Source: a virus
Virus record (IMG/VR): IMGVR_UViG_3300048592_001221
Span: 1-64,000 of that record
Length of the DNA stretch: 64,000 nucleotides
Reading direction: 5' to 3' (one strand)
How positions within the stretch are numbered: the stretch's first letter is position 1; every line of letters starts with the position of its first letter. The notes under the pieces were generated by a model. The model was not told the DNA's origin. It was given only the letters and a program-made list of their open reading frames with translations, and did no database searches. This document shows positions 1 through 64,000 of this stretch, one piece after another. The position numbers and the translations under genes are program-made.

Positions 1-348
1 CAGTTTCAGTATATGCCCAAGCTCAAGCAAAGAATGAAGTGGGATGCTATCGGCTACCGCTATCAACTGCAGCGAAACTTCATCATGTCAGAGCTTTTCT
101 TTGATATGAAACACGGTCTTATCCTTTTTCCGCGCTGGAAGGACTTTGAGCCGTTTGCAAAGGATATTCTTGGCATTTACGCCGAGTACAACGAATATCG
201 CCGCGAGATAAAATATGATCATAGACCCTCCGACCCCGACGATTATTTCCATTCGATGAACTATGCGAAACTCATGTCCGATATCATGACAGGAAAAAGC
301 CGCCGCTATACCCTCGACGCCGTGGCGCTCGACGGGCCGCAGGCTTAG
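1..348 (+). CDS. Probable large terminase subunit, C-terminal end (partial)
   Basis: The frame is open from base 1, so this is the 3' end of a gene that starts left of the window; 115 codons are visible. The residues resemble the end of a phage terminase nuclease domain: a block with ILFPRWKDFEPFAKDIL, then DHRPSDPDDYFHSMNYA, which recalls the terminal D-x-x-D-D-x-x-H-A motif that contributes a catalytic acid for DNA cutting during packaging. The ATPase part is not visible, so the call rests on the tail alone. It converges with the next gene, overlapping by four bases. A helicase or other RNase-H-fold nuclease is the main alternative. Confidence 0.55.
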   Translation, partial: QFQYMPKLKQRMKWDAIGYRYQLQRNFIMSELFFDMKHGLILFPRWKDFEPFAKDILGIYAEYNEYRREIKYDHRPSDPDDYFHSMNYAKLMSDIMTGKSRRYTLDAVALDGPQA

Positions 349-632
349 TTCTTCAGGTCCTCCTCGATAGGGTTTGTGAGCGCCGATAAAATTTCAAGCT
401 GCTGGGAGAGCTCCTTTACGAGGGCCTCCTTTTCCTTCGGCATGTTGAGGGCAACAATTGCCGAGACAATGAGGTCGTGGACGTAAAGGTTTCGGATGAT
501 GCTGAGATGCGCATCGGGATCCGGATCGAGGCGCATCTGAAAAAGACAGACGTCAAAGTTTTCAAGAAGCTGTTTGACGAACTGAGGCACCTCATAACCA
601 AACGGAACCGGCAGATCGTCGTGGTAACTCAT
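345..632 (-). CDS. Hypothetical protein, 95 aa
   Basis: I do not recognise the family. The start is supported by AAGGA eight bases before the ATG. The protein is acidic, with a conserved-looking P-x-G-Y-E-V-P opening and a helical C-terminal half (KEKEALVKELSQQLEILSAL). It is the only minus-strand gene in the first 18 kb and converges on the terminase-like gene, so it probably has its own promoter in the 633-810 gap shared with the divergent accessory operon. Confidence 0.6.
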   Translation of the reverse strand: MSYHDDLPVPFGYEVPQFVKQLLENFDVCLFQMRLDPDPDAHLSIIRNLYVHDLIVSAIVALNMPKEKEALVKELSQQLEILSALTNPIEEDLKN

Positions 633-652
633 GATTTTTTCCTTGAAAGATA

Positions 653-670
653 GGGCGTATTGCTACGCCC
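653..670. other. Short perfect hairpin in divergent intergenic region
   Basis: A 7-bp perfect stem GGGCGTA/TACGCCC with a four-base loop lies in the 178-bp gap between two divergently transcribed genes (start codons at 632 minus and 811 plus). No T-run follows on either strand, so it is more likely an operator or an mRNA leader element than a terminator. I see no other clear element in the gap; -10-like AT-rich stretches occur but none is convincing. Confidence 0.4.
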
Positions 671-810
671 CCAAGGTGTAGGGAAGGATTTACCTTTATT
701 TCATTTTAGATGACCCGTTTTGCCGCAGCAAGTTTCCGGCTGATTCCCACCGAAAAACCTGATAGGCATTATTTTCAAGTGTCTAAAAATCCAAAAATTC
801 GGAGGCCACC

Positions 811-1116
811 ATGCGCACGTTGGCGGATATTGCGCCTCAGCAATACTACCGGCATCACCAGGGCGAATATTACTGCGTCCGCGCGATTGCCCGGAGCGCC
901 GAGAGCGGCGAGCCTATCGTCGTTTACAGTAAGGCCATTTACCCGGAAGCGGTCTGGTATCACACCCCCGAGCAATTCCTGAAAGTCCTCCCGGACGGGA
1001 GGGAAAGATTTGCCCTCTGCGATGTGCTCGATGTCCTCAAGGACGTTGACCCGCGGGTTCTGGAGAAGATTTACTTTGTAAGTGCCAATGAGCTTGGCGA
1101 GAAAGGGAGACGGTGA
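811..1116 (+). CDS. DUF1653-like protein, 101 aa
   Basis: The N-terminal half follows the DUF1653 pattern: Y-x-H-x-x-G-x-Y-Y near residues 12-21, then A-R-S-A-E-S-G-E-P-I-V-V-Y-x-K and a P-E-x-F block where the family has its V-R-P-x-x-x-F segment. DUF1653 proteins are small beta-barrel-like proteins of unknown role, common in bacteria and phages; here a C-terminal helical stretch of about 35 residues follows. GGAGG lies eight bases before the ATG. It is the first gene of a long plus-strand operon and overlaps the next start by one base. Confidence 0.7.
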   Translation: MRTLADIAPQQYYRHHQGEYYCVRAIARSAESGEPIVVYSKAIYPEAVWYHTPEQFLKVLPDGRERFALCDVLDVLKDVDPRVLEKIYFVSANELGEKGRR

Positions 1117-1421
1117 TGGGCATGTACTTTGTTTGCAAAAAGTTTGCTGCCGACGGCAAGACCTTCTATGGGGATATGATTCCTGTAGAGGACACGCTTC
1201 ACTCGATTGATGACCTTGAAAGGGCGCAGCGCCTTGCTCTCAAAAAGTATCTCGACTCGGGCGGCAAGGACGAGTTTTTTGTCGTCGAAGGTCAGGTCGT
1301 CTTCAAACCCGCAATCATGAACGCCGTCGGAGGAAAACCTGTTGAACCAGAATCCCTCTCCTCAATCACGACAAGGAACAACCCAGCTCGGGGAGTCGAT
1401 GGCGCCTCTCGCTCTAAGTGA
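1116..1421 (+). CDS. Hypothetical protein, 101 aa
   Basis: Not recognised. It starts at ATG 1116, with AAAGGGAGA upstream; an in-frame ATG two codons later is also possible. The visible composition is F-V-C-K-K-F at the N-terminus and then mixed alpha/beta residues, with no membrane segment. The last 80 bases are overlapped by the next gene in another frame, so the final 26 residues here (serine, arginine and asparagine rich) may be only partly constrained. Confidence 0.6.
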   Translation: MGMYFVCKKFAADGKTFYGDMIPVEDTLHSIDDLERAQRLALKKYLDSGGKDEFFVVEGQVVFKPAIMNAVGGKPVEPESLSSITTRNNPARGVDGASRSK

Positions 1422-1689
1422 GCTCACGAGCCTCATCAACCGGGTTGAGGATAAGGCGCTCCGTATGAGCTTTCTCAAGTGGGCCTCGCGGCACATCGAG
1501 TCAGTTCACATAAAGATTCAGGCGCCGATCGAAAACGGGATCCTGCCCGTGCTGGAGGCCTGGGACGAGCGGGTCATCAAGGAGAATATCCTCAAGACTC
1601 TCTACGAAAAAATCGGCGTCGTCGAAACCAAATCGGAAGACGGAAGTCACCTTCAGCAGAGACTTGGCGTTGTAATTATCAAGGACTGA
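1342..1689 (+). CDS. Hypothetical helical protein, 115 aa, TTG start
   Basis: Not recognised. A TTG start is chosen because GGAGGA sits eight bases upstream; the next in-frame ATG (1399) has no comparable site. The first 20 residues are polar and probably disordered; residues 25-90 look alpha-helical (LSELTSLINRVEDKALRMSF, KENILKTLYEKIGVV). It overlaps the previous gene by 80 bases, a long overlap that suggests translational coupling, and is followed after one base by the next start. Confidence 0.6.
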   Translation: MNQNPSPQSRQGTTQLGESMAPLALSELTSLINRVEDKALRMSFLKWASRHIESVHIKIQAPIENGILPVLEAWDERVIKENILKTLYEKIGVVETKSEDGSHLQQRLGVVIIKD

Positions 1690-1690
1690 C

Positions 1691-1972
1691 ATGACAGACG
1701 AGAAAAAACCAAATCCCGCAATCATCCGGCCTATCCCGGGCCGATGCGGTCTTCACGGCAAGGTCCTCGACGTTCCGGTGAAACCGGAGAACTACAACCA
1801 TCACGTCTGGATCTGCATCGTCTGCGTGACGAAGGATTTTTATAACGAAGACATCACGGGAAAGATCCGAAAAGACTGGCCCACGGAATTTAGGCAGGGA
1901 ACGGAGGCACTCGCCGAGTTCCTGAAAAAGGAGAAGGGTGGCGTCAAAAGAAAAGGAGCCACTGGCGCATAA
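1691..1972 (+). CDS. Hypothetical protein with CxxC-type cysteines, 93 aa
   Basis: Not recognised. It contains C19 with a nearby H22 (GRCGLHGK) and a second cysteine pair in WICIVCV about 25 residues later, a spacing compatible with one zinc-binding knuckle. The C-terminus is strongly basic (KKEKGGVKRKG). It begins one base after the preceding stop, so it belongs to the same transcript. No transmembrane segment is visible. Confidence 0.6.
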   Translation: MTDEKKPNPAIIRPIPGRCGLHGKVLDVPVKPENYNHHVWICIVCVTKDFYNEDITGKIRKDWPTEFRQGTEALAEFLKKEKGGVKRKGATGA

Positions 1973-2061
1973 TGCCAGCGCATCCTGACCTCTAACCATA
2001 ACCACGTTTTCTTCAAAACGCTCTTGGGCGCGGCCTTGAGGGCATAGCAAAGAGGATCCAA

Positions 2062-2367
2062 ATGCAAAGAGACGCAGCCAACGAGAAGGAAGATCTCAAA
2101 AAAGAGTGGCAGATGATCGCGGGTGCTCTGCCGGGCATCAGCCTCACCCCAAGAACGCTCGTCTATATGGCGATCGGTTGGGCTCTCGTCGCCCTCTTTT
2201 TTGTTTGGATGCCCATCGTCTTTGCCTATGCTTTCGCCCTCGGCTTGTGGCATCTTGGGCGTTTGTTTATGGGTGCAGCACTCAGGGCGGCCGAGATTAT
2301 CCAGGGCCCGCTGCAAAAGCCCACGGAAAAAGGAACAGCTGACCATGGAGAGTCTCAAACTCCCTAG
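2062..2367 (+). CDS. Small inner-membrane protein, 101 aa
   Basis: A charged N-terminus of about 30 residues precedes a long hydrophobic stretch, residues 33-70, which can span the membrane twice (LVYMAIGWALVALFFVWMPI and FAYAFALGLWHLGRLFMGAA). The tail is polar. AGAGGA lies upstream of the ATG. The gene follows a 90-base spacer after the previous stop and is closed by a terminator at about 2399-2433. The role is unknown; small phage membrane proteins of this size can be holin-like or act in superinfection exclusion, but nothing here decides this. Confidence 0.6.
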   Translation: MQRDAANEKEDLKKEWQMIAGALPGISLTPRTLVYMAIGWALVALFFVWMPIVFAYAFALGLWHLGRLFMGAALRAAEIIQGPLQKPTEKGTADHGESQTP

Positions 2368-2398
2368 ATCCATAGATCACGTCTTCAAACGATTCCGG

Positions 2399-2433
2399 GG
2401 CCGTTCTCCTTTGCAGGGGAGCGGCTTTTTTTA
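2399..2433 (+). terminator. Intrinsic terminator directly upstream of next gene
   Basis: A GC-rich imperfect stem (GGCCG...TCTCC paired with GGGGAGCGGC) is followed by a run of seven T. It closes the 811-2367 gene group and ends only 18 bases before the next start codon at 2452. Confidence 0.7.
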
Positions 2434-2451
2434 TGCATGAAAGGAAAGCGC

Positions 2452-2703
2452 ATGACAGAACATCAGTCGAATGACCAGGTCAAAGAACAGAGCGTCAACG
2501 CCATAAAGGAGATATTGCAGGACGCCATCGACGACAAGCTCGATGCCATCGCAGTCACCGGGATCATGAAGGACGGCAGCACGCGTTTTGCCACAAGCAT
2601 CGGAACGTGTAGCAAGCTCCACGTTTTGGGCGCCATTGAGATCCTGAAGTCGCAGCTCGCCGCCAGAATCAAGCTGGGGAGCCCTGACGATGCCGATGCA
2701 TGA
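2452..2703 (+). CDS. Hypothetical protein, 83 aa
   Basis: Not recognised. The start at 2452 is preferred over the upstream in-frame ATG at 2437 because AAAGGA lies six bases before it. The N-terminus is a predicted helix rich in Q, K and D; the middle (AITGIMKDGSTRFATSIGTC-type) looks like two beta strands. The length and G-D/N-S turn pattern resemble many small phage proteins that have a strand pair flanked by helices. It overlaps the next gene by 14 bases. Confidence 0.65.
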   Translation: MTEHQSNDQVKEQSVNAIKEILQDAIDDKLDAIAVTGIMKDGSTRFATSIGTCSKLHVLGAIEILKSQLAARIKLGSPDDADA

Positions 2704-3049
2704 AATTCTTATCGACGACGAAGCCCTCCGCCTTCTTTTGCTCGCCAAGGACGATGCCGGCCTTGGGACGTTCAGCGAGGTCATCCGCTACCTTTATAGG
2801 CCGAGGCCGAAAAAGACCGAGCCCGATCCCGAAAAGGAGCGGATTGTGGTGGCCGAGCCCCTCTTCGGAAAAGGCCACCAGCATTCGGCCTGGGGCGCCG
2901 ACTGCCCGGTCTGCAAAAACTATTTTTTCGAGGACTGCGATACCATGCCCCTTCCCATCGAGGAACGGCCCTCCCGCTGTGACAGCTGCGAGCAGAAAAT
3001 CCGGCTTATCTATCCGTGGGAGCTGGAGGCGGGCATGCGAATCGGCTGA
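2690..3049 (+). CDS. Zinc-ribbon hypothetical protein, 119 aa
   Basis: The C-terminal half contains two CxxC knuckles, CPVC near residue 73 and CDSC near residue 97, separated by about 22 residues; this is the usual layout of a zinc ribbon. The N-terminal 40 residues contain a helix (DEALRLLLLAKDDAG) and the stretch TFSEVIRYLY, which recalls the helix of ribbon-helix-helix proteins, so a nucleic-acid-binding role is possible but unproven. It overlaps the preceding gene. Confidence 0.6.
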   Translation: MPMHEILIDDEALRLLLLAKDDAGLGTFSEVIRYLYRPRPKKTEPDPEKERIVVAEPLFGKGHQHSAWGADCPVCKNYFFEDCDTMPLPIEERPSRCDSCEQKIRLIYPWELEAGMRIG

Positions 3050-3140
3050 AAATTCTGGGAATAAGCTTTTTGGTGGAGTTTTTAGCGGACAGACACAAGG
3101 GGAAATCCGCGAAATGAATGGAAATAACGGAGAGAAGGTC

Positions 3141-4013
3141 ATGCGAGCATACGAAATGGACCGCTACCTGAGGGACAGGGGGTTCACATTTGAACGTGAA
3201 GGCGGAAAGCACAGGATATACCGCTACGGGAACAGGACTGTTTCGATTCCACGGGGAAAGAGCTTCAAGCACGGCACTGTTGCCATCGTCGAGAGATTTC
3301 TAAAGCAGATCGGCTCAAGTCAGTCGGGATCAGCCTCCGAGGCGATAAGCCTTCCTGCGGTGGGCGATGACCTCATGGTACCCGAATCCGCGTGCGAGCC
3401 TGCAGTCGTGGATGAGAATACCACGACTCTGCCGCCAGGGCTTTATGAGGTTTTCAAGGACTTTGTCCATTTTTGTGAAATCAATTCAGACAAGGCGGGC
3501 GAGTACGAGATCCGGGACATCCTTATGCACAACGGACACCAGCTGCCCGACTGGAACTCCCTTCTTCACATGGCGCAGAGAAACGAGGACGTCTCGGTGA
3601 TCTTCGATCTTCAGGACGCCCTGGAACTCATGAAGATCAAAAGCATTCAGCTTCAGACGATCTATAACGAGCTCGACCGCAAGACCGCCCCCGCAAACCC
3701 CGAGCCCTCGCGCGGAGAGAAACCGGGCGATACCCAGGCGGCACGTTTTGTGATTCGGACGCCCGAGCGAAGCCATCAGCCGAACGCCGAAAGGCCGAAG
3801 CCTGTGAGCACCGTCCCGCCCGCTGCGGCCCTGGCCGATGTGTCGAGGCCCGGCGCGACCTACCAGCTTCAGTCGCAGGAGATAAGGTATGCCCGGAGCC
3901 TCTCGCCAAAACAGCAGGCCTATCTTGAGATTATCCAGATCCTTGGGCGGCTCGATGCCGATGACGGCAGAGCAATCCTTCAACATGCCAACGGCTTTTT
4001 GGAAATGGGGTGA
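3141..4013 (+). CDS. HicA-like N-terminal domain with long C-terminal extension, 290 aa
   Basis: The N-terminal 60 residues follow the HicA/YcfA fold: a helix, then a G-G-K-H-R-I-Y strand carrying the histidine that is catalytic in HicA mRNA interferases, then T-V-S-I-P-R-G and H-G-T-V-A-I-V-E-R-F-L-K-Q-I-G. HicA toxins are about 60-80 residues; this protein continues for a further 220 residues with helical and proline-rich stretches, so it is a fusion or a repurposed RNA-binding domain. No HicB-like antitoxin gene is adjacent. The start ATG follows GAGAAGG; an alternative ATG at 3114 exists. Confidence 0.55.
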   Translation: MRAYEMDRYLRDRGFTFEREGGKHRIYRYGNRTVSIPRGKSFKHGTVAIVERFLKQIGSSQSGSASEAISLPAVGDDLMVPESACEPAVVDENTTTLPPGLYEVFKDFVHFCEINSDKAGEYEIRDILMHNGHQLPDWNSLLHMAQRNEDVSVIFDLQDALELMKIKSIQLQTIYNELDRKTAPANPEPSRGEKPGDTQAARFVIRTPERSHQPNAERPKPVSTVPPAAALADVSRPGATYQLQSQEIRYARSLSPKQQAYLEIIQILGRLDADDGRAILQHANGFLEMG

Positions 4014-4016
4014 GCA

Positions 4017-4382
4017 GTGGAGGAACACAAGTTTTCTCATATGGCGTTGTTCGACGGAAGCGCAATTGCTGATCTTGCGCTGCGCTCAATGCTTGGGGCG
4101 GCGGGGCTTTCCAAGGATAAGATTGATGAGCTGGCGGCGAGCTTTCATACCAGCGAGGCCGCACGGATCAAGATAGTGGAGATCATGGCGTCTTCCGATG
4201 TGCGCTCCGATAAATTCGCCCGAACTCTCGGCGGTTACCTCAGGGCGAGTTGCACGCAGTTTTTGCTATTCGCAGGGTTCTCGGAAGAGGCCGTGAAAAC
4301 AAACGTCAACTATATTCTTGGGGCAGCAAAGCAGCCTCACCAAATGATGAGATTCGGTTCCATGGATGATCCGGATGCGTAA
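4017..4382 (+). CDS. Hypothetical helical protein, 121 aa, GTG start
   Basis: Not recognised. The GTG start at 4017 is chosen because GGGGTG lies five bases upstream and it begins three bases after the preceding stop. The protein is almost entirely alpha-helical in appearance, alanine and leucine rich, with no membrane segment and only one cysteine. The acidic tail is M-D-D-P-D-A. Confidence 0.6.
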   Translation: MEEHKFSHMALFDGSAIADLALRSMLGAAGLSKDKIDELAASFHTSEAARIKIVEIMASSDVRSDKFARTLGGYLRASCTQFLLFAGFSEEAVKTNVNYILGAAKQPHQMMRFGSMDDPDA

Positions 4383-4403
4383 CCTACTCCTGGAGAAAGT
4401 GTG

Positions 4404-4616
4404 ATGAAAGAGAAAAAGACCGAGGTTGAACACGGGATGCTGCTCGACGGCAAGTCGGTTATGGATGATGCGCTGCCCGAGCTTCAGGACCTGAGAAAGC
4501 TGGTTCCGGAAAAACTTCACGAAGATCTTGATGAAGTTTTGGAACGCTTTCAGGAAACCCTCGCAGGCTGTGATGTTCAGGAAAGATACGAGGAGAAGCC
4601 GCGTGGACGTCCCTGA
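4404..4616 (+). CDS. Hypothetical acidic protein, 70 aa
   Basis: Not recognised. The ATG at 4404 follows GGAGAAAG. It has a helical, glutamate/leucine-rich centre (LPELQDLRKLVPEKLHEDLD) and a basic final stretch KPRGRP. It overlaps the next gene by 14 bases. Confidence 0.6.
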   Translation: MKEKKTEVEHGMLLDGKSVMDDALPELQDLRKLVPEKLHEDLDEVLERFQETLAGCDVQERYEEKPRGRP

Positions 4617-4971
4617 ATTGACAAAAGACGCGCTTTTGGATTTGAAGCGGCGCGGTGAAGCCACCATGAAAAAGTGGAGCCAGCCGCCGACAGCATGGCT
4701 CGCGGATCCCACCTGGGACGTGACCTACTGTGTTGAAAACTTCGTTCGTATGGCGGCTATCAGCCGCAAGGATCGCGCGGACTTCGGGCTCGGGAGTTTT
4801 CTCGAAGCCGCCCCCGATTTCATCGCGGTCTTCGGTGCGGTTCACCAAGTCGATATTGTCCAGTACCCCATGCGCGGGCCAACGATCATCCTGCAATTCA
4901 ACGATTTTTTGAAAACCCCTTTTTTCCCGCGCGACGTCCGGGATGGAGAGCCTGATGAACGAAGAGGCTGA
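4603..4971 (+). CDS. Hypothetical protein, 122 aa, GTG start
   Basis: Not recognised. GTG 4603 is selected because AGGAGAAG precedes it by about eight bases. The sequence is mixed alpha/beta with several aromatic residues (TAWLADPTWDVTYC) and a YPMRGPTIILQF strand near the C-terminus. The in-frame upstream region (from 4528) overlaps the coding frame of the preceding gene and lacks a ribosome site. Confidence 0.6.
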   Translation: MDVPELTKDALLDLKRRGEATMKKWSQPPTAWLADPTWDVTYCVENFVRMAAISRKDRADFGLGSFLEAAPDFIAVFGAVHQVDIVQYPMRGPTIILQFNDFLKTPFFPRDVRDGEPDERRG

Positions 4972-5368
4972 AGAGACTGAAGTTGCGATGGAAACCCGCC
5001 TTAAGCTGGAGACCGTCGAGACGGACGAATACGTGATGACAAAGTATTCAAATAAGCAGATCTACTGCGATCTAACCGAGGTGAGCCTCGCCGCCATGGG
5101 TTCAGGAGAAAAGCTTGCTCTCGGCCTTACGGTCCTGGCGGCCTCTGCAAGGGGCAATGGCTCAGCCGTCCATGTGTTTACTTATCCGGGATCGATCTAC
5201 GCCTACGCTGTGCCGCCCAGGGGGAAGCTCGTTCCGGCTCTCATAGAGAGCGAGAACGAGGCTCTGAGAAAGCTGGGGTGGAGGAAGGCCGAGGCCGATG
5301 ACGGCTGGTATCTGGCCACCGAGCGGGGTCGGATTGACTATGAACCTGACAAGGAAGGGGAGCCGTGA
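4955..5368 (+). CDS. Hypothetical protein, 137 aa
   Basis: Not recognised. The start at 4955 has GGAGAG five bases upstream, better than ATG 4943. A glutamate-rich N-terminus is followed by a mostly beta region (AVHVFTYPGSIYAYAVPPRG) and an acidic tail. It overlaps both neighbours, as expected for a coupled operon. Confidence 0.6.
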   Translation: MNEEAEETEVAMETRLKLETVETDEYVMTKYSNKQIYCDLTEVSLAAMGSGEKLALGLTVLAASARGNGSAVHVFTYPGSIYAYAVPPRGKLVPALIESENEALRKLGWRKAEADDGWYLATERGRIDYEPDKEGEP

Positions 5369-5580
5369 AACACAAACCTCGTCGCTGGATCGAACGCATG
5401 AAGTTAAAGTGCGCCGATACTTTTCATCAAGAGCGGCTTGACGAATTCGGGTTTGAAGCTTACGTCACGCAGGCGCTTTATTGGAAAAGAGCGCCGGACG
5501 AAGACGGCTACAGACTGGAGATGGACCGCTCACTTTTTGCTGCAGTGTGCAAGCTGCTTGCACGCGAAGCAAAAGTTTGA
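5365..5580 (+). CDS. Hypothetical basic protein, 71 aa, GTG start
   Basis: Not recognised. It begins with GTG overlapping the previous stop, with GGAAGGGG upstream. The N-terminus is basic (KHKPRRWIERMKLK) and the rest carries aromatic residues. It is the last gene before a terminator at 5587-5620. Confidence 0.6.
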   Translation: MKHKPRRWIERMKLKCADTFHQERLDEFGFEAYVTQALYWKRAPDEDGYRLEMDRSLFAAVCKLLAREAKV

Positions 5581-5586
5581 ATGTCT

Positions 5587-5620
5587 GCCCGGCGCCAGCT
5601 CTGGCTGGCACGGGCTTTTT
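5587..5620 (+). terminator. Intrinsic terminator directly upstream of 5634 gene
   Basis: The stem GCCCG/CGGGC has an inner GCCAGC/GCTGGC pairing and is followed by five T. The next Shine-Dalgarno GGAGA lies within ten bases of the T-run. Confidence 0.7.
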
Positions 5621-5633
5621 CTTTGGAGAAGCT

Positions 5634-6686
5634 ATGGAAAAAAGATTTCTGCACGAAGAACTGAGAAGACCGCAAAGTATGCTCTGGCGCATGCAGCGGG
5701 CTTTTTGCGATGTCTACAACAGCGCATCGGATTTGGGCGTGAGGGATAATGAAGGTAACGTCCTTCTGCAATATGACAGGGAAAGAGTGGAGCGAATCTT
5801 TCGAGCGCACAAGGTCGATGCGCCCGCGGACGCGATATGGAACATGGTCAAAGTGTTTTCTTCAGACCCCACGATGACCTACCTTGCCAACATCTCGAAC
5901 TTTTTGCTTGAAGGCGACGTTCAGAGCTACGTCTTCACAAAAGAGTTTTGGCCGGTTCTTCGCAAGACCAGCATCAAAAATATTTCCTGGGACGCGCTGC
6001 CCGAGTATTTTACAGCAACGATCCGCTGGCCCGAGCCTCTCCGGGACAGCGACGGTGATCAAATCGAACAAATAATGGTGGCCATCCGCCCTAAAGCTGC
6101 TCTTGAGGCTGTTCGCAAAACAGAGTTTAAAGCAGAAGACGGCGAAGGCTCACGGGTTCTTGTTGCCTGGTGGCTGTGCCGCACCGGGGCGGGCGGCTAT
6201 TTTTGCCAGATGATTCCCGATCGTACGGACCGAATCATTCCGGACAACTGGAGCCGGGTGATGAGGAGGAATAGTAGGCTGAGCCCCTGGTACTTTGAGA
6301 CGGCCGAGGAGTACGACAACGACTCTCATATCGTGGATCTCGTCAAATCTCTCATCTACGTGTCCAGCGGCGACCCTGACCTCAGGTCCGAGCGCAACCC
6401 GATCCAGTATAAAGACGGCAAAAGCAGTCAGCCTGTACGTAAGCACAGGGAGTTCAGTGAGGTCGAGTTTCATCGGGTTGGCTGGAACTGGAAAAAGATG
6501 ATGGAGCGCCGCGCCGCCGAATATTCAGAGGGCAGCTGGCCCGTGGAACCTTTCCCGCGCTACCAGCCTTACGGGCCGCGGGAAAACCCCAAGTACAAAT
6601 GGATCATCGTCGAGGGCCACGAGAGGTCGCGGCGCACGGAACTGTTGAACCGGAAAGGGGATTCTGAAAGTGCAGCACAGCAGTAA
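5634..6686 (+). CDS. Hypothetical protein, 350 aa
   Basis: Not recognised, but it is the largest gene of the first 14 kb. ATG 5634 is preceded by GGAGA. The N-terminal third is helical with many aromatic residues; residues 150-200 contain a beta-rich section (RVLVAWWLCRTGAGGYFCQM); the C-terminal end has W-x-x-E-P-F-P-R-Y-Q-P-Y-G followed by KYKWIIVEGHERS, reminiscent of the C-terminal R-W-x-P/Q-P-[IY] segment seen in several phage and plasmid proteins of unknown role. No membrane segment or nuclease motif is obvious. Confidence 0.65.
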   Translation: MEKRFLHEELRRPQSMLWRMQRAFCDVYNSASDLGVRDNEGNVLLQYDRERVERIFRAHKVDAPADAIWNMVKVFSSDPTMTYLANISNFLLEGDVQSYVFTKEFWPVLRKTSIKNISWDALPEYFTATIRWPEPLRDSDGDQIEQIMVAIRPKAALEAVRKTEFKAEDGEGSRVLVAWWLCRTGAGGYFCQMIPDRTDRIIPDNWSRVMRRNSRLSPWYFETAEEYDNDSHIVDLVKSLIYVSSGDPDLRSERNPIQYKDGKSSQPVRKHREFSEVEFHRVGWNWKKMMERRAAEYSEGSWPVEPFPRYQPYGPRENPKYKWIIVEGHERSRRTELLNRKGDSESAAQQ

Positions 6687-6725
6687 CCAAGGCACGGCTC
6701 AACTCACTGGAAGATGATCACAATT

Positions 6726-6763
6726 CCTGTCAGGTTGTCAGAAACCTTGGCAGGAGCCTTTTT
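6726..6763 (+). terminator. Probable intrinsic terminator after 5634-6686
   Basis: The stem CCTG-AGGTT pairs with AACCT-CAGG around a small internal loop and is followed by five T. The remainder of the 148-base gap up to 6834 holds an AT-rich segment but no promoter I can defend. Confidence 0.5.
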
Positions 6764-6834
6764 CAGATCGGGGGTTTTCCGTCCAATAAACACGTGTTTT
6801 TTGATCACAGCAACAAGCCAGAAGGTACCCATAT

Positions 6835-7098
6835 ATGGAAAAAGTTAAAGGTCTCTTTGAATCGGCCAAGGATTTCCGCAAAAACGTCATACCGCCGAAT
6901 GCTTCAGCCGTACAGGTTACGGAGATGGACAAGGCCTTCAAGGCTGGATGGGCCACAGCATTCTCCACTGTGACCGACGTCTGCGATGAATACGAGGAAC
7001 AGGATGCGTTTAGAATTCTCACCTCGTTCAAAGACGAAATCGAGAAGCATATTCAGGATATGAATGAGGAGGCTATTCGGCGAATGAAGGGGATGTAG
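6835..7098 (+). CDS. Hypothetical helical protein, 87 aa
   Basis: Not recognised. Nearly all helical, with K/E-rich heptad-like stretches at both ends (MEKVKGLFESAKDFRKN; KDEIEKHIQDMNEEAIRRM). The start follows GAAGG. No cysteine pairs and no membrane segment. Confidence 0.6.
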   Translation: MEKVKGLFESAKDFRKNVIPPNASAVQVTEMDKAFKAGWATAFSTVTDVCDEYEEQDAFRILTSFKDEIEKHIQDMNEEAIRRMKGM

Positions 7099-7146
7099 AA
7101 ATAAAAAACAGAAAAACTGCTCTTTTTGATGACGGAAGGGACGTAC

Positions 7147-7404
7147 ATGGATCAAAGGCTTTACAGCGTTGTGGATACGAGAGACGGAAATCGGATCATT
7201 ATGGCAAACCTTTTGGGGCTGCAGTCCTCAACGCTCTGTTTGGAGCTAAACGATCTCGATGGAATGAATGGTCGATATAGAATCGAACCCGCATCCATTG
7301 TGGATAACTGGGAGGACTTCTGCGCGCTGGTGGAAGCGCACCACAAGAATCATGTGTATCCGCGCGACTACTACGCGGACGATGAAGAAAGAGCGCGCAG
7401 CTAA
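7147..7404 (+). CDS. Hypothetical protein, 85 aa
   Basis: Not recognised. The start at 7147 is chosen over 7126 because GAAGGGA precedes it. The first 45 residues look like a small beta barrel (LYSVVDTRDGNRIIMANLLG), followed by a helix. The C-terminus is tyrosine and acid rich. Confidence 0.6.
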   Translation: MDQRLYSVVDTRDGNRIIMANLLGLQSSTLCLELNDLDGMNGRYRIEPASIVDNWEDFCALVEAHHKNHVYPRDYYADDEERARS

Positions 7405-7442
7405 CTTTTTTGATCAAAAAGGAACTAACCAAGGAGACGTGC

Positions 7443-7811
7443 ATGGAATTTAGAGATTTGACGAAAGAAGAGAAAGACTTTCTTAAAACCTACACCGACA
7501 AAGTGGTTAACTTGGATGAGTCACGGCGAGCCGTTGAGCTTATCCGGGAGGCTAATATAGAAAGTCTTTTTGATGTCGTCGTATACGGAGAGGGTACAGA
7601 TATCTGCGCAACGATTGCCAGCTACCTCAACGACAATGCCGATCAGCTGGGCTTTACAGAAAGCTGCGCTGTTGAGAAGATGGCGCGCGTGAAAAGATCA
7701 CCCTGGGCTCTCAATCAGTTCCGATTTACCCCTGAGGAACAAAAGTGGGTCGTGGAAACGCAGACCAAACTTCTGACGGGCATCATGATATCTTTTCTGC
7801 AGCAACCGTAA
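7443..7811 (+). CDS. Hypothetical protein, 122 aa
   Basis: Not recognised. AAGGAGA lies immediately upstream of ATG 7443. Helical throughout, acidic N-terminus (DLTKEEKDFLKTYTD). The gene ends just before a terminator hairpin at 7819. Confidence 0.6.
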   Translation: MEFRDLTKEEKDFLKTYTDKVVNLDESRRAVELIREANIESLFDVVVYGEGTDICATIASYLNDNADQLGFTESCAVEKMARVKRSPWALNQFRFTPEEQKWVVETQTKLLTGIMISFLQQP

Positions 7812-7818
7812 CTATCAG

Positions 7819-7844
7819 AGCCGGTGGATGCGTCTACCGGCTTT
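7819..7844 (+). terminator. Hairpin terminator-like element before 7859 gene
   Basis: A perfect 7-bp stem AGCCGGT/ACCGGCT with a short T-run (three T) is followed after four bases by the AAGGAG ribosome site of the next gene. The T-run is short, so termination may be partial. Confidence 0.5.
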
Positions 7845-7858
7845 CACAAGGAGCCTTT

Positions 7859-8095
7859 ATGGCAAGAGAAAAACCTGGATTCCTGAGCGTATTGGAGCCT
7901 CTTTTCTCGCAGCTGAGACACGGGGACCTTTACGAGATGTCCCCCGAGTTTTACGATGAGCTGGAGGTGTACGCGATGGACCTGGAAGAATCCTCCGCCG
8001 AGCATGGTGCCGTGACCGTGCGGCTGGCTGTACCTTACCTTCATTATGTGACTCCGGATAAAACGATAGTGATCGTCAGGGGCGAGGCTGTATGA
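7859..8095 (+). CDS. Hypothetical protein, 78 aa
   Basis: Not recognised. AAGGAG precedes the ATG. It is acidic, with two helices and then two beta strands (AVTVRLAVPYLHYV; KTIVIVRGEAV). The stop overlaps the next ATG (ATGA), so the two are translationally coupled. Confidence 0.65.
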   Translation: MAREKPGFLSVLEPLFSQLRHGDLYEMSPEFYDELEVYAMDLEESSAEHGAVTVRLAVPYLHYVTPDKTIVIVRGEAV

Positions 8096-8319
8096 AGTTT
8101 GAAGTCGGTAAAACCTACTACTGCAGATCGCTTTGCGATTACGACTGCATTTACAGGATTACAGTCGCATCCCGCACCGAGAAGACCCTTACGACGAGTG
8201 AGGGGAAACGTCTCGGGATAAAGGTGAAAGAAGGCGTTGAGTCTGTGGCACCGAAGGGCCGCTACAGCATGTCACCGACAATTTACGCAAACAAGGAAGA
8301 CAAGGGGGATCTCAAATGA
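8092..8319 (+). CDS. Conserved small beta protein, 75 aa
   Basis: This matches a small family I recall from phages, plasmids and actinobacteria: F-x-V-G-K-x-Y-x-x-R-S-x-C-D-x-D-C-I, then V-x-x-R-T-x-K-T, then G-x-E-x-V-x-P-x-G-R-Y-S-M-x-P-x-I. All three blocks are present here in order. The fold is probably a small beta barrel; the function is not known. Coupled by overlap to both neighbours. Confidence 0.7.
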   Translation: MKFEVGKTYYCRSLCDYDCIYRITVASRTEKTLTTSEGKRLGIKVKEGVESVAPKGRYSMSPTIYANKEDKGDLK

Positions 8320-8621
8320 GTGAAGCGAACGGGAGTCTACGGGAGCTTGCAAAAGCGGACGCCTGCCTACAGGCCATGGCGGACGCGCTGATACCTGTTC
8401 TGAGGCAGCACGAGGGTTTTCATATCATGTTGGCCCTCGCCCGGATTGCTGCGAGCAATATCGGAGGTCAAAAAGATCCCAAGGCCGCCATGCGGCATTT
8501 TTTTGGTCTGGTGGAGAATCAAGTGGACTACGCTGTGGGCTACTACAGCAGGGTGCCGCCAGTCCGCGGAACCAAGGAACAGCCGGAGAAGGAGCAAGGT
8601 CGTGACGAACGAGGAGATTGA
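8316..8621 (+). CDS. Hypothetical helical protein, 101 aa
   Basis: Not recognised. Helical for most of its length (ADACLQAMADALIPVLRQHE), with a charged disordered tail (RGTKEQPEKEQGRDERGD) that overlaps the next gene. GGGGGATC precedes the start. Confidence 0.6.
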   Translation: MSEANGSLRELAKADACLQAMADALIPVLRQHEGFHIMLALARIAASNIGGQKDPKAAMRHFFGLVENQVDYAVGYYSRVPPVRGTKEQPEKEQGRDERGD

Positions 8622-8796
8622 CACAAGGCTGAAGCTACTGTCGCAAGCGATCCCGCTTCACGCGAAAAAACTTCTGGAGATGAACGAGGGCAAGCGAACG
8701 GCGGTTGGCGAGCTTGAGCTCCTGAACATGAATCTTATGGCGATATGGACGATGCTCGGTGAGATAGCCAAAAGGCTTCCGGCAGAGCCCAAGTAA
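8602..8796 (+). CDS. Hypothetical helical protein, 64 aa, GTG start
   Basis: Not recognised. GTG 8602 follows AAGGAGCAAGG. It is predicted to be two helices, the second hydrophobic on one face (LELLNMNLMAIWTMLGEIAKRL), which could be a coiled coil or a weak membrane-associated segment. Confidence 0.55.
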   Translation: MTNEEIDTRLKLLSQAIPLHAKKLLEMNEGKRTAVGELELLNMNLMAIWTMLGEIAKRLPAEPK

Positions 8797-8814
8797 CCCG
8801 AAAGGAAGTGGGAT

Positions 8815-9144
8815 ATGGAAAACGAGGATTTTTTTGAGGACCCGGCATTCAAAGAGAGCGTCCGGCGGAATATCGAAGGGCTCTCCGGATCAAGCGTTTT
8901 TACCGCAATTTTCAGTAAAAACTATGAGAAGGACATTCAGGCCATTATGCAGTTTGGTCTGGCGGTTCTCATGAATAAGCCGATTCTTCTGATTGCGCCG
9001 CGCGAGATGGAGTCACAAATTTGCGACAACGTGAAAAGACTCGCCCAGGGGATCGAGTTCGTCGACGACTGGAACAACGGCCTTCAGATCACGGCTGCAG
9101 CAAAGCGTCTGATGGACAAGGCAAAGAAAATGGGGTTCATGTGA
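8815..9144 (+). CDS. Conserved phage hypothetical protein, 109 aa
   Basis: The arrangement Q-x-G-L-A-V-L-M-N-K-P-I-L-L-I-A-P followed by a helix and A-x-x-I-E-F-V-D-D recalls a small phage protein family with a Rossmann-like half (buried strand after a K-P-I). It might bind a nucleotide, but no catalytic motif is clear. AAAGGAAG lies upstream of the ATG. It is followed after one base by the zinc-ribbon gene. Confidence 0.6.
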   Translation: MENEDFFEDPAFKESVRRNIEGLSGSSVFTAIFSKNYEKDIQAIMQFGLAVLMNKPILLIAPREMESQICDNVKRLAQGIEFVDDWNNGLQITAAAKRLMDKAKKMGFM

Positions 9145-9145
9145 A

Positions 9146-9616
9146 ATGGGGATAAATCCGGAACTGACGCCAGCGCCTGAGCAGTATAATTGCAAGATTT
9201 GCCGTGATAAAAAGCTCCTCCGAATGTCGGACGGCGGTGGTGGGAACGGCGTGCAGGTACCCTGCCCTTCCTGTATGAAGGAGGCCGGCGTCGATGCCAT
9301 CGCAGACGTTGTCACGGCAGCATTGAAAGATGCAACGGAGGACGATCTCCGGGATGTGATCATGGTCGGAAGACGGGCGCAGGATAAGCACCGCTTCGGC
9401 GAGAGCCTGCCGGAAGGCTTTCCTCTGAAGGAGCGCTACGACATATCCTGCCCCTACTGCGAGGCGTCCTTTTTCATGAGACCCGGTCTTTCCCTTCAGA
9501 TGGGGAGAAACTCGGGTCACGGGCGCTGCCTTGGCTGCAAGAAGCATTTTCACATTCAAATTGACGTCAGAGACAACACCGCGAAGACCATCTGCTGGGA
9601 TGTGCCGGGCGCGTAG
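9146..9616 (+). CDS. Double zinc-ribbon protein, 156 aa
   Basis: Four CxxC pairs: CKIC near residue 17, CPSC near 40, CPYC near 102 and CLGC near 127. They form two zinc ribbons separated by a helical linker of about 55 residues. A glycine-rich loop (SDGGGGNG) lies inside the first ribbon, as in DnaJ-type knuckles. The role is probably nucleic-acid or protein binding. A terminator follows at 9635. Confidence 0.65.
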   Translation: MGINPELTPAPEQYNCKICRDKKLLRMSDGGGGNGVQVPCPSCMKEAGVDAIADVVTAALKDATEDDLRDVIMVGRRAQDKHRFGESLPEGFPLKERYDISCPYCEASFFMRPGLSLQMGRNSGHGRCLGCKKHFHIQIDVRDNTAKTICWDVPGA

Positions 9617-9634
9617 AATTCTGACAGAAAGTAA

Positions 9635-9663
9635 GGGGGCAGGGCTCGTTTCCAGCCCCTTTT
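9635..9663 (+). terminator. Intrinsic terminator after zinc-ribbon gene
   Basis: The stem GGGGC/GCCCC encloses a 14-base loop and is followed by TTTT. It separates the 7.1-9.6 kb group from the 9706 gene. Confidence 0.55.
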
Positions 9664-9705
9664 CGCATTTTAAACAGACGTTCAACCGGCTACAGGGATT
9701 GAAGA

Positions 9706-10344
9706 ATGCAGGACTACGTTTACTTACAAAAGAAATTTCTCGATGACTATATCGACCGCGCGAAGCAGCATTATCTGAACCGGAAGAAGCCTTTTGCGTC
9801 AGCGGTCGTTGCTTTTCGTGACAAAAAAGCGTGGGTCATACCGCTGGATTTTACGACCATCCGGGATAAACAGAAGTTTATGCTGCTGCTGGCCGGAGCC
9901 TTTGCGGCCAAGGATGTCGAGCGCTTCGGCTTTCTCGTTGACACATGGTGTGTTGCGGTCAAAATCGACAAGACGGAAAGCAAAACCGACGAGGAGCTTC
10001 TGGACGAAGCTAAAAAAAAGCGGGCGACTTTTCCAGAGGACTTCTCTGCAGAGGATTTCCCTGAGCGCACCGAATGTATACTTTGGGGCATGTATGGTGA
10101 AAGCGGGCTGGAATTCGCGTATGGGCAGGATCACGACTCGCGGACCCATAAGCTGACAAGCAGGGCGCGCAAGTGTACGGATGACGATCGCTTTATTGTC
10201 GAGGCGTTCAGAAACCTCATCCCTCTTTCAAAAGAGGCGGATTTTAAGGCGGCGGGTGTCACCAAAAAAGAGCTTTGGGGCTATATGAGTGCCTTTATGG
10301 AACACAAAGGTATTCCCGTTACAGAAGTTGACCTGAAAAACTGA
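9706..10344 (+). CDS. Hypothetical protein, 212 aa
   Basis: Not recognised. N-terminal helix (VYLQKKFLDDYIDRAKQHYL), then an alternating beta/alpha pattern with AWVIPLDFTTIRDKQKFMLL and FGFLVDTWCVAVKI, which looks like a small alpha/beta domain; the region around residue 125 (CILWGMYGESGLEFAYGQ) is a beta hairpin. No catalytic motif stands out. Confidence 0.6.
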   Translation: MQDYVYLQKKFLDDYIDRAKQHYLNRKKPFASAVVAFRDKKAWVIPLDFTTIRDKQKFMLLLAGAFAAKDVERFGFLVDTWCVAVKIDKTESKTDEELLDEAKKKRATFPEDFSAEDFPERTECILWGMYGESGLEFAYGQDHDSRTHKLTSRARKCTDDDRFIVEAFRNLIPLSKEADFKAAGVTKKELWGYMSAFMEHKGIPVTEVDLKN

Positions 10345-10363
10345 TGTGGGATTGGAGAACGCT

Positions 10364-11095
10364 ATGACCATGACTGAGGCTTTAAGCCTTGCTATAAAAA
10401 AATGGGAGGCCGGGCGCGAAAGCCGGAACCTCACGATGCTCAAAAGGCTGACTCACGTTTCCTATTCGACAATACGAAGGATCGTGCAAAATGAAACGTC
10501 CGTCATGCCGGAAACGGCCATGAGGATAGCCGAGCGCATCATGAGCCAGACGGAGCTTCAGGCTTTTGTGCAGACCTATATGCCGACCTTCGCCAGGACG
10601 CGCACGGAGGTCTCTGAGCGCACCGAAGACGAAGACATGATGGAGTACCTGGAGAACCGCGACTATGTGCCCGTCCTTCTTCTTGCAAGCCATAGGAGCG
10701 GCACGAATGAGGCCGAGGTCCGCGACTTTTTTGGGCGGGAGGCGGCCCGGCGTTTTTCCGAGCTTGTGAGCGCGGGCCATCTGGCACCGGCCAGCGGCGG
10801 CAATTTCAGGCTCGACCGCGCGCTCGGCAGCGTGAGTCTTGATACGGCCCGCCAGTGGATCGGGGTCATGGCCTCCATATGTCCATCCCAGAACGACGAC
10901 GTGGAGCGATCCTCGCTCGCCCATGTGGCCTGGGAAAGCGTGAACTTTGAAACCGCACTCGCTGTCTATCATGCCGCGATCGATTTTGTCCGACACACCA
11001 TGACGCTCGTCCGTGATGAGCGGAACAAGGGCGATGTGCTGATAATGGTCGGCACGCTCTTTAACGTACTGAAAGGAACGGAGGAGTATCCATGA
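10364..11095 (+). CDS. HTH DNA-binding protein, 243 aa
   Basis: Residues 24-60 look like a lambda-repressor-type helix-turn-helix: LKRLTHVSYSTIRRIVQNE, then PETAMRIAERI. The T-I-R-R-I helix would be the recognition helix. The remaining 180 residues are helical and may be an oligomerisation or ligand domain; no peptidase motif for RecA-stimulated self-cleavage is seen. Start ATG 10364 has GGAGA upstream. It is a plausible phage transcription regulator. The next gene overlaps by four bases. Confidence 0.6.
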   Translation: MTMTEALSLAIKKWEAGRESRNLTMLKRLTHVSYSTIRRIVQNETSVMPETAMRIAERIMSQTELQAFVQTYMPTFARTRTEVSERTEDEDMMEYLENRDYVPVLLLASHRSGTNEAEVRDFFGREAARRFSELVSAGHLAPASGGNFRLDRALGSVSLDTARQWIGVMASICPSQNDDVERSSLAHVAWESVNFETALAVYHAAIDFVRHTMTLVRDERNKGDVLIMVGTLFNVLKGTEEYP

Positions 11096-11394
11096 AAGCT
11101 ATCATCGCATCGTCTCTTTTGACTCTTTTGCTTTCGTCTGAACTGAAGGCCGGTGGCGCCATAGGAGGGGGGACTGGTCTTATCATCCGTCAGGATTCCC
11201 CTATGATATCAAAGGAGCTTTTCCAGGACCTCGTCGTTTCCGGTTGGAACGGTGAGGCTGTCGACTTCAACGGCACTCCCGCCGTGGTCGTAAACGTGAA
11301 TTTCAAGCAAAAGACCGTCGAGCTTTTGGTTGAAGGTCAAGCCGCTTCTGCCGTCCTGCAGGAGGAGAGCGCTGCGACGGGCAGCGACCAGTAA
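11092..11394 (+). CDS. Small secreted protein, 100 aa
   Basis: A Sec-type signal peptide is visible: M-K, then a hydrophobic core ASSLLTLLLSS and a small-residue cleavage area LKAGGA near residues 18-22. The mature part is about 78 residues, beta rich and without cysteines. No family is recognised. It is coupled by overlap to the HTH gene and closed by a hairpin at 11406. Confidence 0.6.
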   Translation: MKAIIASSLLTLLLSSELKAGGAIGGGTGLIIRQDSPMISKELFQDLVVSGWNGEAVDFNGTPAVVVNVNFKQKTVELLVEGQAASAVLQEESAATGSDQ

Positions 11395-11401
11395 TCCAGC
11401 C

Positions 11402-11427
11402 AAAAAAGGGCGCGTTCTGCGCCCTTC
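11402..11427. terminator. Hairpin, possible bidirectional terminator
   Basis: A perfect 8-bp stem AAGGGCGC/GCGCCCTT with a five-base loop. Six A precede it, giving a strong T-run on the minus strand, and only two T follow on the plus strand. No minus-strand gene nearby needs it, so plus-strand use after 11394 is more likely. Confidence 0.5.
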
Positions 11428-11491
11428 ACAAAATCCTTGAGCCATCGCATTTATCACTTTATACCTTTCAGATAACCATCGTGAGAGAGCC

Positions 11492-11881
11492 ATGACAAAA
11501 CTTGATCCATGCCCTTTTTGTGGCGGTGAAGCCAGCTTTGAAAGACTCGGGACCAACCGGCAGTCGTGTATCATCAATTGCGAAAACTGCGGCTGCAGGC
11601 TTGAGACTAACGAGACAGGTGAGTGGTGCGGAGAGCAGTGGAACAGGCGGAAGTACGTGCTGGCGGTCAGCGAGGAGCCTGTCGAACAGCAGCCCAGACC
11701 CCCTGAGAGCGCCGCGCCCGAGTCCATGGACGGGCGGGTGTCTGTGCCGGTGGAGGTTGTAAAAAACGTCGAGAAGCTCCACTTCATATCGCTCCTTCTT
11801 GTTCTTGTCACGGGAGTGCAGGCAGGCATCTCTGTAGCCCAGCTTCTTGTACGTTTTGGAATCATTGGAGGCGGCGGTTAA
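11492..11881 (+). CDS. Lar-like zinc ribbon with C-terminal membrane segment, 129 aa
   Basis: Residues 4-52 follow the Lar (restriction alleviation) zinc-ribbon pattern: L-D-P-C-P-F-C-G-G, then C-x-x-C-G, then the W-N-R-R end. Lar family proteins in lambdoid prophages modulate type I restriction, although many members are only known by homology. Here a proline/acid linker and a hydrophobic segment of about 22 residues (FISLLLVLVTGVQAGISVAQ) follow, which would anchor the ribbon at the membrane. This fusion is unusual for the family. The start follows GAGAGAG. Confidence 0.6.
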   Translation: MTKLDPCPFCGGEASFERLGTNRQSCIINCENCGCRLETNETGEWCGEQWNRRKYVLAVSEEPVEQQPRPPESAAPESMDGRVSVPVEVVKNVEKLHFISLLLVLVTGVQAGISVAQLLVRFGIIGGGG

Positions 11882-12099
11882 TGCTCATAACAAGGCTCGT
11901 CCAATGGGTGACGCGGGAGATAAAGCTCTACAAACTCAGGCGCGACATGGAGCGGCAGGAGAAAGTCTGGCTTTCCACCATGCTTATCAAAAAGTTTTCG
12001 AGCGATGCCGCCCGTGAACGTGCGGGAAGAAGCGTGGCGTCGCAGTTTCTGAAAACTCAGGAAATTTACGACAAGGAGAAAAGCGGCTGTGAGTTTTGA
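11881..12099 (+). CDS. Hypothetical basic helical protein, 72 aa
   Basis: Not recognised. It starts at the last base of the previous stop. Strongly basic, helical (WVTREIKLYKLRRDMERQEK), probably a short coiled coil. It overlaps the next gene by 11 bases. Confidence 0.55.
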   Translation: MLITRLVQWVTREIKLYKLRRDMERQEKVWLSTMLIKKFSSDAARERAGRSVASQFLKTQEIYDKEKSGCEF

Positions 12100-12334
12100 G
12101 TACATTCAAAAAACCTACGGCGTCCCGGCAAAGCGTGGCGGCCGGGTACTTTACAAGGGAAAGCCGGGAACCATCGTGTCCACGCAGGGCCCGTATATTC
12201 GCATCAGGCTTGACGATCAGGCCCACGTTCTCAACTATCACCCAACCTGGAAAATTGAATACCTTGACGACAAAGGCAGGGTTATCTACAGGGATAAAAG
12301 CGAGGAGAGCTCTCTTGCAGCTGACGGATGCTAA
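12089..12334 (+). CDS. Conserved small phage protein, 81 aa, GTG start
   Basis: It resembles a recurrent small beta-barrel family: Y-G-V-P-A-K-R-G-G-R-V-x-Y-x-G-K-x-G-T-I-V, then a strand pair and H-P-T-W-K-I-E-Y-L-D. All blocks are present. GTG 12089 is used because AAGGAGAAAAG lies upstream, inside the preceding gene. The function is unknown; the KOW-like glycine pattern suggests RNA or protein binding. Confidence 0.65.
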   Translation: MSFEYIQKTYGVPAKRGGRVLYKGKPGTIVSTQGPYIRIRLDDQAHVLNYHPTWKIEYLDDKGRVIYRDKSEESSLAADGC

Positions 12335-12716
12335 TGTACGCGAGATCATGAATCACGTCCTCTACAGTGACGAAGAGGTTCCCGACCATAAGCCGCCTCC
12401 GGACGCCGTTATCGTCGAAGGGGTTATCCGGAAATTCGGCTTTCACCCTGGTCGTCTTTTGGAGAAGAAAGAGGCGATACGGGAGCTTTTGCGGCAGCTG
12501 CCTGACACATTTCATAAGGGTAAAGGTGAAGGTTGGTCGTTTCTCGCCCTCTGTGAAGACAGGGAAGGCAGACAGTGGGGTGAGCATAACAGGTGCGAGG
12601 ACCTTATGTGCCTTGGTCTTGCGGTCAACATGCTGGAATTCTGTATGAAGCGTGACAGCTGGCATCTGCTTCCTGGCGGAATGCCGTATGTCGTCGTCAA
12701 TACGGATATCCCCTGA
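12315..12716 (+). CDS. Conserved hypothetical protein with PGGMPY motif, 133 aa, TTG start
   Basis: TTG 12315 is chosen because GAGGAG lies upstream and the resulting start LTDANVREIMNHVLY matches the usual family beginning. The characteristic blocks follow: V-E-G-V-x-x-K-F-G-F-H-P, L-P-D-T-F, G-W-S-F-L-A-L-C, Q-W-G-E-H-N, and LLPGGMPYVVV. The family is widespread in phages and bacteria and has no assigned function as far as I know. It overlaps the preceding gene by 20 bases. Confidence 0.7.
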   Translation: MQLTDANVREIMNHVLYSDEEVPDHKPPPDAVIVEGVIRKFGFHPGRLLEKKEAIRELLRQLPDTFHKGKGEGWSFLALCEDREGRQWGEHNRCEDLMCLGLAVNMLEFCMKRDSWHLLPGGMPYVVVNTDIP

Positions 12717-12798
12717 AGAAAGAGAAGACACGGCGGCAGTTTTAAGGCAGGATACCTTTCAGAAAGAATCATCCGGAACCTGGTTCCATATATCGACG

Positions 12799-12832
12799 AA
12801 GCGCAGCGCCCTTTTGGACGATGCGCTTTTTT
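12799..12832 (+). terminator. Intrinsic terminator after 12315-12716
   Basis: The stem AAGCGCA/TGCGCTT is followed by six T in total. It stands in the 190-base gap 12717-12906, in which I see no gene; the rest of the gap probably holds the leader of the next gene. Confidence 0.65.
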
Positions 12833-12906
12833 CGTTTCTCGCCAAAAAACCTGTGCCCTGGGATTAAGAGTCCTGGTATCACATTCTGAATAGCAACGGA
12901 GAGGTC

Positions 12907-13368
12907 ATGACAGAAATCAAAGAGACGAGGGTTACCTTCACGTTTAAAGACAATGGCGACGGACGCTACAGGCTGAACCTTGAGGGCGACGAGCCCGACA
13001 CAGGCCAGACCTATATCCTCTGGGTCAAGTGTATGGAAGTGCTTCTCTCCTCGCAAGACCTCGGAGAGGATAAGGAAAAATTCATCCGCTCTGTCTACGA
13101 GAGGGTGATGGCGCCATCTGAAAAAGTGCTAAGTAGCATGGAAAAGGCGCCGCTTCGTATCGTGACCATCTACAGTAACCCGCAGAACGAAAAGGAGTTT
13201 GCTGCGGTCGAGTTTCATGCGGGCTCAGGGACCGCTGTGAGGACGGGCTGGGTCGTTTACGGCGAATACGAGGCTGTCATTGCCGCGATGGAGGACACAT
13301 TTGGGCCCCTGGTGAAAATTCCAAAGGATGAAAGCGACCCGCCGACGGTCGTTGAGAACTGGATATGA
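12907..13368 (+). CDS. Hypothetical protein, 153 aa
   Basis: Not recognised. GGAGAGG lies just before the ATG. The N-terminal half is beta rich (RVTFTFKDNGDGRYRLNLEG), the middle helical and the C-terminal part mixed. It stands alone between two hairpins (12799 and 13373). Confidence 0.6.
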   Translation: MTEIKETRVTFTFKDNGDGRYRLNLEGDEPDTGQTYILWVKCMEVLLSSQDLGEDKEKFIRSVYERVMAPSEKVLSSMEKAPLRIVTIYSNPQNEKEFAAVEFHAGSGTAVRTGWVVYGEYEAVIAAMEDTFGPLVKIPKDESDPPTVVENWI

Positions 13369-13372
13369 AAAA

Positions 13373-13395
13373 GCCCGGCAGGTAGTTTTCCGGGC
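13373..13395. terminator. Hairpin after 12907-13368
   Basis: A perfect 6-bp stem GCCCGG/CCGGGC begins six bases after the stop codon, with an A-run on the left and no T-run on the right. It is a likely weak terminator or 3' stabilising hairpin. Confidence 0.45.
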
Positions 13396-13458
13396 CATCA
13401 AAAGGATTTTCAGACTTTTATCACGTGCAAGGGCATCATAAAACCACAGGATTTGCTC

Positions 13459-13899
13459 ATGATCAAAGGGAAAATGAGGGATATCGTTATCCTCGGCTTC
13501 ACTCCAGAAAATCTGAGAGGGTTGAGAGAGATCGGCCCTGTCTATATCTCAAAGGAAGAGCTGGAGATTGACACAGACATTCAGGTCACGGCAAACGGCG
13601 AGGCCGTGGCCGTTGATGACCGCAAGTGCATGCTGATCAGCATCAGCGAGGGGGTTTTGCAGGCCTGGAAAAAAGGCGGCTACACAAAAATCGACATGGG
13701 CGAGCACTCCGCCTACAATGTTGTTCTTTTCTACGTGGAGTCCGCCAAGCACGGAATTGATCTTATCAACAACACGCTGCGCAAAGAGGCTGTGCCCTCC
13801 GATCTTAAGGAAGGCGAGGCCGTATACGAAAGGATGGTCGATGGCAAACGAGTTCAGGAAAGGGGCAAGGCCCCTCCCGGTATATTCAGAAGACCTTAG
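13459..13899 (+). CDS. Hypothetical protein, 146 aa
   Basis: Not recognised. ATG 13459 with ACAGGA upstream. Beta-rich N-terminus (DIVILGFTPENLRGLREIGP) and a central strand pair around IDMGEHSAYNVVLFYVE. The C-terminal 40 residues are polar and overlap the next gene. Confidence 0.6.
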   Translation: MIKGKMRDIVILGFTPENLRGLREIGPVYISKEELEIDTDIQVTANGEAVAVDDRKCMLISISEGVLQAWKKGGYTKIDMGEHSAYNVVLFYVESAKHGIDLINNTLRKEAVPSDLKEGEAVYERMVDGKRVQERGKAPPGIFRRP

Positions 13900-14071
13900 C
13901 TCTGAGGATCTGCGCCCCTGTGCAGCCCCTGTCCGCGGAGCGCTGGTCATACGAAATGGGCACGTCGTTGAGATAAGCCTTGAGGAATATAAGGAGATCG
14001 GCGGCACCCTGCAGCTAAACGAACACGGCGTTTTTGGAGAGATCCTTGTGGACAAAAGCCATGCGCACTGA
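13841..14071 (+). CDS. Hypothetical protein, 76 aa
   Basis: Not recognised. The start is supported by AAGGA ahead of ATG 13841, inside the upstream gene. Short N-terminal polar stretch, then a beta strand (GALVIRNGHVVEISLEEYKE). It overlaps both neighbours. Confidence 0.55.
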   Translation: MANEFRKGARPLPVYSEDLSSEDLRPCAAPVRGALVIRNGHVVEISLEEYKEIGGTLQLNEHGVFGEILVDKSHAH

Positions 14072-14378
14072 GACGATAACCGGTCTGAAAATCAGATATG
14101 ACAACGGTATCGAGGCTCTGTTCCGCACCTACGAGTTCCTCGCGGCAAGCCCTCTTCCCAAAGGGCTTTGGATGATCACGGTCCGCGAACGCTTCTTTGT
14201 CTTTTTTGCCGGCAAGCCCCAGACCTTCTGCGGGCACAACAGCTGGTGGAGAAACGACGCGGGAGAGTGCCCACCGATCCACCTCGGCCTTTACCTCTGC
14301 CAGTGCTGGATTGCGGTCAAGGAGCTGCGAGCCGCTAGCGCTCAACACACCATCCATGAAAACCCGCTTCAAAAGTGA
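14061..14378 (+). CDS. Hypothetical protein with aromatic and cysteine-rich core, 105 aa
   Basis: Not recognised. The residues around HNSWWRNDAGECPPIHLGLY and the later LCQCW carry three cysteines and several histidines, which could bind a metal. The start at ATG 14061 is the best in-frame candidate, but its ribosome site is weak. Confidence 0.5.
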   Translation: MRTETITGLKIRYDNGIEALFRTYEFLAASPLPKGLWMITVRERFFVFFAGKPQTFCGHNSWWRNDAGECPPIHLGLYLCQCWIAVKELRAASAQHTIHENPLQK

Positions 14379-14383
14379 GAGCC

Positions 14384-14833
14384 ATGTTTTCACCGCCTCT
14401 TGTCAAAACGGTATTTGAGCATTTTCGGGCCGTCTGCCCGGAATGTTTTACCATTCTCCAGGAGTGCCCGTGCGGGCGTCCGGGAGATTCCAAAAAAACC
14501 TTCTGGAACCTATGTGAGATGTGTATGAAACGAGAACACGATGCCGCGAAGGACGCGGAACTCATCCCCGAAGGGACGCTTCTCGATGCGAGGCAGGTCT
14601 ACCGGAAGATCATGCCTGTCCTGAACTTCCCGAAAGAGTTTATTCCGGTGCGCCTGCACCCAGGCTATGACCAGTGGAAAGAAAAACTCGTTCGGGATAT
14701 CTTTTCGTCCACAGCACCAAAACCTAAAGGAGCGCATGATGAGCGAAGCGTCGATACCGGAAATAAGGCTGCCGACCGAGGAGGAGAGAGCGGAGCATCG
14801 CCGCAGGCACCTTCAGAACATCAAAGAGAATAA
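14384..14833 (+). CDS. Cysteine-rich hypothetical protein, 149 aa
   Basis: CPEC near residue 18, CPCG near 28 and CEMC near 44 form a plausible zinc-binding knuckle. A helical middle part and a disordered charged C-terminus (DERSVDTGNKAADRGGESG) follow; the latter overlaps the next gene by nearly 100 bases. No family is recognised. Confidence 0.55.
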   Translation: MFSPPLVKTVFEHFRAVCPECFTILQECPCGRPGDSKKTFWNLCEMCMKREHDAAKDAELIPEGTLLDARQVYRKIMPVLNFPKEFIPVRLHPGYDQWKEKLVRDIFSSTAPKPKGAHDERSVDTGNKAADRGGESGASPQAPSEHQRE

Positions 14834-15572
14834 GACCTGCCAGAGCTATTGGTTTCCGCTTTTGCCGGCGGACATTCCGGTGCCCCCGACTGCGCTGGTG
14901 GAGTTTCCCTACGAGCTTCAGCTCGCAATTCTAAGCGTTGCTGAAAACGAAAAGCTCGATGAGGTCACGCAAAAAGCCGTGGATCGTGGAATAAGCAAAG
15001 TGGAGGAAATGTGCGACCTCTTTGGCTATCCCTGCTTTGTCAAGACGGGACTTTTTTCGGACAAGCATAACTGGAGCTGTTACGTCGAGAAAAAGGAAAA
15101 CGTGAGGGAGGCAGTCTACAACATCGTCTACAACTGGGCTTGCGTCGGAGGCATGGGCACAGAAGACACCAACTTCATGGTGGTTCGCCGCCTCATTCCA
15201 ACCAAGACTCACATGCTCTTTGAGGGTAAGATGCCTGTGACCAAGGAGCGCCGCTACTTTGCTGAAAACGGAAAGGTGAGCTGGCACCAGCCCTACTGGC
15301 CACGCGAGGCGTTCCCGGACTGGGCCGAAGTGGACACTCTGGAATACCCCTCCATCGACGCCGCGCTTGAGGTTTTAAACGCCGAGACCGAGGACGAGGT
15401 TCGCTACCTCGCAGGGCTGGCCGAATCGATCACAACCGCCATTCCAGGGGCCTGGTCGATCGACTTCCTTCAGGATGTGGAGGGTCGCTGGTGGATGATT
15501 GATATGGCTGAGGCCCATAAGAGCTACGTGGATAAAAAATACGAGGGGGGTCGGAAATGGCTGAATGGTTGA
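14736..15572 (+). CDS. ATP-grasp-like phage protein, 278 aa
   Basis: The order of blocks matches a phage family thought to have an ATP-grasp fold: C-F-V-K-T-G-L-F-S-D-K-H-N-W near residue 105, V-R-R-L-I-P-T near 155, K-M-P-V-T-K-E-R-R-Y-F near 170, H-Q-P-Y-W-P, then G-A-W-S-I-D-F-L and W-W-M-I-D-M-A-E-A-H-K-S near 255. The late acidic D-M-A-E-A is where ATP-grasp ligases bind magnesium. The substrate is unknown; peptide or amino-acid ligation is typical for the fold. AAAGGA precedes the ATG pair at 14736 and 14739. Confidence 0.6.
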   Translation: MMSEASIPEIRLPTEEERAEHRRRHLQNIKENKTCQSYWFPLLPADIPVPPTALVEFPYELQLAILSVAENEKLDEVTQKAVDRGISKVEEMCDLFGYPCFVKTGLFSDKHNWSCYVEKKENVREAVYNIVYNWACVGGMGTEDTNFMVVRRLIPTKTHMLFEGKMPVTKERRYFAENGKVSWHQPYWPREAFPDWAEVDTLEYPSIDAALEVLNAETEDEVRYLAGLAESITTAIPGAWSIDFLQDVEGRWWMIDMAEAHKSYVDKKYEGGRKWLNG

Positions 15573-15820
15573 AAAGCCTCTTTATATGGGCCGGGGATTC
15601 TGGCACGTTCTGCCTTTCCCTCGCCGCCGCTTTTGGAATGTTCCTCGCCATCGACGTTTTCTTTGGACAGTGGTTCATGGCAGCGATCGACGCAGCCGGG
15701 GTCACCATCTTTCTTCCCTTGGGGATCTGTCTGCGCATCAAGTACAATCGCCAGCGACGGATAGCCGAAAGAGGTGAAAAACCGCCCACGGCGGCCAATC
15801 TTTCTCGGCCTGACAATTAG
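15557..15820 (+). CDS. Small membrane protein, 87 aa
   Basis: Two hydrophobic segments, about residues 17-36 (TFCLSLAAAFGMFLAIDVFF) and 41-60 (AAIDAAGVTIFLPLGICLRI), flanked by a short amphipathic N-terminus and a basic C-terminal tail of 25 residues. Two-segment proteins of this size include phage holins, but no lysis partner is adjacent, so the role is open. It overlaps the ATP-grasp gene by 16 bases. Confidence 0.6.
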   Translation: MAEWLKSLFIWAGDSGTFCLSLAAAFGMFLAIDVFFGQWFMAAIDAAGVTIFLPLGICLRIKYNRQRRIAERGEKPPTAANLSRPDN

Positions 15821-15917
15821 ATTCACTCCCATCATTCTCTCGATGGAAATAACATGGCGTCTTACGGAAAACCCCGTAGGACGCTATTTTTCATTCACCC
15901 TTCACAAAGGAATTTTC

Positions 15918-16586
15918 ATGAAGGTTTTCGGATTTCTGGCAGCGGCTTTCCTTGCACCACTCGCCCCAAACGCTTTTGCCGATGGTATGGACGATCTCAT
16001 AGAGTATGTCGAGTCCTACCGTGAGGCTCACCCGGAGAAGAGCTGGGAGGAAATTGACCACGACCTTTTCTTCTCGGTTCAAAGCCGGACAGAAAACGCT
16101 GACGATTACGACTACGCCTCGATTATTGATGCGCTCAACGCCTCCGATATCGAGTTCATCAAAGGCCGGTTGAACCTCACCGCCGACGAGAGAAGGCTCT
16201 TCAACGAGAGCCCTTCGCGTGGCGTGATGGCCATTCGCTACGGCTACACGGCCTCCCTCGCCACCGAAGACAACTGGACAAGCGGCTTTCATAACGGCAA
16301 TGCCGACGCCTTCCGCCACTGCTATTGGAACGCTCTTATGACGATCAACATCGAGAGAAGCTGGACTCACAGCTGGACCAAGGCTCACGAGGAATACCCG
16401 GGAAATCCCCCCATGGAAAAACTTATGGATCTTCGCAATAATCTCAACGGCCAGCAAATTGGAATGGCCTATCAGACCAACGATCGTTCAAAATCGGGCT
16501 GTCTCGCTGCCACTCAGGTCGGCCGGCTTACGCGGATTGTCGGCGCAGAGCACAAGCCGTCAAACAATGATGGAAGGAAATTATGA
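15918..16586 (+). CDS. Secreted DUF6973-like protein, 222 aa
   Basis: Signal peptide: M-K-V-F-G-F-L-A-A-A-F-L with A-F-A cleavage near residue 21. The mature part has N-G-N-A-D-A-F-R-H-C-Y-W-N-A-L near residue 135, followed by A-H-E and M-D-L-R-N-N-L-N-G-Q-Q-I-G, the pattern of the DUF6973 family in which D, R-H, H-E and D-x-x-N-N are the conserved polar positions. That set suggests a periplasmic metal-dependent hydrolase, but the activity is not known to me. AAAGGA precedes ATG 15918. It begins a run of four exported or membrane proteins. Confidence 0.6.
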   Translation: MKVFGFLAAAFLAPLAPNAFADGMDDLIEYVESYREAHPEKSWEEIDHDLFFSVQSRTENADDYDYASIIDALNASDIEFIKGRLNLTADERRLFNESPSRGVMAIRYGYTASLATEDNWTSGFHNGNADAFRHCYWNALMTINIERSWTHSWTKAHEEYPGNPPMEKLMDLRNNLNGQQIGMAYQTNDRSKSGCLAATQVGRLTRIVGAEHKPSNNDGRKL

Positions 16587-17137
16587 AAGATAAAAGCTCG
16601 CTTGCTCTTTGGGCCCTGCTTACGCTCGCCGTTTCGATGGTGTGGCTCAATGCCTCTCATCTGATGGATGCCATCCTCAGACTTCAGCCCGGCCTTCCGC
16701 CCAGGCTGACCATGAACGGGGTTGAGATTCTTCAAAAGGGGTCTGTCTCGCCAATCGTGGCGCCCATCCTCGGCTTCAAATTCTCAGCAGGCATAGCCTT
16801 TTCGGTGGCATTCAGAAACCTTGTTGTGACCGAAAGGCCGTGGCTCCGCATGGCGATGTTTCTCGCAACAATCTGCCTTGTACTGACGTGCTGGTGGGTC
16901 CTTCAGTTCAAGCTCATGGTCGTGAATCCGGCTAACGTGAGCGATCCCGAGATTGCCGGCTGGACGCGCACGGGCCTTCTCTCGCTTCAGGCGACCTTTG
17001 AGCGAGGTCAGCAGCCTGCAGCCTTGAGCTTTGGACTATGGCTCGTCGCCTACACCTTCGGGATAGCCTGGCTAGCCTATCCTGAGAACAAATCGAATTC
17101 CTCTGGACAGGGTGTCCGGAGTTCACTAAGGAGATAA
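16583..17137 (+). CDS. Membrane protein, four predicted segments, 184 aa
   Basis: Hydrophobic stretches lie near residues 7-25, 56-80, 92-112 and 145-165, so it is an integral inner-membrane protein. No transporter signature is visible. Its start overlaps the stop of the secreted DUF6973 gene, suggesting that the two act together, for example as an exported enzyme with its immunity or anchoring partner; this is inference. Confidence 0.6.
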   Translation: MKDKSSLALWALLTLAVSMVWLNASHLMDAILRLQPGLPPRLTMNGVEILQKGSVSPIVAPILGFKFSAGIAFSVAFRNLVVTERPWLRMAMFLATICLVLTCWWVLQFKLMVVNPANVSDPEIAGWTRTGLLSLQATFERGQQPAALSFGLWLVAYTFGIAWLAYPENKSNSSGQGVRSSLRR

Positions 17138-17140
17138 CGT

Positions 17141-17497
17141 ATGAAGTTTTTGATCTCAGTCGCAGCAGCCCTTCTGGCTGGTAACGCACTGGCTCAAGGC
17201 CCGGGGCATTGTCTGCAGTGGAAATACCGCTGCACCGAAAAGGATGAGTACGGCACCTGCATCGCATGGGAAACGGAGTGCATCAAGTGGGGCGGAGGCT
17301 CCACGGAGGGTCCTGGCAAGGATTATCCTGGCACAGGGGCCGGCACCTTTTCTTTGCGCTCGCAGCCGACCGACCCGGCCAACGGCCTCACCCCTCCTTT
17401 CATCCTTGAGAGCATGTCGCGTGGCGTCGAGAGCTTTGAGCTCATGCATGTGGCAGGGAAAATGGTCATCAAGAATATCGTGCGCACAGCTCCATAA
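17141..17497 (+). CDS. Small secreted protein, 118 aa
   Basis: Clear signal peptide: M-K-F-L-I-S-V-A-A-A-L-L-A with N-A-L-A cleavage near residue 18. The mature part begins with four cysteines within about 30 residues (C24, C31, C40, C47), compatible with two disulfides in the periplasm, then glycine/threonine-rich linkers. AAGGAGA lies upstream. A strong terminator follows. Confidence 0.6.
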   Translation: MKFLISVAAALLAGNALAQGPGHCLQWKYRCTEKDEYGTCIAWETECIKWGGGSTEGPGKDYPGTGAGTFSLRSQPTDPANGLTPPFILESMSRGVESFELMHVAGKMVIKNIVRTAP

Positions 17498-17520
17498 CGG
17501 ATAACTGTTGCGTAGCGAGG

Positions 17521-17573
17521 CCTCGTTCATTAGGCTTGGGGGAAACCCCAGGCCTTCTTTTTTTTTAACGAGG
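17521..17573 (+). terminator. Terminator nested in a longer stem that covers the next ribosome site
   Basis: The inner stem GGCTTGGGG/CCCCAGGCC with a GAAA loop is followed by nine T: a strong intrinsic terminator. An outer pair, CCTCGTT at 17521-17527 with AACGAGG at 17567-17573, can close around it. The right arm includes the GAGG that serves as ribosome site for the GTG at 17584. Confidence 0.75.
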
Positions 17574-17583
17574 TAAATACCGC

Positions 17584-17835
17584 GTGCGAGCTTTTTTGCT
17601 GGTTCCCGCCTTTTGTGCTTTGACGGCCTGTGCCGATGAAAGGCCCCTGCCCACTCCCTCAAAACCGGAAGCACCGAAGGCGGAGGACCCCGATCTTGTA
17701 ATGCTCGACGAAATGATTACAATGCTCGAAAAACAGGTCCGAGCTGACTCTTCTAAAGGAAAGGTTAAAGTCCATGGAAACAGAACTGCCGCACGACATG
17801 AGCAACGTGACAACAATGAGGGCGATTCCCATTAA
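17584..17835 (+). CDS. Small lipoprotein, 83 aa, GTG start
   Basis: The N-terminus is a type II signal peptide: R-A-F-L-L-V-P-A-F-C-A-L-T-A-C with lipobox L-T-A-C, so the mature protein begins at C16 and is probably attached to the outer membrane. Then a proline-rich spacer and a helical part (LVMLDEMITMLEKQVRAD), a layout seen in Rz1-type spanins and in entry-exclusion lipoproteins. GTG 17584 has GAGG upstream. It overlaps the next gene by 62 bases. Confidence 0.6.
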   Translation: MRAFLLVPAFCALTACADERPLPTPSKPEAPKAEDPDLVMLDEMITMLEKQVRADSSKGKVKVHGNRTAARHEQRDNNEGDSH

Positions 17836-18208
17836 CGCGCTCGACATAGTCATCGCTCACACGAGCGGCCTTCAGGGGGTTTTTCAGGAAACCGGGCGGC
17901 GCATCGATGGGCTCCGCTGGCAGCACTACCTCTACCCTCTCACCGTCATCTCCTCGGTCTGCATTGAAGAGGACATGAAACCCTGGCTTCACGTTTCGCT
18001 GGCCCACCAGAAGAGGCTTCCGAGCTACGATGAAATCAAGCTCGTCAAAGAGAGGTTCATTGGAAAAGACAAGTATGCGGCCATGGTCTTTCCGCCCGAG
18101 GACCGTTTTGTGAACATCCATAGCTACTGCCTTCATCTTTGGCATTGCCTTGAAGGCTGGCCACTGCCCGAGTTCTCTGGCTTTGACAAGGGGAGGCGCT
18201 CGGTGTGA
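17774..18208 (+). CDS. DUF7694-like protein, 144 aa
   Basis: It contains the blocks W-L-H-V-S-L-A-H-Q-K-R-L-P-S-Y-D-E-I near residue 76, then V-K-E-R-F-I-G-K-D-K-Y-A, then F-P-P-E-D-R-F-V-N-I-H and L-H-L-W-H-C-L. I recall this order from a small phage-enriched family (DUF7694), function unknown. AAAGGAAAGG lies upstream, within the lipoprotein gene. It is the last plus gene before a convergent terminator. Confidence 0.65.
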   Translation: METELPHDMSNVTTMRAIPINALDIVIAHTSGLQGVFQETGRRIDGLRWQHYLYPLTVISSVCIEEDMKPWLHVSLAHQKRLPSYDEIKLVKERFIGKDKYAAMVFPPEDRFVNIHSYCLHLWHCLEGWPLPEFSGFDKGRRSV

Positions 18209-18252
18209 AACCTGCCGATTCTGATTTATGCGTAACCTTTTACAGTTACGCG

Positions 18253-18283
18253 GCAGGACGGGTTATAATCTAGTCCTGCTTTT
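18253..18283. terminator. Convergent terminator between 17774 gene and SNase gene
   Basis: A perfect 7-bp stem GCAGGAC/GTCCTGC followed by TTTT on the plus strand. It overlaps the last codons of the minus-strand SNase gene. A second small hairpin CGTAAC/GTTACG lies at about 18230-18250. Confidence 0.6.
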
Positions 18284-18734
18284 CGGGGTTGCCACAGTAC
18301 CAGTCGGCCTTGGTCCCCCCATCGTATGCTATACCCCACCTTCCTTTGAGAATTCTCTCCCCTATATCCACCTCACCTGCTTTTACGGTGCAGAGGAGTC
18401 TGAAATACTTGTCCCTCTCGCACCCGAGCAGCCTTATTTTGGTGCCCGAGAGGGCGCGCCTAAGGAAGCGGCGGGCGTCGTCCGCGGCCTTGCGCTCACA
18501 GTTTCTTGAGGCATTCATCTCGGGCGTGTCAACGCCGCGAATCCTCACGGGAATCTCCTTGCCGAAGACGTCCGGCAAATCCTTGATATTGACCGTAAGC
18601 GTGTCGCCGTCGTAATTTTTTAGGTATTCCACATCAGTAAAATCCGAGCCGAGGGCTATGGCGCTGACAATGACAAGCACCAGAGCAATCGTGACCCGGA
18701 CAAGAAACGGAGTGCTTATTTTGAAAAGACTCAT
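18270..18734 (-). CDS. Membrane-anchored or secreted staphylococcal-nuclease-like protein, 154 aa
   Basis: A hydrophobic N-terminus (residues 8-30) can be a signal anchor or signal peptide. The rest is an SNase domain: N-Y-D-G-D-T-L near residue 40, V-R-I-R-G-V-D-T-P-E near 63-72 and C-E-R-D-K-Y-F-R-L-L-C near 105-115, which supply the equivalents of Arg35, Asp40, Glu43 and Arg87 of the S. aureus enzyme. It would cut DNA or RNA in the periplasm with calcium. Start 18734 is supported by AGGAG. It is flanked by plus-strand genes, so it is an isolated transcription unit. Confidence 0.75.
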   Translation of the reverse strand: MSLFKISTPFLVRVTIALVLVIVSAIALGSDFTDVEYLKNYDGDTLTVNIKDLPDVFGKEIPVRIRGVDTPEMNASRNCERKAADDARRFLRRALSGTKIRLLGCERDKYFRLLCTVKAGEVDIGERILKGRWGIAYDGGTKADWYCGNPEKQD

Positions 18735-19101
18735 CACACTTTTCTCCTGGATGCGTGAAGCTGCGCCGGCAGCCTTTGAAGCCCTCATATCTGCAACCAT
18801 CCCCCTCTTCAAGGCGGCGGTCCTGATCTGCGCGATAACGGGTTTTCTTTATCTCGCCGAGTTTTTTATCACGAGAAAACCGCCGGAAAGCTCGCCACGA
18901 CCGCCTCTCTCCGGGGTCTACATGAACATTGTCCTTGACGATTCAAGACTCGTGCGGTGCAGAACAATCGACCGGACCCAGCCCTCGTGCACGCTCATCT
19001 CCGACTGTGACGACGACGTTGATCGCTGCGTTGTGACTTTTGAGATCCTTCGCAGGCTTCCCGGTCCAGCCGACCATCTGCCGCTCGACGCAGCGGACTA
19101 G
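18721..19101 (+). CDS. Probable membrane protein, 126 aa, start uncertain
   Basis: A hydrophobic segment spans about residues 20-46 (ALISATIPLFKAAVLICAIT). The C-terminal 70 residues carry six cysteines in short spacing (LVRCRTIDRTQPSCTLISDC), probably periplasmic and disulfide bonded. A TTG at 18721 has CGGAG nine bases upstream; ATG 18751 is an alternative with no clear ribosome site. The TTG start would overlap the divergent SNase start by 14 bases. It converges with the next minus gene. Confidence 0.45.
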   Translation: MKRLITLFSWMREAAPAAFEALISATIPLFKAAVLICAITGFLYLAEFFITRKPPESSPRPPLSGVYMNIVLDDSRLVRCRTIDRTQPSCTLISDCDDDVDRCVVTFEILRRLPGPADHLPLDAAD

Positions 19102-19817
19102 ATCTTCTTCAAAAGACTGGCAACCTTTTCCTTTCTACGAAGCTGCTTCATCTTTTGCTTGATGGCGGAGCGCTTTTTTCCGATTTCGGATTTGAAGTAG
19201 GTCGTCTCACGGCCTATCTTTGGATCGAAGAAGCCAAGGTAGCCTCCGGCGGTGACGTCAAAGCTACGAAGCCCAGAGGTTTCGAGAAAATTTACTTTCT
19301 CGTTATTTTCCCGCTCCGGCGTAAAAAAATGAGGCAGAACAAAGTCGGAGACCTCAACATTACGGATGGTATAGGTCTGGTCCTGCACGGCGTCGCAGGC
19401 TTCCTTCCAGTGCCAGACGTTTCTTTTCCTGTCCGTTGGGTGCGGCCCCACGCAATAGTCGTTGATCATCGAGTTCAGGCAGAGCTCCAAAAGCTCGTGG
19501 CTCAAAGTCACCGACCAGGGTTCGCCCAGTTCGCGACATATATCCTCGAAAACAAAGCCAATTGGGAGCCCGGTTTCCACTATCCGATCATGATAACCGA
19601 GAGCCCCCTCGATGTGCGCTTCATCGGCCACGACGAGCACGGCGCCGGCGGGCGTTGCCAAGGGGTCCACGGGGCCCATGACGAGGCGGCTTTTGGCAAC
19701 AATGTGCCAGGCAGGCCCGAAATGGTCCTTCAGCTGCGTATTGAGGGCTGAAACCACCCGTTTCGCCTGGGCATTGGTGATGTCTTCGCTTTGGATCGAG
19801 ATGATGATATCGAGCAT
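19098..19817 (-). CDS. Zincin-like protein with HELLE motif, 239 aa
   Basis: Start 19817 has GGAGGG upstream, giving M-L-D-I-I-I-S. The key block is V-T-L-S-H-E-L-L-E-L-C-L-N-S near residue 125, followed by W-K-E-A-C-D-A-V-Q-D, V-E-V-S-D-F-V-L-P-H-F-F and G-G-Y-L-G-F-F-D. I recall a bacterial family with S-H-E-x-x-E-x-x-x-D-P and K-E-x-C-D-x-V-x that is zincin-like. The second zinc histidine of HExxH is a glutamate here, as in that family. Substrate unknown; the C-terminal 40 residues are strongly basic. Confidence 0.55.
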   Translation of the reverse strand: MLDIIISIQSEDITNAQAKRVVSALNTQLKDHFGPAWHIVAKSRLVMGPVDPLATPAGAVLVVADEAHIEGALGYHDRIVETGLPIGFVFEDICRELGEPWSVTLSHELLELCLNSMINDYCVGPHPTDRKRNVWHWKEACDAVQDQTYTIRNVEVSDFVLPHFFTPERENNEKVNFLETSGLRSFDVTAGGYLGFFDPKIGRETTYFKSEIGKKRSAIKQKMKQLRRKEKVASLLKKI

Positions 19818-19934
19818 ACGCCCTCCTCTGATGATCACGAGGTATCGGCTGACGGGGGCCCAATTAGGAGTGTCTGCATGTTGGTCAAATTTGGTAAGAA
19901 TTGGGGAAGAAATCTGCAGAGGGAGAGTGAGGAC

Positions 19935-20255
19935 ATGAAAGAGGAAATGGCTGGAGGACGGCATTTAGGTGTATGCAACCGACCGGACCCGAATTTTAAA
20001 AAAGCTTTTCAGGCCTGGCTGTCCTATTATGACCAGCTTGAGGAATATGAGCAAAAAATCTGTCAGGCAAGGACTCCCGAAGGTATTGCGCTGCCGCGCG
20101 CTGGCGAGGAGCTGAGGCTCTCTGCGCAAAAGAGTAGACTTTTGCGTGAGGAGCTGTTTCAACCATTAAAGGCACTCCAGATACCAGCACGAATTGAAGA
20201 GGCGGCAAGGGAACTAGCCCTAAGGGAGCATCGAAAAAAATGGCAAAAGTCATAG
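19935..20255 (+). CDS. Hypothetical coiled-coil protein, 106 aa
   Basis: Not recognised. ATG 19935 with GTGAGGA upstream. Long helices with heptad character (FQAWLSYYDQLEEYEQKICQ; LRLSAQKSRLLREELF), basic C-terminus. It overlaps the next gene by 16 bases and opens a plus-strand operon that runs to 23620. Confidence 0.55.
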   Translation: MKEEMAGGRHLGVCNRPDPNFKKAFQAWLSYYDQLEEYEQKICQARTPEGIALPRAGEELRLSAQKSRLLREELFQPLKALQIPARIEEAARELALREHRKKWQKS

Positions 20256-20536
20256 TCGAGGATCTGAAGGGGCACTACCCCTGCAAAATAGAAGGCAGCT
20301 TTTTAAGGCCGTGCGCGGGCCTCAGCCGAATCGTGGAACAGGCTCCAGGCTCACCCAGGGGGAAAGGGTTTTTCCTCGATACATATATGAACCTTCAGAC
20401 GGGTGAGATGTCGATGTCTTTTATCCGAATCAAGCTCGGGGAGTTTCAGAAAAAGGGCATCGTCGCCAACTTCTGCCCCTTTTGCGGCCTTGACATAAGA
20501 AGTCATATTGTGGAGCGAAAAAATGCAGCTGGCTGA
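20240..20536 (+). CDS. Hypothetical protein with CPFCG knuckle, 98 aa
   Basis: Beta-rich N-terminal half (KVIVEDLKGHYPCKIEGSFL) and a C-terminal N-F-C-P-F-C-G-L-D-I-R-S-H motif with a histidine; together with C15 and C25 it could form one zinc site. No family recognised. It overlaps both neighbours. Confidence 0.55.
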   Translation: MAKVIVEDLKGHYPCKIEGSFLRPCAGLSRIVEQAPGSPRGKGFFLDTYMNLQTGEMSMSFIRIKLGEFQKKGIVANFCPFCGLDIRSHIVERKNAAG

Positions 20537-20813
20537 ACCCGTCTTCTTCACCGAACGGCAAAGCGCCGATCTTTTCTGCGCATGGCTCGTGGCCCTTGGA
20601 GGCTGGGCAGCGTCGAGTCCGGTCGAGGACCCCATCATTCATCGACTGATTCGCGTCATGAATCCTGAGAACAAGGCCGGTATTCCCCGGATGGACCTTG
20701 TTGTCCAAAAGGAGGATGACGGGAGCTGCACGATCCGCAACGAGTTTCGACCACTCTTTGACGCCTGGTCGGCTTTTGCGTTTCATGTGCGCTACAAGGG
20801 GGGTCCTTGCTAA
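20523..20813 (+). CDS. Hypothetical protein, 96 aa
   Basis: Not recognised. ATG 20523 follows TGGAG. Mixed alpha/beta with W-rich helix (FCAWLVALGGWAAS). Shares the ALGGWA / SGGWAN style helix with the following gene product (LESGGWANCS), so the two neighbours may be diverged duplicates. Confidence 0.5.
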   Translation: MQLAEPVFFTERQSADLFCAWLVALGGWAASSPVEDPIIHRLIRVMNPENKAGIPRMDLVVQKEDDGSCTIRNEFRPLFDAWSAFAFHVRYKGGPC

Positions 20814-21259
20814 TGGGCTTTGTGCAGATCAGCAAGGAGGCGGCCGAGCGTTTTGCGGAGTTTATTCTGGAAAGCGGGGGCTGGGCCAACTGCTCCACCG
20901 GACTGTGGGAGGCCTACAGGTTTCGTAAAATTAGAAAGATTGATCCTTCCGAACCATGCTATTCGCCGCTCGACACCATAGTGATCCACAGAAGCAAAAA
21001 AGGCATTCATAGTTTCGATCCTTTGCACCTTAAAGCCTACGAATACTCCACGCTTGGCCTGTCTCCCCCGCTGGAGGCACCAGCCGAGAGGCGCACAGAC
21101 ATGGGGGACTTTTTAGGGCGCTTAAAGAAGACCCTCGCAGGTTTCAGCAAGGACTACCGAATAGAAACCGTGGATGCGCAGAAGGATGAGATTCTCGTCA
21201 CGTTTGCCGTGCCGGTCGTTTCCCCTTCGGACAAAGGAAGTGGCGATGAGTGCCGATGA
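20813..21259 (+). CDS. Hypothetical protein, 148 aa
   Basis: Not recognised. Its first 60 residues (F-V-Q-I-S-K-E-A-A-E-R-F-A-E-F-I-L-E-S-G-G-W-A) align by eye with the beginning of the preceding product (F-F-T-E-R-Q-S-A-D-L-F-C-A-W-L-V-A-L-G-G-W-A), then a charged linker and a C-terminal beta strand region. AAGGGGGG precedes the start. Confidence 0.55.
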   Translation: MGFVQISKEAAERFAEFILESGGWANCSTGLWEAYRFRKIRKIDPSEPCYSPLDTIVIHRSKKGIHSFDPLHLKAYEYSTLGLSPPLEAPAERRTDMGDFLGRLKKTLAGFSKDYRIETVDAQKDEILVTFAVPVVSPSDKGSGDECR

Positions 21260-21485
21260 GGATTTGGTAAAAAAAGTGGCGGAGGCTATCGCCGAACGCC
21301 TGGGGGGTCTTGTTGGAGAGCTGAATGACGAGGTCCGCGATTGGCTATGCGGGGCGACGGAAAATACGCTCGACGGTCTGCCGGTGAAAGACCTGGAAGT
21401 CGACTGGGTGGAGGTCTGCCCGGAGACATTGGAGGTCACTGTCCACCTCAAGAAGGCTGGTGGTGCGAGGGAGAAAGAGGAATGA
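21246..21485 (+). CDS. Hypothetical acidic protein, 79 aa
   Basis: Not recognised. AAAGGAAG precedes ATG 21246. Helix (LVKKVAEAIAERLGGLVGEL) followed by a strand pair (LEVDWVEVCPETLEVTVHLK) and a charged tail. Confidence 0.55.
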   Translation: MSADEDLVKKVAEAIAERLGGLVGELNDEVRDWLCGATENTLDGLPVKDLEVDWVEVCPETLEVTVHLKKAGGAREKEE

Positions 21486-21811
21486 GATCCTTTGGGCCAG
21501 TGACACGCTCGACGCCCGTGCGGAGGTTCACCTCCATTTCCAGCGTTTTTGCACGCTCCGCTGAAGCGAAAGCCAAAAAGGAGCGGATCATTCGGGTCTC
21601 AAAAAAGGCCTACAGGCTGAAGGAGCGCGACCGCACTCTTAACGCCTTTGTCGAGGGCGCGTTCTTCGGCTTTGTTACGGCGCTCCTTGTTATCACGCTG
21701 GCGAAACCCGCCATGAAAACTGTGACAGCCGGGTTTTTGGGCTACTTTCTCTTTGTTGTCGCGCGCGGCCTTCTCGACTACAATTCCAAAAAACCAGACG
21801 CAAAAGGGTAG
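21482..21811 (+). CDS. Small membrane protein, 109 aa
   Basis: A basic N-terminal 50 residues (AKAKKERIIRVSKKAYRLKE) is followed by two hydrophobic segments near residues 56-75 and 80-97. The positive N-terminal part should face the cytoplasm, where it could bind nucleic acid or phospholipid heads. It overlaps the previous stop (ATGA). Confidence 0.55.
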   Translation: MRSFGPVTRSTPVRRFTSISSVFARSAEAKAKKERIIRVSKKAYRLKERDRTLNAFVEGAFFGFVTALLVITLAKPAMKTVTAGFLGYFLFVVARGLLDYNSKKPDAKG

Positions 21812-21813
21812 AC

Positions 21814-22059
21814 ATGGCTGAATTTATTGTATCAGGCGAGGGTCTTGAGTCGCGGACGATACAGGCGGGCACAGCCTACGGTGCGGCGAGCCGTTACGCG
21901 GAGACCGTTCTCACTGACGACGCGATGGACGACGATGAGTTCGAGGTCACAGTCCTCGAAAAGGCCACGGGCAAAAAAACGGGCTACACCCTGAGGGCCG
22001 AGGTTACCACACACTGGGTGGTCACACGCCGCAAGGATGATGAGGATGAAGTCGAATGA
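21814..22059 (+). CDS. Hypothetical acidic protein, 81 aa
   Basis: Not recognised. Beta-rich, with an acidic turn D-D-A-M-D-D-D-E-F-E and acidic C-terminus D-D-E-D-E-V-E. It begins two bases after the preceding stop and overlaps the DHH gene start by four bases. Confidence 0.55.
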   Translation: MAEFIVSGEGLESRTIQAGTAYGAASRYAETVLTDDAMDDDEFEVTVLEKATGKKTGYTLRAEVTTHWVVTRRKDDEDEVE

Positions 22060-22910
22060 CAACATGGATTTTTTATCACGCCGACTGTCTCGATGGCTAT
22101 GGGGCTGCCTACGCGGCCTGGGAAAAGTTCGGTTATGGCGCCATGTACAGGGCCTGTCGCTACGATGAAGGCGATGCGCCTTTTGATATGTGTGAGACCG
22201 GGGATGAGGTCTTTGTTCTCGACTTCAGCTTCAAGCGTGACATTCTTCTACGCGAGGTGACGCGGCTCAAGATTACGGTGCTCGACCACCATAAGACGGC
22301 CAAAGCGGACTTGGAAGGGCTCGACTTTTGCCACTTCAACCCCGACAAGTCCGGCGCGGTCATGGCCTGGGAATACTTTCACCCTGGCAGGCATACGCCA
22401 AAGCTCCTGCGTCATATCCAGGACAGAGACCTCTGGAAGTTTCAGATGTTTGAGACGCGGGAGATAACCACAGCGCTCCGGTCAATCTCTGAGGACTTTG
22501 AGGTCTGGAAGCGGAACATGCACGACACCTCCACACTCTCAGAGATCGGCGCAATCCAGTTGTCTGTCGTCAACGAGAGCGTGCGGTTTCTCACCGAAAG
22601 GAGCGGCCATCTTGAAATCAAAGGTCATAGAGTTCCGGCAGTCAACAGCCCGCTATACCGGTCGGAGATCGGTCATGCCCTTCTCGAAAAGTTTCCTGAC
22701 AGCGATTTTTCGGTGGTCTACTACGATACGGAGACGGCTGACAGGACGTGGCTGCGAACTTATTCCCTTCGCTCCGAAAAGGGGTTTAACGTCGCCGCTA
22801 TCGCCGAAGCCTTCGGTGGAGGCGGGCACCATAGCGCCGCCGGATTCACCGTCACCATTGGAGCGATTGCCTATGGACACCCGGACATTGTCCCGATACC
22901 TGCACGATGA
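22056..22910 (+). CDS. DHH/DHHA1 family phosphoesterase, 284 aa
   Basis: DHH-superfamily hydrolase. The N-terminal H-A-D-C-L-D-G (residues 8-14), V-L-D-F-S (54-58) and V-L-D-H-H-K-T (75-81) motifs provide the metal-binding acids and histidines; the C-terminal G-G-G-G-H-H-S-A-A-G-F near residue 257 is the substrate-binding DHHA1 motif. Members degrade short oligonucleotides (NrnA), 3',5'-bisphosphate nucleotides or cyclic dinucleotides. In a phage it may recycle nanoRNA or destroy a cyclic-nucleotide alarm signal, which is inference. It overlaps the KH-domain gene by 38 bases. Confidence 0.85.
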   Translation: MTTWIFYHADCLDGYGAAYAAWEKFGYGAMYRACRYDEGDAPFDMCETGDEVFVLDFSFKRDILLREVTRLKITVLDHHKTAKADLEGLDFCHFNPDKSGAVMAWEYFHPGRHTPKLLRHIQDRDLWKFQMFETREITTALRSISEDFEVWKRNMHDTSTLSEIGAIQLSVVNESVRFLTERSGHLEIKGHRVPAVNSPLYRSEIGHALLEKFPDSDFSVVYYDTETADRTWLRTYSLRSEKGFNVAAIAEAFGGGGHHSAAGFTVTIGAIAYGHPDIVPIPAR

Positions 22911-23148
22911 CGTCATAGCTCCCCTTTTTCGGCAGCTTCTGGACCACCCGTCGGAAGTTTCGATTGAGTTTATCTGCTCGGAGAAGACCGTCGCCTTCAC
23001 GGTGGATACCGCGCCCTCGGATCGGGGCAAGGTCATAGGCATCAAGGGGCGCAACATAGAATCGCTGCGTATTCTTTGTGGGGCGATCTGTGCCCGCTAT
23101 GGCTTTAAATTTCACATGAACGTCGCCGGCGCTGGCCGAAGGGATTGA
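22873..23148 (+). CDS. KH-domain RNA-binding protein, 91 aa
   Basis: The segment D-R-G-K-V-I-G-I-K-G-R-N-I-E-S-L-R (about residues 53-69) is a type II KH domain GxxG loop with flanking helices, as in KhpA. A preceding beta strand (VSIEFICSEKTVAFTVDTA) completes the fold. The protein is expected to bind single-stranded RNA. Its overlap with the DHH gene implies co-expression and suggests a shared RNA-related role. ATG 22873 is the best in-frame start. Confidence 0.7.
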   Translation: MDTRTLSRYLHDDVIAPLFRQLLDHPSEVSIEFICSEKTVAFTVDTAPSDRGKVIGIKGRNIESLRILCGAICARYGFKFHMNVAGAGRRD

Positions 23149-23339
23149 AAGGCCGGGTGCTACGAGGCTCCGAAAAACCCCCGGCCTCCAGGAAACGCCG
23201 CTCTTTTCAGGGGGACCTCTTCGCTTGCAGTGAAGGAGGTACATGGAGCTGGCCGTCTCCCCCGCCCCTTTCGGCAAAACGCGCCAAAGCTTTACCCGCG
23301 CCCGTTTCCTCCGATAAGATCCGCGGAGGGACGCCATGA
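23145..23339 (+). CDS. Doubtful small ORF, 64 aa, TTG start
   Basis: An open frame with a TTG start overlapping the KH stop fills the gap to 23336. Its product is rich in R, P and S, with no recognisable fold, and its ribosome site is weak. The DNA contains a GC-rich imperfect hairpin (AGGCCGGG with CCCCGGCCT, about 23149-23187). It may be untranslated spacer. Confidence 0.25.
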   Translation: MKGRVLRGSEKPPASRKRRSFQGDLFACSEGGTWSWPSPPPLSAKRAKALPAPVSSDKIRGGTP

Positions 23340-23620
23340 AGATCATCTATAACTCGTGGATTTTCCGATTCTGGCCCATGAAAAACTACGCGGCCATGGT
23401 TCTTGGAAGGTGGATGCTGACCGGCTATAAAAAGGGCGAGCTCCCGCGAAGGGTGATTCGTCACGAGCTCGTCCATCAAGCCCAAATGGATCGACACGGA
23501 ATTTTCATGTTCTACGTGATCTACCTCAAGGATTATTTCGCAAACCTCATTCGCTACCGGAATCACGACGAGGCCTATCGCCGGATACCCTTTGAGATCG
23601 AGGCTTACTCGAAGGAATAA
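23336..23620 (+). CDS. Small HExxH metallopeptidase-like protein, 94 aa
   Basis: R-H-E-L-V-H-Q-A-Q at residues 42-50 is a zinc HExxH motif; I-P-F-E-I-E-A-Y near residues 84-91 supplies the downstream glutamate seen in small phage and bacterial zincins. The N-terminus has a hydrophobic aromatic stretch (SWIFRFWPMKNYAAM) and a second is near residue 55 (FMFYVIYLKDYF), so it may sit at a membrane. GGAGGG lies upstream. It converges with the next gene. Confidence 0.65.
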   Translation: MKIIYNSWIFRFWPMKNYAAMVLGRWMLTGYKKGELPRRVIRHELVHQAQMDRHGIFMFYVIYLKDYFANLIRYRNHDEAYRRIPFEIEAYSKE

Positions 23621-23623
23621 TTC

Positions 23624-24037
23624 CTACCGGGTCCCCTCCTTTAGGGCATCATTCCAGTGGGTGATCGGCGTTGACCCCTTGGTTGCATTCTGGATGCGCT
23701 TCATGGCCACAGCATCAGGGCTGGGAGGTGGGGCGACCGTCTGGGAAGCGGGGGTCTGCACAGGAGCCCCCTTGGCCTCCAAAACGGGCTTCCCGCTCGA
23801 GTAATTGATCCGGGCGGCATCGTGCTCCTTCATGGCCCTTGCGTGGCTCCTCTCGGCGTTCATGGCCCCGTAGTCGAGCGTCCTGGTGGCGGGCTTCGGT
23901 GCGGCCTTCATGGCCCCGTAGTTCAACACCCGTTCCGCCTGACCAGCGGTCTCGGGCAGCCTCGTTCTTTTGGCGAGCCCCTTGAAGGCGGCGAGCGCAT
24001 TGGCCTTCTTTTCAAAGCCATCCCAGAAACTTCTCAT
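23624..24037 (-). CDS. Protein with capsid-targeting-like N-terminal peptide, 137 aa
   Basis: The N-terminus M-R-S-F-W-D-G-F-E-K-K-A matches the peptide shared by several genes of the virion cluster at 50.6 and 57.3-59.1 kb. The rest is low-complexity, with two copies of a [N/D]-Y-G-A-M-[K/N]-A motif 17 residues apart (near 41 and 58) and a related I-N-Y-S-S, then a P/A/Q-rich linker. I infer that it is a head-internal protein whose gene lies away from the head module. Start at 24037 (ATG) or the adjacent GTG; GGAG lies upstream. Confidence 0.6.
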   Translation of the reverse strand: MRSFWDGFEKKANALAAFKGLAKRTRLPETAGQAERVLNYGAMKAAPKPATRTLDYGAMNAERSHARAMKEHDAARINYSSGKPVLEAKGAPVQTPASQTVAPPPSPDAVAMKRIQNATKGSTPITHWNDALKEGTR

Positions 24038-24062
24038 CACGGTAACTCCACGGTAAGTAGGC

Positions 24063-24296
24063 TTAACTGCCGGCCTTTCGCTTCACCCTGTCGAGAGGAA
24101 AGGGAATGATCCGGGCCGGGGGCCGTTCACGGTAAACCCGCACAAGCGCCCTTGTCGTTCTAACATAATCGAGGTTTACGTTCTCCATTGTACCCGGTTT
24201 TGGCGAAACGAGAATCACCGCTTCCTGATGCCAGGCGGGGAGGGCGACCTCGAATACGGAACCATCGAGAAATTCAAGACGGGCTTTGACACTCAC
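24063..24296 (-). CDS. Hypothetical protein, 77 aa
   Basis: Not recognised. Beta-rich (SVKARLEFLDGSVFEVALPA), basic C-terminus (IIPFPLDRVKRKAGS). GTAGGTC-type weak ribosome site; it starts three bases after the stop of the upstream gene, so it is coupled to it. Confidence 0.55.
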   Translation of the reverse strand: MSVKARLEFLDGSVFEVALPAWHQEAVILVSPKPGTMENVNLDYVRTTRALVRVYRERPPARIIPFPLDRVKRKAGS

Positions 24297-24299
24297 GAC

Positions 24300-24779
24300 C
24301 TACCTCCTAAGAAGAGGCCTCATGAGCAGAATGGGCATGATCGGCTCATAGGCCGAATACCTTCTCGGCAGATCGCCGTAGACGTAAGCATTACAATTTT
24401 GCCTATAGCCCGGGTCGCGGTAAAAGCGAACGGTATGGAGCGCATGGCGCGCAACCTGCTGGATATCGTAGGCCACACGAAACTCATCAGAGATGCGGCT
24501 GGAGCTGATGGACTGCGATTGATCGGGAAACTCCACCCCGCCCAAAGCCGTAACGAGGGCATCGCGGATTTCTGTGATCCCGGCGGCATCCGGCCGCCCC
24601 TCGGCCATGATTCGGATGGGTTCGGCGAGCTGCCCCATGCCGACGCGCGAATAAAGGTCGAGGGCTTTTTCAAGAACTTTTAGATGGCCTTCGCTGAGGT
24701 GAAGGCGAAATTGCAGCTCGGGCGCGAGTGCTCCTGGTTTCACTTTGCGCGGCGGCTTCTGTAGTCTTTGGGAGGCCAT
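24300..24779 (-). CDS. Conserved phage hypothetical protein, 159 aa
   Basis: The central block F-R-L-H-L-S-E-G-H-L-K-V-L-E-K-A-L-D-L-Y-S-R-V-G-M-G-Q-L resembles a recurrent phage family in which L-D-x-Y-S-R-I-G-M-G-Q-x is the signature. The rest is helical with an aromatic, arginine-rich C-terminus (RFYRDPGYRQNCNAYVYG). Function unknown. It overlaps its upstream neighbour by 110 bases, unusually long even in this genome. Confidence 0.6.
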   Translation of the reverse strand: MASQRLQKPPRKVKPGALAPELQFRLHLSEGHLKVLEKALDLYSRVGMGQLAEPIRIMAEGRPDAAGITEIRDALVTALGGVEFPDQSQSISSSRISDEFRVAYDIQQVARHALHTVRFYRDPGYRQNCNAYVYGDLPRRYSAYEPIMPILLMRPLLRR

Positions 24780-25254
24780 TCAAAAACTTCTCCATGGCAT
24801 CGATGGTGCTCGTCAGCTCGTCGGGGTAACGCTCAAAGTCGAGCTGCGGGATGATATGGGCGTAACCCATAGCTCTCAGTTTTTCCTTGATTCTTTTCGG
24901 AGGGCAGTCGCACTTCATGATGAAAGCGCGGAGGGTGGCCCGCCCGACCCCATCGATCACGCCCTCATGCAAAAGGGTGTCGATTGACGTTAGAAATTTG
25001 GCACGATCCGAGCTGGTTTCCTTATGGACAAGAGCGCGCTCCATAAGGTCCTTTCTCGACTGCATGACCTCACCGAGGCGCTCCGCCGGGACATTGCCAG
25101 GATTTAAAAAAAACTGGTGGCCCGGCGTTCCCGCAAGGGCGATCTTTCCAGGAAGAAATGCGACGGTGAAGCTTTCCGAACCGTGCCTGACGCCGAAGAG
25201 GATTTCGCTGTAGCGGCTCACAATGGGCTCGGAGTTTTCATAGGGTGCTGTCAT
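24670..25254 (-). CDS. Hypothetical protein, 194 aa
   Basis: Not recognised. Start 25254 has GAGGAGA upstream. The N-terminal 70 residues are beta rich (SRYSEILFGVRHGSESFTVA; KIALAGTPGHQFFL), then helical, and the C-terminal 30 residues are S/R/T-rich and coded within the next gene's frame overlap, so probably disordered. Confidence 0.55.
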   Translation of the reverse strand: MTAPYENSEPIVSRYSEILFGVRHGSESFTVAFLPGKIALAGTPGHQFFLNPGNVPAERLGEVMQSRKDLMERALVHKETSSDRAKFLTSIDTLLHEGVIDGVGRATLRAFIMKCDCPPKRIKEKLRAMGYAHIIPQLDFERYPDELTSTIDAMEKFLNGLPKTTEAAAQSETRSTRARAAISPSPQRRPSKSS

Positions 25255-25462
25255 CGACCGTCTCCTCTTCCGGTGCTGTGACCTTGATCTCACGGCCCAG
25301 AAGCTCCTGCATGATCTTGAGCATGTGGGCGAGCTTGGTCACGTTGTCCTCGCGGCCGACCATAAGTTTCATCTCCTCGATCTGCTTCCACGTCACAGAG
25401 CCTTTTGTATAGGGCTCCTGGAGCGCTGTGAGGGACGAAAGGATTGAGGTTTTAAAGTCCAT
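25238..25462 (-). CDS. Hypothetical helical protein, 74 aa
   Basis: Not recognised. Start 25462 has GGAGAGGG just upstream, inside the RNase HII gene. Helical (SLTALQEPYTKGSVTWKQIE; LAHMLKIMQELLGREIK) with an acidic tail. The 70-base overlap with RNase HII couples the two genes. Confidence 0.55.
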   Translation of the reverse strand: MDFKTSILSSLTALQEPYTKGSVTWKQIEEMKLMVGREDNVTKLAHMLKIMQELLGREIKVTAPEEETVDDSTL

Positions 25463-26208
25463 AGACCCTCTCCTATTTCCGATTCCAGTTTCTGCTCGGT
25501 GATTTTGCGCCAGAGCCTTCGCCGTCTGTTCCACATGGCTGACTCCGCGGCATCTTCAGCAAGGCGCGGGTTTTTGACAAACGGCCAGCGCTTGACCCGG
25601 TGAATCCCCACCTGAAAACCATGGGAGTCAAGGCCATCGAAGTGGTTTTTACAGGGGTGGCCCTTGTTGTTGATCCAATCGTAATAGGGGTAGCTCTGGT
25701 GGAGCTTGCACATATACTCGTCACGATAGACCTTGGCTATGATGCTGGCCGCGGCGATGCAAAGGCTTTTTCCGTCACCGCCGGGAATGTTGGCCTGTTT
25801 GATTTTGAGCGGGGCGTAGACGCCCTGCGCATCGTCAATCATTAAAAAATCAGGGCGTGCCGGCTTGTTGCTGCCTGGCGCCTTGCACGCCATAATCGAG
25901 CGCAGCATGGCCAGACGAACCGAGGCCTCCTGTCCAAGAGCGTCGATCTCGGTCGGGGTCACCTCCCCTATGCCGATGCCGAGCGCGCATTGCCAGATCA
26001 CTTCGGCCTTTTTCTTGCGGTAGCGCTCCGGGACCTTTTTGGAGTCGTCCACTTCAAAGATCCGGACGTCGTCCGCCCGCCCCTGGAATTGGGGCAGGAT
26101 CACGCAGGCCGCAATGAGCGGCCCGGCGATATCGGAGACGCCGGTCTCGTCCACGCCGGCAACAAAACGCCCGTGATGGTAGAAAAGCTTGTCAAAGCTG
26201 TTGTCCAT
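25393..26208 (-). CDS. rnhB: Ribonuclease HII, 271 aa
   Basis: RNase H fold endonuclease that nicks at ribonucleotides in DNA. Motifs: A-G-V-D-E-T-G (Asp20, Glu21), V-D-D-S-K-K-V (residues 52-58), F-L-M-I-D-D near 122, then K-S-L-C-I-A-A-A-S-I-I-A-K-V-Y-R-D-E-Y-M, Y-P-Y-Y-D-W-x-N-N-K-G-H and H-R-V-K-R-W-P-F. The usual G-R-G junction-recognition motif after the DE pair is G-V-S here. A 60-residue basic C-terminal extension is present beyond the normal domain. It lies in the DNA-metabolism block with exonuclease and polymerase. Confidence 0.9.
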   Translation of the reverse strand: MDNSFDKLFYHHGRFVAGVDETGVSDIAGPLIAACVILPQFQGRADDVRIFEVDDSKKVPERYRKKKAEVIWQCALGIGIGEVTPTEIDALGQEASVRLAMLRSIMACKAPGSNKPARPDFLMIDDAQGVYAPLKIKQANIPGGDGKSLCIAAASIIAKVYRDEYMCKLHQSYPYYDWINNKGHPCKNHFDGLDSHGFQVGIHRVKRWPFVKNPRLAEDAAESAMWNRRRRLWRKITEQKLESEIGEGLWTLKPQSFRPSQRSRSPIQKAL

Positions 26209-26911
26209 GTGGCCTCGAATGGGTCAAATACGGCGGTTTTGTCATAACGAGAGCGCACCGTTCCCACTTCTGCCCGATGAAAAGCGGCGTGAGGTCGTTA
26301 GGGTTTCTCTCGTATGCGATTACGACCGTATCGTACCGCGTGATTTCCTTGAGCGCCAGTTCAAGATTGAAGCCGCTCACGAAAATCGGGTCATCCTCGG
26401 GTACCGGGAGGTCCAGTGCGTAACCCTCACGGCTGCTTGGGATTCGATGCGGAGGGGCCTTGGGGTTGTCCGCCAGCCAGAACCCTTTACGGTTGATGCC
26501 GATCGTTGCAGGCTTTTGCCGATCGAGGTCGCCGACCCAGGTAACCCAGTTTAAAAGATCGTGCATGGCTTGTCTCGGAACGGGCTCGCTGGCTGTCATG
26601 GCCTTAAGGTTTGGCCTGTTGATGTCCTCCTCGCACCGATCGCTGAAAACGAGGCAGTTGTCGATCGTCAGCTGGTAAAAGCCGTCAGGCAGGTTTAAGC
26701 CCGTGCGAAGAAGGACGTGGGGGGCGGCGATGGTGGCCGTTCCTTGAAAAACTCTTACGTAACGGATTTTGGCATTGAGAAGGTCGTCGTCCTGCACGAT
26801 CCCGAGAATTTTGCGCCAGGCGTTCAGAACATAGGGCTGCTCCTTGACGACAAAACGATCCCCGGGCTGCAGCACGACATCCCGTGCCACAAGCGATGTT
26901 TGCTCTTGCAT
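26192..26911 (-). CDS. Hypothetical protein, 239 aa
   Basis: Not recognised. Beta-rich N-terminal 100 residues (DVVLQPGDRFVVKEQPYVLN begins like a beta-barrel or SH3-type domain), then a mixed region with many prolines. It overlaps RNase HII by 17 bases and is preceded by the antirepressor-like gene, so it is in the same minus-strand operon. No catalytic motif is seen. Confidence 0.55.
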   Translation of the reverse strand: MQEQTSLVARDVVLQPGDRFVVKEQPYVLNAWRKILGIVQDDDLLNAKIRYVRVFQGTATIAAPHVLLRTGLNLPDGFYQLTIDNCLVFSDRCEEDINRPNLKAMTASEPVPRQAMHDLLNWVTWVGDLDRQKPATIGINRKGFWLADNPKAPPHRIPSSREGYALDLPVPEDDPIFVSGFNLELALKEITRYDTVVIAYERNPNDLTPLFIGQKWERCALVMTKPPYLTHSRPHGQQL

Positions 26912-26922
26912 TAGTGTGTCCT

Positions 26923-27315
26923 TTAGGCTGAGAGCACTTCCTCAAGCTCCCTGGCTTTTGAAAGCGCTTTTTGATTCTTGAGCGACCGCCGAATATGAAG
27001 AAGGCGCTGGCGATCCACCGTAAATCTTTTACCCGATTTCGGGCATTTATAGGATGGCGTCTCCGCCATGGCATTGATCCAAAGCAAAAGCTCGCCGGCC
27101 GGCAGGCTGAAGATATAGTAGCGAGTGCGCGAGCGGGGAGAGGTGAAGCGGTGGCGCATGAAGTTGTGCGGGTGCAAAGCCCGGCTCATGGCCTTTATGC
27201 GCTTTCGCTCACACCCAAAGTCCACGCCGAGGAAGTCACAAACCGCCTCGACGCTAACCCAGAAATTCCCACGCTTGTCCCGAAACGTACCAACGGCTGT
27301 CGGCGGCACTGTCAT
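26923..27315 (-). CDS. P22 antirepressor N-terminal domain protein, 130 aa
   Basis: The first 85 residues follow the P22_AR_N pattern: F-R-D-K-R-G-N-F-W-V-S-V-E-A-V-C-D-F-L-G-V-D, then R-K-R-I-K-A-M and a strand with G-E-L-L-L-W-I-N. In phage antirepressors this domain is followed by KilA-N-like or ORF6C parts; here only a short basic helical tail follows. It could antagonise a repressor or bind DNA. The 114-base gap upstream (27316-27429) holds no gene and probably the promoter. Confidence 0.65.
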   Translation of the reverse strand: MTVPPTAVGTFRDKRGNFWVSVEAVCDFLGVDFGCERKRIKAMSRALHPHNFMRHRFTSPRSRTRYYIFSLPAGELLLWINAMAETPSYKCPKSGKRFTVDRQRLLHIRRSLKNQKALSKARELEEVLSA

Positions 27316-27429
27316 ACGGAAGGCTCCCGTTCGCAGAGGATAACTGACTGTTTGGCTGCTAATAGGGAAAGACAGTATCAGGAAGGGTGCCGGTCAGCCA
27401 CTAGAGAATTTCGACTCCTTAGTACCTGA

Positions 27430-28239
27430 TTAAAACGCGGCCTCTTCGTCCACACAGTAAACGCGCTCCCCATGGAATGTGAGGTCGCTTTCTGAAATAG
27501 GCGTTGAGCCGGAGGTCAAAAGACTCTCGTTGACAAGCCTTAGAGCATTATCATGACTGGAGGCAAGCACCTCGTAAGTCTTTTCGCTTTTGTACTCCCG
27601 CACCACATGATACTTTTTGAACTTGATATCCAGTGCTTCCGCAGAACTATCGAGTTTTTCAAGAGTCTCCAGCGCGGTGACGGGAGCGAAACCGTTTTCA
27701 ACGGCGAAGATAACAGCCCGCGCTACCTGATCGACTTGACCTTCGATGACAACACAGATCTTTCCGGAAGAGCAAGTGAAGTCACGAACGCAGTTGTGAC
27801 AAACCGATGTCTTAACAGACCTCGACCGTCCCGTATAATTGAGCTGCTCGATAGCGTGGAGGCTGACATGGAGATGCGCTCGCCAAAGAGACCCTTGGCC
27901 CCACGGTAAATGAGCTAAACGGAAAATGCAGTAGGCCAGCGGAAACGGTTCGTCTGACCACCAGTCGGCGACTACAATATTTTCGGAAAGAACCGGCATC
28001 AGCTCGCCGGAGCCGTAGAGGTCGGACTGCTTGTGTTCTTCTGAAAGACTGGCAAAAATTAACCGACGCAGATCCTCGGCAGTGACGTCCTTCAGGAGTT
28101 CTCGGGCCATCTCGGAAAGTTTGACGTAAGAGTCCGTGTATTCACCGTCGACCTCTTTCCGGTTCTGAGACAGGCTTAAACGCTGCTCCGCACAGGCCTT
28201 AAATTCCTCAAACGTTGATTTTTTTAGATTCGTTTCCAT
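27430..28239 (-). CDS. Hypothetical protein, 269 aa
   Basis: Not recognised. A helical N-terminal 60 residues, then W-W-S-D-E-P-F-P-L-A-Y-C-I-F-R and a possible zinc knuckle V-C-H-N-C-V-R-D-F-T-C-S-S near residues 147-157, then a beta-alpha region (ICVVIEGQVDQVARAVIFAV). The C-terminal 80 residues resemble a small alpha/beta repeat (KYHVVREYKSEKTYEVLASS). GGAGCC lies upstream of the ATG. Confidence 0.55.
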   Translation of the reverse strand: METNLKKSTFEEFKACAEQRLSLSQNRKEVDGEYTDSYVKLSEMARELLKDVTAEDLRRLIFASLSEEHKQSDLYGSGELMPVLSENIVVADWWSDEPFPLAYCIFRLAHLPWGQGSLWRAHLHVSLHAIEQLNYTGRSRSVKTSVCHNCVRDFTCSSGKICVVIEGQVDQVARAVIFAVENGFAPVTALETLEKLDSSAEALDIKFKKYHVVREYKSEKTYEVLASSHDNALRLVNESLLTSGSTPISESDLTFHGERVYCVDEEAAF

Positions 28240-28269
28240 TCAGGCTCCTATAAGATCCAATCGGTTGGG

Positions 28270-28302
28270 AAAATCGGGCCCACCCGAAAACCGGGCAGGC
28301 CC
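28270..28302 (-). terminator. Minus-strand terminator after 28352-29224
   Basis: On the minus strand a long stem GGGCC-x-GCCCG / CGGGT-x-GGGCCC is followed by GATTTT. It lies in the 112-base gap between two minus-strand genes. Confidence 0.65.
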
Positions 28303-28351
28303 TGAAGAAATCTCTACAAGGATCATACCGTTGTGGTGCGGTATTAAAAGG

Positions 28352-29224
28352 TTAGTGAACGTAACCGGCTTGCTGTGCGGACTGGATCGATTGCGGCGCA
28401 AAGTCTTTGAGGTACCGCAGCGCCTGCCGGTGCTTTTCCTGCTCAGAGAGGGAAGCCTGCTTTGAGAAGTGATCCACGATGCGCCTCACTTCGGCGTTGA
28501 AGACCGCCAGAGCGTAGGAGCCGCCTCGCCTTGTGACCTCATCCCGCAGCCCTCTGACTTCGGCCGTGAAGGCCGTGTAGCTGAAGTTCTCCCGCTCAAT
28601 CGAGACGAGGTACTCGTTCCAGCCTTTGTAGAAAGACTGCGAGCCGAGCTTTAGCGCAAGACCGCTGACGCGATCGAAAAGAAATTCCCGGAGGGCGTCA
28701 TCAAAATCCGTTTCCTCGCACTCCTCGCTGAGAGACGGAAGGAGGAACTCCGCAAACTGGTCGCCACCGCACTCGTAGCCTTCTTCAAAGACATGACCGG
28801 TCTCGTCAAAGTAGGGGCCCTCCTGGTTTCCATGATCGAAGTAGACCTGAAGATAGGGGCTGTCGTTATTCCGATAACCGACGTCAGCGATGAGAGGAAC
28901 TATGAAGGTTCGGTTGTCTGCGTGGAAACCCACCGGGATCATGCTGTCCTGCGGGGATTGGGGGATGCTCTGCTTGTCGGGAAGTCTTGACTGCGGGGGC
29001 ATGAGCGAGAACGTTATGGGCCGTATGATCCTCGCGCGCGCATCGCTTTCGTGCATGCGCCAGATGACGTCCGGTATTTCAGAGTAATGGGTTTTTGTCG
29101 GCTCCCAGCCGGCGGCGAAGAGGAGTTGGAACATCCTCGCGCCGTTTGAAAAAGAGACGTCACCGCCGAGTCTTTTTGTGAAATAGGGCACGGCTTCAGT
29201 GACGAGCCAGTATTCGACGCTCAC
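28352..29224 (-). CDS. Hypothetical protein, 290 aa
   Basis: Not recognised. The middle has an acidic, aromatic stretch (YLQVYFDHGNQEGPYFDETG) that looks like a beta hairpin with metal-type acids, followed by E-E-C-E-E-T-D-F-D-D. The C-terminal 100 residues are helical (EVTRRGGSYALAVFNAEVRR). GGAGG lies upstream in the gap of three bases after the previous stop. Confidence 0.55.
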   Translation of the reverse strand: MSVEYWLVTEAVPYFTKRLGGDVSFSNGARMFQLLFAAGWEPTKTHYSEIPDVIWRMHESDARARIIRPITFSLMPPQSRLPDKQSIPQSPQDSMIPVGFHADNRTFIVPLIADVGYRNNDSPYLQVYFDHGNQEGPYFDETGHVFEEGYECGGDQFAEFLLPSLSEECEETDFDDALREFLFDRVSGLALKLGSQSFYKGWNEYLVSIERENFSYTAFTAEVRGLRDEVTRRGGSYALAVFNAEVRRIVDHFSKQASLSEQEKHRQALRYLKDFAPQSIQSAQQAGYVH

Positions 29225-29227
29225 AAT

Positions 29228-29629
29228 TTAACCTCCAGTTTTTTCGGGTTCAGGGTCCGGAAGACCCATCGCATCTGCCGTTGCTCTTGTTATAAAGGCT
29301 ACTCGGGATTTGAGGATTTCCGCCGTGTTTGAATCCGGCTCGCCTGCGCGAGTGAAGAACTCTTCCTTTACAACCCAGAGGCGGCCCGTTCTGTGGGGGT
29401 TTTTGCCAGACTCACCGTCGCGCGTCTCAATGAGGATAATGCCGATCTTTCTGTGTTCCTCGCACTTGCCGCAAATCGAGTTGGGGTCGCACGATACCCG
29501 TGGCGCCTCCTTCCCTCTGTTATAACCAAGCAACGCAACCCCGTACTCATCGCCGCAAATCGGGCACTGGAGCACGGTGGGGTTGACGCCAAACTCCGGG
29601 TGCAAGCGAATGCTTTTTTCTTTAGTCAT
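29228..29629 (-). CDS. Conserved zinc-finger phage protein, 133 aa
   Basis: G-V-N-P-T-V-L-Q-C-P-I-C-G-D-E followed by L-L-G-Y, E-A-P, I-C-G-K-C-E-E-H near residue 53, G-I-I-L-I-E and N-P-H-R-T-G-R-L-W-V-V-K: this order matches a small phage family with one zinc ribbon, known to me only as hypothetical. AAGGAAGG lies upstream of the ATG. Confidence 0.65.
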   Translation of the reverse strand: MTKEKSIRLHPEFGVNPTVLQCPICGDEYGVALLGYNRGKEAPRVSCDPNSICGKCEEHRKIGIILIETRDGESGKNPHRTGRLWVVKEEFFTRAGEPDSNTAEILKSRVAFITRATADAMGLPDPEPEKTGG

Positions 29630-29660
29630 GAAACCTTCCTTGTTTAAAGAGATTCTACAA

Positions 29661-30338
29661 TTAACTTGTACCCAATTTTTCTTCGAGCTCTTCGGTCGGA
29701 TCGACGACTGTGCGGTGCTGAGAGATGTAGTGTCTTATAAGCGCCGGGTCGTCGCAAACGTGGAAGTTTTTGAGGATATCATCGAGGTTGTCAAACTCCT
29801 CACACACCCAGAGAAGAAGCGCTCGCGGCGTCCCGACAACAGTTACGTAAATCTCATCGCCACCATAATGCGCGCAGCTGGTATAGTGACACCCGGATTG
29901 ATCCCAGTGATTTCGGGCGTGAAACGCAGCTGTTTCAAGCGTCATCGGCCAGGAGATCTGGTAAATCTCGCCGGTTGGATACTGGGGCAGTTTTTTCAGC
30001 AGATAAGTGGCAAGGTCGTGACGGCAAAGCGTTTTGTAGTCTTCGGTTGTCATCCTCGTCGACAGAGCACGCATTACAGTTTCGAGGACCACCTCGTATT
30101 GCGCGATCGCCGCTTTTGCACCATCGCAGAGGCGGCTGGTGGAGTCCATGGCCTCGTGAGCACTCCGCAGCCTTTCGCTGTTCATGCTGAGTCCGGCGTC
30201 GTAAGCTGTACGAAGAGCGTCCTGAAAGGCTTTCCTGGTGTCCTGATAGCTTTCTCTTCCGAGCAGCAAGCCGGTCTGTGCCTTACAGGCTATTTCGATC
30301 AGACGGCCAATCTCTTCGTTGCTCCACTTCTGTTCCAT
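29661..30338 (-). CDS. Hypothetical protein, 225 aa
   Basis: Not recognised. Helical N-terminal 100 residues (KAFQDALRTAYDAGLSMNSE; AKAAIAQYEVVLETVMRALS), then a C-terminal region with H-A-R-N-H-W-D-Q-S-G-C-H-Y-T-S-C-A-H-Y-G-G-D, a histidine/cysteine-rich segment that may bind metal. TAAGGAG lies upstream. No homolog comes to mind. Confidence 0.55.
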   Translation of the reverse strand: MEQKWSNEEIGRLIEIACKAQTGLLLGRESYQDTRKAFQDALRTAYDAGLSMNSERLRSAHEAMDSTSRLCDGAKAAIAQYEVVLETVMRALSTRMTTEDYKTLCRHDLATYLLKKLPQYPTGEIYQISWPMTLETAAFHARNHWDQSGCHYTSCAHYGGDEIYVTVVGTPRALLLWVCEEFDNLDDILKNFHVCDDPALIRHYISQHRTVVDPTEELEEKLGTS

Positions 30339-30355
30339 TTTGTCTCCTTAATGTG

Positions 30356-30386
30356 AAAAAGCCCGCTTCCAACTCTGGAGGCGGGC
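30356..30386 (-). terminator. Minus-strand terminator after exonuclease gene
   Basis: On the minus strand the perfect stem GCCCGC/GCGGGC is followed by TTTTT. It ends transcription 39 bases after the exonuclease stop codon. Confidence 0.75.
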
Positions 30387-30424
30387 CCGCATAACGGTTT
30401 GGGCTAATCCATTGCGCAGTACAT

Positions 30425-31186
30425 TTACATGGCTATCTCTTCGATTTCATGACCGGAATTGGCATGACCGTAAACCATTTGTTGCAAAAACTGGACTTCG
30501 TCGGCGATCTTCGATTCGATGCATTCCTTCTTCCAAACCTTAAGGTCAGGATCCCAGAAATACTTCCGCTCTCGAAGCGTGTCCTTGGTGTGAAAAGGCG
30601 AGCGCCAGGCGTAAATCCGCATAAGCCTTTGCGTATGGTTTTGAAGAAGCTCTCCAAAATGTGGAGCCATAAGCCTGAAGGTTGAGGCGCAGTCAAAGAC
30701 CGCGCGGTGAGGGAAGGGGTTCAAAAACCCATTGTCGCAGCCAAGATAGGCGAGCGACGTGCTTTTAAAACCTTTCTCCATCCAGTCGATGTGCTTGATC
30801 GTGCAGGCCCACCGCACCCCTTCGGCCCCAGCGAAAAACGGGGCTTTAAGAAGAAAGCCTTTATCGAAAAACGCGTTGTGCGCGACGTGAAGGTCAGTGC
30901 CCTCGACGTAGGAGCGGAGAACGTTCTGACTGAGACTTTTACCCTTGACGTCCTTATCGGTGATGCCCGTGAGTTTTGTGATCTCAGGAGGGATTGGTTT
31001 GCCCGGATCCCTAAGGCCACCGTAGACAGAAATTATGGAAGGAGAGCCGATGCGAAGACCTGTGTCCGTCTCCTCTTCTTCCCACTCAAACTTTACGGCC
31101 CCAATCTCGATGATGTCGCATGTTTCGGGGTCAAGACCTGTGGTCTCAACGTCCCAGACCACTCCTGTTTTTGTAACGATGCTCAT
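30425..31186 (-). CDS. DnaQ-like 3'-5' exonuclease, 253 aa
   Basis: DEDDh exonuclease. Exo I is V-W-D-V-E-T-T-G-L-D-P (Asp12, Glu14), Exo II is H-V-A-H-N-A-F-F-D near residue 99, and Exo III is P-H-R-A-V-F-D-C near residue 152. The C-terminal section with D-T-L-R-E-R-K-Y-F-W-D, V-W-K-K and F-L-Q-Q-M-V-Y-G is also found in other stand-alone phage and bacterial epsilon-like exonucleases. It could proofread or trim ends beside the family A polymerase, which has its own exonuclease domain. Start 31186 has AGGAGG upstream. Confidence 0.85.
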   Translation of the reverse strand: MSIVTKTGVVWDVETTGLDPETCDIIEIGAVKFEWEEEETDTGLRIGSPSIISVYGGLRDPGKPIPPEITKLTGITDKDVKGKSLSQNVLRSYVEGTDLHVAHNAFFDKGFLLKAPFFAGAEGVRWACTIKHIDWMEKGFKSTSLAYLGCDNGFLNPFPHRAVFDCASTFRLMAPHFGELLQNHTQRLMRIYAWRSPFHTKDTLRERKYFWDPDLKVWKKECIESKIADEVQFLQQMVYGHANSGHEIEEIAM

Positions 31187-31245
31187 AGGGCCTCCTGCAT
31201 GGGAATGCTTGACCTGATTTTCTCTGCAAAGCATTCATACACGAG

Positions 31246-31689
31246 TCAAATTCCAAAAGCATCCTCGAAGTATTGCTTGACGACCGTTGACTGATGCAAA
31301 CCAAAATCACGCATGACAAGCTTTCGCCGCAGTCGGAAGACGTGTTTTAAAACCAATCTCAAAGGACTTATGCCAAAAAACCTATGGACTCTCTTGTACT
31401 CGACGTGTTGCGAGAGGACGATCTCTTCCGCAATCCTGCCTTTTACGCGAAGGCAGGGCTTGTGGTCGCAAAGGTCGTCAACGTCAACGAGCCTTACGTA
31501 AAAAAGATGGGCCCCGCCGCAGACACAGGGCTCGATGCGAAGCCAGAGCGTCTCCCTGCTGAAAGGAAGGAAAACGCTCTGCATGTGGGTTTTCAGATGA
31601 GGGTCGGTATCATAACCAGGACCTTTTTCATTCCGCTGCGGAAGAGGGGGCTGGACAAGACGAAGGTGGAAGGATCTCTTTTTGGTCAT
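31246..31689 (-). CDS. Hypothetical protein, 147 aa
   Basis: Not recognised. Basic, with V-C-G-G-A-H-L-F-Y-V-R-L-V-D-V-D-D-L-C-D-H-K in the middle, which has Cys and His that might bind zinc together with E-P-C. The C-terminal half is arginine and leucine rich (SPLRLVLKHVFRLRRKLVMR). It overlaps the upstream zinc-ribbon gene by 62 bases. Confidence 0.5.
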   Translation of the reverse strand: MTKKRSFHLRLVQPPLPQRNEKGPGYDTDPHLKTHMQSVFLPFSRETLWLRIEPCVCGGAHLFYVRLVDVDDLCDHKPCLRVKGRIAEEIVLSQHVEYKRVHRFFGISPLRLVLKHVFRLRRKLVMRDFGLHQSTVVKQYFEDAFGI

Positions 31690-31858
31690 CAGAGAAGGCT
31701 CCTTTAAAATCGAATTCAGGATAAAACCAGCTGGACTCGGCCCTGTAAAACCCGAGCCGGCAGCTTTCGCAGAGAACGATGGAAAAGTCGAGACGGTAAA
31801 CCGTGCGGCACTCCGTCGTGCTGCTGCAGCGCTGGCATTGGTTGGTTTTAGCCACCAT
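31628..31858 (-). CDS. Small zinc-ribbon protein, 76 aa
   Basis: Two knuckles, C-Q-R-C near residue 8 and C-E-S-C near residue 30, make a single zinc ribbon. Start 31858 has GGAG nine bases upstream. The C-terminal 40 residues are aromatic then proline/serine rich, in the overlap with the next gene. Confidence 0.6.
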   Translation of the reverse strand: MVAKTNQCQRCSSTTECRTVYRLDFSIVLCESCRLGFYRAESSWFYPEFDFKGAFSDDQKEILPPSSCPAPSSAAE

Positions 31859-32591
31859 GATTGTTTGTCTCCAAAAGAGCAATGGTTGTTTCACACAGCA
31901 CCTTTTCAAGGCGCTGAAGGTGTTCGACGGAAAGCACCTTCAAAATGCGCTCGTCGCGGGTTTCGATCAATGCAAGAAGCCAACTGACATGAAGCGAGAA
32001 TGCCGTCACGGCGTTTTTCGGATGATGCTGATGGCTCGCTCCGCTCCTTTGAGAGGGCTGGGGTTGAGGAGACGGCTGAGGGGACACCCTCGGCAGCTCC
32101 AGAGGGGGCGGGAGCGGCTTTCGGATCTGAGGAAGCTCTGCATAAACGGGAACGCCTCCTGGACTGGCTCCCGGCCTTCTGAGACACCTGGCGTGAGCTT
32201 TGGTGACGGGATGCTCGAAGACGATCTCTTCGACGAGCGCACTCTCCAAGGCCTCGTGGTCGTATATACTGCCGTCAGCAAATACGACTTGAATTGGCAC
32301 ATTCTTTTTGAGCGGTTGCCGGGAGACCGGGTGGTGCTTTTGCTGGTGGGCCTTGTAGCATTCCACCGAGCACATGGGGGCCCGGCAAACCGTACCCGCG
32401 TCGGTCAGCATCGCGCATTCAAACAGGGCCTGCCTCGTCTGACACTCGGCGCAGCGAAGAGCGTAATGAGACCAGCAAAAACGAAGAGCGTCCTTGCCTG
32501 TCCCGTAAACCTTGGTCTCGCCACAGACCTTGCCTTCAGCGAGTTGGAAAATACAGCTAGCCGTCTCTGGAGTCGCGGTATATGACGCCAT
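31848..32591 (-). CDS. Cysteine-rich B-box/MYND-like protein, 247 aa
   Basis: The first 90 residues contain at least nine cysteines and several histidines: A-L-R-C-A-E-C-Q-T, then E-C-A-M-L, V-C-R-A-P-M-C-S-V-E-C-Y-K-A-H-Q-Q-K-H-H, which resembles a B-box or MYND-type zinc finger, rare in phages. A proline/glutamine-rich linker (PQPSPQPQPSQRSG) and a helical C-terminus (LALIETRDERILKVLSVEHL) follow. GAAGG precedes start 32591. Function not known; protein-protein contact is the usual role of such fingers. Confidence 0.55.
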   Translation of the reverse strand: MASYTATPETASCIFQLAEGKVCGETKVYGTGKDALRFCWSHYALRCAECQTRQALFECAMLTDAGTVCRAPMCSVECYKAHQQKHHPVSRQPLKKNVPIQVVFADGSIYDHEALESALVEEIVFEHPVTKAHARCLRRPGASPGGVPVYAELPQIRKPLPPPLELPRVSPQPSPQPQPSQRSGASHQHHPKNAVTAFSLHVSWLLALIETRDERILKVLSVEHLQRLEKVLCETTIALLETNNHGG

Positions 32592-32928
32592 AACCTTCCC
32601 CTTCAATCATTCGAGCAGCCCCAAGGTGGTCCTCAAAGACCTGCAGCCCGAGGACATGACGCCACATGGAGATCGGCTCCACGATCCACTGGACGTGCTC
32701 GGGTTTCTTCTCGTACTCATTATAAAGGCAGCTGAAGTAACGCGGGTGGATCTGAAAAATAAGAAGCTTGGGGTAGATGAGCACGCGGTAAGCCGGAACC
32801 CCGCGAAGGGCAAAGAAAACCCGGAAGTCCTGTCTTGTTTGCAAAGGAAGGGCAGCCCACGGCCGATCCTCGGGGAGGGGCAGCGGGCGGTTAGGGTTGG
32901 TCTTACTTTGTCCACGTGGGCCCGACAT
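32557..32928 (-). CDS. Hypothetical protein, 123 aa
   Basis: Not recognised. Aromatic and arginine rich, with a strand-rich middle (VPAYRVLIYPKLLIFQIHPR). It overlaps the C-terminal end of the polymerase gene by 26 bases and the downstream gene by 35, so it is part of the polymerase operon. Confidence 0.5.
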   Translation of the reverse strand: MSGPRGQSKTNPNRPLPLPEDRPWAALPLQTRQDFRVFFALRGVPAYRVLIYPKLLIFQIHPRYFSCLYNEYEKKPEHVQWIVEPISMWRHVLGLQVFEDHLGAARMIEGEGYGVIYRDSRDG

Positions 32929-34780
32929 TCTGCTCGACCTCCATAGGCACGGTTTTAAGCCACCTGTGAGCCGCCTCCTCCATGAGCTTTTTCTTGACTG
33001 GCGCGAAGGAGGGGGAGTCGTCCTTGTGCGTTCTGGTTACAACTTCATCATACACCTGGTTCATAAATTTGGTCCTGATCCCGTTCTTGCGCGCGTATTG
33101 CCGGATAAGCACCATCGCAAGTTTGGTCATTTCCGCATTCATGGCCTGAATCTTAAAGTTTCCGCCCTGTCGCTCGATTCGGGAGATGAGCCCCTTGTAG
33201 GCGAAGTCCTGCCGCCCGCGCGGGAACTTCTCCACGTCGGTCGGATCAGGAAGGCGATAGTAGCGGCGACGGCCGAAAAGGTCGCTCACCCAACCTTTCT
33301 CAGCAGCCTCCCTCCCCACGGCGCGAAGGTAGTCGATACCCACCGAGAACTCCTGGATATACTTGTCGTAGAGCTCCTGGCCCGTTTCGATGGACATCTG
33401 CCGGCCTTCAGGATCGCGGTAGCCCTGGGCATTGATCTGATCGACAAGGGAATAGACTCCCATGCCGTAGATGATCCCAAAGTTCACCGCCTTGGCCGCA
33501 TTCCGCAGGTGAGGGTTCACCTTCTTGGAAACCTCGCGGGCAAAGCATTTTGTAGCCGCGTAGGAGTGAACGTCCACCTTTCTGTTGAAGGCGTCGCGGA
33601 GCTGTGGATCGCCCGAGATTTCAGCCCAGATCCTAAGCTCACAGCCGGAAAAATCGTCCGTTTCAATCAGCTCGTAAGGCTCGCCGTGAAAGCACACCCG
33701 CATCTCCAGGTCACGCGGGATATTGAGCGGGTTGAATTTGCCGTCGGTCGCCTTGGAAGGTCTTCCTGTTTCAGCGCCCATCTGCTTATACATGGGGTGG
33801 ATGCGGCCCGTGGCCGGGTGCTCGGCGTCGAGGAAGGTTTGACCAAAGTCGGTGATTCTCTTTTTAAGGGCTCGGTACTGTTTGATGGCATCCACGAACT
33901 CGTTGTTTTCTATCTTCAGGAGGGTTTTCTTGCTCGTGTCGTTGAGCGGAACCTGTTCCCATACGCGGGTCTTACGGTTCTGCTCGGTCTTGGTCACGCC
34001 CATCTTTTGCAGAAGCTCCAGGATCTGCTCGGTCGAGGCGTAGTTGATGTCAGGCTTTCCGAAAAGATCGCTTTGGACGTAAGGCCTCGCCATGACGTCG
34101 AGGTAGTTCTCAATATCGAGGAGTTTTTTGAGATTGATCTCCATAAGCTTTCGCCACTCGGCACTGTTGAGGTAGTGTCCCTCCAGCTCCATTTCGCAAA
34201 AGCAGGGAAGCACATCGCACTCAAGAAGCCAGACGTTGGCGAGGTCGTCCCGGAAAAGGGCCTCGCACTGCTTTTGGGCAAGGGGCAGGAGGAACTTGAC
34301 GTCGTTGCCGGCGTACTCAATCGACTCGCGGCTGTACTCGCCGTGGATCATCCCCTTGCCGAAGATCTTTCGCTCCTCCTTTGAAATAACGACATCGAGA
34401 TAGGAGAGGAGGACGTCGTCAAGACCGAAGCCGTTGAACCTTTTCCCGTTGAAAAGAAGGTGCTCGGCGAGGAAGGTATCGCGGATATTTTCAAGCTCGA
34501 TCCCGTAGTTCGCCTTCACCATCTTCCAGTCAAAGGCCATGTTGTGGGCGATTTTTTTATGGGAGGTGCTCTCAAAGAAAGGTCTCAAGGGCTCAAGCGA
34601 GGCCGTTCGCGTGTCGATGATGTACTGGTCGTCGTAGTTGCCGATCTGAAACATGAGTATGGAGTCCACGAGCGGGTCGAGGCCTGTTGTTTCCGAGTCA
34701 ACACCCCAGGCCGGCTTACCCATGACTGTCGGCAAAAGCTCGTGAACTTCCTGCGTGGTTCGCAGCAGCTTGACATTCAT
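32903..34780 (-). CDS. polA-like: Family A DNA polymerase with 3'-5' exonuclease, 625 aa
   Basis: Replicative polymerase of the phage. The exonuclease domain (1-200) has G-V-D-S-E-T-T-G (Asp28, Glu30), H-N-M-A-F-D (Asp84) and Y-A-G-N-D (Tyr156, Asp160). The polymerase domain has motif A D-D-F-S-G-C-E-L-R (375-383), motif B R-x-x-x-K-A-V-N-F-G-I-I-Y-G (426-439) and motif C Q-V-Y-D-E-V (576-581). Motif C is normally V-H-D-E; the histidine is tyrosine here. No 5'-3' exonuclease domain is present and the length is normal for phage Pol A. Its 5' end faces the 34851 gene divergently. Confidence 0.95.
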   Translation of the reverse strand: MNVKLLRTTQEVHELLPTVMGKPAWGVDSETTGLDPLVDSILMFQIGNYDDQYIIDTRTASLEPLRPFFESTSHKKIAHNMAFDWKMVKANYGIELENIRDTFLAEHLLFNGKRFNGFGLDDVLLSYLDVVISKEERKIFGKGMIHGEYSRESIEYAGNDVKFLLPLAQKQCEALFRDDLANVWLLECDVLPCFCEMELEGHYLNSAEWRKLMEINLKKLLDIENYLDVMARPYVQSDLFGKPDINYASTEQILELLQKMGVTKTEQNRKTRVWEQVPLNDTSKKTLLKIENNEFVDAIKQYRALKKRITDFGQTFLDAEHPATGRIHPMYKQMGAETGRPSKATDGKFNPLNIPRDLEMRVCFHGEPYELIETDDFSGCELRIWAEISGDPQLRDAFNRKVDVHSYAATKCFAREVSKKVNPHLRNAAKAVNFGIIYGMGVYSLVDQINAQGYRDPEGRQMSIETGQELYDKYIQEFSVGIDYLRAVGREAAEKGWVSDLFGRRRYYRLPDPTDVEKFPRGRQDFAYKGLISRIERQGGNFKIQAMNAEMTKLAMVLIRQYARKNGIRTKFMNQVYDEVVTRTHKDDSPSFAPVKKKLMEEAAHRWLKTVPMEVEQNVGPTWTK

Positions 34781-34850
34781 TTAGACTCCGAAAATATTAG
34801 AGCATAGGATTTTCCAACGAGCTTATACCGCAATCCTGAAAGGATCACGC

Positions 34851-35171
34851 ATGGATTTGAGGCCACGGCGACCGAGGCTTTGTCTGCCAGGACTTGTCTT
34901 TTTGGCGTCTCTGCTTTTGGGCTCAACCCCGGCAGAGGGGAAGCAGGAGTGGATCTGTAAAAAAAATGGAGTGGTCCGTAAACTCCTGATCCAGGCCGAG
35001 CCCTACGGCGTTCTCCCCTGTGAGATCGTCTACAGGAAAGCAGACGAGGGTAGACCCGACGCCATCATTGGCAAGGCTCTGCGGGATTTTTCCTTTTGTG
35101 AGGCGAAGGCTGAAGAGGTTGCGCTCAAGCTCCAAAATAGCGATTGGGACTGCGAGCGGGAGGATTCATAA
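34851..35171 (+). CDS. Small secreted cysteine-rich protein, 106 aa
   Basis: The N-terminus M-D-L-R-P-R-R-P-R-L-C-L-P-G-L-V-F-L-A-S-L-L-L-G is a signal peptide with a basic n-region and cleavage near A-E-G. The mature part has W-I-C-K-K-N-G, L-P-C-E-I-V-Y, F-C-E-A-K-A and D-W-D-C-E: four cysteines for two disulfides. The pattern recalls small bacterial periplasmic proteins of unknown function. GAAAGGAT lies upstream. It is the only plus gene between 23.6 and 40.4 kb, so it looks like an inserted cargo (moron) gene. Confidence 0.6.
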   Translation: MDLRPRRPRLCLPGLVFLASLLLGSTPAEGKQEWICKKNGVVRKLLIQAEPYGVLPCEIVYRKADEGRPDAIIGKALRDFSFCEAKAEEVALKLQNSDWDCEREDS

Positions 35172-35176
35172 CTGGA

Positions 35177-35196
35177 TATGGTTATGGTTATGGTTA
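35177..35196. repeat. Tandem hexamer TATGGT x3
   Basis: Three exact copies of TATGGT follow the 34851-35171 gene directly after its stop. Short tandem arrays like this may vary in copy number. No role is apparent. Confidence 0.6.
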
Positions 35197-35205
35197 GTCC
35201 ACAGC

Positions 35206-35234
35206 TAAAAAGAGCCGGGCTGCCCCGGCGGCTC
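35206..35234 (-). terminator. Minus-strand terminator after glycosyltransferase locus
   Basis: On the minus strand the stem GAGCCG/CGGCTC with further inner pairing is followed by TTTTT-like sequence (A-run at 35206-35210 on plus). It would end the 39.6-35.3 kb transcript. The rest of 35235-35349 shows no gene. Confidence 0.6.
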
Positions 35235-35349
35235 GGCCGAAGCCACAGTTATGACAACGACAGCGTCGCCTATACCGTTCTTTCGTCTGCCCCCATCTCT
35301 CGCGGCAGGCGGAAAAACGTATTTTTTCCTTCACAATACTTATACCCGA

Positions 35350-36294
35350 CTAGCTGAATATTTTTTGAAGTAGTGCCCGTGGCGGGCTTGCGCGCGGATA
35401 CTGCGCGTGGCAGAGCGCGTCGAGCACCTGCCAACGAATGGAAGGGTCCGCTTCCCAGCTGAGGATTCCTCGTGGATTTTTCCACATGCGATCCCCTTCG
35501 TAGAAAACGCCTTTGCCGCTGGCCACACTGAGCCCGAGGGCGCCCACACGCTTTCCGTGGACGAGGGCTTCGATGAGGCTTGTCGAATTGATCCCAATCA
35601 CGAACTCCGCCCCTGGCACGAGATCGTTGATAGGCACGTTTTTCGGAACCATTGTCACGTTATTGAAGTCGAAAAGTGTATCGTCCATTGGGTGGAGCTT
35701 TACAACGAGGGGGTAGTCAGGGAAATGCCTTTGCACAAAACCCACAAGGCTTGCCATCGACTTGAAGTAAGGGCTGTCGTAGACGATGGAGGTGTCGCGC
35801 TCCAGCTGGAGAGGGACGAGGATATAGTTCCGCGGCAGCTGCATTTCGGGGCGCGAGGGCTTATAGATGTTCTTGAGCTCGCGCATCGTCGCAAAAACCC
35901 GATCCGGCTTTCCTTTGTAACGTTCCCACGAGGTCAAAAGCGAACTCCTCGCACCCGTCCCCTTTGGGTCGATGTAGTTATTTTCCCTCTGGGGAAGCCA
36001 GCCGTGTTCCATATAAAGCGTTCGCCACCTCTGCTCAATGCAGCGGGCGGCGGCATGGATGGCCTTATGAAAACCATTAAAGATGATGACGCGATCCGGG
36101 TCGAAAGCCACAAGCGGGGCGAGATCGAAAAGGGCCCAGCTGCAGCTTCCAAACCGCACACGAGGGTCGGACGGGCCGACGGCACCGCTATAAACGGCCA
36201 TGACCTCATGCCCTGCCTCAAGAAGAAGTCTGGCAATCGGGGCGAAGGAATACTCGTAGCCGTTTTTATCAGTGTCGATCAGAGCGACTCTCAT
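35350..36294 (-). CDS. Capsule-synthesis-type glycosyltransferase, 314 aa
   Basis: The fold suggestion is GT-B, as in KpsS/KpsC or CDP-glycerol transferases. The N-terminal V-A-L-I-D-T-D-K-N-G-Y-E-Y begins a Rossmann unit; the C-terminal half has P-L-V-V-K-L-H-P-M-D near 200 and G-I-N-S-T-S-L-I-E-A-L-V-H-G-K-R-V near 240, the K-x-H-P and S-T-S-x-x-E-A motifs that bind the nucleotide sugar in that group. Start 36294 has GGAG upstream, three bases from the stop of the preceding gene. It probably adds sugar to a virion protein, host surface or DNA base. Confidence 0.65.
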   Translation of the reverse strand: MRVALIDTDKNGYEYSFAPIARLLLEAGHEVMAVYSGAVGPSDPRVRFGSCSWALFDLAPLVAFDPDRVIIFNGFHKAIHAAARCIEQRWRTLYMEHGWLPQRENNYIDPKGTGARSSLLTSWERYKGKPDRVFATMRELKNIYKPSRPEMQLPRNYILVPLQLERDTSIVYDSPYFKSMASLVGFVQRHFPDYPLVVKLHPMDDTLFDFNNVTMVPKNVPINDLVPGAEFVIGINSTSLIEALVHGKRVGALGLSVASGKGVFYEGDRMWKNPRGILSWEADPSIRWQVLDALCHAQYPRASPPRALLQKIFS

Positions 36295-36296
36295 GC

Positions 36297-38243
36297 CTAC
36301 TCCAGCCATTTGGCCCGAACGCGGGCAGCAATCTCTTTGTTCATCTCGTTGAGGGCGGTCATGTGCTGCTGGCCCGCCTTCGATATTGCATCGTGGTTTT
36401 CAGCTATACATCGGAGCGCCTGCGCGATTTCATAAGGGTCTTCAAAGTGCGGGTTGCGGCAAACGTTCAGGATTCCCGGGGCGTCCTTTAACACCGGAGT
36501 GATCGGCGTTGTCAGGATCGGAACCCCCATGAGAAGACTCTCGGCCGTCAGGTAGCTGTAGACTTCACTGAGACTCATGCAAAGGTTGATCTGCATGCTC
36601 CCGACAAGACGATAGTAGGCCTCATCGGATGGAAGTCTTGGGTGGCGCTTTGGGGTGATGCCGAGCGATTCGAGGGACTGCGGGTGCTGGATGGCCTGGA
36701 TATGCACGTCGGCTCCCGCCATGTCCGCTGCTATTATCTGGGCATCCATATTTTTCCAGGGCTGACCCGAACCCCAGATGCCGACATGAAAACCCTCAAG
36801 TTTTGGCACAGGGTGGAGCTCGGCGGCAACGACGTTGGGCAGGAAATCGGTTTCGATTCCGTAATGGGTCCATGTTTTCGCAAGCCCTTCGTGAGGGGTC
36901 GCCACGAAGTCGAAAAACCCGGCCTTTGCGGCTTTGAGCCCATGGAACATCCACTCGCGGTTGACGTGATTGAATTCGTTGAGGATGTAGCTCGCGTGCC
37001 ACGTGAGGACCGTCGTGCAGCCCTCAGCCTTTGCCGCATGAAGAACATTCTCCCAGGCCATCTGATAACAGCCGAAGACCACCACCTTCGGCCTTGTAAG
37101 CTTGATCGTCCGGACGGCGTCCTGCGGCGTTGAGAAGTTCGTACACACCCCATCAAGAGCGCGCCTGACGCCCCACCAGTCGTGGCACGTGACACCCAGA
37201 ACAGCGTTGCTTAAGGGAATTCTCCCGCGTGCGGCACGAGGAGGATTTGGGTTTTTCCTGATGCGGCCGAGCGTAAGATCAACCCAGAGCTCTTCATAGG
37301 CGCGAGCCATCTTTGCGGCAGAAAGATCGAGCGCAAGAGGGGTAAGCGTTGCCCCTTCAGGCGACCATAGTTTTGGCAAAAGAGCCCGCATCTCACTGTC
37401 CGAGTCAGCGACGAAGGCATGCTTGTCACGCTCGATCCAGTGACAGACGCCCCCGCAGTTAAAGACCAGGGTTGGGAGGCCGCAAGCCAGGGCCTCGGCT
37501 ATGGAAAGTCCGAAACCTTCGCTGGGGCTGTAACTCACGAAAAAGTCCCAGTCGTGGTAGTAGCGCACCGTATCGGGCGTGTAGTCGCGGACCTTGACGT
37601 TAAAAATTGCCTCGTCCTTAAGCTTTTTTTTGTAGCCGCCGTAGTCCACGCCGACAAGCTCGAACTCGGCGGGCTGCCCGGCCATCAGGCTTATCAGCTC
37701 CGGGATGCCCTTGCCCCACCCGGCCTCAAGCCGTCCCGTGAACCCACCCTTGGGGATTGCGCGCTTTGTCCGCTGCGGTGCGGGGGTAAAGACTGAGGTG
37801 TCCACGCCGTTCGGGATGACCCTCGTCAGGACATCGGGCATCTTCGATTTGAAATACTTCTCGGCATCGGGCGATACGCAGACGACGATGTCGGTCAGGT
37901 CTTTTGCGTAGCTTGTTGAATCACCGCCAAAGCCGAGACGATTGTGGACAACCTCGACCGTCTTCGGGCGATGCCTTGCCTTTTTCAGAGCGCCGTACAT
38001 GGTATGGGAGTGGTAGAAATGGATCACATCGGGGCGACTCTGGTCGATAACTTTTGCAAGATTCATCGGCGAGAAAACGCGATAGGCCACGACACGAGGA
38101 AGCGACTTAACGAAGGCCTCTACCTCCGGGTATTCGTATGTAACCACGGGAGCGATGCCGGGCGAGAGGTGGCGGATAAGATACTGGATCTGCGTTTCCG
38201 CACCGCCAACGGCCGGAAAGGGGATGTGAAAGAGGACCTTCAT
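36297..38243 (-). CDS. Double-domain glycosyltransferase (GT4-like), 648 aa
   Basis: Two GT-B transferase units in one chain. Unit 1 (1-340): P-A-V-G-G-A-E-T-Q near residue 10, V-I-P-N-G-V-D at 142-148, and S-E-G-F-G-L-S-I-A-E-A-L-A-C-G at 241-255, the E-x7-E motif of retaining GT4 enzymes. Unit 2 (about 360-648): T-W-H-A-S-Y near 428, D-F-L-P-N-V-V near 474 and E-V-Y-S-Y-L-T-A-E-S-L-L-M-G near 565, again an E-x7-E-like block. GT4 enzymes use activated sugars. The fusion suggests two consecutive sugar transfers. The next gene overlaps by four bases. Confidence 0.8.
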   Translation of the reverse strand: MKVLFHIPFPAVGGAETQIQYLIRHLSPGIAPVVTYEYPEVEAFVKSLPRVVAYRVFSPMNLAKVIDQSRPDVIHFYHSHTMYGALKKARHRPKTVEVVHNRLGFGGDSTSYAKDLTDIVVCVSPDAEKYFKSKMPDVLTRVIPNGVDTSVFTPAPQRTKRAIPKGGFTGRLEAGWGKGIPELISLMAGQPAEFELVGVDYGGYKKKLKDEAIFNVKVRDYTPDTVRYYHDWDFFVSYSPSEGFGLSIAEALACGLPTLVFNCGGVCHWIERDKHAFVADSDSEMRALLPKLWSPEGATLTPLALDLSAAKMARAYEELWVDLTLGRIRKNPNPPRAARGRIPLSNAVLGVTCHDWWGVRRALDGVCTNFSTPQDAVRTIKLTRPKVVVFGCYQMAWENVLHAAKAEGCTTVLTWHASYILNEFNHVNREWMFHGLKAAKAGFFDFVATPHEGLAKTWTHYGIETDFLPNVVAAELHPVPKLEGFHVGIWGSGQPWKNMDAQIIAADMAGADVHIQAIQHPQSLESLGITPKRHPRLPSDEAYYRLVGSMQINLCMSLSEVYSYLTAESLLMGVPILTTPITPVLKDAPGILNVCRNPHFEDPYEIAQALRCIAENHDAISKAGQQHMTALNEMNKEIAARVRAKWLE

Positions 38244-38569
38244 TTTTCGCCTCCATCCTTTCTTTGGCGGAGGTTATCTCTAATCTGGTAAGCCTCGCTC
38301 AGAGCCTCCTCGGTCAGGCCGTAATCCGGATCGAGGACAGCTCCGAAAAGCCGATCAGGTTGAGACGTTTCCTTTGGCTTTTGAAGGATGAGCCGAAGAC
38401 GTACGAGCTCATTGTCGACGTGCTCCTGGGCTGCCGCCATCAGTATGAGCTTATCCTCAGGGGCGGAGGCCTGGGCGGCAAGACAGATGCTTTTAAAGGC
38501 CGACGCAACGTGATAGGGCATTCTTAGAGCTTCAATCACGGGATCCGGATCGAAGGGCTTGTCGTTCAT
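38240..38569 (-). CDS. Hypothetical protein, 109 aa
   Basis: Not recognised. It lies between two glycosyltransferase genes and overlaps the downstream one by four bases. Helical (HVASAFKSICLAAQASAPED; LMAAAQEHVDNELVRLRLIL) with an acidic N-terminus. Its position suggests a partner or small subunit, but nothing in the sequence proves this. Confidence 0.5.
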   Translation of the reverse strand: MNDKPFDPDPVIEALRMPYHVASAFKSICLAAQASAPEDKLILMAAAQEHVDNELVRLRLILQKPKETSQPDRLFGAVLDPDYGLTEEALSEAYQIRDNLRQRKDGGEK

Positions 38570-38577
38570 GGACTCTC

Positions 38578-39609
38578 CTACGGAGTAAAGTTCGTGACAA
38601 GAGTGTGGTACATGCGCTCATAGTGCTCGATAAGGCGGCCCGGACTCCAGTATCTTTCCATCCAAAGGCGTGAGGAACGCCCCTGCTCAAGCCAGCTTCC
38701 GCTCTGAACAGTGTGTCTGATGCGACTTTCAAAGTTTGACTCGGAGGCCGCAAGCCACGGCAGCCACTCGCAACCCGTAAGATCCTTCACGGCTCTTTCC
38801 GTCGCGCGGTCGATATTGGCAAAGCAGGCGATGCCGAGCGAAAGGTACTCCAGGCTGCTGAGATGGTAGCTGCCCGTTACGATCTCATCGATGCCGATAT
38901 GGGCAAGTCTTTTTTTAGCCATCACGTCGCGGTGGGGCAGACCCGTGAGAAGCTGAAAGCTTATGTCGCCCCGAATCTTCATCCTTTTGAGAACAGGCGC
39001 AACGACACCATAACCCTTGTCGTTCCAGCCCCTGCCGTTGGTATTGCTCGGCGCAAATGAAACCACGGGGCGCTTGACGACCTCGGGCGGCGGCTCTCTT
39101 GTGTTTTCCGGGGAGTGGATGTCGACGACATTCGGGACGATAAAGGAGAGCTCCGGCCACTGACGCACATGATACTGGGCAATGATGGCCAAAGGGATTT
39201 TTGAGTTGACCTCATCCCGAAAGTCCTCACCCTCGTGTCGCGGGCTGTGCATTTGGATGACAGACGGCCTGCAAGGCGGGGCCAGCTCCATTCTTCTGAA
39301 GATCTCCTGCCGCCGCCATCTGTTGTGATAGTGGATGACGTCCGCCCATTCATAGACGAGATACGCGAGCTGCGCCGGCCTCAGATCCATGCCTATGAGA
39401 TCGCACTCGAAGCTCCTGTAGCCGAAGGTCGGCTGCCAGGTGATATGCTTCGATTCGATTCGGCCGTCGCTATATTTATTCAAAAGCTTTGAGATTCGCA
39501 CGGGGCTGCCAGAGAGCTGCGTATCGCTAAGGTGCAGGACCCTAAGAGGCTTCCTTGGCTCTGTCCGCGAAGGATAGTTGATGACACACTCACCCTCAAC
39601 CAGCTTCAT
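38578..39609 (-). CDS. Glycosyltransferase-like protein, 343 aa
   Basis: GT-B-like: the N-terminal R-V-L-H-L-S-D-T-Q-L-S-G-S-P opening, W-A-D-V-I-H-Y-H-N-R-W-R near residue 110 and I-V-P-N-V-V-D near 182 match the donor and acceptor domain landmarks of GT4 enzymes. The C-terminal E-x7-E block is degenerate: S-S-L-E-Y-L-S-L-G-I-A-C-F-A with only one glutamate. So it may be an inverting or inactive relative. Start 39609 has GGGGA upstream. It begins the glycosyltransferase locus. Confidence 0.6.
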   Translation of the reverse strand: MKLVEGECVINYPSRTEPRKPLRVLHLSDTQLSGSPVRISKLLNKYSDGRIESKHITWQPTFGYRSFECDLIGMDLRPAQLAYLVYEWADVIHYHNRWRRQEIFRRMELAPPCRPSVIQMHSPRHEGEDFRDEVNSKIPLAIIAQYHVRQWPELSFIVPNVVDIHSPENTREPPPEVVKRPVVSFAPSNTNGRGWNDKGYGVVAPVLKRMKIRGDISFQLLTGLPHRDVMAKKRLAHIGIDEIVTGSYHLSSLEYLSLGIACFANIDRATERAVKDLTGCEWLPWLAASESNFESRIRHTVQSGSWLEQGRSSRLWMERYWSPGRLIEHYERMYHTLVTNFTP

Positions 39610-40060
39610 AGACCATCCCCAAAAGCTTGGGCTGGTAGCGGATCCAGCTGTCCGAAAGCTTTGCCGAAACGAACTCCACGAAGAGACCATCGCGGGTCTG
39701 GAATTTCACGTAGCCGGCTTTTTCAAGGAAGACGAGTCCGTGGGCGGTCAGCTTTCTGGGAAAGCCGCACTGCTCAAAACCCCACATCAGCTCCTCGACG
39801 ATCCCCTCCTGGACATTGCCGTTCCGCTCGAAACAGTCAAAGAGCGCCTGCAGGACCATCTGCCCTTCAGCAGGAAGGGTCGTCGGAATGCTTGCCACGA
39901 GCTTGAAAAAGGATTTGATCTTTTTTAGCTCCTGGGGGGCCGTCCGTGTTTCGGGAAGAAGGTCCACCTCCAGCTTTTGGGTGCGTTTTGTGTACCTTGC
40001 GTTTTTTGGCAATCTCTTGGCCTGGCGGCGAAGGCGCCGCTCGATTTCAGCAAACCTCAT
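39596..40060 (-). CDS. Hypothetical protein, possible winged-helix fold, 154 aa
   Basis: Not recognised. A basic N-terminus (RRLRRQAKRLPKNARYTKR) is followed by a central helical part and a helix-helix-strand stretch (QCGFPRKLTAHGLVFLEKAG then YVKFQTRDGLFVEFV) that looks like a winged helix. That would suggest nucleic-acid binding. It overlaps the first glycosyltransferase by 14 bases. Confidence 0.5.
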   Translation of the reverse strand: MRFAEIERRLRRQAKRLPKNARYTKRTQKLEVDLLPETRTAPQELKKIKSFFKLVASIPTTLPAEGQMVLQALFDCFERNGNVQEGIVEELMWGFEQCGFPRKLTAHGLVFLEKAGYVKFQTRDGLFVEFVSAKLSDSWIRYQPKLLGMVYEAG

Positions 40061-40121
40061 GTTTTCCCCTCGATGTTTTCGCCATCATACCGGCGCAAAT
40101 CGAAAGAAAAAAGAAGAGCTT

Positions 40122-40361
40122 TTACTTTTCCGCCCATAGCCCGTGGCGCGGGCATCCCAGACCAATACGGGGGGCACATAGACCCCGCCATCCGCAGAAG
40201 GGACACGTTGAGACATGGGATTTACGAGCAGATCTTGTGCATACGTCAACCTCGATGAAGTTCTCCCCAAACACGCGCCCCTTATGGTCCACGCAGGTTT
40301 TTCCACAGAAACACTGGCCGCTCTCATCGACATGGGTTTCGCAACCAATACATTGGTACAT
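40122..40361 (-). CDS. Cysteine-rich small protein, 79 aa
   Basis: Start 40361 has GAAGGA eight bases upstream. The N-terminus M-Y-Q-C-I-G-C-E-T-H, then C-F-C-G-K-T-C-V-D-H and later T-C-P-F-C-G-W-R and G-C-P-R-H give two zinc sites of the C-x2-C / C-x4-C type. It resembles host-type small zinc fingers, family not recognised. It is the first minus gene left of the divergent 40362-40444 region. Confidence 0.55.
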   Translation of the reverse strand: MYQCIGCETHVDESGQCFCGKTCVDHKGRVFGENFIEVDVCTRSARKSHVSTCPFCGWRGLCAPRIGLGCPRHGLWAEK

Positions 40362-40383
40362 GCACTTTTCCTTCAGATGGACA

Positions 40384-40413
40384 TTGACAGTTTGATAAAA
40401 AACTGCCTTAGTC
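40384..40413 (+). promoter_or_regulatory. Possible promoter for 40445 gene
   Basis: TTGACA at 40384-40389 is a perfect -35 box; the best -10 is TTAGTC after 18 bases, a poor match. It lies in the only divergent gap of this region (40362-40444), upstream of a plus-strand gene with GGAG near its start. Confidence 0.3.
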
Positions 40414-40444
40414 TAGTGACGGTCAATCCATTGCAGGAGTACGT

Positions 40445-40693
40445 ATGGATAAGTCAAACGTGATTGATTTTATGAGGCACAAGGAAAACCGGGATTACCC
40501 TCTCTTTGCGCCTCCCCTTCGAGCAAAACTGGAACACGGAATGAAGGGGTACACGGACAGGCATGTGGAGGCTGTGGCCAGTTTCGAGCAGATTATCTGT
40601 GCCCATCTCATCTCCTCGGTTAGAGGTTGGGCCTGGAAGCTTGGTGAGCGTCTAGGTAATCGTATCGCCGATAGCGTGCTCGGAAAAGAGTGA
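40445..40693 (+). CDS. Hypothetical protein, 82 aa
   Basis: Not recognised. GCAGGAG precedes the ATG. Helical, with basic and acidic parts balanced; C-terminal amphipathic helix (GWAWKLGERLGNRIADSVLG). It stands alone between the minus-strand DNA block and the late virion operon. Confidence 0.5.
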   Translation: MDKSNVIDFMRHKENRDYPLFAPPLRAKLEHGMKGYTDRHVEAVASFEQIICAHLISSVRGWAWKLGERLGNRIADSVLGKE

Positions 40694-40735
40694 GCTTTAG
40701 CTCTTCTGTCCTCCTACCGAAAAACCCCCGCAAGT

Positions 40736-40759
40736 GCGGTCTCCGGCGACGGAGGCCGC
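40736..40759 (+). other. Strong stem-loop with GCGA tetraloop
   Basis: A perfect 10-bp stem (one G-T pair) with a GNRA loop (GCGA) follows the 40445-40693 gene. Only two T follow, so classical termination is doubtful. It is followed by a promoter-like sequence at 40804. The stem may terminate weakly, protect the 3' end of the message, or bind a protein. Confidence 0.55.
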
Positions 40760-40803
40760 TTCCGAAAAAGAAGTGGCCTAAGGCTGGAAAATAGATAAAA
40801 TAT

Positions 40804-40833
40804 TTGGACTAAGAACCTGCCTGCGGCTATACT
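40804..40833 (+). promoter_or_regulatory. Candidate late promoter for the virion operon
   Basis: TTGGAC, 18 bases, then TATACT lies about 57 bases before the first head gene (40891). The -10 matches five of six consensus positions and the -35 matches three, so it would be a moderate sigma70-type promoter, or a modified late promoter. The 197-base gap 40694-40890 contains no gene. Confidence 0.4.
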
Positions 40834-40890
40834 TCCATAAGACATACACACGACAATATGACAAGCTAAATCCTTCTGCGGGAGGCATAT

Positions 40891-41805
40891 ATGTTTTTTG
40901 AGCCCAGCTCGTTCGGGGCCCGCAAGCTCAGCATGGATCATTTCCGTGAATGGGCAGGGACCATCGCAGGCCAGTATCTGAATGAGGGGACTCTTCCGAC
41001 CGAAGCCCTCTGCAAGACAGCTCAGGCCGAAGACCTCACACCTGACAGCATCAACGTGCTGGCAGCCGAGATTAACAAGGAAATCCATAGGCAAAAGTTC
41101 GCCTCGGCCGAGGACAAATACTTTGCAGCCGACTTCCCGCTTGCCGATGCCGCCGTTGCCATTCGCCGGCTTCAGGCTGATGGGGGAGAAACTAAAGTTG
41201 CGAGCGCCATGCCGGAGCCTGTCATCAAAAAAGCGGAAGCCGACCCCTTTGAAGCCTTCGGTGTAAAACCCGAGTCGCAGGACAAGACGGCCTCGCTTCG
41301 TCATGAGTTGCGGCATGCAAATCAAAAGCTTGAGGCCATGGACAGGATGCTTCAGGACAAGGTCGCCATGCTCTCGATGCAGCGTGAGTCAACCGCCGCC
41401 ACCTTCATAAAGCAGGCGCGTGATTTCGTGCTCTCAAGTGCCATGAATCAGCCACAACGACTCGAAGCGCTCGATAAGCTGGCTTCGTTTGTCAAATGCG
41501 CCGGCATGCAGTTTGCGGCTCCCCTTGTTTCGGAGGTTGCAGCCTCGCTGGGCCGTGACGGGCTTCTTACGCGTGAGCAGGTAAAAACCGCCAGCGAAAA
41601 AGCCGAAAAGAGGGCTGACCTCAAAGCCCCGGAAGGCCTCATCAGCCCCACCCTTCCCGCGCAGATCGTCAACGGCAACCACCCGCTCTACATTACGCTC
41701 AAGACTTTCCGCGATCAGAGCAACGATCTTCGTAACTATGATCAGCAGCTGAAACTCACGCAGGATCAGCTTCGCATCATCAAACAAAAGGTGCGCGCGC
41801 TGTGA
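40891..41805 (+). CDS. Head core/scaffold-like protein with multiple K-x-A sites, 304 aa
   Basis: First gene of the virion operon. It is helical and contains nine K-x-A tripeptides (42-44, 102-104, 113-115, 132-134, 157-159, 174-176, 196-198, 202-204, 232-234), for example D-K-T-A-S and V-K-T-A-S. If K-x-A is the prohead protease signal (inference), the protein would be cut to small pieces during maturation, as scaffolds of large phages are. Residues 137-160 and 275-304 look like coiled coils. It overlaps the next gene by four bases. GGGAGG lies upstream of the ATG. Confidence 0.55.
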   Translation: MFFEPSSFGARKLSMDHFREWAGTIAGQYLNEGTLPTEALCKTAQAEDLTPDSINVLAAEINKEIHRQKFASAEDKYFAADFPLADAAVAIRRLQADGGETKVASAMPEPVIKKAEADPFEAFGVKPESQDKTASLRHELRHANQKLEAMDRMLQDKVAMLSMQRESTAATFIKQARDFVLSSAMNQPQRLEALDKLASFVKCAGMQFAAPLVSEVAASLGRDGLLTREQVKTASEKAEKRADLKAPEGLISPTLPAQIVNGNHPLYITLKTFRDQSNDLRNYDQQLKLTQDQLRIIKQKVRAL

Positions 41806-42059
41806 AAGACGATCTTCTCTCCAGGCTGGCTCCGGACGCAAAAGACCTTATCAAAGAGGCCATGATCGGGGCCGTCGCACGCATGGGACTTCAGGGTATG
41901 TCCCGGGCAGGGAAGGTGCTCGTAAAAAATCCAATGGTAAGCGCTACGGCCGCGGGTGCGGGCTACGACATGACGAAGTCGGTTGGCCGGATGAACGATC
42001 TCACGACCGGTGCAAAAAACCTTATGACCAGTAAAATGACGGCTCCTGCCAATATGTGA
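41802..42059 (+). CDS. Small head-module protein, 85 aa, GTG start
   Basis: GTG overlaps the preceding stop. Helical N-terminal 40 residues (DDLLSRLAPDAKDLIKEAMI) with K-E-A, then glycine/alanine-rich middle (GAVARMGLQGMSRAG) that may be amphipathic. No family is recognised. Its place between the scaffold-like gene and the next core protein suggests a structural or internal role. Confidence 0.5.
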   Translation: MKDDLLSRLAPDAKDLIKEAMIGAVARMGLQGMSRAGKVLVKNPMVSATAAGAGYDMTKSVGRMNDLTTGAKNLMTSKMTAPANM

Positions 42060-42066
42060 GGTTTCC

Positions 42067-43263
42067 ATGCAAATCGTGTGGCTTGAAAAGATGGCTTCCG
42101 CAGGTGAGATTCGCCCTGAAGCAAAGGCCAAAATCTACGAAGACTGCAGCGCGCTTTTGAAGCTGGGCGCTGACGAAGGAGCTTTTTCAGACGCCCATTT
42201 CGGAAGGCACGCAGGCAACGCAGCCGTCGGTGCCGCCATCCTCGGGGGTATAAAGCTTTTCGATCTGATGAAGGTGCAAAGGGTCGTGGGCAAAATACAA
42301 AAATCGCGTGACGCGGTCATGCAGGACCCCGCGTTCCAGGGTCATCTGGAGCTGGCAGACAAGCGCTTCGCGGATCTCGCCAAGGTTGCGCCGACGATTG
42401 CCGCCGACCCAAAAAAAGCAAAAGACCTTATCGGCCGCACTCTTCACACGGGTTTTTCCAACGACGACATGAACCATCTCGCCGTTCTTCAGGCCGTCTA
42501 CACGGCCAAGGATCCAGGCTTTGCAGGCAAGGTCGATAGCAAAATGTCGAAGAAGGCCTCTGCGGAAAGGCTCGGCGAGATGTACGCCGATGTCTTCTGC
42601 CTCGTCAAGGAAGCCGGTATCATGGGCGGCATTGGCGATGCCATACGCCGAGGCGGAGCCGCTGCGAGCGGTATGGCCGCAAGAGCCGCTGGCGGTATCC
42701 GCCCTGGGACGGTGGGTCAGGCCCTCAAAAACGTGGCTCTCGTGAGTTCGATTCCACTTCTCGCTGGCATTGGTCATGGCGTCATCAATCAGGTGCAGGC
42801 GAGCCGCGACAGCAAGGTTATGTCCCAGCGCCTTCGCGCATCCTACGAAGAAGCCATGCGCCGCGACAAGCTCACAAACCCTGACCAGCAGAGTCAGGTG
42901 GCTCTCAACGATAATCCGGCAGAAGCCTACCGGGCATTTGAAACGCTCGTCCATTTTGCTCCCCACGTCGCCCTCCACCCGGATTCGGCCCGGACGTTTA
43001 TGGCCAGAATCATGGGTCAGGCGCAGGATGTGGAGCTCCCCGACATCAAGCAGCTGACCGATATCGAGCGAAACCTTGCCTCAGCCGGTCAGACGAGCCC
43101 CTTCATGGCTGGCTTTTCTGGTGCAGCGACAGCGTTTGGGCTTGGCGAAGGCCTGCGCGCGGCAATCAAGGATACGACCGAGCCCTTGCGCCAGCAGAAC
43201 AGGCAGATGTTTGCGCGTGACCTTGGCGTCAACATGAAAAACCAATCATCGAAGGGCAGCTGA
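42067..43263 (+). CDS. Structural/internal head protein, 398 aa
   Basis: Not recognised. Helical, alanine/glycine rich. It opens with Q-I-V-W-L-E-K-M-A-S, followed by K-x-A tripeptides, notably M-S-K-K-A-S and L-V-K-E-A-G near residues 163 and 182. Between residues 185 and 250 there is a glycine-rich hydrophobic stretch (GGIGDAIRRGGAAASGMAAR; VALVSSIPLLAGIGHGVI) which could insert in a membrane during DNA ejection. Its last base is shared with the start of the protease gene. Confidence 0.5.
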   Translation: MQIVWLEKMASAGEIRPEAKAKIYEDCSALLKLGADEGAFSDAHFGRHAGNAAVGAAILGGIKLFDLMKVQRVVGKIQKSRDAVMQDPAFQGHLELADKRFADLAKVAPTIAADPKKAKDLIGRTLHTGFSNDDMNHLAVLQAVYTAKDPGFAGKVDSKMSKKASAERLGEMYADVFCLVKEAGIMGGIGDAIRRGGAAASGMAARAAGGIRPGTVGQALKNVALVSSIPLLAGIGHGVINQVQASRDSKVMSQRLRASYEEAMRRDKLTNPDQQSQVALNDNPAEAYRAFETLVHFAPHVALHPDSARTFMARIMGQAQDVELPDIKQLTDIERNLASAGQTSPFMAGFSGAATAFGLGEGLRAAIKDTTEPLRQQNRQMFARDLGVNMKNQSSKGS

Positions 43264-45284
43264 TGGATAAGCTCCTTCTTTTTCCGGGTAAAACCGAGCA
43301 AGGTATTTTCACCCACCTTATCGACTACGAGCGAGGCTACCTCACGAAGACGGCCTCGCAGGGCGCCTACCATCCGACGATTGCCTCGTATATCGGCGCG
43401 GCGAAAAAGATTCCAGGCAAAACGCAGATCCTCCTCACGGCGCTCGGCGCAGGGGAGTATTGGGGTGATAACGCCAACGGCGACTACTTCCCGGAATCGG
43501 AGCTGGCCTACGAAGGGGATGAGGACTACGGCTATAGAACCTTTGTAAAATACGCAAAAATCTATAAGCACCATGTAAACAAAAACCCGGCGGCATCCTT
43601 CGGCGATGTCCCGCTCGCCGTTTATAATGCACAGTTTCATAGGGTGGAGCTCATCGTTCTTTTGGACGACGCAAAAGCCCCTGACATTGCCGAGAGGATT
43701 GAGCACGGGCAGTACCCCGACTGGTCCATGGGAACACGGATACCCTACGACGTCTGCAGCATCTGCGGCAACAAGGCTCCCAACATGAAGTTTTATTGCC
43801 ACCATGCAAAGTACCTCATGGGGCGAATCGATCCCGAGACAGGCAAAAAGGTCTTCGTGAGAAACTACAAGCCGAAGTTCTTTGACATCAGCTATGTGCT
43901 GATCGGCGCCGATCGGATCGCCAAGACACTTCGCAAGGTCGCCCACGCGCGCCCTATCTATTACGGGGTAAGTTCGGCTGCGCTCGCGGAAAAAGCCGCC
44001 CAGCTTGCGAAGGCGGCAACCATAGAAAAGCATGTGCCGGCCGGAACAGCCAAAGACCCTCCTTCAAGTCAGACTGCCGGGGAGGCGCTGAAGGATATCG
44101 CCCGCATGATCCCCGATGTGAAGGCGCGGGAGCGGAGACTGCCCAAGGAAGTCCTCGATGGGCTCTCAAAACTGCCCCTCAGCCGCTCACTTTCCACCAT
44201 GACGATGCTCGGCATCCTTCCGAAGCCCGAGGAGTTCCAAAGACTCTTTTTGCTCTCCAAAGGTCTGCGCGAATTGGCCGACGCCCTGGAGCAAAGAGCC
44301 CTCTGCTTTGATCCAATGATGCGCCCCGACCCCGGAGCTTCGGATATGGGCGCCTTTGATATCAGCCATCGCCACTTCGATGAGGGTGCGATGCAGAGCC
44401 TTTTGCCGTTCCTGCCGGAGAGAAGCTATGCGAGCCCCCATCTTTCCAAGCGGATCGCCATCCTTATCAAAACCGGCTCTGCTCAAAACCGGAGCGATCT
44501 GCCGACCTTCATGAAGATTGGCGAAGACGGCAAGCCCAAGGATAGAACCCCGCTGGGGATCGTTCCGATTATGCTCGCGGCCGCGGGAGCCTACGCAGCC
44601 CTTTCAAAAAAGGCCCCGGCAGGGAGTCTTCAAGGAATAGATAAGCTGCTACAATCAAATGCAGGTTTAGGTCTGGCGACTGCACTCGGCATTGGACTTC
44701 TGTCCGTATTTCATAGTACGTTTGGACCTAAAGTTAAGGGACAATTTAATACCGGCGACTATACGAACCCTGATGCCAACGACATGCATTCTCGGATCGA
44801 GGATCTGAAGCAAAAGCCGTATCTCAAACTCGGCGGGGTTACCCAAAACCTCGGCGCAGCGGGTAGGCGGCTCTTTCTAGGCATTCCAGCTGCCTACATG
44901 GGCTCAGGAGTTTTAGCGGCGCATCGAGACGCAAACCCCTACGAGACGGAGGGCCGATTGAGCGCGTTTCTTCGGCAACACCCTGACGTCGTAAGCGGTG
45001 GTCTGATTGCGGACGCCATGCAGTCTGCCAGAGGAGGCGGAACTCATAAGGTCATCAAGAATGTTCTCGGCGGCTTAAAAAAAGTCGCTGAAGACGGCAC
45101 TGGTGACGAGAGCGCCCCTATGAAGACGGCAGATGTCCAGGAACTGGCGAGCAATGCCCTTCTTTGGCCTTTGGCCACGGGCAAGGTCAACCTTCCTGGG
45201 AAAATCGTCGGCGGGCTTCTTGATTCGGGAATCATGGCCGGGGGCTCCTGGCTCGCTCGAAGAAAGAAGTCCGAGCGCAGTTGA
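43263..45284 (+). CDS. Prohead protease with zinc finger and long C-terminal extension, 673 aa
   Basis: The first 230 residues resemble large-phage prohead serine proteases: Y-K-H-H-V-N-K-N-P near 101, R-V-E-L-I-V-L-L-D-D near 132, then Y-P-D-W-S-M-G-T-R-I, where S-M-G is the probable nucleophile site and His101/102 the base. Directly after comes D-V-C-S-I-C-G-N-K-A-P followed by Y-C-H-H, a built-in zinc finger, and K-F-F-D-I-S-Y-V. Residues 240-673 are a helical extension with two hydrophobic stretches near 440 and 465. Y-L-T-K-T-A-S near residue 30 may be its own processing site. Confidence 0.7.
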   Translation: MDKLLLFPGKTEQGIFTHLIDYERGYLTKTASQGAYHPTIASYIGAAKKIPGKTQILLTALGAGEYWGDNANGDYFPESELAYEGDEDYGYRTFVKYAKIYKHHVNKNPAASFGDVPLAVYNAQFHRVELIVLLDDAKAPDIAERIEHGQYPDWSMGTRIPYDVCSICGNKAPNMKFYCHHAKYLMGRIDPETGKKVFVRNYKPKFFDISYVLIGADRIAKTLRKVAHARPIYYGVSSAALAEKAAQLAKAATIEKHVPAGTAKDPPSSQTAGEALKDIARMIPDVKARERRLPKEVLDGLSKLPLSRSLSTMTMLGILPKPEEFQRLFLLSKGLRELADALEQRALCFDPMMRPDPGASDMGAFDISHRHFDEGAMQSLLPFLPERSYASPHLSKRIAILIKTGSAQNRSDLPTFMKIGEDGKPKDRTPLGIVPIMLAAAGAYAALSKKAPAGSLQGIDKLLQSNAGLGLATALGIGLLSVFHSTFGPKVKGQFNTGDYTNPDANDMHSRIEDLKQKPYLKLGGVTQNLGAAGRRLFLGIPAAYMGSGVLAAHRDANPYETEGRLSAFLRQHPDVVSGGLIADAMQSARGGGTHKVIKNVLGGLKKVAEDGTGDESAPMKTADVQELASNALLWPLATGKVNLPGKIVGGLLDSGIMAGGSWLARRKKSERS

Positions 45285-45319
45285 TCTCGTGGCAATCAGA
45301 CATTTTTTTGGAGGAAACC

Positions 45320-45961
45320 ATGGCTACACTTCAGGATCTGCTCGCAGCATCGTTTGGCGACAACGCCTCGACAAAAACCGCTTCCGTCAACTCTCAGGAA
45401 TCTGATGATGCCCTGACCAAGCTGGCAAAAGAACTGAAATTCGACGGCTTTTTCGGAAAGCAGGCCGAGGAAGAGGAAAAGGAGGAGAAGGAGGACGACG
45501 ACAAGGAAGACAAGGACGAGGAAAAATCCGCCTCGTTTAACCTTGACGGCGTCTACGGAGCCCTCTTTCCAGAGGATCGTGACATCGCAGTGAAGACTGC
45601 CGAGGAAGAGAAAAACGCAGCCGAGGAAGCCCTTGGCGCCCGCGCGTTCGATCACTATGCAAGTCAGTGGGATCGTCGCATCGAAAAGATTGCTGCCGAG
45701 GCCCTCACTGGCGGCGCAACCATCAGCGCGTCGACCGCCGCTCATCACGACGGTCCCGTTCAAACCGATGTCGAGCCACCACAAGGCCAGGCCAACAACA
45801 AACCCGCGGACTCGTCGTCTGCCGTCAACACCAAGTCTGTGAGCATTCAGGACGAAGTGAAGGCAAAAAACAATGCGTCCACCGTTGGTCATTTCGAGCA
45901 AAAGCATGCCGCAGCTCTGGCTCTGACCAAGCACCTGCTGCTGGCTCAGTTGGAAGACTGA
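45320..45961 (+). CDS. Scaffold-like acidic core protein, 213 aa
   Basis: Start 45320 follows GGAGGA. The N-terminal 50 residues carry T-K-T-A-S (19-22), L-T-K-L-A and F-F-G-K-Q-A near 48; then a run of about 25 mainly acidic residues (EEEEKEEKEDDDKEDKDEEK) and later V-K-T-A-E and I-E-K-I-A-A. Strong acidity, helical propensity, K-x-A sites and position two genes after the protease are all typical of a scaffold or core protein that is cut out before DNA packaging. The C-terminal 60 residues are disordered and then helical (KHAAALALTKHLLLAQ). Confidence 0.6.
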   Translation: MATLQDLLAASFGDNASTKTASVNSQESDDALTKLAKELKFDGFFGKQAEEEEKEEKEDDDKEDKDEEKSASFNLDGVYGALFPEDRDIAVKTAEEEKNAAEEALGARAFDHYASQWDRRIEKIAAEALTGGATISASTAAHHDGPVQTDVEPPQGQANNKPADSSSAVNTKSVSIQDEVKAKNNASTVGHFEQKHAAALALTKHLLLAQLED

Positions 45962-46032
45962 AATAGTCCATTGGCAGCATGAGCCGGTTCCAGAGCAGTC
46001 GAACTAAAAATAGACAAAAAGGAGCAAGTGAT

Positions 46033-46704
46033 ATGCGTATTCAAGATCTGACCCCAGAGCAGCAAGCCATCCTCAGTACCGACTTCGGCGCAGAAACTGA
46101 AAAGGTCGCCGCTGAGCAGGCCAAGGTCGCCGGCGAGATGTACAATAAGGGCCTCGAAATTGCCCTGAACATCGCCGACGCCATGGACAAGCAGGCTGCT
46201 GAAGCCGAAAAGATCGCCAGCGAAAGCGACGAGCTGAATAACCCGGAAGCCGAGAAAATCGCGGCGCAGATGGGTGCCTTCATCGAGCGCGGCCAGTATG
46301 ATGGTCTCCGCAAGCTGGGCTCCGATCGTCATGGCAACGAGTGGCACTACATAGCACCATTCGTTGAAGAAAAGGTGGCTTCGGCTGCAGCCAAGGCCGG
46401 CCTCGACCGCTTCCGCAAGTTTATGGCAGGCGGCGCGCAAAAGGCGAAAGACTTTGCCGGCAAAGCCAAGGACAAAGCCAGTCAGGCCGGCAAGGCCGTG
46501 AAGGATTATCACAAGGGAATGGCTGACGACGCTCGTTCAGCAGCCACCGGTCGTAACTCCTTTATGGATAACGTCGGCGTCAAGGGCAACCTGAACGCCA
46601 AGCAGCGCGCGGCAGCGGGCGGCAAGGCCCTCGCCAAAGCATCGCCTTACCTGGCGGCTGGCGGCGCGGCCGGCTACGCGGCGAGCAGAAAAAAGGACGA
46701 CTAA
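46033..46704 (+). CDS. Core protein rich in K-x-A sites, 223 aa
   Basis: Start 46033 has AAGGAG upstream and replaces the longer frame from 45979. It is helical with many K-[IVQ]-A sites: E-K-V-A, A-K-V-A, D-K-Q-A, E-K-I-A (three or more) in the first 90 residues, and E-K-V-A-S near 117. A basic glycine/alanine/lysine-rich C-terminal half (KDKASQAGKAVKDYHKG) is suited to contact DNA. It probably belongs to the prohead core with its neighbours. A short hairpin follows. Confidence 0.55.
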   Translation: MRIQDLTPEQQAILSTDFGAETEKVAAEQAKVAGEMYNKGLEIALNIADAMDKQAAEAEKIASESDELNNPEAEKIAAQMGAFIERGQYDGLRKLGSDRHGNEWHYIAPFVEEKVASAAAKAGLDRFRKFMAGGAQKAKDFAGKAKDKASQAGKAVKDYHKGMADDARSAATGRNSFMDNVGVKGNLNAKQRAAAGGKALAKASPYLAAGGAAGYAASRKKDD

Positions 46705-46713
46705 AAACGGCTG

Positions 46714-46735
46714 CGGGAGGGCACCTGCTCTCCCG
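46714..46735 (+). terminator. Hairpin after core-protein gene
   Basis: The stem CGGGAG/CTCCCG with a ten-base loop lies ten bases past the stop; it is followed by TCATTTCTT, a weak T-rich tract, then the next AAGGAG. Partial termination is likely. Confidence 0.45.
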
Positions 46736-46758
46736 TCATTTCTTAAGGAGTCGCCCTC

Positions 46759-47157
46759 ATGGTTAGACCTCTTTCCGAAATCATCCGCGACACAGATGAG
46801 ATCGTATCCCGCCGGGTGTCGGAGAAAACAGCCTCGCCTTCACAGGACGAGCTGACTGATGACGATGTCTTTAAGCTCGCCGAGCAAATTCGCAAAGCCC
46901 CCTCGGTCCCCACCGAGAAAAAGGCCTCGCAGAATGAAGACCTCGAATTCACGATGCGTGAAAAGATCGCGCACGCCGTGGCCCTCGTCGATACGCTTTT
47001 GAATCTGCCGACCCTGATCAAGGTCGCGCAGTTTGAAGACTCCGCCAAAGCCCAGGGCTATAGCGATGCCGAAATCACCGCGCAGCTCGAAAAGACTGCC
47101 GGGATCCAGTTCCGCTCGGTCCTCAGTGAGATGCCCTGGTTTCATACGGAGAACTGA
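46759..47157 (+). CDS. Head-module protein with four K-x-A sites, 132 aa
   Basis: AAGGAG upstream. Helical, acidic. E-K-T-A-S near 23, E-K-K-A-S near 55, I-K-V-A near 94 and E-K-T-A-G near 113 are evenly spread, which would cut it to about 20-40-residue peptides. The helix M-R-E-K-I-A-H-A-V-A-L-V-D-T-L-L-N-L-P lies between sites. It ends two bases before the GTG start of the next gene. Confidence 0.5.
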   Translation: MVRPLSEIIRDTDEIVSRRVSEKTASPSQDELTDDDVFKLAEQIRKAPSVPTEKKASQNEDLEFTMREKIAHAVALVDTLLNLPTLIKVAQFEDSAKAQGYSDAEITAQLEKTAGIQFRSVLSEMPWFHTEN

Positions 47158-47159
47158 TC

Positions 47160-48041
47160 GTGACGATAAGCCTTGGACAAACGACAAAGGAAGCCTTTCT
47201 GAGAGGGTTTGTGCGGCGGCTCAAAGGACAGGCGGGTTCCGCTCCGTCCGTTATGAGGGCTGCGGCCAACTCGGTCGGCAGGATCCCCAAAGGTTTTGCC
47301 AAAGGCATCGACACGAAAAATGTTGAAAGAGCATGGCAGGGTTACAAGTCCCAGGCAACTGAAGGGGGCGGAGGCGCAGAGTCCCTTCTCCTCTTCCCCG
47401 CTCAGTTTGCAGCCGAAAAGATGTTTGGCAAGGAACGGGTTCGTAACGCGATCTGGAAGCACATAAGCGGCCCGGCACTTGCGGCCGATACCGCTGTAGG
47501 CAACGTCCTTAGAAAGACGCCGCTCGTTGGCGATCGCCTTTTCCGGGTGAAAGAAAACATCCCCTGGAAGGGTAAGCTGCATCGGGAGGTCATGCGATCT
47601 TCCGCTCTTGGTCCAATTACAAAGGCAAGAGATATTGCAACCCCCATCATTGTAGGTGTAGGCTTGGAAAAAGGCATGAAGCATTTAACAAATAGACCGT
47701 CGCAATCGCTTGAATCCTCAGCGCAGGACCAAAACCTGCGGGAAAAAGTTGCTTCTGTGATGCTCCAACTTCACGCGAAGAATAGGGAGCATGAGAAGCG
47801 GGCGCAGGCCGAACGCATCTTCTGGAAACAGGTGGAGCGTGGCCTCGAACAGCCGCCCGAGTCGTATAGCGAACTCCAATCAAAGTTGGCGTCGCTCGTA
47901 AATGAGGATTTGAAGGTATTGGAGAAGGCTGTGGAGTTAGCTGGAGGCACGATGAAACTCGGTGAGCTGGACGGTTCGTCCCGCGATGCCGCGCAAGGTC
48001 TGACGCCCAGTGAGAAATTCCAGGCTGACCTCCTCGATTGA
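47160..48041 (+). CDS. Head-module protein with variant targeting peptide, 293 aa, GTG start
   Basis: Near the N-terminus, T-K-E-A-F-L-R-G-F-V-R-R-L-K-G-Q-A has the same spacing as the F-W-x-G-F-x-K-x-A peptide, with L for W. The protein is basic and alanine/glycine rich, with R-E-K-V-A-S near 196 and several helical stretches in the C-terminal third (ERIFWKQVERGLEQPPESYS). No family is recognised. It is directly upstream of the decoration and capsid genes. Confidence 0.5.
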   Translation: MTISLGQTTKEAFLRGFVRRLKGQAGSAPSVMRAAANSVGRIPKGFAKGIDTKNVERAWQGYKSQATEGGGGAESLLLFPAQFAAEKMFGKERVRNAIWKHISGPALAADTAVGNVLRKTPLVGDRLFRVKENIPWKGKLHREVMRSSALGPITKARDIATPIIVGVGLEKGMKHLTNRPSQSLESSAQDQNLREKVASVMLQLHAKNREHEKRAQAERIFWKQVERGLEQPPESYSELQSKLASLVNEDLKVLEKAVELAGGTMKLGELDGSSRDAAQGLTPSEKFQADLLD

Positions 48042-48071
48042 GCGAACAATCTTTTTTTGGAGGAATGCTGA

Positions 48072-48560
48072 ATGGTAGTTGCCATTTCGGATGCCCGCGT
48101 GGCGCCCATCACCGAAGACCTGACGACGAGCGAAATGCGTTTGTCTGTTACACGGGGTCTCGAGTCCATGTTCCGCAAGGACGTCAAGCTTAACACCGCG
48201 GACACAGTCCTTGGGCTTGGCGAGTGGGCCGTTCTGAATGCCGACGGTAAAGCCGAGCGTGCAGGCGCGGTTCCCGTGGGCCAAACTTATCTCGTCTTCG
48301 CCGGAACAGACCGTTTCGATGTGAAGGCGACTGGCCAGGTAACACTCATCACAAGCTGGCCGATTCAGGCCAAGTCCAGCGTCTATGACGATGGGCAAAG
48401 CTACGCTGTCGGTGACCTGCTCACTGTGAAAGACCTTGGCGGCGGCGAGTCCGCACTGACCAAGGCCGCGAGCGGTGAGGCAGCCCTGGCCCGCGTGATT
48501 GCAGTTGGCTCAGGCTGGCTGGAATACGAAACCCTGGGCGGCGGATTTGAAGCTCCTTAA
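48072..48560 (+). CDS. Probable head decoration protein, 162 aa
   Basis: Immediately upstream of the major capsid gene and predominantly beta: V-L-G-L-G-E-W-A-V-L-N-A-D-G-K-A, V-P-V-G-Q-T-Y-L-V-F-A-G-T, Q-V-T-L-I-T-S-W, S-Y-A-V-G-D-L-L-T-V. Small beta-rich proteins at this place are usually capsid decoration/stabilisation proteins. GGAGGA lies upstream. A-L-T-K-A-A near residue 138 is another K-x-A. The assignment rests on position and composition. Confidence 0.55.
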   Translation: MVVAISDARVAPITEDLTTSEMRLSVTRGLESMFRKDVKLNTADTVLGLGEWAVLNADGKAERAGAVPVGQTYLVFAGTDRFDVKATGQVTLITSWPIQAKSSVYDDGQSYAVGDLLTVKDLGGGESALTKAASGEAALARVIAVGSGWLEYETLGGGFEAP

Positions 48561-48615
48561 TTGAAGCTTTGATTCCGACATTCAACCACTTTTGAGACAT
48601 CAAGGAGAAGAATAG

Positions 48616-49542
48616 ATGTACGAAGGTCTTGACGCCCAGACGTTCAACAATTTGTTTATCGAGAAGTTGGACACAGTCGAGGGCTTGCAAAAAACAGCAG
48701 CTGCAGGTGCCGCGTTCATTCGCGCGAAGATTCGTGAAATTGGTTTCGCCCGCCGGATCCTCCCGCCAGAGTCAGTGACTCGCGCGGATCTGACCCGCTC
48801 GACCGATCATGATACGCTGATCAAAATCGTGGACATCGAACACGATTCGGCAGCGATGGCTGTAAACTTCGTTGGCACCGCCAGCGAGCGCTACATCCAA
48901 GGGAAACGTTACGCGATTCCCTTCTACAAGATCGAATCCGAGAAGTTCGTGAAGTCCGAAGGCGAACTGCTGGCCTACGATTACCCCATCACAAAGGTGA
49001 TCGAGGAGAACAGCATCAAGGACATCCAGAAGGTGGAAGATTTCCGCTTTTTGGAGCACGCTGAAGCTGCCATCTCCATCACCGGAAAGCGCCTCGTGTC
49101 GCCTGCGACTCAGGTCGATCGTAAGGAGATGAACAGTCTCTTCAAAATGATCGACTTCGATCAGCTGACCGTCGGCTGCTGCCTCATGAACACCGTGGAT
49201 TATGACGACTACATGATCCAGCCCGCGAGCGAAATCGGTTCGCCTTTGGCCTCCGAGATCACCGTGGATGGCTACAAGTACGAGTCGATCCTCAAGCGCC
49301 GTCTTGTTGTAACCAACAAGCACGACCTCGTTCTTCCCGGCGAAACCTGGGCCTTCACTGAGCCCGCCTACCTCGGCAACTTCTTTATCCTGAACGACGT
49401 CAAGTTTTGGATCAAGAAAGAGGCCGATCTGATCGTCTGGAAAACTTGGGAGTATATTGCCCAAGGTTTCGGTAACATCAAGTCGATCGCCAAGATCGAG
49501 ATGGATGTACCAAACCCAATCCCAACGGGCGGTACGATCTAA
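48616..49542 (+). CDS. Major capsid protein, 308 aa
   Basis: Expected place between the protease/scaffold genes and the neck genes, with a strong ribosome site and a strong terminator behind it. The N-terminal 28 residues end in G-L-Q-K-T-A, then A-A-G-A-A-F-I-R-A-K-I-R-E-I-G-F-A-R-R-I-L-P resembles the N-arm and following helix of HK97-fold capsids. Later sections E-S-E-K-F, M-N-T-V-D-Y-D-D-Y and E-P-A-Y-L-G-N-F-F-I are consistent with the P- and A-domains. Cutting after K-T-A at 26-28 would remove a short propeptide. The related family is large-phage HK97-like capsids. Confidence 0.7.
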   Translation: MYEGLDAQTFNNLFIEKLDTVEGLQKTAAAGAAFIRAKIREIGFARRILPPESVTRADLTRSTDHDTLIKIVDIEHDSAAMAVNFVGTASERYIQGKRYAIPFYKIESEKFVKSEGELLAYDYPITKVIEENSIKDIQKVEDFRFLEHAEAAISITGKRLVSPATQVDRKEMNSLFKMIDFDQLTVGCCLMNTVDYDDYMIQPASEIGSPLASEITVDGYKYESILKRRLVVTNKHDLVLPGETWAFTEPAYLGNFFILNDVKFWIKKEADLIVWKTWEYIAQGFGNIKSIAKIEMDVPNPIPTGGTI

Positions 49543-49559
49543 GATCGTGGTTCCAAAGG

Positions 49560-49587
49560 CTGCCGGGTGGAAACGCCCGGCAGTTTT
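49560..49587 (+). terminator. Intrinsic terminator after capsid gene
   Basis: The stem CTGCCGGG/CCCGGCAG is followed by TTTT. It ends 23 bases before the next gene's start, so a fraction of transcripts from the strong capsid region can stop here, which would raise capsid message over neck message. Confidence 0.75.
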
Positions 49588-49609
49588 CACATTAGAGAGG
49601 AATTGTACC

Positions 49610-50131
49610 ATGCGGCAAAAATTTCAAATCCGAAACATCACGAAGTTACCAAGGCCCCTCCATGGTCCTGATACGCGAACAGTGATCCAAAAGAAAGGTC
49701 ACTACGTAAGCTATCGCAACGCTCAGGACAAGGTGATCATGCTTCGTCCGGACGAAGTGAAGATCATCAACGAGCCCAACGACGACATCATAACGCTCGT
49801 CAGCCAGGGCTATCTGTCCTGCCAGCCTCTGAAAGATATCACGGACGCCTTGCAAGGCCACAGCAACCAGGGCCGTAAGAAGCAGGCAAAGAGCGGCGTT
49901 GATTCTGAAGTCGCAGTTGCGACAGCTCAAGGCCAAAGGGCAAGACAGGCCCGCGCAAGCCTTATGGGTGAAGCCCAGAACGAGACGGGCGTCACCGAGC
50001 TTGAAAGCCAGGCAAAGAAAATGCCGACAAAGCCTGAGCTTGAGGGGGCTGTGAATCCGGATGGAACGCCGAACTTCACCGTCACGGCTACTAAAAATTC
50101 CATTCCTCCACGTCAGCGGCGTCAACGTTAA
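49610..50131 (+). CDS. Neck or capsid-associated protein, 173 aa
   Basis: Start 49610 has GAGAGG upstream. The N-terminal 75 residues are beta rich (KFQIRNITKLPRPLHGPDTR; GHYVSYRNAQDKVIMLRPDE), followed by helical and low-complexity regions (KKQAKSGVDSEVAVATAQGQ). A K-K-Q-A tripeptide stands near residue 92. No family is recognised. The position after the capsid gene is usual for head-completion proteins. Confidence 0.5.
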   Translation: MRQKFQIRNITKLPRPLHGPDTRTVIQKKGHYVSYRNAQDKVIMLRPDEVKIINEPNDDIITLVSQGYLSCQPLKDITDALQGHSNQGRKKQAKSGVDSEVAVATAQGQRARQARASLMGEAQNETGVTELESQAKKMPTKPELEGAVNPDGTPNFTVTATKNSIPPRQRRQR

Positions 50132-50142
50132 GCGGGGCACCC

Positions 50143-50622
50143 ATGGCCACGAGCACAAAGCAGTCAACGACCGATACCTCGCGCATGGCAAAAGCGAAGC
50201 GTTATCTTCGCCTTTTCATGATGGATACTCCTGAACTCAACCGGCTCATCAACAAGTACGAGTCGGATGACGAGATGCTGACTTTCGCAATCGAGATGAC
50301 AATCTCTGACTGGAATTCGACGACGCCTCTTATTGGTGCAAAGGACATCGGGAACTTTCCGAGCCTTTACCTGCTCATGCACGGTGCTGCCATTCAGCTG
50401 CTTAAATCGCAGGGTCTGCGGCAGGCACGAAACGAGCTCAACTACTCAGCCGGTGGCTCCAGCTTCATTCGCTCCAACAAGAGCAACTACTATATGAGCT
50501 GGATGGTAAACTTCGCCAACGAGTACGAAACCAAAAAAAGGAACATGAAAATCCAGCAGAACATCAATCGTGGTTGGGGCGGTGTCAACAGTGAGTACGA
50601 TTGGATCGGCTATGCCTGGTGA
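50143..50622 (+). CDS. Head-tail connector/neck protein, 159 aa
   Basis: Helical, with conserved-looking E-L-N-R-L-I-N-K-Y-E-S-D-D-E-M-L near residue 30, then a hydrophobic helix (FPSLYLLMHGAAIQLLKSQG) and S-Y-Y-M-S-W-M; C-terminal G-W-G-G-V-N-S-E-Y-D-W-I-G-Y. This helical shape and the place after the capsid gene fit a connector adaptor (gp15-like role) but there is no decisive motif. It overlaps the next gene by 11 bases. Confidence 0.5.
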   Translation: MATSTKQSTTDTSRMAKAKRYLRLFMMDTPELNRLINKYESDDEMLTFAIEMTISDWNSTTPLIGAKDIGNFPSLYLLMHGAAIQLLKSQGLRQARNELNYSAGGSSFIRSNKSNYYMSWMVNFANEYETKKRNMKIQQNINRGWGGVNSEYDWIGYAW

Positions 50623-50806
50623 GAGCTTTTGGCAAGGGTTCTACAAAAAGGCGGAAGTCCTCGCAGTGGCGGAGAAGGCGATGCCTCGTGAAAATAGCGA
50701 GGTCCCGCCTCCCATCATGCAGCGAAGCATTTCCAAATCTGGCCCGGTCCTCTCAGATTTGACGATGGAGAGCGATCGCGGAAAGTTTGAAACTTTCAAA
50801 GGATGA
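50612..50806 (+). CDS. Small protein with targeting peptide, 64 aa
   Basis: M-P-G-E-S-F-W-Q-G-F-Y-K-K-A starts the protein, matching the shared peptide. After the K-K-A only 50 residues remain (helical, then proline/serine rich), so the mature part would be a very small head protein. The gene is inserted between two neck genes and overlaps the preceding one by 11 bases. Confidence 0.6.
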   Translation: MPGESFWQGFYKKAEVLAVAEKAMPRENSEVPPPIMQRSISKSGPVLSDLTMESDRGKFETFKG

Positions 50807-50808
50807 TC

Positions 50809-51195
50809 ATGTACGCCACCGGAATGGACAAGGAGCACTTCCTCTCAGCCTTCAATGAAACCATCGAGAGGATGGCGCGGACGGCCGAGAAGAAAAATAA
50901 TGATTACACCGTCTCCGACGACCCGTTCGACAACTTCATGGCCGTGGAGCTTTTGGGGGTATGTCCTGCGGAAATCGGACTGCTGACTCGGATGACCGAT
51001 AAGTTCAAGCGGGTCATTTCTCTTATAAAGGGAAAGCAGGCCATGGTCACAGACGAGTCCGTGGAAGACACGCTTCTCGATCTTGCCAACTATGCCATCC
51101 TTTTGAAGCTCCTTCGGCAGCAGCGCGCTCTTCTTTCTCAGCCGCCGCCCCTCGAAGCACGTTTCAAAAAGGACGAAAAAATACTTGCCGACTGA
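50809..51195 (+). CDS. DUF1599 (nucleotide-modification-associated domain 1) protein, 128 aa
   Basis: The order K-K-N-N-D-Y, D-D-P-F-D-N-F-M-A-V-E-L-L-G, L-T-R-M-T-D-K-F-K-R-V-I-S-L, then D-E-S-V-E-D-T-L-L-D-L-A-N-Y-A-I-L-L is that of DUF1599/Nmad1 in the all-alpha NTP pyrophosphatase superfamily (MazG-like); the D-E-S-x-x-D-T-x-x-D-x-A-N-Y helices carry its acids. Such proteins are linked with modified nucleotides. Its place inside the neck gene cluster is unexpected. ATG 50809 has AAAGG six bases upstream. Confidence 0.7.
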   Translation: MYATGMDKEHFLSAFNETIERMARTAEKKNNDYTVSDDPFDNFMAVELLGVCPAEIGLLTRMTDKFKRVISLIKGKQAMVTDESVEDTLLDLANYAILLKLLRQQRALLSQPPPLEARFKKDEKILAD

Positions 51196-51207
51196 CAAGG
51201 GGCTTTC

Positions 51208-52074
51208 ATGCCAGCAATCCTTAGGCGCATAGAGTTCGCGGAAATATCTGTGACGATCCTTTCGATCGAACACATATCGCGCGTAAGGGTTGGCTGGAGG
51301 CTCGCCAAATCCGCACAAAACCTGTCGCGGCTGCGCTTTTTTATCGACCGGGGCGAGAGCCCGAGCGAGATGCGCCAGCTCAATGCCGAGCCTCTTACGA
51401 TCGGGGATCTTCCCGAGTACGTGGACTTCACGGCGAACCTGAAGGACCTCAACAAGATCTACTACTACAGGGTGCGCGCCGTTGAGTACGAGGGCGATAC
51501 CCCGGTTCAGACCTTCACCTCAAAGGAGACGACCTGGGACGGTGACCTTGACCTTGTCGGCATCTACGTGGTCGACGAGCATCTTTTTGCGATGCGCTGG
51601 GTCTTTGGTGTGCCGGCCATGGTTTATAAAAAAAGACGCGAGGGAACCAACTGCCCCGAGTGCTGGGATCAGGTTCTAAAGCGCGTCACCAAAAGCAACT
51701 GCCAAACCTGCTACGGAACGGGCCGCATCGGGGGTTTTTATCCGCCCATCGATGTCTGGATGAGCTTTGAGCCCGACCCCCGTGTCGAGCAGGTCACCGA
51801 GTGGGGCAAGCGCCAGCCGACTCAGACCGATATCATGTTCACAAACTACCCGCTCCTCAACAACGACGACGTGATCCTCGAACTCAAGCCTGGGCGCTTC
51901 TGGAAGGTTTCCAACGTCAGAGGGCCGGAGAAAAACCGCACTGTCATGCTCCAGTTTGCCCGGCTCGACGCAATCAACCCTTCCGATGTGGAGCAGCGAC
52001 TTGATGTGCCCGAGGCCCGGAAGCTGGCGCTTCTTGCTGAAGCTGAAAAACGGGAAAAGCAGAGGGAATTCTGA
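51208..52074 (+). CDS. Neck/tail-completion protein with zinc ribbon, 288 aa
   Basis: The N-terminal 110 residues look like a fibronectin/Ig-type beta sandwich (ISRVRVGWRLAKSAQNLSRL; YYYRVRAVEYEGDTPVQT). A zinc ribbon follows, N-C-P-E-C-W-D near 152 and S-N-C-Q-T-C-Y-G-T-G-R-I-G-G-F-Y near 168. I recall C-P-x-C-x-D ... C-x-x-C-Y-G-T-G-x-x-G-G-Y-x-x-P as a feature of a neck protein of large phages. The C-terminal half is beta rich. The gene ends in the first base of the next start. Confidence 0.6.
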   Translation: MPAILRRIEFAEISVTILSIEHISRVRVGWRLAKSAQNLSRLRFFIDRGESPSEMRQLNAEPLTIGDLPEYVDFTANLKDLNKIYYYRVRAVEYEGDTPVQTFTSKETTWDGDLDLVGIYVVDEHLFAMRWVFGVPAMVYKKRREGTNCPECWDQVLKRVTKSNCQTCYGTGRIGGFYPPIDVWMSFEPDPRVEQVTEWGKRQPTQTDIMFTNYPLLNNDDVILELKPGRFWKVSNVRGPEKNRTVMLQFARLDAINPSDVEQRLDVPEARKLALLAEAEKREKQREF

Positions 52075-53249
52075 TGAGCGCTTTCGATGCGGGTTTCAAT
52101 AAAAGAGCACAAGGTCGTAGCCCTGCACTCACGCTTTTAAAGGGGCTCAGTATCCTCGCAGGCGTCGCCGGAGGATCTCTTGCCGGGGGCGGGGTCGGTG
52201 ATATAGCCAAAGGTCTCGGCAAGGATAGCTTTGCGGATCCCAGGAAAGGAAACCTCCGCAATAAGCTTCTCGATACTGCGCCCGGCCTTGGGAGCCTCGG
52301 TGGTGCTCTTCTCGGAGGCGGTAGCGCTTATAAGGCCTGGAAGAAAATTGCGGCCTTCGATGCGGGCTTCAATCGAGCGAAGGAGCGGGAGTGGGCGGGG
52401 GAAAAGTCCGCTTTCGATGCCTCTGCGGCCCTGGCCCGTAATCTTTGGGGCAGCATGTTCAGTGACCTCGGCAATAAACTCGCCCTGACACCGGGCGCAG
52501 CCCTTGGCGAGAAGGTGCGTGGCGTACGAAAGAAGGGAATAGAGGACCGGACGATGAGCGCTCTTTTGAAGAGCGATGAATTCGAGCAGGAGGATACCAG
52601 TTCACTCTCTGCTCTGGCGTCGGCAAGCGGCGTGGGGGCGCGGGCGGCTGAGGTCGCAGCGGGAACAGCAGGCGTCCTCGCAGGCTATGAGCTCTTGAAA
52701 GCGTCGAGACCCGTCATAAACGCGAAGCCAGGTTGGGCGCGACAGGTTGCCGACAGGCTTGCCAGCAAGGTGCTTGGCCCTGGAACCGCAGGGACTCTTC
52801 CCCACCTCGCACTCGCACTGGCAGGGAGCGCCCTTGCCACGGGCTATGTCACGACCCTTGCGAGACCTGCCATCTCGGAGGCGGTGGGCAATCTCGCGGC
52901 AAAACTCAGGAGCGGCGATATCCAAAAAAGCGTCGATCGCCACTTTGCAAGCAAAACGGCCTCCGGTGCCCTCCAAGGCTTCGATAGGGCCAAGACCGCA
53001 GCGAGCCTCATAGGGGTCATGCCAGGGGTCACCTCGGGCCTCAGAACAATGAAATCTTTCGGCAAGATAAGAACCGCGAGACCCGTCTCGGGGCAGTCGA
53101 TTGGCCCAAGGAGCAAGCCAAGCCCGACGCCCTCACCGACAAAGCCGCCAAATGCGGGCACACCGGGCGCGGCAAACAGTCAGGTTTTGACCGCAAACGT
53201 CCCAAAACCCATGAGTTACGGCAGCCGCCTTATGGGCAGCTGGATATAG
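52074..53249 (+). CDS. Glycine-rich internal protein with two copies of a targeting-like peptide, 391 aa
   Basis: The N-terminus M-S-A-F-D-A-G-F-N-K-R-A is a D-A variant of the shared peptide, and A-F-D-A-G-F-N-R-A appears again at residues 94-102; S-A-F-D-A-S at 112-117 is a third partial copy. Between lies a hydrophobic glycine-rich region (residues 24-84; LSILAGVAGGSLAGGGVGDI) and others follow, typical of membrane-inserting internal proteins that are ejected with the DNA. The C-terminus is proline/serine rich. K-T-A-S near 300 and K-T-A-A near 312 may be processing sites. Confidence 0.55.
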   Translation: MSAFDAGFNKRAQGRSPALTLLKGLSILAGVAGGSLAGGGVGDIAKGLGKDSFADPRKGNLRNKLLDTAPGLGSLGGALLGGGSAYKAWKKIAAFDAGFNRAKEREWAGEKSAFDASAALARNLWGSMFSDLGNKLALTPGAALGEKVRGVRKKGIEDRTMSALLKSDEFEQEDTSSLSALASASGVGARAAEVAAGTAGVLAGYELLKASRPVINAKPGWARQVADRLASKVLGPGTAGTLPHLALALAGSALATGYVTTLARPAISEAVGNLAAKLRSGDIQKSVDRHFASKTASGALQGFDRAKTAASLIGVMPGVTSGLRTMKSFGKIRTARPVSGQSIGPRSKPSPTPSPTKPPNAGTPGAANSQVLTANVPKPMSYGSRLMGSWI

Positions 53250-53257
53250 GAGCTGTC

Positions 53258-53419
53258 ATGAAACGCGGGCGCATCCCGGGAGTGACTGTCCATAAATCAA
53301 TCAAGGACGCCCTTTCAGCTATCGGAGCTGAGATGGAGCAGCAGCATTTCGCAACTGTAAGCCGGGAGAAAGCAAAGGCCGTCAAGGCCAAAAAGGCCGC
53401 CAAAGCCCCTTCCGGCTAA
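53258..53419 (+). CDS. Small basic protein, 53 aa
   Basis: ATG 53258 begins nine bases after the previous stop, with AGGAG upstream. The product starts M-K-R-G-R-I-P-G-V-T-V and ends in a lysine/alanine stretch (AKAVKAKKAAKAPSG), so it would bind DNA or an acidic partner. It is too short for many gene finders. No family recognised. Confidence 0.5.
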   Translation: MKRGRIPGVTVHKSIKDALSAIGAEMEQQHFATVSREKAKAVKAKKAAKAPSG

Positions 53420-53439
53420 ACCGATGAGGATTTTAGCCG

Positions 53440-54108
53440 ATGGTCTCGATGAAGAAGGGCAACCCGACCTCGCCTGGTAGCGACACCGGGTTTGGCATCC
53501 GCAGGCAGTCGATTGCCGGCGGCGATCTCATTCCGAATGTGGCTGTTTTTTTAAAGAGAACAGCGTTAGAATTCCTCCAGGTGATCTTTTCCCAAAGGGC
53601 ACCAGGGTCGTTTCACTTCGACCAGGATGACGAGCAGACAGAAATCATCATAGCGGATGTTCATGCGGTCGATCTTCAGACTGTGGGCAGCCGTCCTGCA
53701 ATCGTGGCCGTGCGTGGGCCGCTGACGTGGACTGGAACAGGTCTTGGGGGCAGTAGCCTCGAGCAGCGTAAAGTCGCAACCGGCAAATACACGTTCAACG
53801 ACATTCTCACCGGATCCCTGGCAATTTCCTGCGTTTCGCGTGAAGGCGTGGAGGCCGAACAGATTGGGCACATCGTGTTCAATTCGTTCAAATGGTTTGC
53901 TCCTGTCTTGCGAAAATATGGGTTTCTTTCCATCAAGAGCCTAAACATCGGTGCAGAGCAGTTGATCGAGTCGGAAGGGGCTGACGACAAGACTTACATC
54001 GTCCCTATCTATCTCACCGCACAAATCCAGGATCGTTGGACTCTCGACACAGTCGCGGAGAGGAAACTGCAGAAAATCGTTACGGATCTTCTCATCGACA
54101 ACGAGTAA
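53440..54108 (+). CDS. Probable tail-completion protein, 222 aa
   Basis: Immediately upstream of the sheath gene, the usual place of a tail terminator or completion protein. The sequence is beta rich, including L-T-W-T-G-T-G-L-G-G-S and I-I-I-A-D-V-H-A-V-D-L-Q-T, with a helical C-terminus (VAERKLQKIVTDLLIDNE). I do not recognise a motif. The last bases overlap the sheath ribosome site AAGGAGG. Confidence 0.5.
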   Translation: MVSMKKGNPTSPGSDTGFGIRRQSIAGGDLIPNVAVFLKRTALEFLQVIFSQRAPGSFHFDQDDEQTEIIIADVHAVDLQTVGSRPAIVAVRGPLTWTGTGLGGSSLEQRKVATGKYTFNDILTGSLAISCVSREGVEAEQIGHIVFNSFKWFAPVLRKYGFLSIKSLNIGAEQLIESEGADDKTYIVPIYLTAQIQDRWTLDTVAERKLQKIVTDLLIDNE

Positions 54109-54119
54109 GGAGGTTTTCA

Positions 54120-56594
54120 ATGGCTTATCGCCGCCCCGGAGTGATTGTCACTCAAGAGTTTCAGAATGCAGCGCCCGCTCTGGCAGCATTTGCGCTACCA
54201 TGTTGCGTGATTGGCCCAGCCTACCAGGTCGTCAACAACGATCTGCTTGGCACCTATTCGGGCGCTGAGCAAACCTACGCCTACGCTGGGCTTCTCGGTG
54301 GAGCAGTTGTCGACCTCAGCTTTACGGCTGAAGACGAAATGTTCCCGGCCACCAAAAAACAGCTGTCCGGGGTCATGCGAAACACCATTATCCAGGTGCT
54401 GGCGGAGCAGACAAACGGATCGGGCGCGGGTGATGTTCTCACCGACGATAGCTCGCCTACCCTTTTCGCGGACGTCGTGGCAGGGGATATTGTCACAATC
54501 GTCGAGGAAACCGGCGTTGAAATCGTCGCCGCGCAAACTGATGGTGTTACGACCGACACCGCCGGACAGCGCAACCGCCTCACGGCCGGTGTCGTAGGCC
54601 AATTCGCGCAGGTGAAGGCCGGCGATGAGGTTGTTGTCACAGCCGGTACAAACACGAATACCGGAACCTACCTTGTCACTGCAAAACTCTCCGACTCGCT
54701 GCTTTTGCTCGACGCGGATGTCAACGATGGCGTCGGCGCATCAACGGATGTTGCCTACTCGATCTCCGGCGATCGCGGAACGACCAACCAGGGCGATTAC
54801 GTAATCAAAAGCAAAACCGACGACAACACGCTCGTTTTGCAAACGCCGTTTCTTGATACTCCCGAAGCGCCGCTGACCTATTCCATCAAGCGCCGCATCG
54901 GTGAAATCGAGGTCGAGTACCTGGATTCACCCGGAAACGGTTTCACGGCTGACGCTGACGGGGTCACTCTCCCGCTTGGTCTTCAGACGGAAGTCGATTC
55001 CACTCTCTACGACGTGCTCTCGGGTACGTTCTATGCGAGCTATCGAGCTCTCCGCAACGACCTCGCAGCCGAGGTGCGCGAGTATGAGGGCACGACCGAC
55101 CTGACGAGCGTCTTTGGAAGCGGGCAGCTGGTTCCATCGAACCCGCTTGGCTACGGGCTTTCCATCATGCTTCAAAACACGGTGACTCCGGTCAACGGCC
55201 TTGGTCTTGACGAAAACGCGGTCACTGACGAAGTGCTCTCCTACACCGCGGCAACCGAGGTTCTCGAAACCACCGAAATGTACGCACTAGCGCCTCTTTC
55301 GCAGTCGCCTGTTGTCCACACACTCTTCAAAAACCACGTCGATCAGCTGTCTCAGCCACAGAGAAAGCAGGAGCGCGTGGTACTGATTTCAAGTCTTTTG
55401 AAGACAACCCTTCTGCTTCAGGAGGAGCAGACGACGGTCACGACGGCGAATAACTCCAGAGTTATCGTCAACACACAAGTCGATGGGTCAGGCAGCTTTG
55501 TCACAAACCCCGCCGTGCTCAACGACGCCACGCCCGACGCGTTTTTGAACGTGGCCCTCGGTGATTCGGTTGTGATCGTTGGCGGTACCAACGTCAACCC
55601 CGGAACCTATGTCGTCACGACAAAGACGAGCGACAACTCGCTCACTCTGGCGTCGAGCTTCATCACGGCCGGCACTCCCACAGACATCCAGTATTACATC
55701 TACCGGCGCGATGGCCTCTCGGCCGGCGGTCTTATTTTTTACGACCGCAATGCGGCCTTTCTTGCCAACGGCGTCGCCGCCGGGCACTACATCGAGATCA
55801 GCGGAGTTTCGTTTGAGGGTCGCTACAAAATCGGCTCCGTTCAAAGCGATCGTCAGCTGACCCTTGCGACTGCAATCCCAGGCATCGTGTCCCTTCAAAC
55901 GGGAATCACCTACGAGATCAACCGCGATTTGACCAAGGCTGAGCAGGCAGCTCAGGTCGCCTCCTACAGTGAGGCCTTTGCCGATCGCCGCGTTGTCCAC
56001 TGCTGGCCCGATGTTCTTCAGGCGCCCGTCGGATCGGAGACAGAGGATGTCCCTGGCTTTTACGGAGCGTGTACCATCGCCGCCCTGACGTCAGGTCTTC
56101 CAACCCAGCAAGGTTTTACAAACCTCGCAGTCTCGGGCTTTCTCGGCTTCAAACACTCGACGCGCTACTTCACCGAAGCGCAGCTCGACACCATTGCAGG
56201 TGGCGGTACGCTGATCTTTGCTCAGGACACGCCCGACACGCCTCTTTACGTTCGTCACCAGCTGACGACGGATCTGTCGAGCATCAAGTTCCAGGAGTAT
56301 TCGGTCACCAAAAACGTCGATTTCATGGCCAAGCACCTTCGGAGCACGTATGCGCCATACATCGGCCAGTACAACATCATCGACACCACTCTTGATGCCC
56401 TGAAGACGACCGGGGAAGGGGAAATCATCTTTCTCCGCGACACCACCCGCGTCCCAAGGTTTGGTGGCGTCATCCGAGCCGGAAAGCTTGTCTCTCTTAC
56501 GGAATCTGAAACACAGATCGACACCGTCGATGTGCTGTTCAACTTTCAGATACCGATCCCGCTCAACAACATCGACATCACCATCCAGGTCTAA
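54120..56594 (+). CDS. Tail sheath protein, 824 aa
   Basis: Start 54120 has AAGGAGG upstream. The N-terminus M-A-Y-R-R-P-G-V-I-V-T-Q-E is the classical start of contractile sheath proteins, and the C-terminal D-V-L-F-N-F-Q-I-P-I-P-L-N-N-I-D-I-T-I-Q-V fits the sheath C-arm. The 824-residue length is more than that of T4 gp18 (659). The middle contains four related beta modules (near 170-218, 225-260, 483-532 and 558-605) with G-T-N-x-N-x-G-T-Y-x-V-T-x-K-x-S-D-x-x-L-x-L. These are probably surface insertions of the sheath. It defines the phage as a contractile-tail phage. Confidence 0.85.
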   Translation: MAYRRPGVIVTQEFQNAAPALAAFALPCCVIGPAYQVVNNDLLGTYSGAEQTYAYAGLLGGAVVDLSFTAEDEMFPATKKQLSGVMRNTIIQVLAEQTNGSGAGDVLTDDSSPTLFADVVAGDIVTIVEETGVEIVAAQTDGVTTDTAGQRNRLTAGVVGQFAQVKAGDEVVVTAGTNTNTGTYLVTAKLSDSLLLLDADVNDGVGASTDVAYSISGDRGTTNQGDYVIKSKTDDNTLVLQTPFLDTPEAPLTYSIKRRIGEIEVEYLDSPGNGFTADADGVTLPLGLQTEVDSTLYDVLSGTFYASYRALRNDLAAEVREYEGTTDLTSVFGSGQLVPSNPLGYGLSIMLQNTVTPVNGLGLDENAVTDEVLSYTAATEVLETTEMYALAPLSQSPVVHTLFKNHVDQLSQPQRKQERVVLISSLLKTTLLLQEEQTTVTTANNSRVIVNTQVDGSGSFVTNPAVLNDATPDAFLNVALGDSVVIVGGTNVNPGTYVVTTKTSDNSLTLASSFITAGTPTDIQYYIYRRDGLSAGGLIFYDRNAAFLANGVAAGHYIEISGVSFEGRYKIGSVQSDRQLTLATAIPGIVSLQTGITYEINRDLTKAEQAAQVASYSEAFADRRVVHCWPDVLQAPVGSETEDVPGFYGACTIAALTSGLPTQQGFTNLAVSGFLGFKHSTRYFTEAQLDTIAGGGTLIFAQDTPDTPLYVRHQLTTDLSSIKFQEYSVTKNVDFMAKHLRSTYAPYIGQYNIIDTTLDALKTTGEGEIIFLRDTTRVPRFGGVIRAGKLVSLTESETQIDTVDVLFNFQIPIPLNNIDITIQV

Positions 56595-56606
56595 GGAGGA
56601 GTACAC

Positions 56607-57314
56607 ATGGCTACCACGAGCTACAGCAACTGGGACTTTTATAACTACAGGGTTCAGCAGGAGCTTGTCGGTGGGCAGTTCGTCAGCGCTGAGTCCACGC
56701 TCATCGCTGCCGGCCCTCCCCGGCTGACCACGGAGGGTGGTGCAGGGACGGAGATCGCCTACCCGATTGGCCTTCTTGAGACGTTCGGTATTCAGCAAAG
56801 CCGCCAGCTGCAGCGGATTTTTGAGATCGGCTCCACCCGGTCCTACTTTATCCCCGGCAGGACCGTCGGCTCGATTTCGATCGGCCGGACGTTCTACTTT
56901 GGACCCTCGCTGCTTCGCGTGCTCTACGCGTACTACCGAAGCAACGCCGGCACCTTTGATCTGGGTACGGCGGCGGTAGGCGCAACGGTAACCTCTCCTG
57001 AAGGTCGCAATGAGGTCCCGGACCCCAGCGCGGCGCTTCTCGATACCTTTTCCGTGGGGGATCTTCACGAGCTGAAGAGAAACCCGGGTTACGGCTATCT
57101 CATCATCGACCTCGCTTCCGACCTCTTCGCGCAGCCGACCGGTCTGGCCGTCTACTTCAAGGACGCAAACACGGACACGGTGGGCGGCTTTTATGTCGAA
57201 GACTCCTATGTTCAAGGCCACCAGATGACGGTATCATCGGGCTCTGTCTTGATCATGGAAGGTGTCAGCGTCCAGTACGATCGCCTCGTACCGCTGAACG
57301 TCGATGCGTTTTAA
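56607..57314 (+). CDS. Tail tube protein, 235 aa
   Basis: Directly after the sheath gene with GGAGGAG upstream, as the tube gene is in myoviruses. It is beta rich and has several glycine-turns (GAGTEIAYPIGLLETFGIQQ; TRSYFIPGRTVGSISIGRTF). Its C-terminal sections V-Y-F-K-D-A-N-T-D-T-V-G-G-F and H-Q-M-T-V-S-S-G-S-V-L-I-M-E fit the inner-tube beta-barrel. The call is from position, size and fold, not motif. Confidence 0.65.
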   Translation: MATTSYSNWDFYNYRVQQELVGGQFVSAESTLIAAGPPRLTTEGGAGTEIAYPIGLLETFGIQQSRQLQRIFEIGSTRSYFIPGRTVGSISIGRTFYFGPSLLRVLYAYYRSNAGTFDLGTAAVGATVTSPEGRNEVPDPSAALLDTFSVGDLHELKRNPGYGYLIIDLASDLFAQPTGLAVYFKDANTDTVGGFYVEDSYVQGHQMTVSSGSVLIMEGVSVQYDRLVPLNVDAF

Positions 57315-57326
57315 TGGGAGCAAACC

Positions 57327-57734
57327 ATGAACTCTTTCTGGGAAGGTTTTGAAAAAGCGGCAGCCGGGAACCCCGAGGGTCACCACGGCCGCCGTTTTCT
57401 GCTCGGCAACCCCATCTCGACTGCGATCGAAGCGGAACCGGGAAAAAAAATGCAGGGCTTCGGCGAAGCATTTAAACACCAAACGATCCAAGGCCTCAAA
57501 GGCATGGGTATAGGCGGTGTCGGGGGCGCAGGACTCGGTGCTGCTGCCGGGGCTTTGGCGTCGCTGGCGAAGTCAAAAAGGATTGACCCGGAGGCGGTAA
57601 AACTTCTCGCAGCCCTGGGTGCAGGCGGGGGTTCTTACCTGGGCGGAGCTATCGGCTCCATGGTAGGTCAGCACGGTCGCAAAGCCAGCGAGATCCACGG
57701 CCGTTACAGCCCGCGCCGAATAAAAGAGGATTGA
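57327..57734 (+). CDS. Protein with targeting peptide, glycine-rich, 135 aa
   Basis: M-N-S-F-W-E-G-F-E-K-A-A, the shared peptide. After it, a positively charged region, then a hydrophobic glycine-rich segment near residues 55-80 (IGGVGGAGLGAAAGALASLA) and a second near 92-115, which may insert into membranes, followed by a basic tail with R-Y-S-P-R-R. First of five consecutive small genes that carry this peptide or a degraded form. GGGAG lies upstream. Confidence 0.6.
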   Translation: MNSFWEGFEKAAAGNPEGHHGRRFLLGNPISTAIEAEPGKKMQGFGEAFKHQTIQGLKGMGIGGVGGAGLGAAAGALASLAKSKRIDPEAVKLLAALGAGGGSYLGGAIGSMVGQHGRKASEIHGRYSPRRIKED

Positions 57735-57736
57735 TC

Positions 57737-58030
57737 ATGGAGTCTTTCTGGATAGGCTTTGAAAAACAGGCCTCGTTTATGAATGCAGGGCGGGCTTTTG
57801 TTCAGCGCATGGTGCCGAAAGCCCAGGCCGCCTGGCAGCAGGCACGTCCCGTTATGCAATCGGCAGTGGCCAAGGGTAAAACCATGGCGACCAAAGGGCA
57901 GCAGGCCGTCATGAAAACCCCGCAGCGGGCTCTTGCAGCTGGCGTTGCGGGTGGAGCGGCGGGGACCTATGCCCTGACGAGGCCGAGCGAGACTCCGATG
58001 CAGTATGGGGCACAAGCCGCGTACTACTGA
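57737..58030 (+). CDS. Protein with targeting peptide, 97 aa
   Basis: M-E-S-F-W-I-G-F-E-K-Q-A, the shared peptide. The mature part is basic and alanine/glutamine rich (MVPKAQAAWQQARPVMQSAV), with a glycine-rich hydrophobic stretch near 76-88. Its lysines could bind DNA inside the head. It begins two bases after the previous stop, with GAGGA upstream. A terminator-like hairpin follows. Confidence 0.6.
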   Translation: MESFWIGFEKQASFMNAGRAFVQRMVPKAQAAWQQARPVMQSAVAKGKTMATKGQQAVMKTPQRALAAGVAGGAAGTYALTRPSETPMQYGAQAAYY

Positions 58031-58062
58031 GTCTCGCCGGTAAATGGGAAGACGCAACCAAA

Positions 58063-58101
58063 GCCGCCTGCCGGGACAAGCCCGTGTCAGGCGGTTTCTT
58101 T
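58063..58101 (+). terminator. Intrinsic terminator before 58114 gene
   Basis: The stem GCCGCCTG/CAGGCGGT with inner CGGG/CCCG is followed by TTCTTTT. A GTG inside it (58084) opens the next frame but is not likely the start because it lies in the stem; ATG 58114 is used. Confidence 0.65.
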
Positions 58102-58113
58102 TCGGGGATGTTG

Positions 58114-58401
58114 ATGTCCGATATTGAAAAGCTGAAGACCGCAATCAAAGGTGCCGTCGCGGTGGGCGTCGCGGACCTGTTTATCGAACTTGACCTTTTA
58201 CCGCTGGGCTCCGCTTTACGCCAGGAACTCGCGCAAAGGGAGCAGGGTCTTACCCGCGCGCTGACCGATGGGGTGCTAAGGGCGCTCAAGGTCTCACTGG
58301 AAATCGAGGTCCTGGATATGAGTATCGAGGGTGCCCTGAAAGCCGCAAATCTGATTTCGGCCGAACTGGAGGCGCAAGCGCAGACTCCCGCCAAATTTTG
58401 A
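58114..58401 (+). CDS. Hypothetical helical protein, 95 aa
   Basis: Not recognised. Starts at ATG 58114 after a GGGG. Helical and alanine/leucine rich (IEKLKTAIKGAVAVGVADLF), with one L-K-T-A near residue 8, so even this one could have a processing site without the aromatic peptide. No membrane signature is strong. It is between two peptide-bearing genes. Confidence 0.55.
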   Translation: MSDIEKLKTAIKGAVAVGVADLFIELDLLPLGSALRQELAQREQGLTRALTDGVLRALKVSLEIEVLDMSIEGALKAANLISAELEAQAQTPAKF

Positions 58402-58408
58402 GGTAGGC

Positions 58409-58600
58409 ATGAAAGACTTCTGGACCGGCTTTAAAAAACGGGCGGCCGAGGCCACCGAAGACCCTCTTGCACTCTGGCTGCAGGAAGCGGAGGATGAGCA
58501 AAAGACGATTGATGAGAAAAAAACACGACCCTATCGGGTGGATCCGCGTGAACTCTCGGAAGGGTTTACACCGGATACCTGGCAGCGTTACTGGCCATAG
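58409..58600 (+). CDS. Small protein with targeting peptide, 63 aa
   Basis: M-K-D-F-W-T-G-F-K-K-R-A, the shared peptide, then only 50 residues: acidic helix (DPLALWLQEAEDEQKTIDEK) and a proline/arginine-rich tail ending in W-Q-R-Y-W-P. Shares the E-D-P and R-Y-W style with nothing I know. GAGG lies upstream. Confidence 0.6.
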   Translation: MKDFWTGFKKRAAEATEDPLALWLQEAEDEQKTIDEKKTRPYRVDPRELSEGFTPDTWQRYWP

Positions 58601-58608
58601 GAGAGGGC

Positions 58609-59145
58609 ATGCGGGATTTCTGGGAAGGCTTTCAGAAAAGAGCCATGAAAGAGGTGGCGACTGTCGGGATCATAGATGTCGATGGTAGAAAGCTCCTCAT
58701 GGGCAAAAGAAAGGATAACGGTCGCTGGACGAATCCAGGAGGCCACCTCGACCCCGGCGAAACCCCGATCCACGGAGCGATCCGTGAGGTGAAGGAGGAG
58801 GCCGGAATAAGCCTCGGCGAGGACGATCTCATTCACATAAAATCAAAGACCGTGACCAAGCCCGGCGGCGAAAAGCTCAAGATCCATGCCTTCAAGGTCT
58901 TCTTTGGCTCGGACCGCCTGCCCAGAACTACGACGCGCAACGACCCCGACGACGAGGTTCACGGCTGGAAATGGATCCCGATGCCGGGCGGGCTCCCCAA
59001 GGAGATCCGGGACAACCTTCACGTGCCGCTCGGTCGCAATATCCTTCTCGACAGCCTCAACCTCTCGGAAGAAAACGAAACCTTAAAACCTGCCGGGGGT
59101 CTCAAAGAGGCCTTTTGGCGAGGGTTTAGGAAAGGAGCAGCATGA
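58609..59145 (+). CDS. NUDIX hydrolase with targeting peptides at both ends, 178 aa
   Basis: The NUDIX box is perfect: G-H-L-D-P-G-E-T-P-I-H-G-A-I-R-E-V-K-E-E-A-G-I (residues 45-67), the Gx5Ex7REUxEExGU signature that binds the metal in nucleoside-diphosphate-X hydrolases. The N-terminus M-R-D-F-W-E-G-F-Q-K-R-A and the C-terminus L-K-E-A-F-W-R-G-F-R-K-G-A-A both match the shared peptide. Substrate unknown; ADP-ribose, NAD, dinucleoside polyphosphates and (d)NTPs are typical. It is probably packed in the head. AGGAGAGGGC upstream. Confidence 0.85.
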   Translation: MRDFWEGFQKRAMKEVATVGIIDVDGRKLLMGKRKDNGRWTNPGGHLDPGETPIHGAIREVKEEAGISLGEDDLIHIKSKTVTKPGGEKLKIHAFKVFFGSDRLPRTTTRNDPDDEVHGWKWIPMPGGLPKEIRDNLHVPLGRNILLDSLNLSEENETLKPAGGLKEAFWRGFRKGAA

Positions 59146-59486
59146 CAAGCGGATTTTGGCAGAACGCACGCAAAATGGGCCGCCCAGGGTTTCTGAGCGA
59201 GAGCGACGCTTTTCAAAAGCTCAAAAAAGAGCTTCCCCAGCAGGCGGCGCAGCAAAGAGACCTTATGAAGACCGACAATGAGAAGAAGGCCGCCAAGGAC
59301 AAGATCCCGGGCGGGCTCGCGGACAATGCGCCTGACAGCGGATTTGCGGCAAAGGATCTTCGCAAGGGACAGAAGGTCGAGCGGGAGCACACCTCAGACC
59401 CGGAGCTGGCCAAGGAGATCGCCAAGGATCATCTTACGGAAGATCCGGCGTACTACGATAAGCTCCAAAAGATGGAAAAGGAGTAG
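59142..59486 (+). CDS. DUF5661-like protein with degraded peptide, 114 aa
   Basis: The C-terminal half L-R-K-G-Q-K-V-E-R-E-H-T-S-D-P-E-L-A-K-E-I-A-K-D-H-L-T-E-D-P-A-Y-Y-D-K-L is the DUF5661 pattern, with G-x-x-V-E-x-E-H-T and A-x-D-H-L-x-E. The N-terminus M-T-S-G-F-W-Q-N-A-R-K-M-G is a damaged form of the shared peptide. It overlaps the NUDIX gene by four bases, inside the codons of the NUDIX C-terminal peptide. It is the last gene of the plus-strand late module. Confidence 0.65.
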   Translation: MTSGFWQNARKMGRPGFLSESDAFQKLKKELPQQAAQQRDLMKTDNEKKAAKDKIPGGLADNAPDSGFAAKDLRKGQKVEREHTSDPELAKEIAKDHLTEDPAYYDKLQKMEKE

Positions 59487-59562
59487 GCCACGACCGGGGC
59501 CATCGTTGCCGCTGCACAGCAGAAGCTCCAGCCCTCAGGCGTGGGATCGGGATTTCTGAGGG

Positions 59563-59637
59563 CCCAGGGGACGGAGTCGAACCGTCTTTCTCCTCGGCGC
59601 GGAGACCTCGGCGGATTCCCACTTTTCCCTCCCTGAG
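59563..59637 (-). tRNA. tRNA-like element, probably degenerate
   Basis: On the minus strand a 7-bp acceptor stem (CTCAGGG with CCCTGGG, one G-T pair), a canonical T-arm (GACGG-TTCGACT-CCGTC) directly next to the acceptor, and a D-arm with A14, R15, G18-G19 and A21 can be drawn in 75 bases. The anticodon part is irregular: the only 5-bp stem is TCTCC/GGAGA with loop GCGCCGA, which lacks the T33 of real anticodon loops and leaves six extra bases before it. No CCA is encoded. A decayed tRNA or a tRNA mimic is possible. Confidence 0.35.
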
Positions 59638-59663
59638 CCTACCCAGAGTACCATAGAAGCCCT

Positions 59664-59695
59664 AAAAATAAAAACCCGGCAACATTTGTGCCGGG
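59664..59695 (-). terminator. Minus-strand terminator after 59737-60138
   Basis: On the minus strand the perfect 7-bp stem CCCGGCA/TGCCGGG is followed by a T-rich tract (TTTTTATTTTT). It closes the right-hand minus-strand operon. Confidence 0.8.
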
Positions 59696-59736
59696 CGCCA
59701 ACAGCGGTCAGAATTTATCTATCCATCACAAGGACA

Positions 59737-60138
59737 TCAAGCAGGTTTTTTCTTCTTTGCAGGCTGTGCCGGGCGACTGACGCTAAAGGCCTTGCTTTGG
59801 GCTTTAGCAGCGGGTACGGCTTTCACGGGAGCTGCCTTTTTCTCGGCATCGACCCCGGCCTTCAGCTTTTTCGAGCGCCGCTCACGAAGGGCCTGCAGCT
59901 CGTTGACGGTCACCTGCGTCTCGGTTTTTTCAGGTCTTCCCGTAACAGAAGACTTGGCTTTTTGGGGAGGGCGCAGGGCGCTTTGAGTATCCGCCACAAG
60001 CGTGCGGAGCTCACTCGAAAGCTGGTCAAGCTCGGAAAGCTTTCCGGCAACAAGCTTCAGCTGGCGCTGAATCGCCTGGTTTGATTTTGCGTTATGGTCA
60101 ACAGGGACCTCGTTTTTCTTCGCCGTATTCTTCTTCAC
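59737..60138 (-). CDS. Basic coiled-coil protein, 133 aa
   Basis: Not recognised. An N-terminal coiled coil (RQLKLVAGKLSELDQLSSEL) is followed by an A/K/P-rich C-terminal tail (KKLKAGVDAEKKAAPVKAVP) like that of histone H1-type or DNA-condensing proteins. It may bind DNA; this is from composition only. Its ribosome site is GGAG-like before ATG 60138. Confidence 0.55.
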   Translation of the reverse strand: MKKNTAKKNEVPVDHNAKSNQAIQRQLKLVAGKLSELDQLSSELRTLVADTQSALRPPQKAKSSVTGRPEKTETQVTVNELQALRERRSKKLKAGVDAEKKAAPVKAVPAAKAQSKAFSVSRPAQPAKKKKPA

Positions 60139-60180
60139 GGGCTGCTCCGATATTTAAAGAAAATCTGATTTTGGGGGAGA

Positions 60181-60206
60181 ACTGGCCCCATTGTGTAGGG
60201 GCCAGT
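60181..60206 (-). terminator. Strong hairpin between minus-strand genes
   Basis: A perfect 9-bp stem ACTGGCCCC/GGGGCCAGT lies in the gap between the genes at 60234 and 60138. The T-tract on the minus side is poor (TCTCCCCCAAAAT), so a partial terminator is the best guess. Confidence 0.45.
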
Positions 60207-60233
60207 CTAATGCAAGAGGTGTTTTTTTACAAC

Positions 60234-60536
60234 TTAGCCATTCTCGCGGCGAAACCAGCCGAGGCTGTTAAGCCGCTTCTCAATTTCCTCCTCGGAAAAA
60301 GGCTCATCCACATGGTGGCGCCCGAGGAAAAGCACGGAGAAACGGTAGCCGGGCGGGGCCGGAATCTCCTGGCGCATCTTGTCAATGTGAGGCTGGCCGG
60401 GGACGGCTTCTTCCGGATTTTTCCAGTGGTGGATGAGCTGCCTTACGGTCAGCGTTTCCCCTTCCAGAAGCTCTGCGAACGGCCTTTTCTGCTCGCTCAT
60501 GCCGCCCATGTGAAAACTACCCTGATATGCCTTCAT
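60234..60536 (-). CDS. Hypothetical protein, 100 aa
   Basis: Not recognised. ATG 60536 is the longest reasonable start; an alternative at 60509 leaves eight bases after the upstream stop. Sequence features: L-E-G-E-T-L-T-V-R-Q-L-I-H-H-W-K, then a proline-rich P-A-P-P-G-Y-R-F-S-V-L-F-L-G-R-H-H-V-D. Confidence 0.55.
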   Translation of the reverse strand: MKAYQGSFHMGGMSEQKRPFAELLEGETLTVRQLIHHWKNPEEAVPGQPHIDKMRQEIPAPPGYRFSVLFLGRHHVDEPFSEEEIEKRLNSLGWFRRENG

Positions 60537-60960
60537 TCTTCCCGCCTTTCTTTTTAAACGGAAGATTAAACCACTCGTCGTACTCTTTGCCCCAATCGCG
60601 CCGCTCCCATTTGGTTTCGTGGTCCTTTTCCCACTCCTCACGCTCTTTCGGGTAACTCTCCATAAAATCGTCCCACTCCCTTTTCAGGATGATGTAGGTG
60701 CTGCGGCCTTCAGGGGAAGGCTTGCAGTGTTTGTGGTCGGCGTTAAAAGCCTTGGAGATGGCGCAGTAAATCCGGACCGATAGCGATACGCAGTTGGACT
60801 CAGGGAAAGGCTTGAGCCAGTAGCCGCAGTGAAGGCAGACAAGAAGCTGCCGGGGCGGCATGATCACCATGTGATCGCCCTTTGTTCGGTACTCAAGCGT
60901 GCCCTTGGCTGTAATCCGGATAGAGAGCGAGGGGCCGGAACTGTCGTCATTCACACTCAT
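60517..60960 (-). CDS. Hypothetical protein, 147 aa
   Basis: Not recognised. Beta-rich first half (SLSIRITAKGTLEYRTKGDH) with C-L-H-C-G-Y-W near residue 42 and more distant C-x-S / H-K-H-C that may complete a zinc site, followed by a highly charged helix (EWDDFMESYPKEREEWEKDH). GGAGG lies upstream of the ATG. Confidence 0.55.
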   Translation of the reverse strand: MSVNDDSSGPSLSIRITAKGTLEYRTKGDHMVIMPPRQLLVCLHCGYWLKPFPESNCVSLSVRIYCAISKAFNADHKHCKPSPEGRSTYIILKREWDDFMESYPKEREEWEKDHETKWERRDWGKEYDEWFNLPFKKKGGKNEGISG

Positions 60961-61015
60961 AGTCCTCCTTGGTAAATTTCACCCGGATCCTTATACCGGG
61001 ATCTCAAGGAAAACC

Positions 61016-61318
61016 CTATGCGTCGGAATTTAGGACCGTGATCCCTGAGACGGACTGAAGAAGACTTAGCCAGGACGGGTAGGCATGCGCCCAGCCGTGA
61101 ATGATCGGGTAGGGGTTCTCGGGGCCCTGAATTCGCCAGAGGGTGTCACCGAGCCTTTCAAAATGGATGTGCACCGGCCTCATCTGGAAAAAGCCAATTT
61201 CAAGGCTGCCTGAGTCCTGGACGGGAATATTCTGCCAGCCAGTCCGAATGCCGGCGGCGGTCACAGCATTGGCAACGACCTGGCGAACCCGAACGGGATG
61301 CCCTCTGAAAAAAAGCAT
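61016..61318 (-). CDS. Hypothetical protein, 100 aa
   Basis: Not recognised. N-terminal helix, then beta strands (SGSLEIGFFQMRPVHIHFER; DTLWRIQGPENPYPIIHGWA). AGGCTGAGGAAATCC precedes the ATG at 61318, only partly a ribosome site. It lies eight bases from the next upstream gene. Confidence 0.5.
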   Translation of the reverse strand: MLFFRGHPVRVRQVVANAVTAAGIRTGWQNIPVQDSGSLEIGFFQMRPVHIHFERLGDTLWRIQGPENPYPIIHGWAHAYPSWLSLLQSVSGITVLNSDA

Positions 61319-61326
61319 GGATTTCC

Positions 61327-61692
61327 TCAGCCTATCCAGGTTTCGACGACATCCGACGGGTCAAGGATCCCCTTGCTATAGCGCCGCGCGCCCTCAGGGA
61401 TTACCGTCCTTGCGTTTTCGATATCGTCAGCCTCATGATAATGCTGCCAGTAGGGCTTTCCGCCAACCTCCATGAATTTTTTTACGATAAAAACCCTCCG
61501 CCCCTCGAAGGCTTCGGTGACTGAAAACTTCGATCTTTCCGGCCGCTTCGGACGCTGCAGTTGGCAGTCCGGGCAGATGTGGGAAAGGAGCGGCACGACC
61601 GCATAGAAAGTCTTTTGGCAGGAGAGACATTCTATGGCAATGTCCCGGTTCTCCGAGAGGCACCTACGGCTTCTGCGTCTTTGGGTGATCAT
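61327..61692 (-). CDS. Zinc-ribbon protein, 121 aa
   Basis: I-E-C-L-S-C-Q-K-T-F near residue 22 and H-I-C-P-D-C-Q-L near 40 form a zinc ribbon, followed by a strand-rich C-terminal half (VFIVKKFMEVGGKPYWQHYH). Basic N-terminus (QRRRSRR). GGATGGAG lies upstream of ATG 61692. It overlaps the upstream gene by 29 bases. Confidence 0.55.
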   Translation of the reverse strand: MITQRRRSRRCLSENRDIAIECLSCQKTFYAVVPLLSHICPDCQLQRPKRPERSKFSVTEAFEGRRVFIVKKFMEVGGKPYWQHYHEADDIENARTVIPEGARRYSKGILDPSDVVETWIG

Positions 61693-61933
61693 TCTCCATC
61701 CCTCCTAATACGGAATCATAGCCCTCAAGAGCCTTTGCCATACTCAAAAGCATAGCTCTCGTTTCGGCAAGAATACCAAGAACCTTGTCGGGGTCGTTTA
61801 TCTGCCGCAGGTAATCCTTTTGCAGATATGATGCCAGTCTTTCCAGATCCTCCCTCGGCGGCAGGCGCGAGCGGAGGAGAAAGACGCTCAGCCGGGGGGA
61901 TTTCTCTGACAGATCGCCTTCGTCGCCCCTCAT
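61664..61933 (-). CDS. Hypothetical helical protein, 89 aa
   Basis: Not recognised. Two helices (REDLERLASYLQKDYLRQIN; LGILAETRAMLLSMAKALEG) and a polar tail. It overlaps both neighbours by a few bases. Confidence 0.5.
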   Translation of the reverse strand: MRGDEGDLSEKSPRLSVFLLRSRLPPREDLERLASYLQKDYLRQINDPDKVLGILAETRAMLLSMAKALEGYDSVLGGMENDHPKTQKP

Positions 61934-62130
61934 GGGCCCCCGCCCTGCCCCGAAAGCTCCCGGTTATATGACCGAAAGTCAAAGAGACCTTCATTCTGTG
62001 AGTTCGGGAATAAGGATAAACCCCTGCCGGATTCACCCCAAACCCAATACTGACGGGCTTTTCCGACTTCAGCGCCGCCGCCTGACGAGGCGAGGTCTTT
62101 TCTACTCCAACTGGAAATATTTGTACTCAT
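61930..62130 (-). CDS. Hypothetical small protein, 66 aa
   Basis: Not recognised. Serine/glycine/arginine rich with a few aromatic residues; may be disordered. It shares four bases with each neighbour (start 62130, stop 61930), and this regular coupling is the main support for its reality. Confidence 0.45.
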   Translation of the reverse strand: MSTNISSWSRKDLASSGGGAEVGKARQYWVWGESGRGLSLFPNSQNEGLFDFRSYNRELSGQGGGP

Positions 62131-62351
62131 CTTTTTGCTCTCCGCTCATTTTTTTGTCCGGCGCGCTCACGACCCTCTTTGGTCCGGGGGTCGGGCTCTC
62201 TGCCAGGAGTCGCATCGTAAAGCGCCCATTCAGTTTCGAGTTCGGAGAGTCGCAGCCTAAGAGAGCGCACCTCTTTTTCGAGGCGATCGACTCTCGACGC
62301 GTGACTGCAGGCAGCAAGGAGCAGAGGGAGAACTAAAAAAAATCGAAGCAT
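62127..62351 (-). CDS. Small coiled-coil lipoprotein, 74 aa
   Basis: M-L-R-F-F-L-V-L-P-L-L-L-A-A-C is a lipoprotein signal (lipobox L-A-A-C), so the mature protein has an N-terminal lipidated cysteine at about residue 15. A coiled coil follows (RVDRLEKEVRSLRLRLSELE) and a charged disordered tail. Outer-spanin (Rz1) proteins of some phages are short lipoproteins, though usually proline-rich; an adhesion or exclusion lipoprotein is equally possible. No inner-spanin partner overlaps it. Confidence 0.55.
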   Translation of the reverse strand: MLRFFLVLPLLLAACSHASRVDRLEKEVRSLRLRLSELETEWALYDATPGREPDPRTKEGRERAGQKNERRAKR

Positions 62352-62352
62352 G

Positions 62353-62904
62353 CTACACCATTGGCGCAAGCACCTCAAAGAGCAACCGTGTCAGCCGCTG
62401 AAGGTCCTCCTCCTGGATCGACCATTCGAGCCGAATCTCCTGCGCCTTGAAAGTGAAGGTCTTGATCTCCCAGTCCCGCTGCGGCTTCCAGATATCGACC
62501 TTGATGCGTTTCGGGATGACCTTATTCATGGTTTGTGCCACGGCATACATAACGTGCTGATCGGAAACCTTCCATGGCCGCCGGATCTGGGCAGGCTCTA
62601 TATGCCAGACAAAGGCGTCGTCATGCCAGCCGGACCAGATGCGGACAAAGCCGGAAACCTCCTGGCTGAGATTTTTCGGCCCTTTTACGGCGTCGGGCTT
62701 GCCCGAGATGAGTTTGCGACTCGACTCCTTTGGGGCACCCGGGAAAAGTTCCTCGGAGACGTTTTGCGAGATGGCCTCGAAAAACTGCTCCACATCTTCT
62801 TTCGGCGTGTCGTAAATTTCTCGAAGCAAAGCCTTTCTGGACGAACTCGAATGCTCTTTTCCAAAAAACTCGTCGAGTAACATCCCCTTCTTTGATTTTG
62901 ACAA
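62353..62904 (-). CDS. Hypothetical protein, 183 aa
   Basis: Not recognised. Helical N-terminal third (SRKALLREIYDTPKEDVEQF), then beta rich: V-S-G-F-V-R-I-W-S-G-W-H-D-D-A-F-V-W and W-E-I-K-T-F-T-F-K-A-Q-E-I-R-L-E-W. It ends one base before the lipoprotein start. GGAGGACAATC lies upstream. Confidence 0.55.
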   Translation of the reverse strand: MSKSKKGMLLDEFFGKEHSSSSRKALLREIYDTPKEDVEQFFEAISQNVSEELFPGAPKESSRKLISGKPDAVKGPKNLSQEVSGFVRIWSGWHDDAFVWHIEPAQIRRPWKVSDQHVMYAVAQTMNKVIPKRIKVDIWKPQRDWEIKTFTFKAQEIRLEWSIQEEDLQRLTRLLFEVLAPMV

Positions 62905-62931
62905 CGATTGTCCTCCGTGAAAACACCAATT

Positions 62932-63387
62932 TTACGCGGGAAGGCTTAACGGCACCTTTACCTCAAAGAGCTCGTTTATCATGCGTTGAGCTTCCATGTA
63001 AGGGTAGACGCCGTAAGCCTTTCGAGCATCCAAAATCCCCTCTCTTGTCCAGTTGCCGGACGGCGGCACGTAAGCCGCCGGGACAATGGTCATCGTCCGG
63101 TCCGCCGCGCAGGCAATTACGACAAAGCCCGGAACGCCGGCAAAGCCGAGCGCGATGAGAAAGGTCCTCTGCGGCCCCGACACCGGGTGTCTGAGAGCGA
63201 GACGCTCGCCGGAAGGCAGCTCGGCTATGTGCTTGCACTCGATTGCGACGGCCCGCCCCTCGTGAAACACGAGAAAGTCAGGTATCCCCGTCTTGACCTT
63301 GTCGGCGATCTTTACGGCTTTGAAAGCCTTGCCCATACGGCGGATGTGAGTGGAGAGGTAGCTATTGAAGTCGTTTTCCGTCGCCAT
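62932..63387 (-). CDS. PD-(D/E)XK nuclease, VRR-NUC-like, 151 aa
   Basis: K-T-G-I-P-D-F-L-V-F near residue 34 followed by R-A-V-A-I-E-C-K-H-I is the P-D-x(n)-E-x-K core; an N-terminal helix with a conserved-looking E4 and a downstream Q-R-T-F-L-I helix complete the VRR-NUC/Holliday-resolvase type fold. It may process branched or broken DNA before packaging. Start 63387 has AGGAG upstream. It is coupled by 26 bases to the gene upstream. Confidence 0.7.
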   Translation of the reverse strand: MATENDFNSYLSTHIRRMGKAFKAVKIADKVKTGIPDFLVFHEGRAVAIECKHIAELPSGERLALRHPVSGPQRTFLIALGFAGVPGFVVIACAADRTMTIVPAAYVPPSGNWTREGILDARKAYGVYPYMEAQRMINELFEVKVPLSLPA

Positions 63388-64000
63388 ACTGACTCCTAAG
63401 AGGGAGAATCCAGTCACTTACGTGGAGGCTTGAGTTCGTATTCTTTAGCGAGATCTTGACAAAGCGGGGGTTGTGCTCTTCGCCCGTGACAATGTGTCGG
63501 CTGTCCGCAAAACCTTCAAGCTTTTCCTGGAGCACGAGATGGATCGTCCTGGGGTTGCCGTACAGTAACAGGCGCTCCATCTCAAGGGCGTCCAGAGTCA
63601 CGTGCCGCTCGGAGATTCCGCTAAACCCCTTAAGCTTTTCAAGCGTATGGGGAAGGTAGTTCGCTACGATGCTCACAAGCCAGTCCTCCTCACCTATCCG
63701 CATCTCCATGTGAAGGATGCGGTCGGTAAAGCGAAATCGCCGCCAGCCGTGCTCCTGGATGAAATCAAAAACATTGGATGCGTCGAGCGGGTTTTTTTCG
63801 AGAAGGTCTGTTGTAAACCTCCTATGAAGCTCAAGACAAATCGCCTGATGCTGCGCAATAGCCTCCCAGTAGGCCCTCTCGTCTCTTTCGTTAATAGCCT
63901 TGCAGGCTCCATGTGCGCTGCCCTTGACAAGATCCCTTGCCGTGTCCAGCCCGAAGGTTTGCGCGTCCACAAACGCCGCAAACCCCTCAAACGAGTCTTC
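63362..64000 (-). CDS. Hypothetical protein, partial at right edge
   Basis: The frame is open to base 64000 on the minus strand, so the start lies outside the window; at least 212 residues are visible. A GTG at 63970 is an internal possibility. The visible start is E-D-S-F-E-G-F-A-A-F-V-D-A-Q-T-F-G, helical after that (WEAIAQHQAICLELHRRFTT), with a beta-rich C-terminal third. It is not recognised. Overlaps the nuclease gene. Confidence 0.5.
   Translation of the reverse strand, partial: EDSFEGFAAFVDAQTFGLDTARDLVKGSAHGACKAINERDERAYWEAIAQHQAICLELHRRFTTDLLEKNPLDASNVFDFIQEHGWRRFRFTDRILHMEMRIGEEDWLVSIVANYLPHTLEKLKGFSGISERHVTLDALEMERLLLYGNPRTIHLVLQEKLEGFADSRHIVTGEEHNPRFVKISLKNTNSSLHVSDWILPLRSQYGDGKRLQ

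Follow-up and report, generated by a model that had tools for sequence, protein, structure and literature searches.

The Head Module and Its Protease

The window, that is, the whole stretch of 64,000 nucleotides analyzed here, is part of a 66,982-base virus record and contains a phage head module at 40891-49542 (Table 1). It also carries a DNA polymerase gene on the minus strand (32903-34780) and a tail sheath gene (54036-56594), and the phage is therefore large and contractile-tailed. Three minus-strand genes just to the left of the head module (35350-39690) resemble sugar or glycosyl transferases on visual inspection. The same region is present in a longer record of 166,638 bases (G001), whose capsid protein is 100% identical to that of the window. 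A multi-subunit-type RNA polymerase beta with an open frame of 2021 aa was also noted there (G001:C1:9149-10168, locus L126). The RNA polymerase subunits gp206 and gp216 of Salmonella phage Arash rank by mass spectrometry among the proteins most abundant in its virions (PMC10585845), which suggests a packaged polymerase.

Capsid proteins related to that of the window occur in 49 viral loci, at 38-100% identity; among isolated phages, they are carried by Arash and the Vibrio phages D69, D181, and D148. Two relatives lie on contigs binned into an Acidobacteriota MAG (L118, 58% identical) and an Archaeoglobales MAG (L120, 39%); these placements may be binning errors or hints of the host.

Table 1. 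Positions of head genes, proposed cleavage sites, and tagged proteins in the window
Feature	Coordinates	Strand	Support or remarks
Tagged protein, MRSFWDGF-E-KKA	23624..24037	-	
First core/scaffold-like protein, 304 aa	40891..41805	+	11 K-x-A, 3.3 expected
Head-module protein, 398 aa	42067..43263	+	5 K-x-A, 4.1 expected
Prohead (head maturation) protease, 673 aa	43263..45284	+	PHROG match, alignment, AlphaFold2 confidence
Protease K29-T-A31, proposed N-terminal propeptide site	43347..43355	+	
Protease K225-V-A227, proposed release site of C-terminal part	43935..43943	+	
Head-module protein, 213 aa	45320..45961	+	9 K-x-A, 3.1 expected
Head-module protein, 223 aa	46033..46704	+	6 K-x-A, 5.2 expected
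Head-module protein, 132 aa	46759..47157	+	6 K-x-A, 0.9 expected
Head-module protein, 293 aa	47160..48041	+	4 K-x-A; K and A ~0.93 conserved
Major capsid protein, 308 aa	48616..49542	+	phrog_2522 1e-10; 6wkk E 5e-17
Capsid K26-T-A28, proposed cleavage site of the propeptide, with Ala29 as predicted first residue of the mature protein	48691..48699	+	
Tagged protein, MPGESFWQGF-Y-KKA	50612..50806	+	
Tagged protein, 391 aa, MSAFDAGF-N-KRA	52074..53249	+	
Tagged protein, MNSFWEGF-E-KAA	57327..57734	+	
Tagged protein, MESFWIGF-E-KQA	57737..58030	+	
Tagged protein, MKDFWTGF-K-KRA	58409..58600	+	
Tagged Nudix hydrolase, MRDFWEGF-Q-KRA	58609..59145	+	Pfam NUDIX 5.8e-18
N-terminal tag of tag-bearing phages, sequence			MRDFWEGFQKRA

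The capsid protein falls into a major head protein family (phrog_2522) and matches the structure of phage G gp27 (6wkk) with an E value of 4.9e-17 over profile residues 12-292 and, judged by this match, is a phage G-type capsid protein with the HK97 fold. An AlphaFold2 model of it was poor (pLDDT of 50) and was set aside.

The protease matches the curated head maturation protease family phrog_18299 (8.3e-9), and relatives in Rhodococcus phage E3, Gordonia phage Stormageddon, and Erwinia phage Y3 are annotated as prohead or capsid maturation proteases. Neither the window protease nor its 12 homologues match any Pfam peptidase family, and assignment to S77, S78 (HK97-type), or S80 was ruled out on that basis. 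PF03420 (S77) is absent from the window protease, with T4 gp21 itself scoring 6e-112, as is PF20034 (S80), with SPN3US gp245 itself scoring 1e-84. Residues H103/H104, S155, and D208 are invariant in the 12 homologues down to 37% identity and are proposed as the catalytic residues. A cluster of C165, C168, C179, and H181 lies between S155 and D208 in the alignment and may bind zinc. AlphaFold2 predicts a folded domain at about residues 35-214 with low confidence on either side; the tripeptides K29-A31 and K225-A227 therefore sit at the domain edges.

The protease groups with phage G gp19 (profile E value of 3e-27, a match that takes in the KVA at the domain end). A weak profile alignment with T4 gp21 is collinear, pairing S155 with S140 and bringing an N-x-N motif and a histidine into register, and is not significant. 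Foldseek with the protease model likewise gave no significant match; T4 gp21 (5jbl) ranked 6 and 9 (E values of 0.16-0.19) in a list with unrelated Mla proteins around it. Profile comparison of the window protease with SPN3US gp245 gave nothing meaningful.

Two homologues (L025:3527-6601 and L047:5036-7846) carry an insertion of several hundred residues within the protease. Both insertions match a LAGLIDADG domain, and that of L025 alone also matches an intein-splicing domain. The L025 insertion begins directly after the proposed catalytic S155-M-G, so this protease would be inactive until splicing.

Excess and Conservation of K-x-A in Head Proteins

An earlier sequence-only reading described the head proteins as studded with the tripeptide K-x-A. 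Expected counts were taken from composition-preserving shuffles of the head proteins, and all X-x-Y pairs were ranked. The ten head-module proteins contain 53 K-x-A against 29.4 in shuffles (z of 4.6), which makes it the first of 345 pairs and bears out the studding. The reversed control A-x-K is depleted in the module (20 versus 29), and R-x-A, E-x-A, and K-x-S show no enrichment over shuffles. The excess is also confined to the head module: elsewhere in the window, K-x-A ranks 142 of 400 in the genes to the left and 98 of 321 in the downstream tail genes.

Individual proteins contribute unequally. None of 2,000 shuffles of the 304-aa core protein reached its K-x-A count, which the sequence-only reading had placed at nine instead of 11; its counterparts by position have similar numbers (10 in Arash gp220 and 11 in Vibrio D69). 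The count for the 132-aa protein was likewise too low, at four instead of six. Several tripeptides had been noted in both the 213-aa and the 223-aa proteins and are present in both, but only the former has a significant excess (P of 0.001); the 223-aa protein is not significant alone because its composition, rich in K and A, sets a high expectation. The tripeptide noted at capsid residues 26-28 is there as described, accompanied by K268-E-A270, and the one near protease residue 30 is K29-T-A31, one of eight in that protein.

Conservation singles out the two outer positions of the tripeptide. Across the 53 window sites, site K is conserved at 0.70 versus 0.48 for other K (p of 2e-5) and site A at 0.75 versus 0.43 for other A (p of 3e-11), with the middle residue (0.40) falling under the average of 0.45. 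In the 213-aa protein, site K and A reach 0.82 and 0.88 (0.43 and 0.41 for other K and A), and K181-x-A183 of the 398-aa protein reaches 0.89 and 0.94. K26 and A28 of the capsid protein are invariant in 46 homologues, and the residue between them varies among T, M, S, V, L, and E. Three relatives added later, from bacterial and archaeal MAG contigs, have KAA, KEA, and KEA at this site. Within protease residues 1-42, only M1, K29, and A31 are invariant in the alignment of homologues, as are K225 and A227 farther along; in the homologue L036, the N-terminal site reads K-H-G. Overall, K and A of the capsid and protease sites are invariant down to 37-39% identity. Because the conserved K268-x-A270 lies within folded capsid sequence, the tripeptide by itself is not sufficient.

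These results bear on whether the excess is simply a by-product of K- and A-rich helical proteins. The head proteins do contain much K, A, and E, and several probably form helices. However, composition is preserved in the shuffles, there is no enrichment of A-x-K, E-x-A, or R-x-A, K..A at spacings of 1, 3, and 4 shows no excess in the Arash head proteins, and K and A are conserved but not the residue between them. We rejected composition or helices as the source of the excess and give this explanation almost no weight.

The signal appears to extend beyond the tripeptide. About 893 sites from 18 head modules give the consensus [LMF]-[E/V]-K-[T/V/I/Q]-A-[S/A/E], in which S is preferred after A, followed by A or E. 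Proline is depleted from two residues before K through three after A and is enriched at no position. The longer form [LMFI]-x-K-x-A is found 25 times in the window against 5.5 expected and 32 times in Arash against 3.4.

If K-x-A is a cleavage signal, the bond that is cut could in principle follow K, placing K at P1 and A at P2' and starting the mature capsid protein at residue 27. K and A are equally invariant, the site logo alone does not fix the bond, and residues at P1 and P2' may point the same way in an extended substrate. We nonetheless regard a cut after K as unlikely: the two well-studied signals of large phages, I/L-x-E in T4 and A-x-E in SPN3US, have their fixed residues at P3 and P1, and S is favored right after A here just as SPN3US prefers S after its cut (PMC10052503). 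By this analogy, the cut most likely falls after A.

Related Phages, the T4 Control, and Putative Targeting Tags

The excess recurs in related phages. In the published annotation of Arash, the head proteins gp220-226 contain 39 K-x-A against 16.8 expected (first of 324 pairs), with ranks of 304 of 399 for 51 other structural proteins and 377 of 400 for 77 other proteins. In 16 head modules (the window and related loci) and in Vibrio D69, K-x-A ranks first to third of about 340, although these modules come from related phages and are not independent samples. Most regions downstream of the related head modules are without a K-x-A excess. The comparison with shuffled head proteins that the sequence-only reading had proposed thus returned an excess in the window, in Arash, and in 16 further modules.

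As a positive control, the head genes of T4 whose products are known to be cleaved contain 39 [IL]-x-E against 17 expected (z of 6.3), and gp18, gp19, and gp20 show no clear excess (16 versus 12). The T4 head genes also have a mild K-x-A excess (18 versus 11, z of 2.3), and a small excess by itself would thus carry no diagnostic weight. Further phages that encode this protease differ: the K-x-A excess is weak in a Bxz1-like phage and in Stormageddon and absent from Erwinia Y3, Vibrio GR11A, and Rctr197k; the specificity is therefore not common to the whole protease family.

When all genes of four related genomes (about 190 in each) were ranked blind, those of the head module came out among the top hits, alongside a few others. 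One of the high-ranking genes, at 97780-98640 in G015, encodes 11 K-x-A and starts like Arash gp242, which was found in Arash virions by mass spectrometry (PMC10585845). Proteins of 286-370 aa with 11-18 K-x-A each lie outside the head module at L082:6609-7718 (G010), L092:490-1587 (G006), and L107:2780-3640 (G015), the last beginning like the virion protein gp242; they are candidates for further substrates or ejection proteins. A 283-aa protein at L107:6391-7242 (G015) resembles by eye the phosphoesterase portion of a ligase for DNA repair and has 10 K-x-A, mostly in its C-terminal part.

In Arash, a K-x-A within the first 45 residues occurs in 19 of 93 proteins detected by mass spectrometry and in 2 of 42 undetected ones, a bias that is suggestive only. 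Coverage of the Arash capsid protein (266 of 307 residues) fits loss of the first 29 residues and equally fits short peptides that were missed, and we gave it no weight. Coverage was 96% for gp220 and 100% for gp223 and gp224 (PMC10585845), and at such values in K-x-A-rich proteins the data do not show removal. Cleavage is not a topic of that paper (PMC10585845).

Outside the head module, the tripeptide also ends a short N-terminal tag, FWxGF-x-K-x-A, that sits on otherwise unrelated proteins, including a Nudix hydrolase (Table 1). The claim that the targeting peptides end in K-x-A holds for 7 of 7 in the window, where the search pattern itself required K/R and A. An unbiased search looked for relaxed F..GF motifs near likely start codons in all loci compared. 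K-x-A was found in 66 of the 84 N termini obtained, exactly one residue after GF in 65 of the 66. In G001, the proteins that begin with such a tag range from 63 to 476 residues. The 391-aa tagged protein of the window additionally contains internal tag-like copies (AFDAGFNRAK, SAFDAS, and GFDRAKTA). As a short N-terminal peptide that ends in the putative protease signal, the tag resembles the capsid targeting sequences of T4, which end in the T4 cleavage signal, and it is likely a capsid address tag.

Because K-x-A belongs to these tags on cargo-like proteins, it could instead serve in docking or packaging, attaching to the inside of the prohead or to the capsid protein and staying uncut. This is improbable in our view, even more so than a cut after K. 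Docking does not readily account for many repeats within single core proteins, for sites that bracket the protease domain and close the capsid propeptide, or for the proline depletion and the preference for S, A, or E behind A. The cleavage signal of T4 also produces a matching statistical pattern.

Putative Maturation Pathway and Known Systems

We consider it very probable that K-x-A is the recognition and cleavage signal of the prohead protease encoded at 43263-45284, as the sequence-only reading had proposed. Supporting this interpretation are an excess limited to head proteins, conservation of K and A around a free middle position, the behavior of the T4 control, and the placement of sites at the ends of domains, propeptides, and tags. 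In the proposed mechanism, the protease would be packed inside the prohead with the core and would free itself by cuts at K29-T-A31 and K225-V-A227. It would then remove residues 1-28 of the capsid protein, fragment the core proteins at many K-x-A sites, and take the targeting tags off packaged cargo proteins. Each cut would most likely follow A (P3 = K, P1 = A), an arrangement like that of the T4 signal [I/L]-x-E and the SPN3US signal A-x-E.

Such a lysine-based specificity is not described for the studied prohead proteases of T4, phiKZ, and SPN3US, and we found no report of a K-x-A signal in the literature on prohead protease cleavage that we covered. A broader picture can be offered tentatively: a separate family of Cys-His-cluster proteases (in the window phage, Arash, phage G, and perhaps Bxz1-like mycobacteriophages) may share the K-x-A specificity, with one branch using the detachable address tag FWxGF-x-K-x-A to send many proteins into the head for delivery to the host. 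Few prohead proteases have a known cleavage signal, and K-x-A would be a third specificity. Being readable from sequence, it would allow the head proteins that are processed to be named across a large group of uncultured phages, as well as the proteins that are packaged and probably injected, and cultured phages of Salmonella and Vibrio are available for testing it. A pairing of protease and tag with a specificity of its own might further help to load proteins into capsids.

Among the closest known systems, those of Arash and D69 share with the window the gene order, the protease and capsid homologues, the K-x-A studding, and a capsid KEA at residues 27-29; Arash differs in that no FWxGF tags were found in it. 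Bacillus phage G has a protease (gp19) and a capsid protein (gp27) related to those of the window, and K-x-A ranks first or second in its head genes. However, its capsid protein is without K-x-A, and the deposited 6wkk chain is numbered from Met1. The phiKZ/SPN3US system (Peptidase_S80, S/A/G-x-E) is alike in its large phage head, extensive processing, and P3-x-P1 pattern, and its protease cleaves off its own C-terminal propeptide (PMC10052503, PMC7411985). In contrast to that system, [SAG]-x-E is not enriched in the head modules studied here, and the window protease has no S80 match.

Head maturation in T4 (gp21, Peptidase_S77, [I/L]-x-E), with its capsid targeting sequences and a core that is degraded, provides a comparison of how the system would work. 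T4 differs from the window in its signal, as [I/L]-x-E is not enriched in the window's head module (22 versus 26 expected), and in its protease, as that of the window lacks a Pfam S77 match, has the Cys-Cys-Cys-His cluster, and resembles gp21 in neither sequence nor fold at a significant level. The gene order of core, protease, core, and major capsid protein is common to both, as are the many sites in core proteins, the N-terminal capsid propeptide, and the N-terminal tags that end in the signal.
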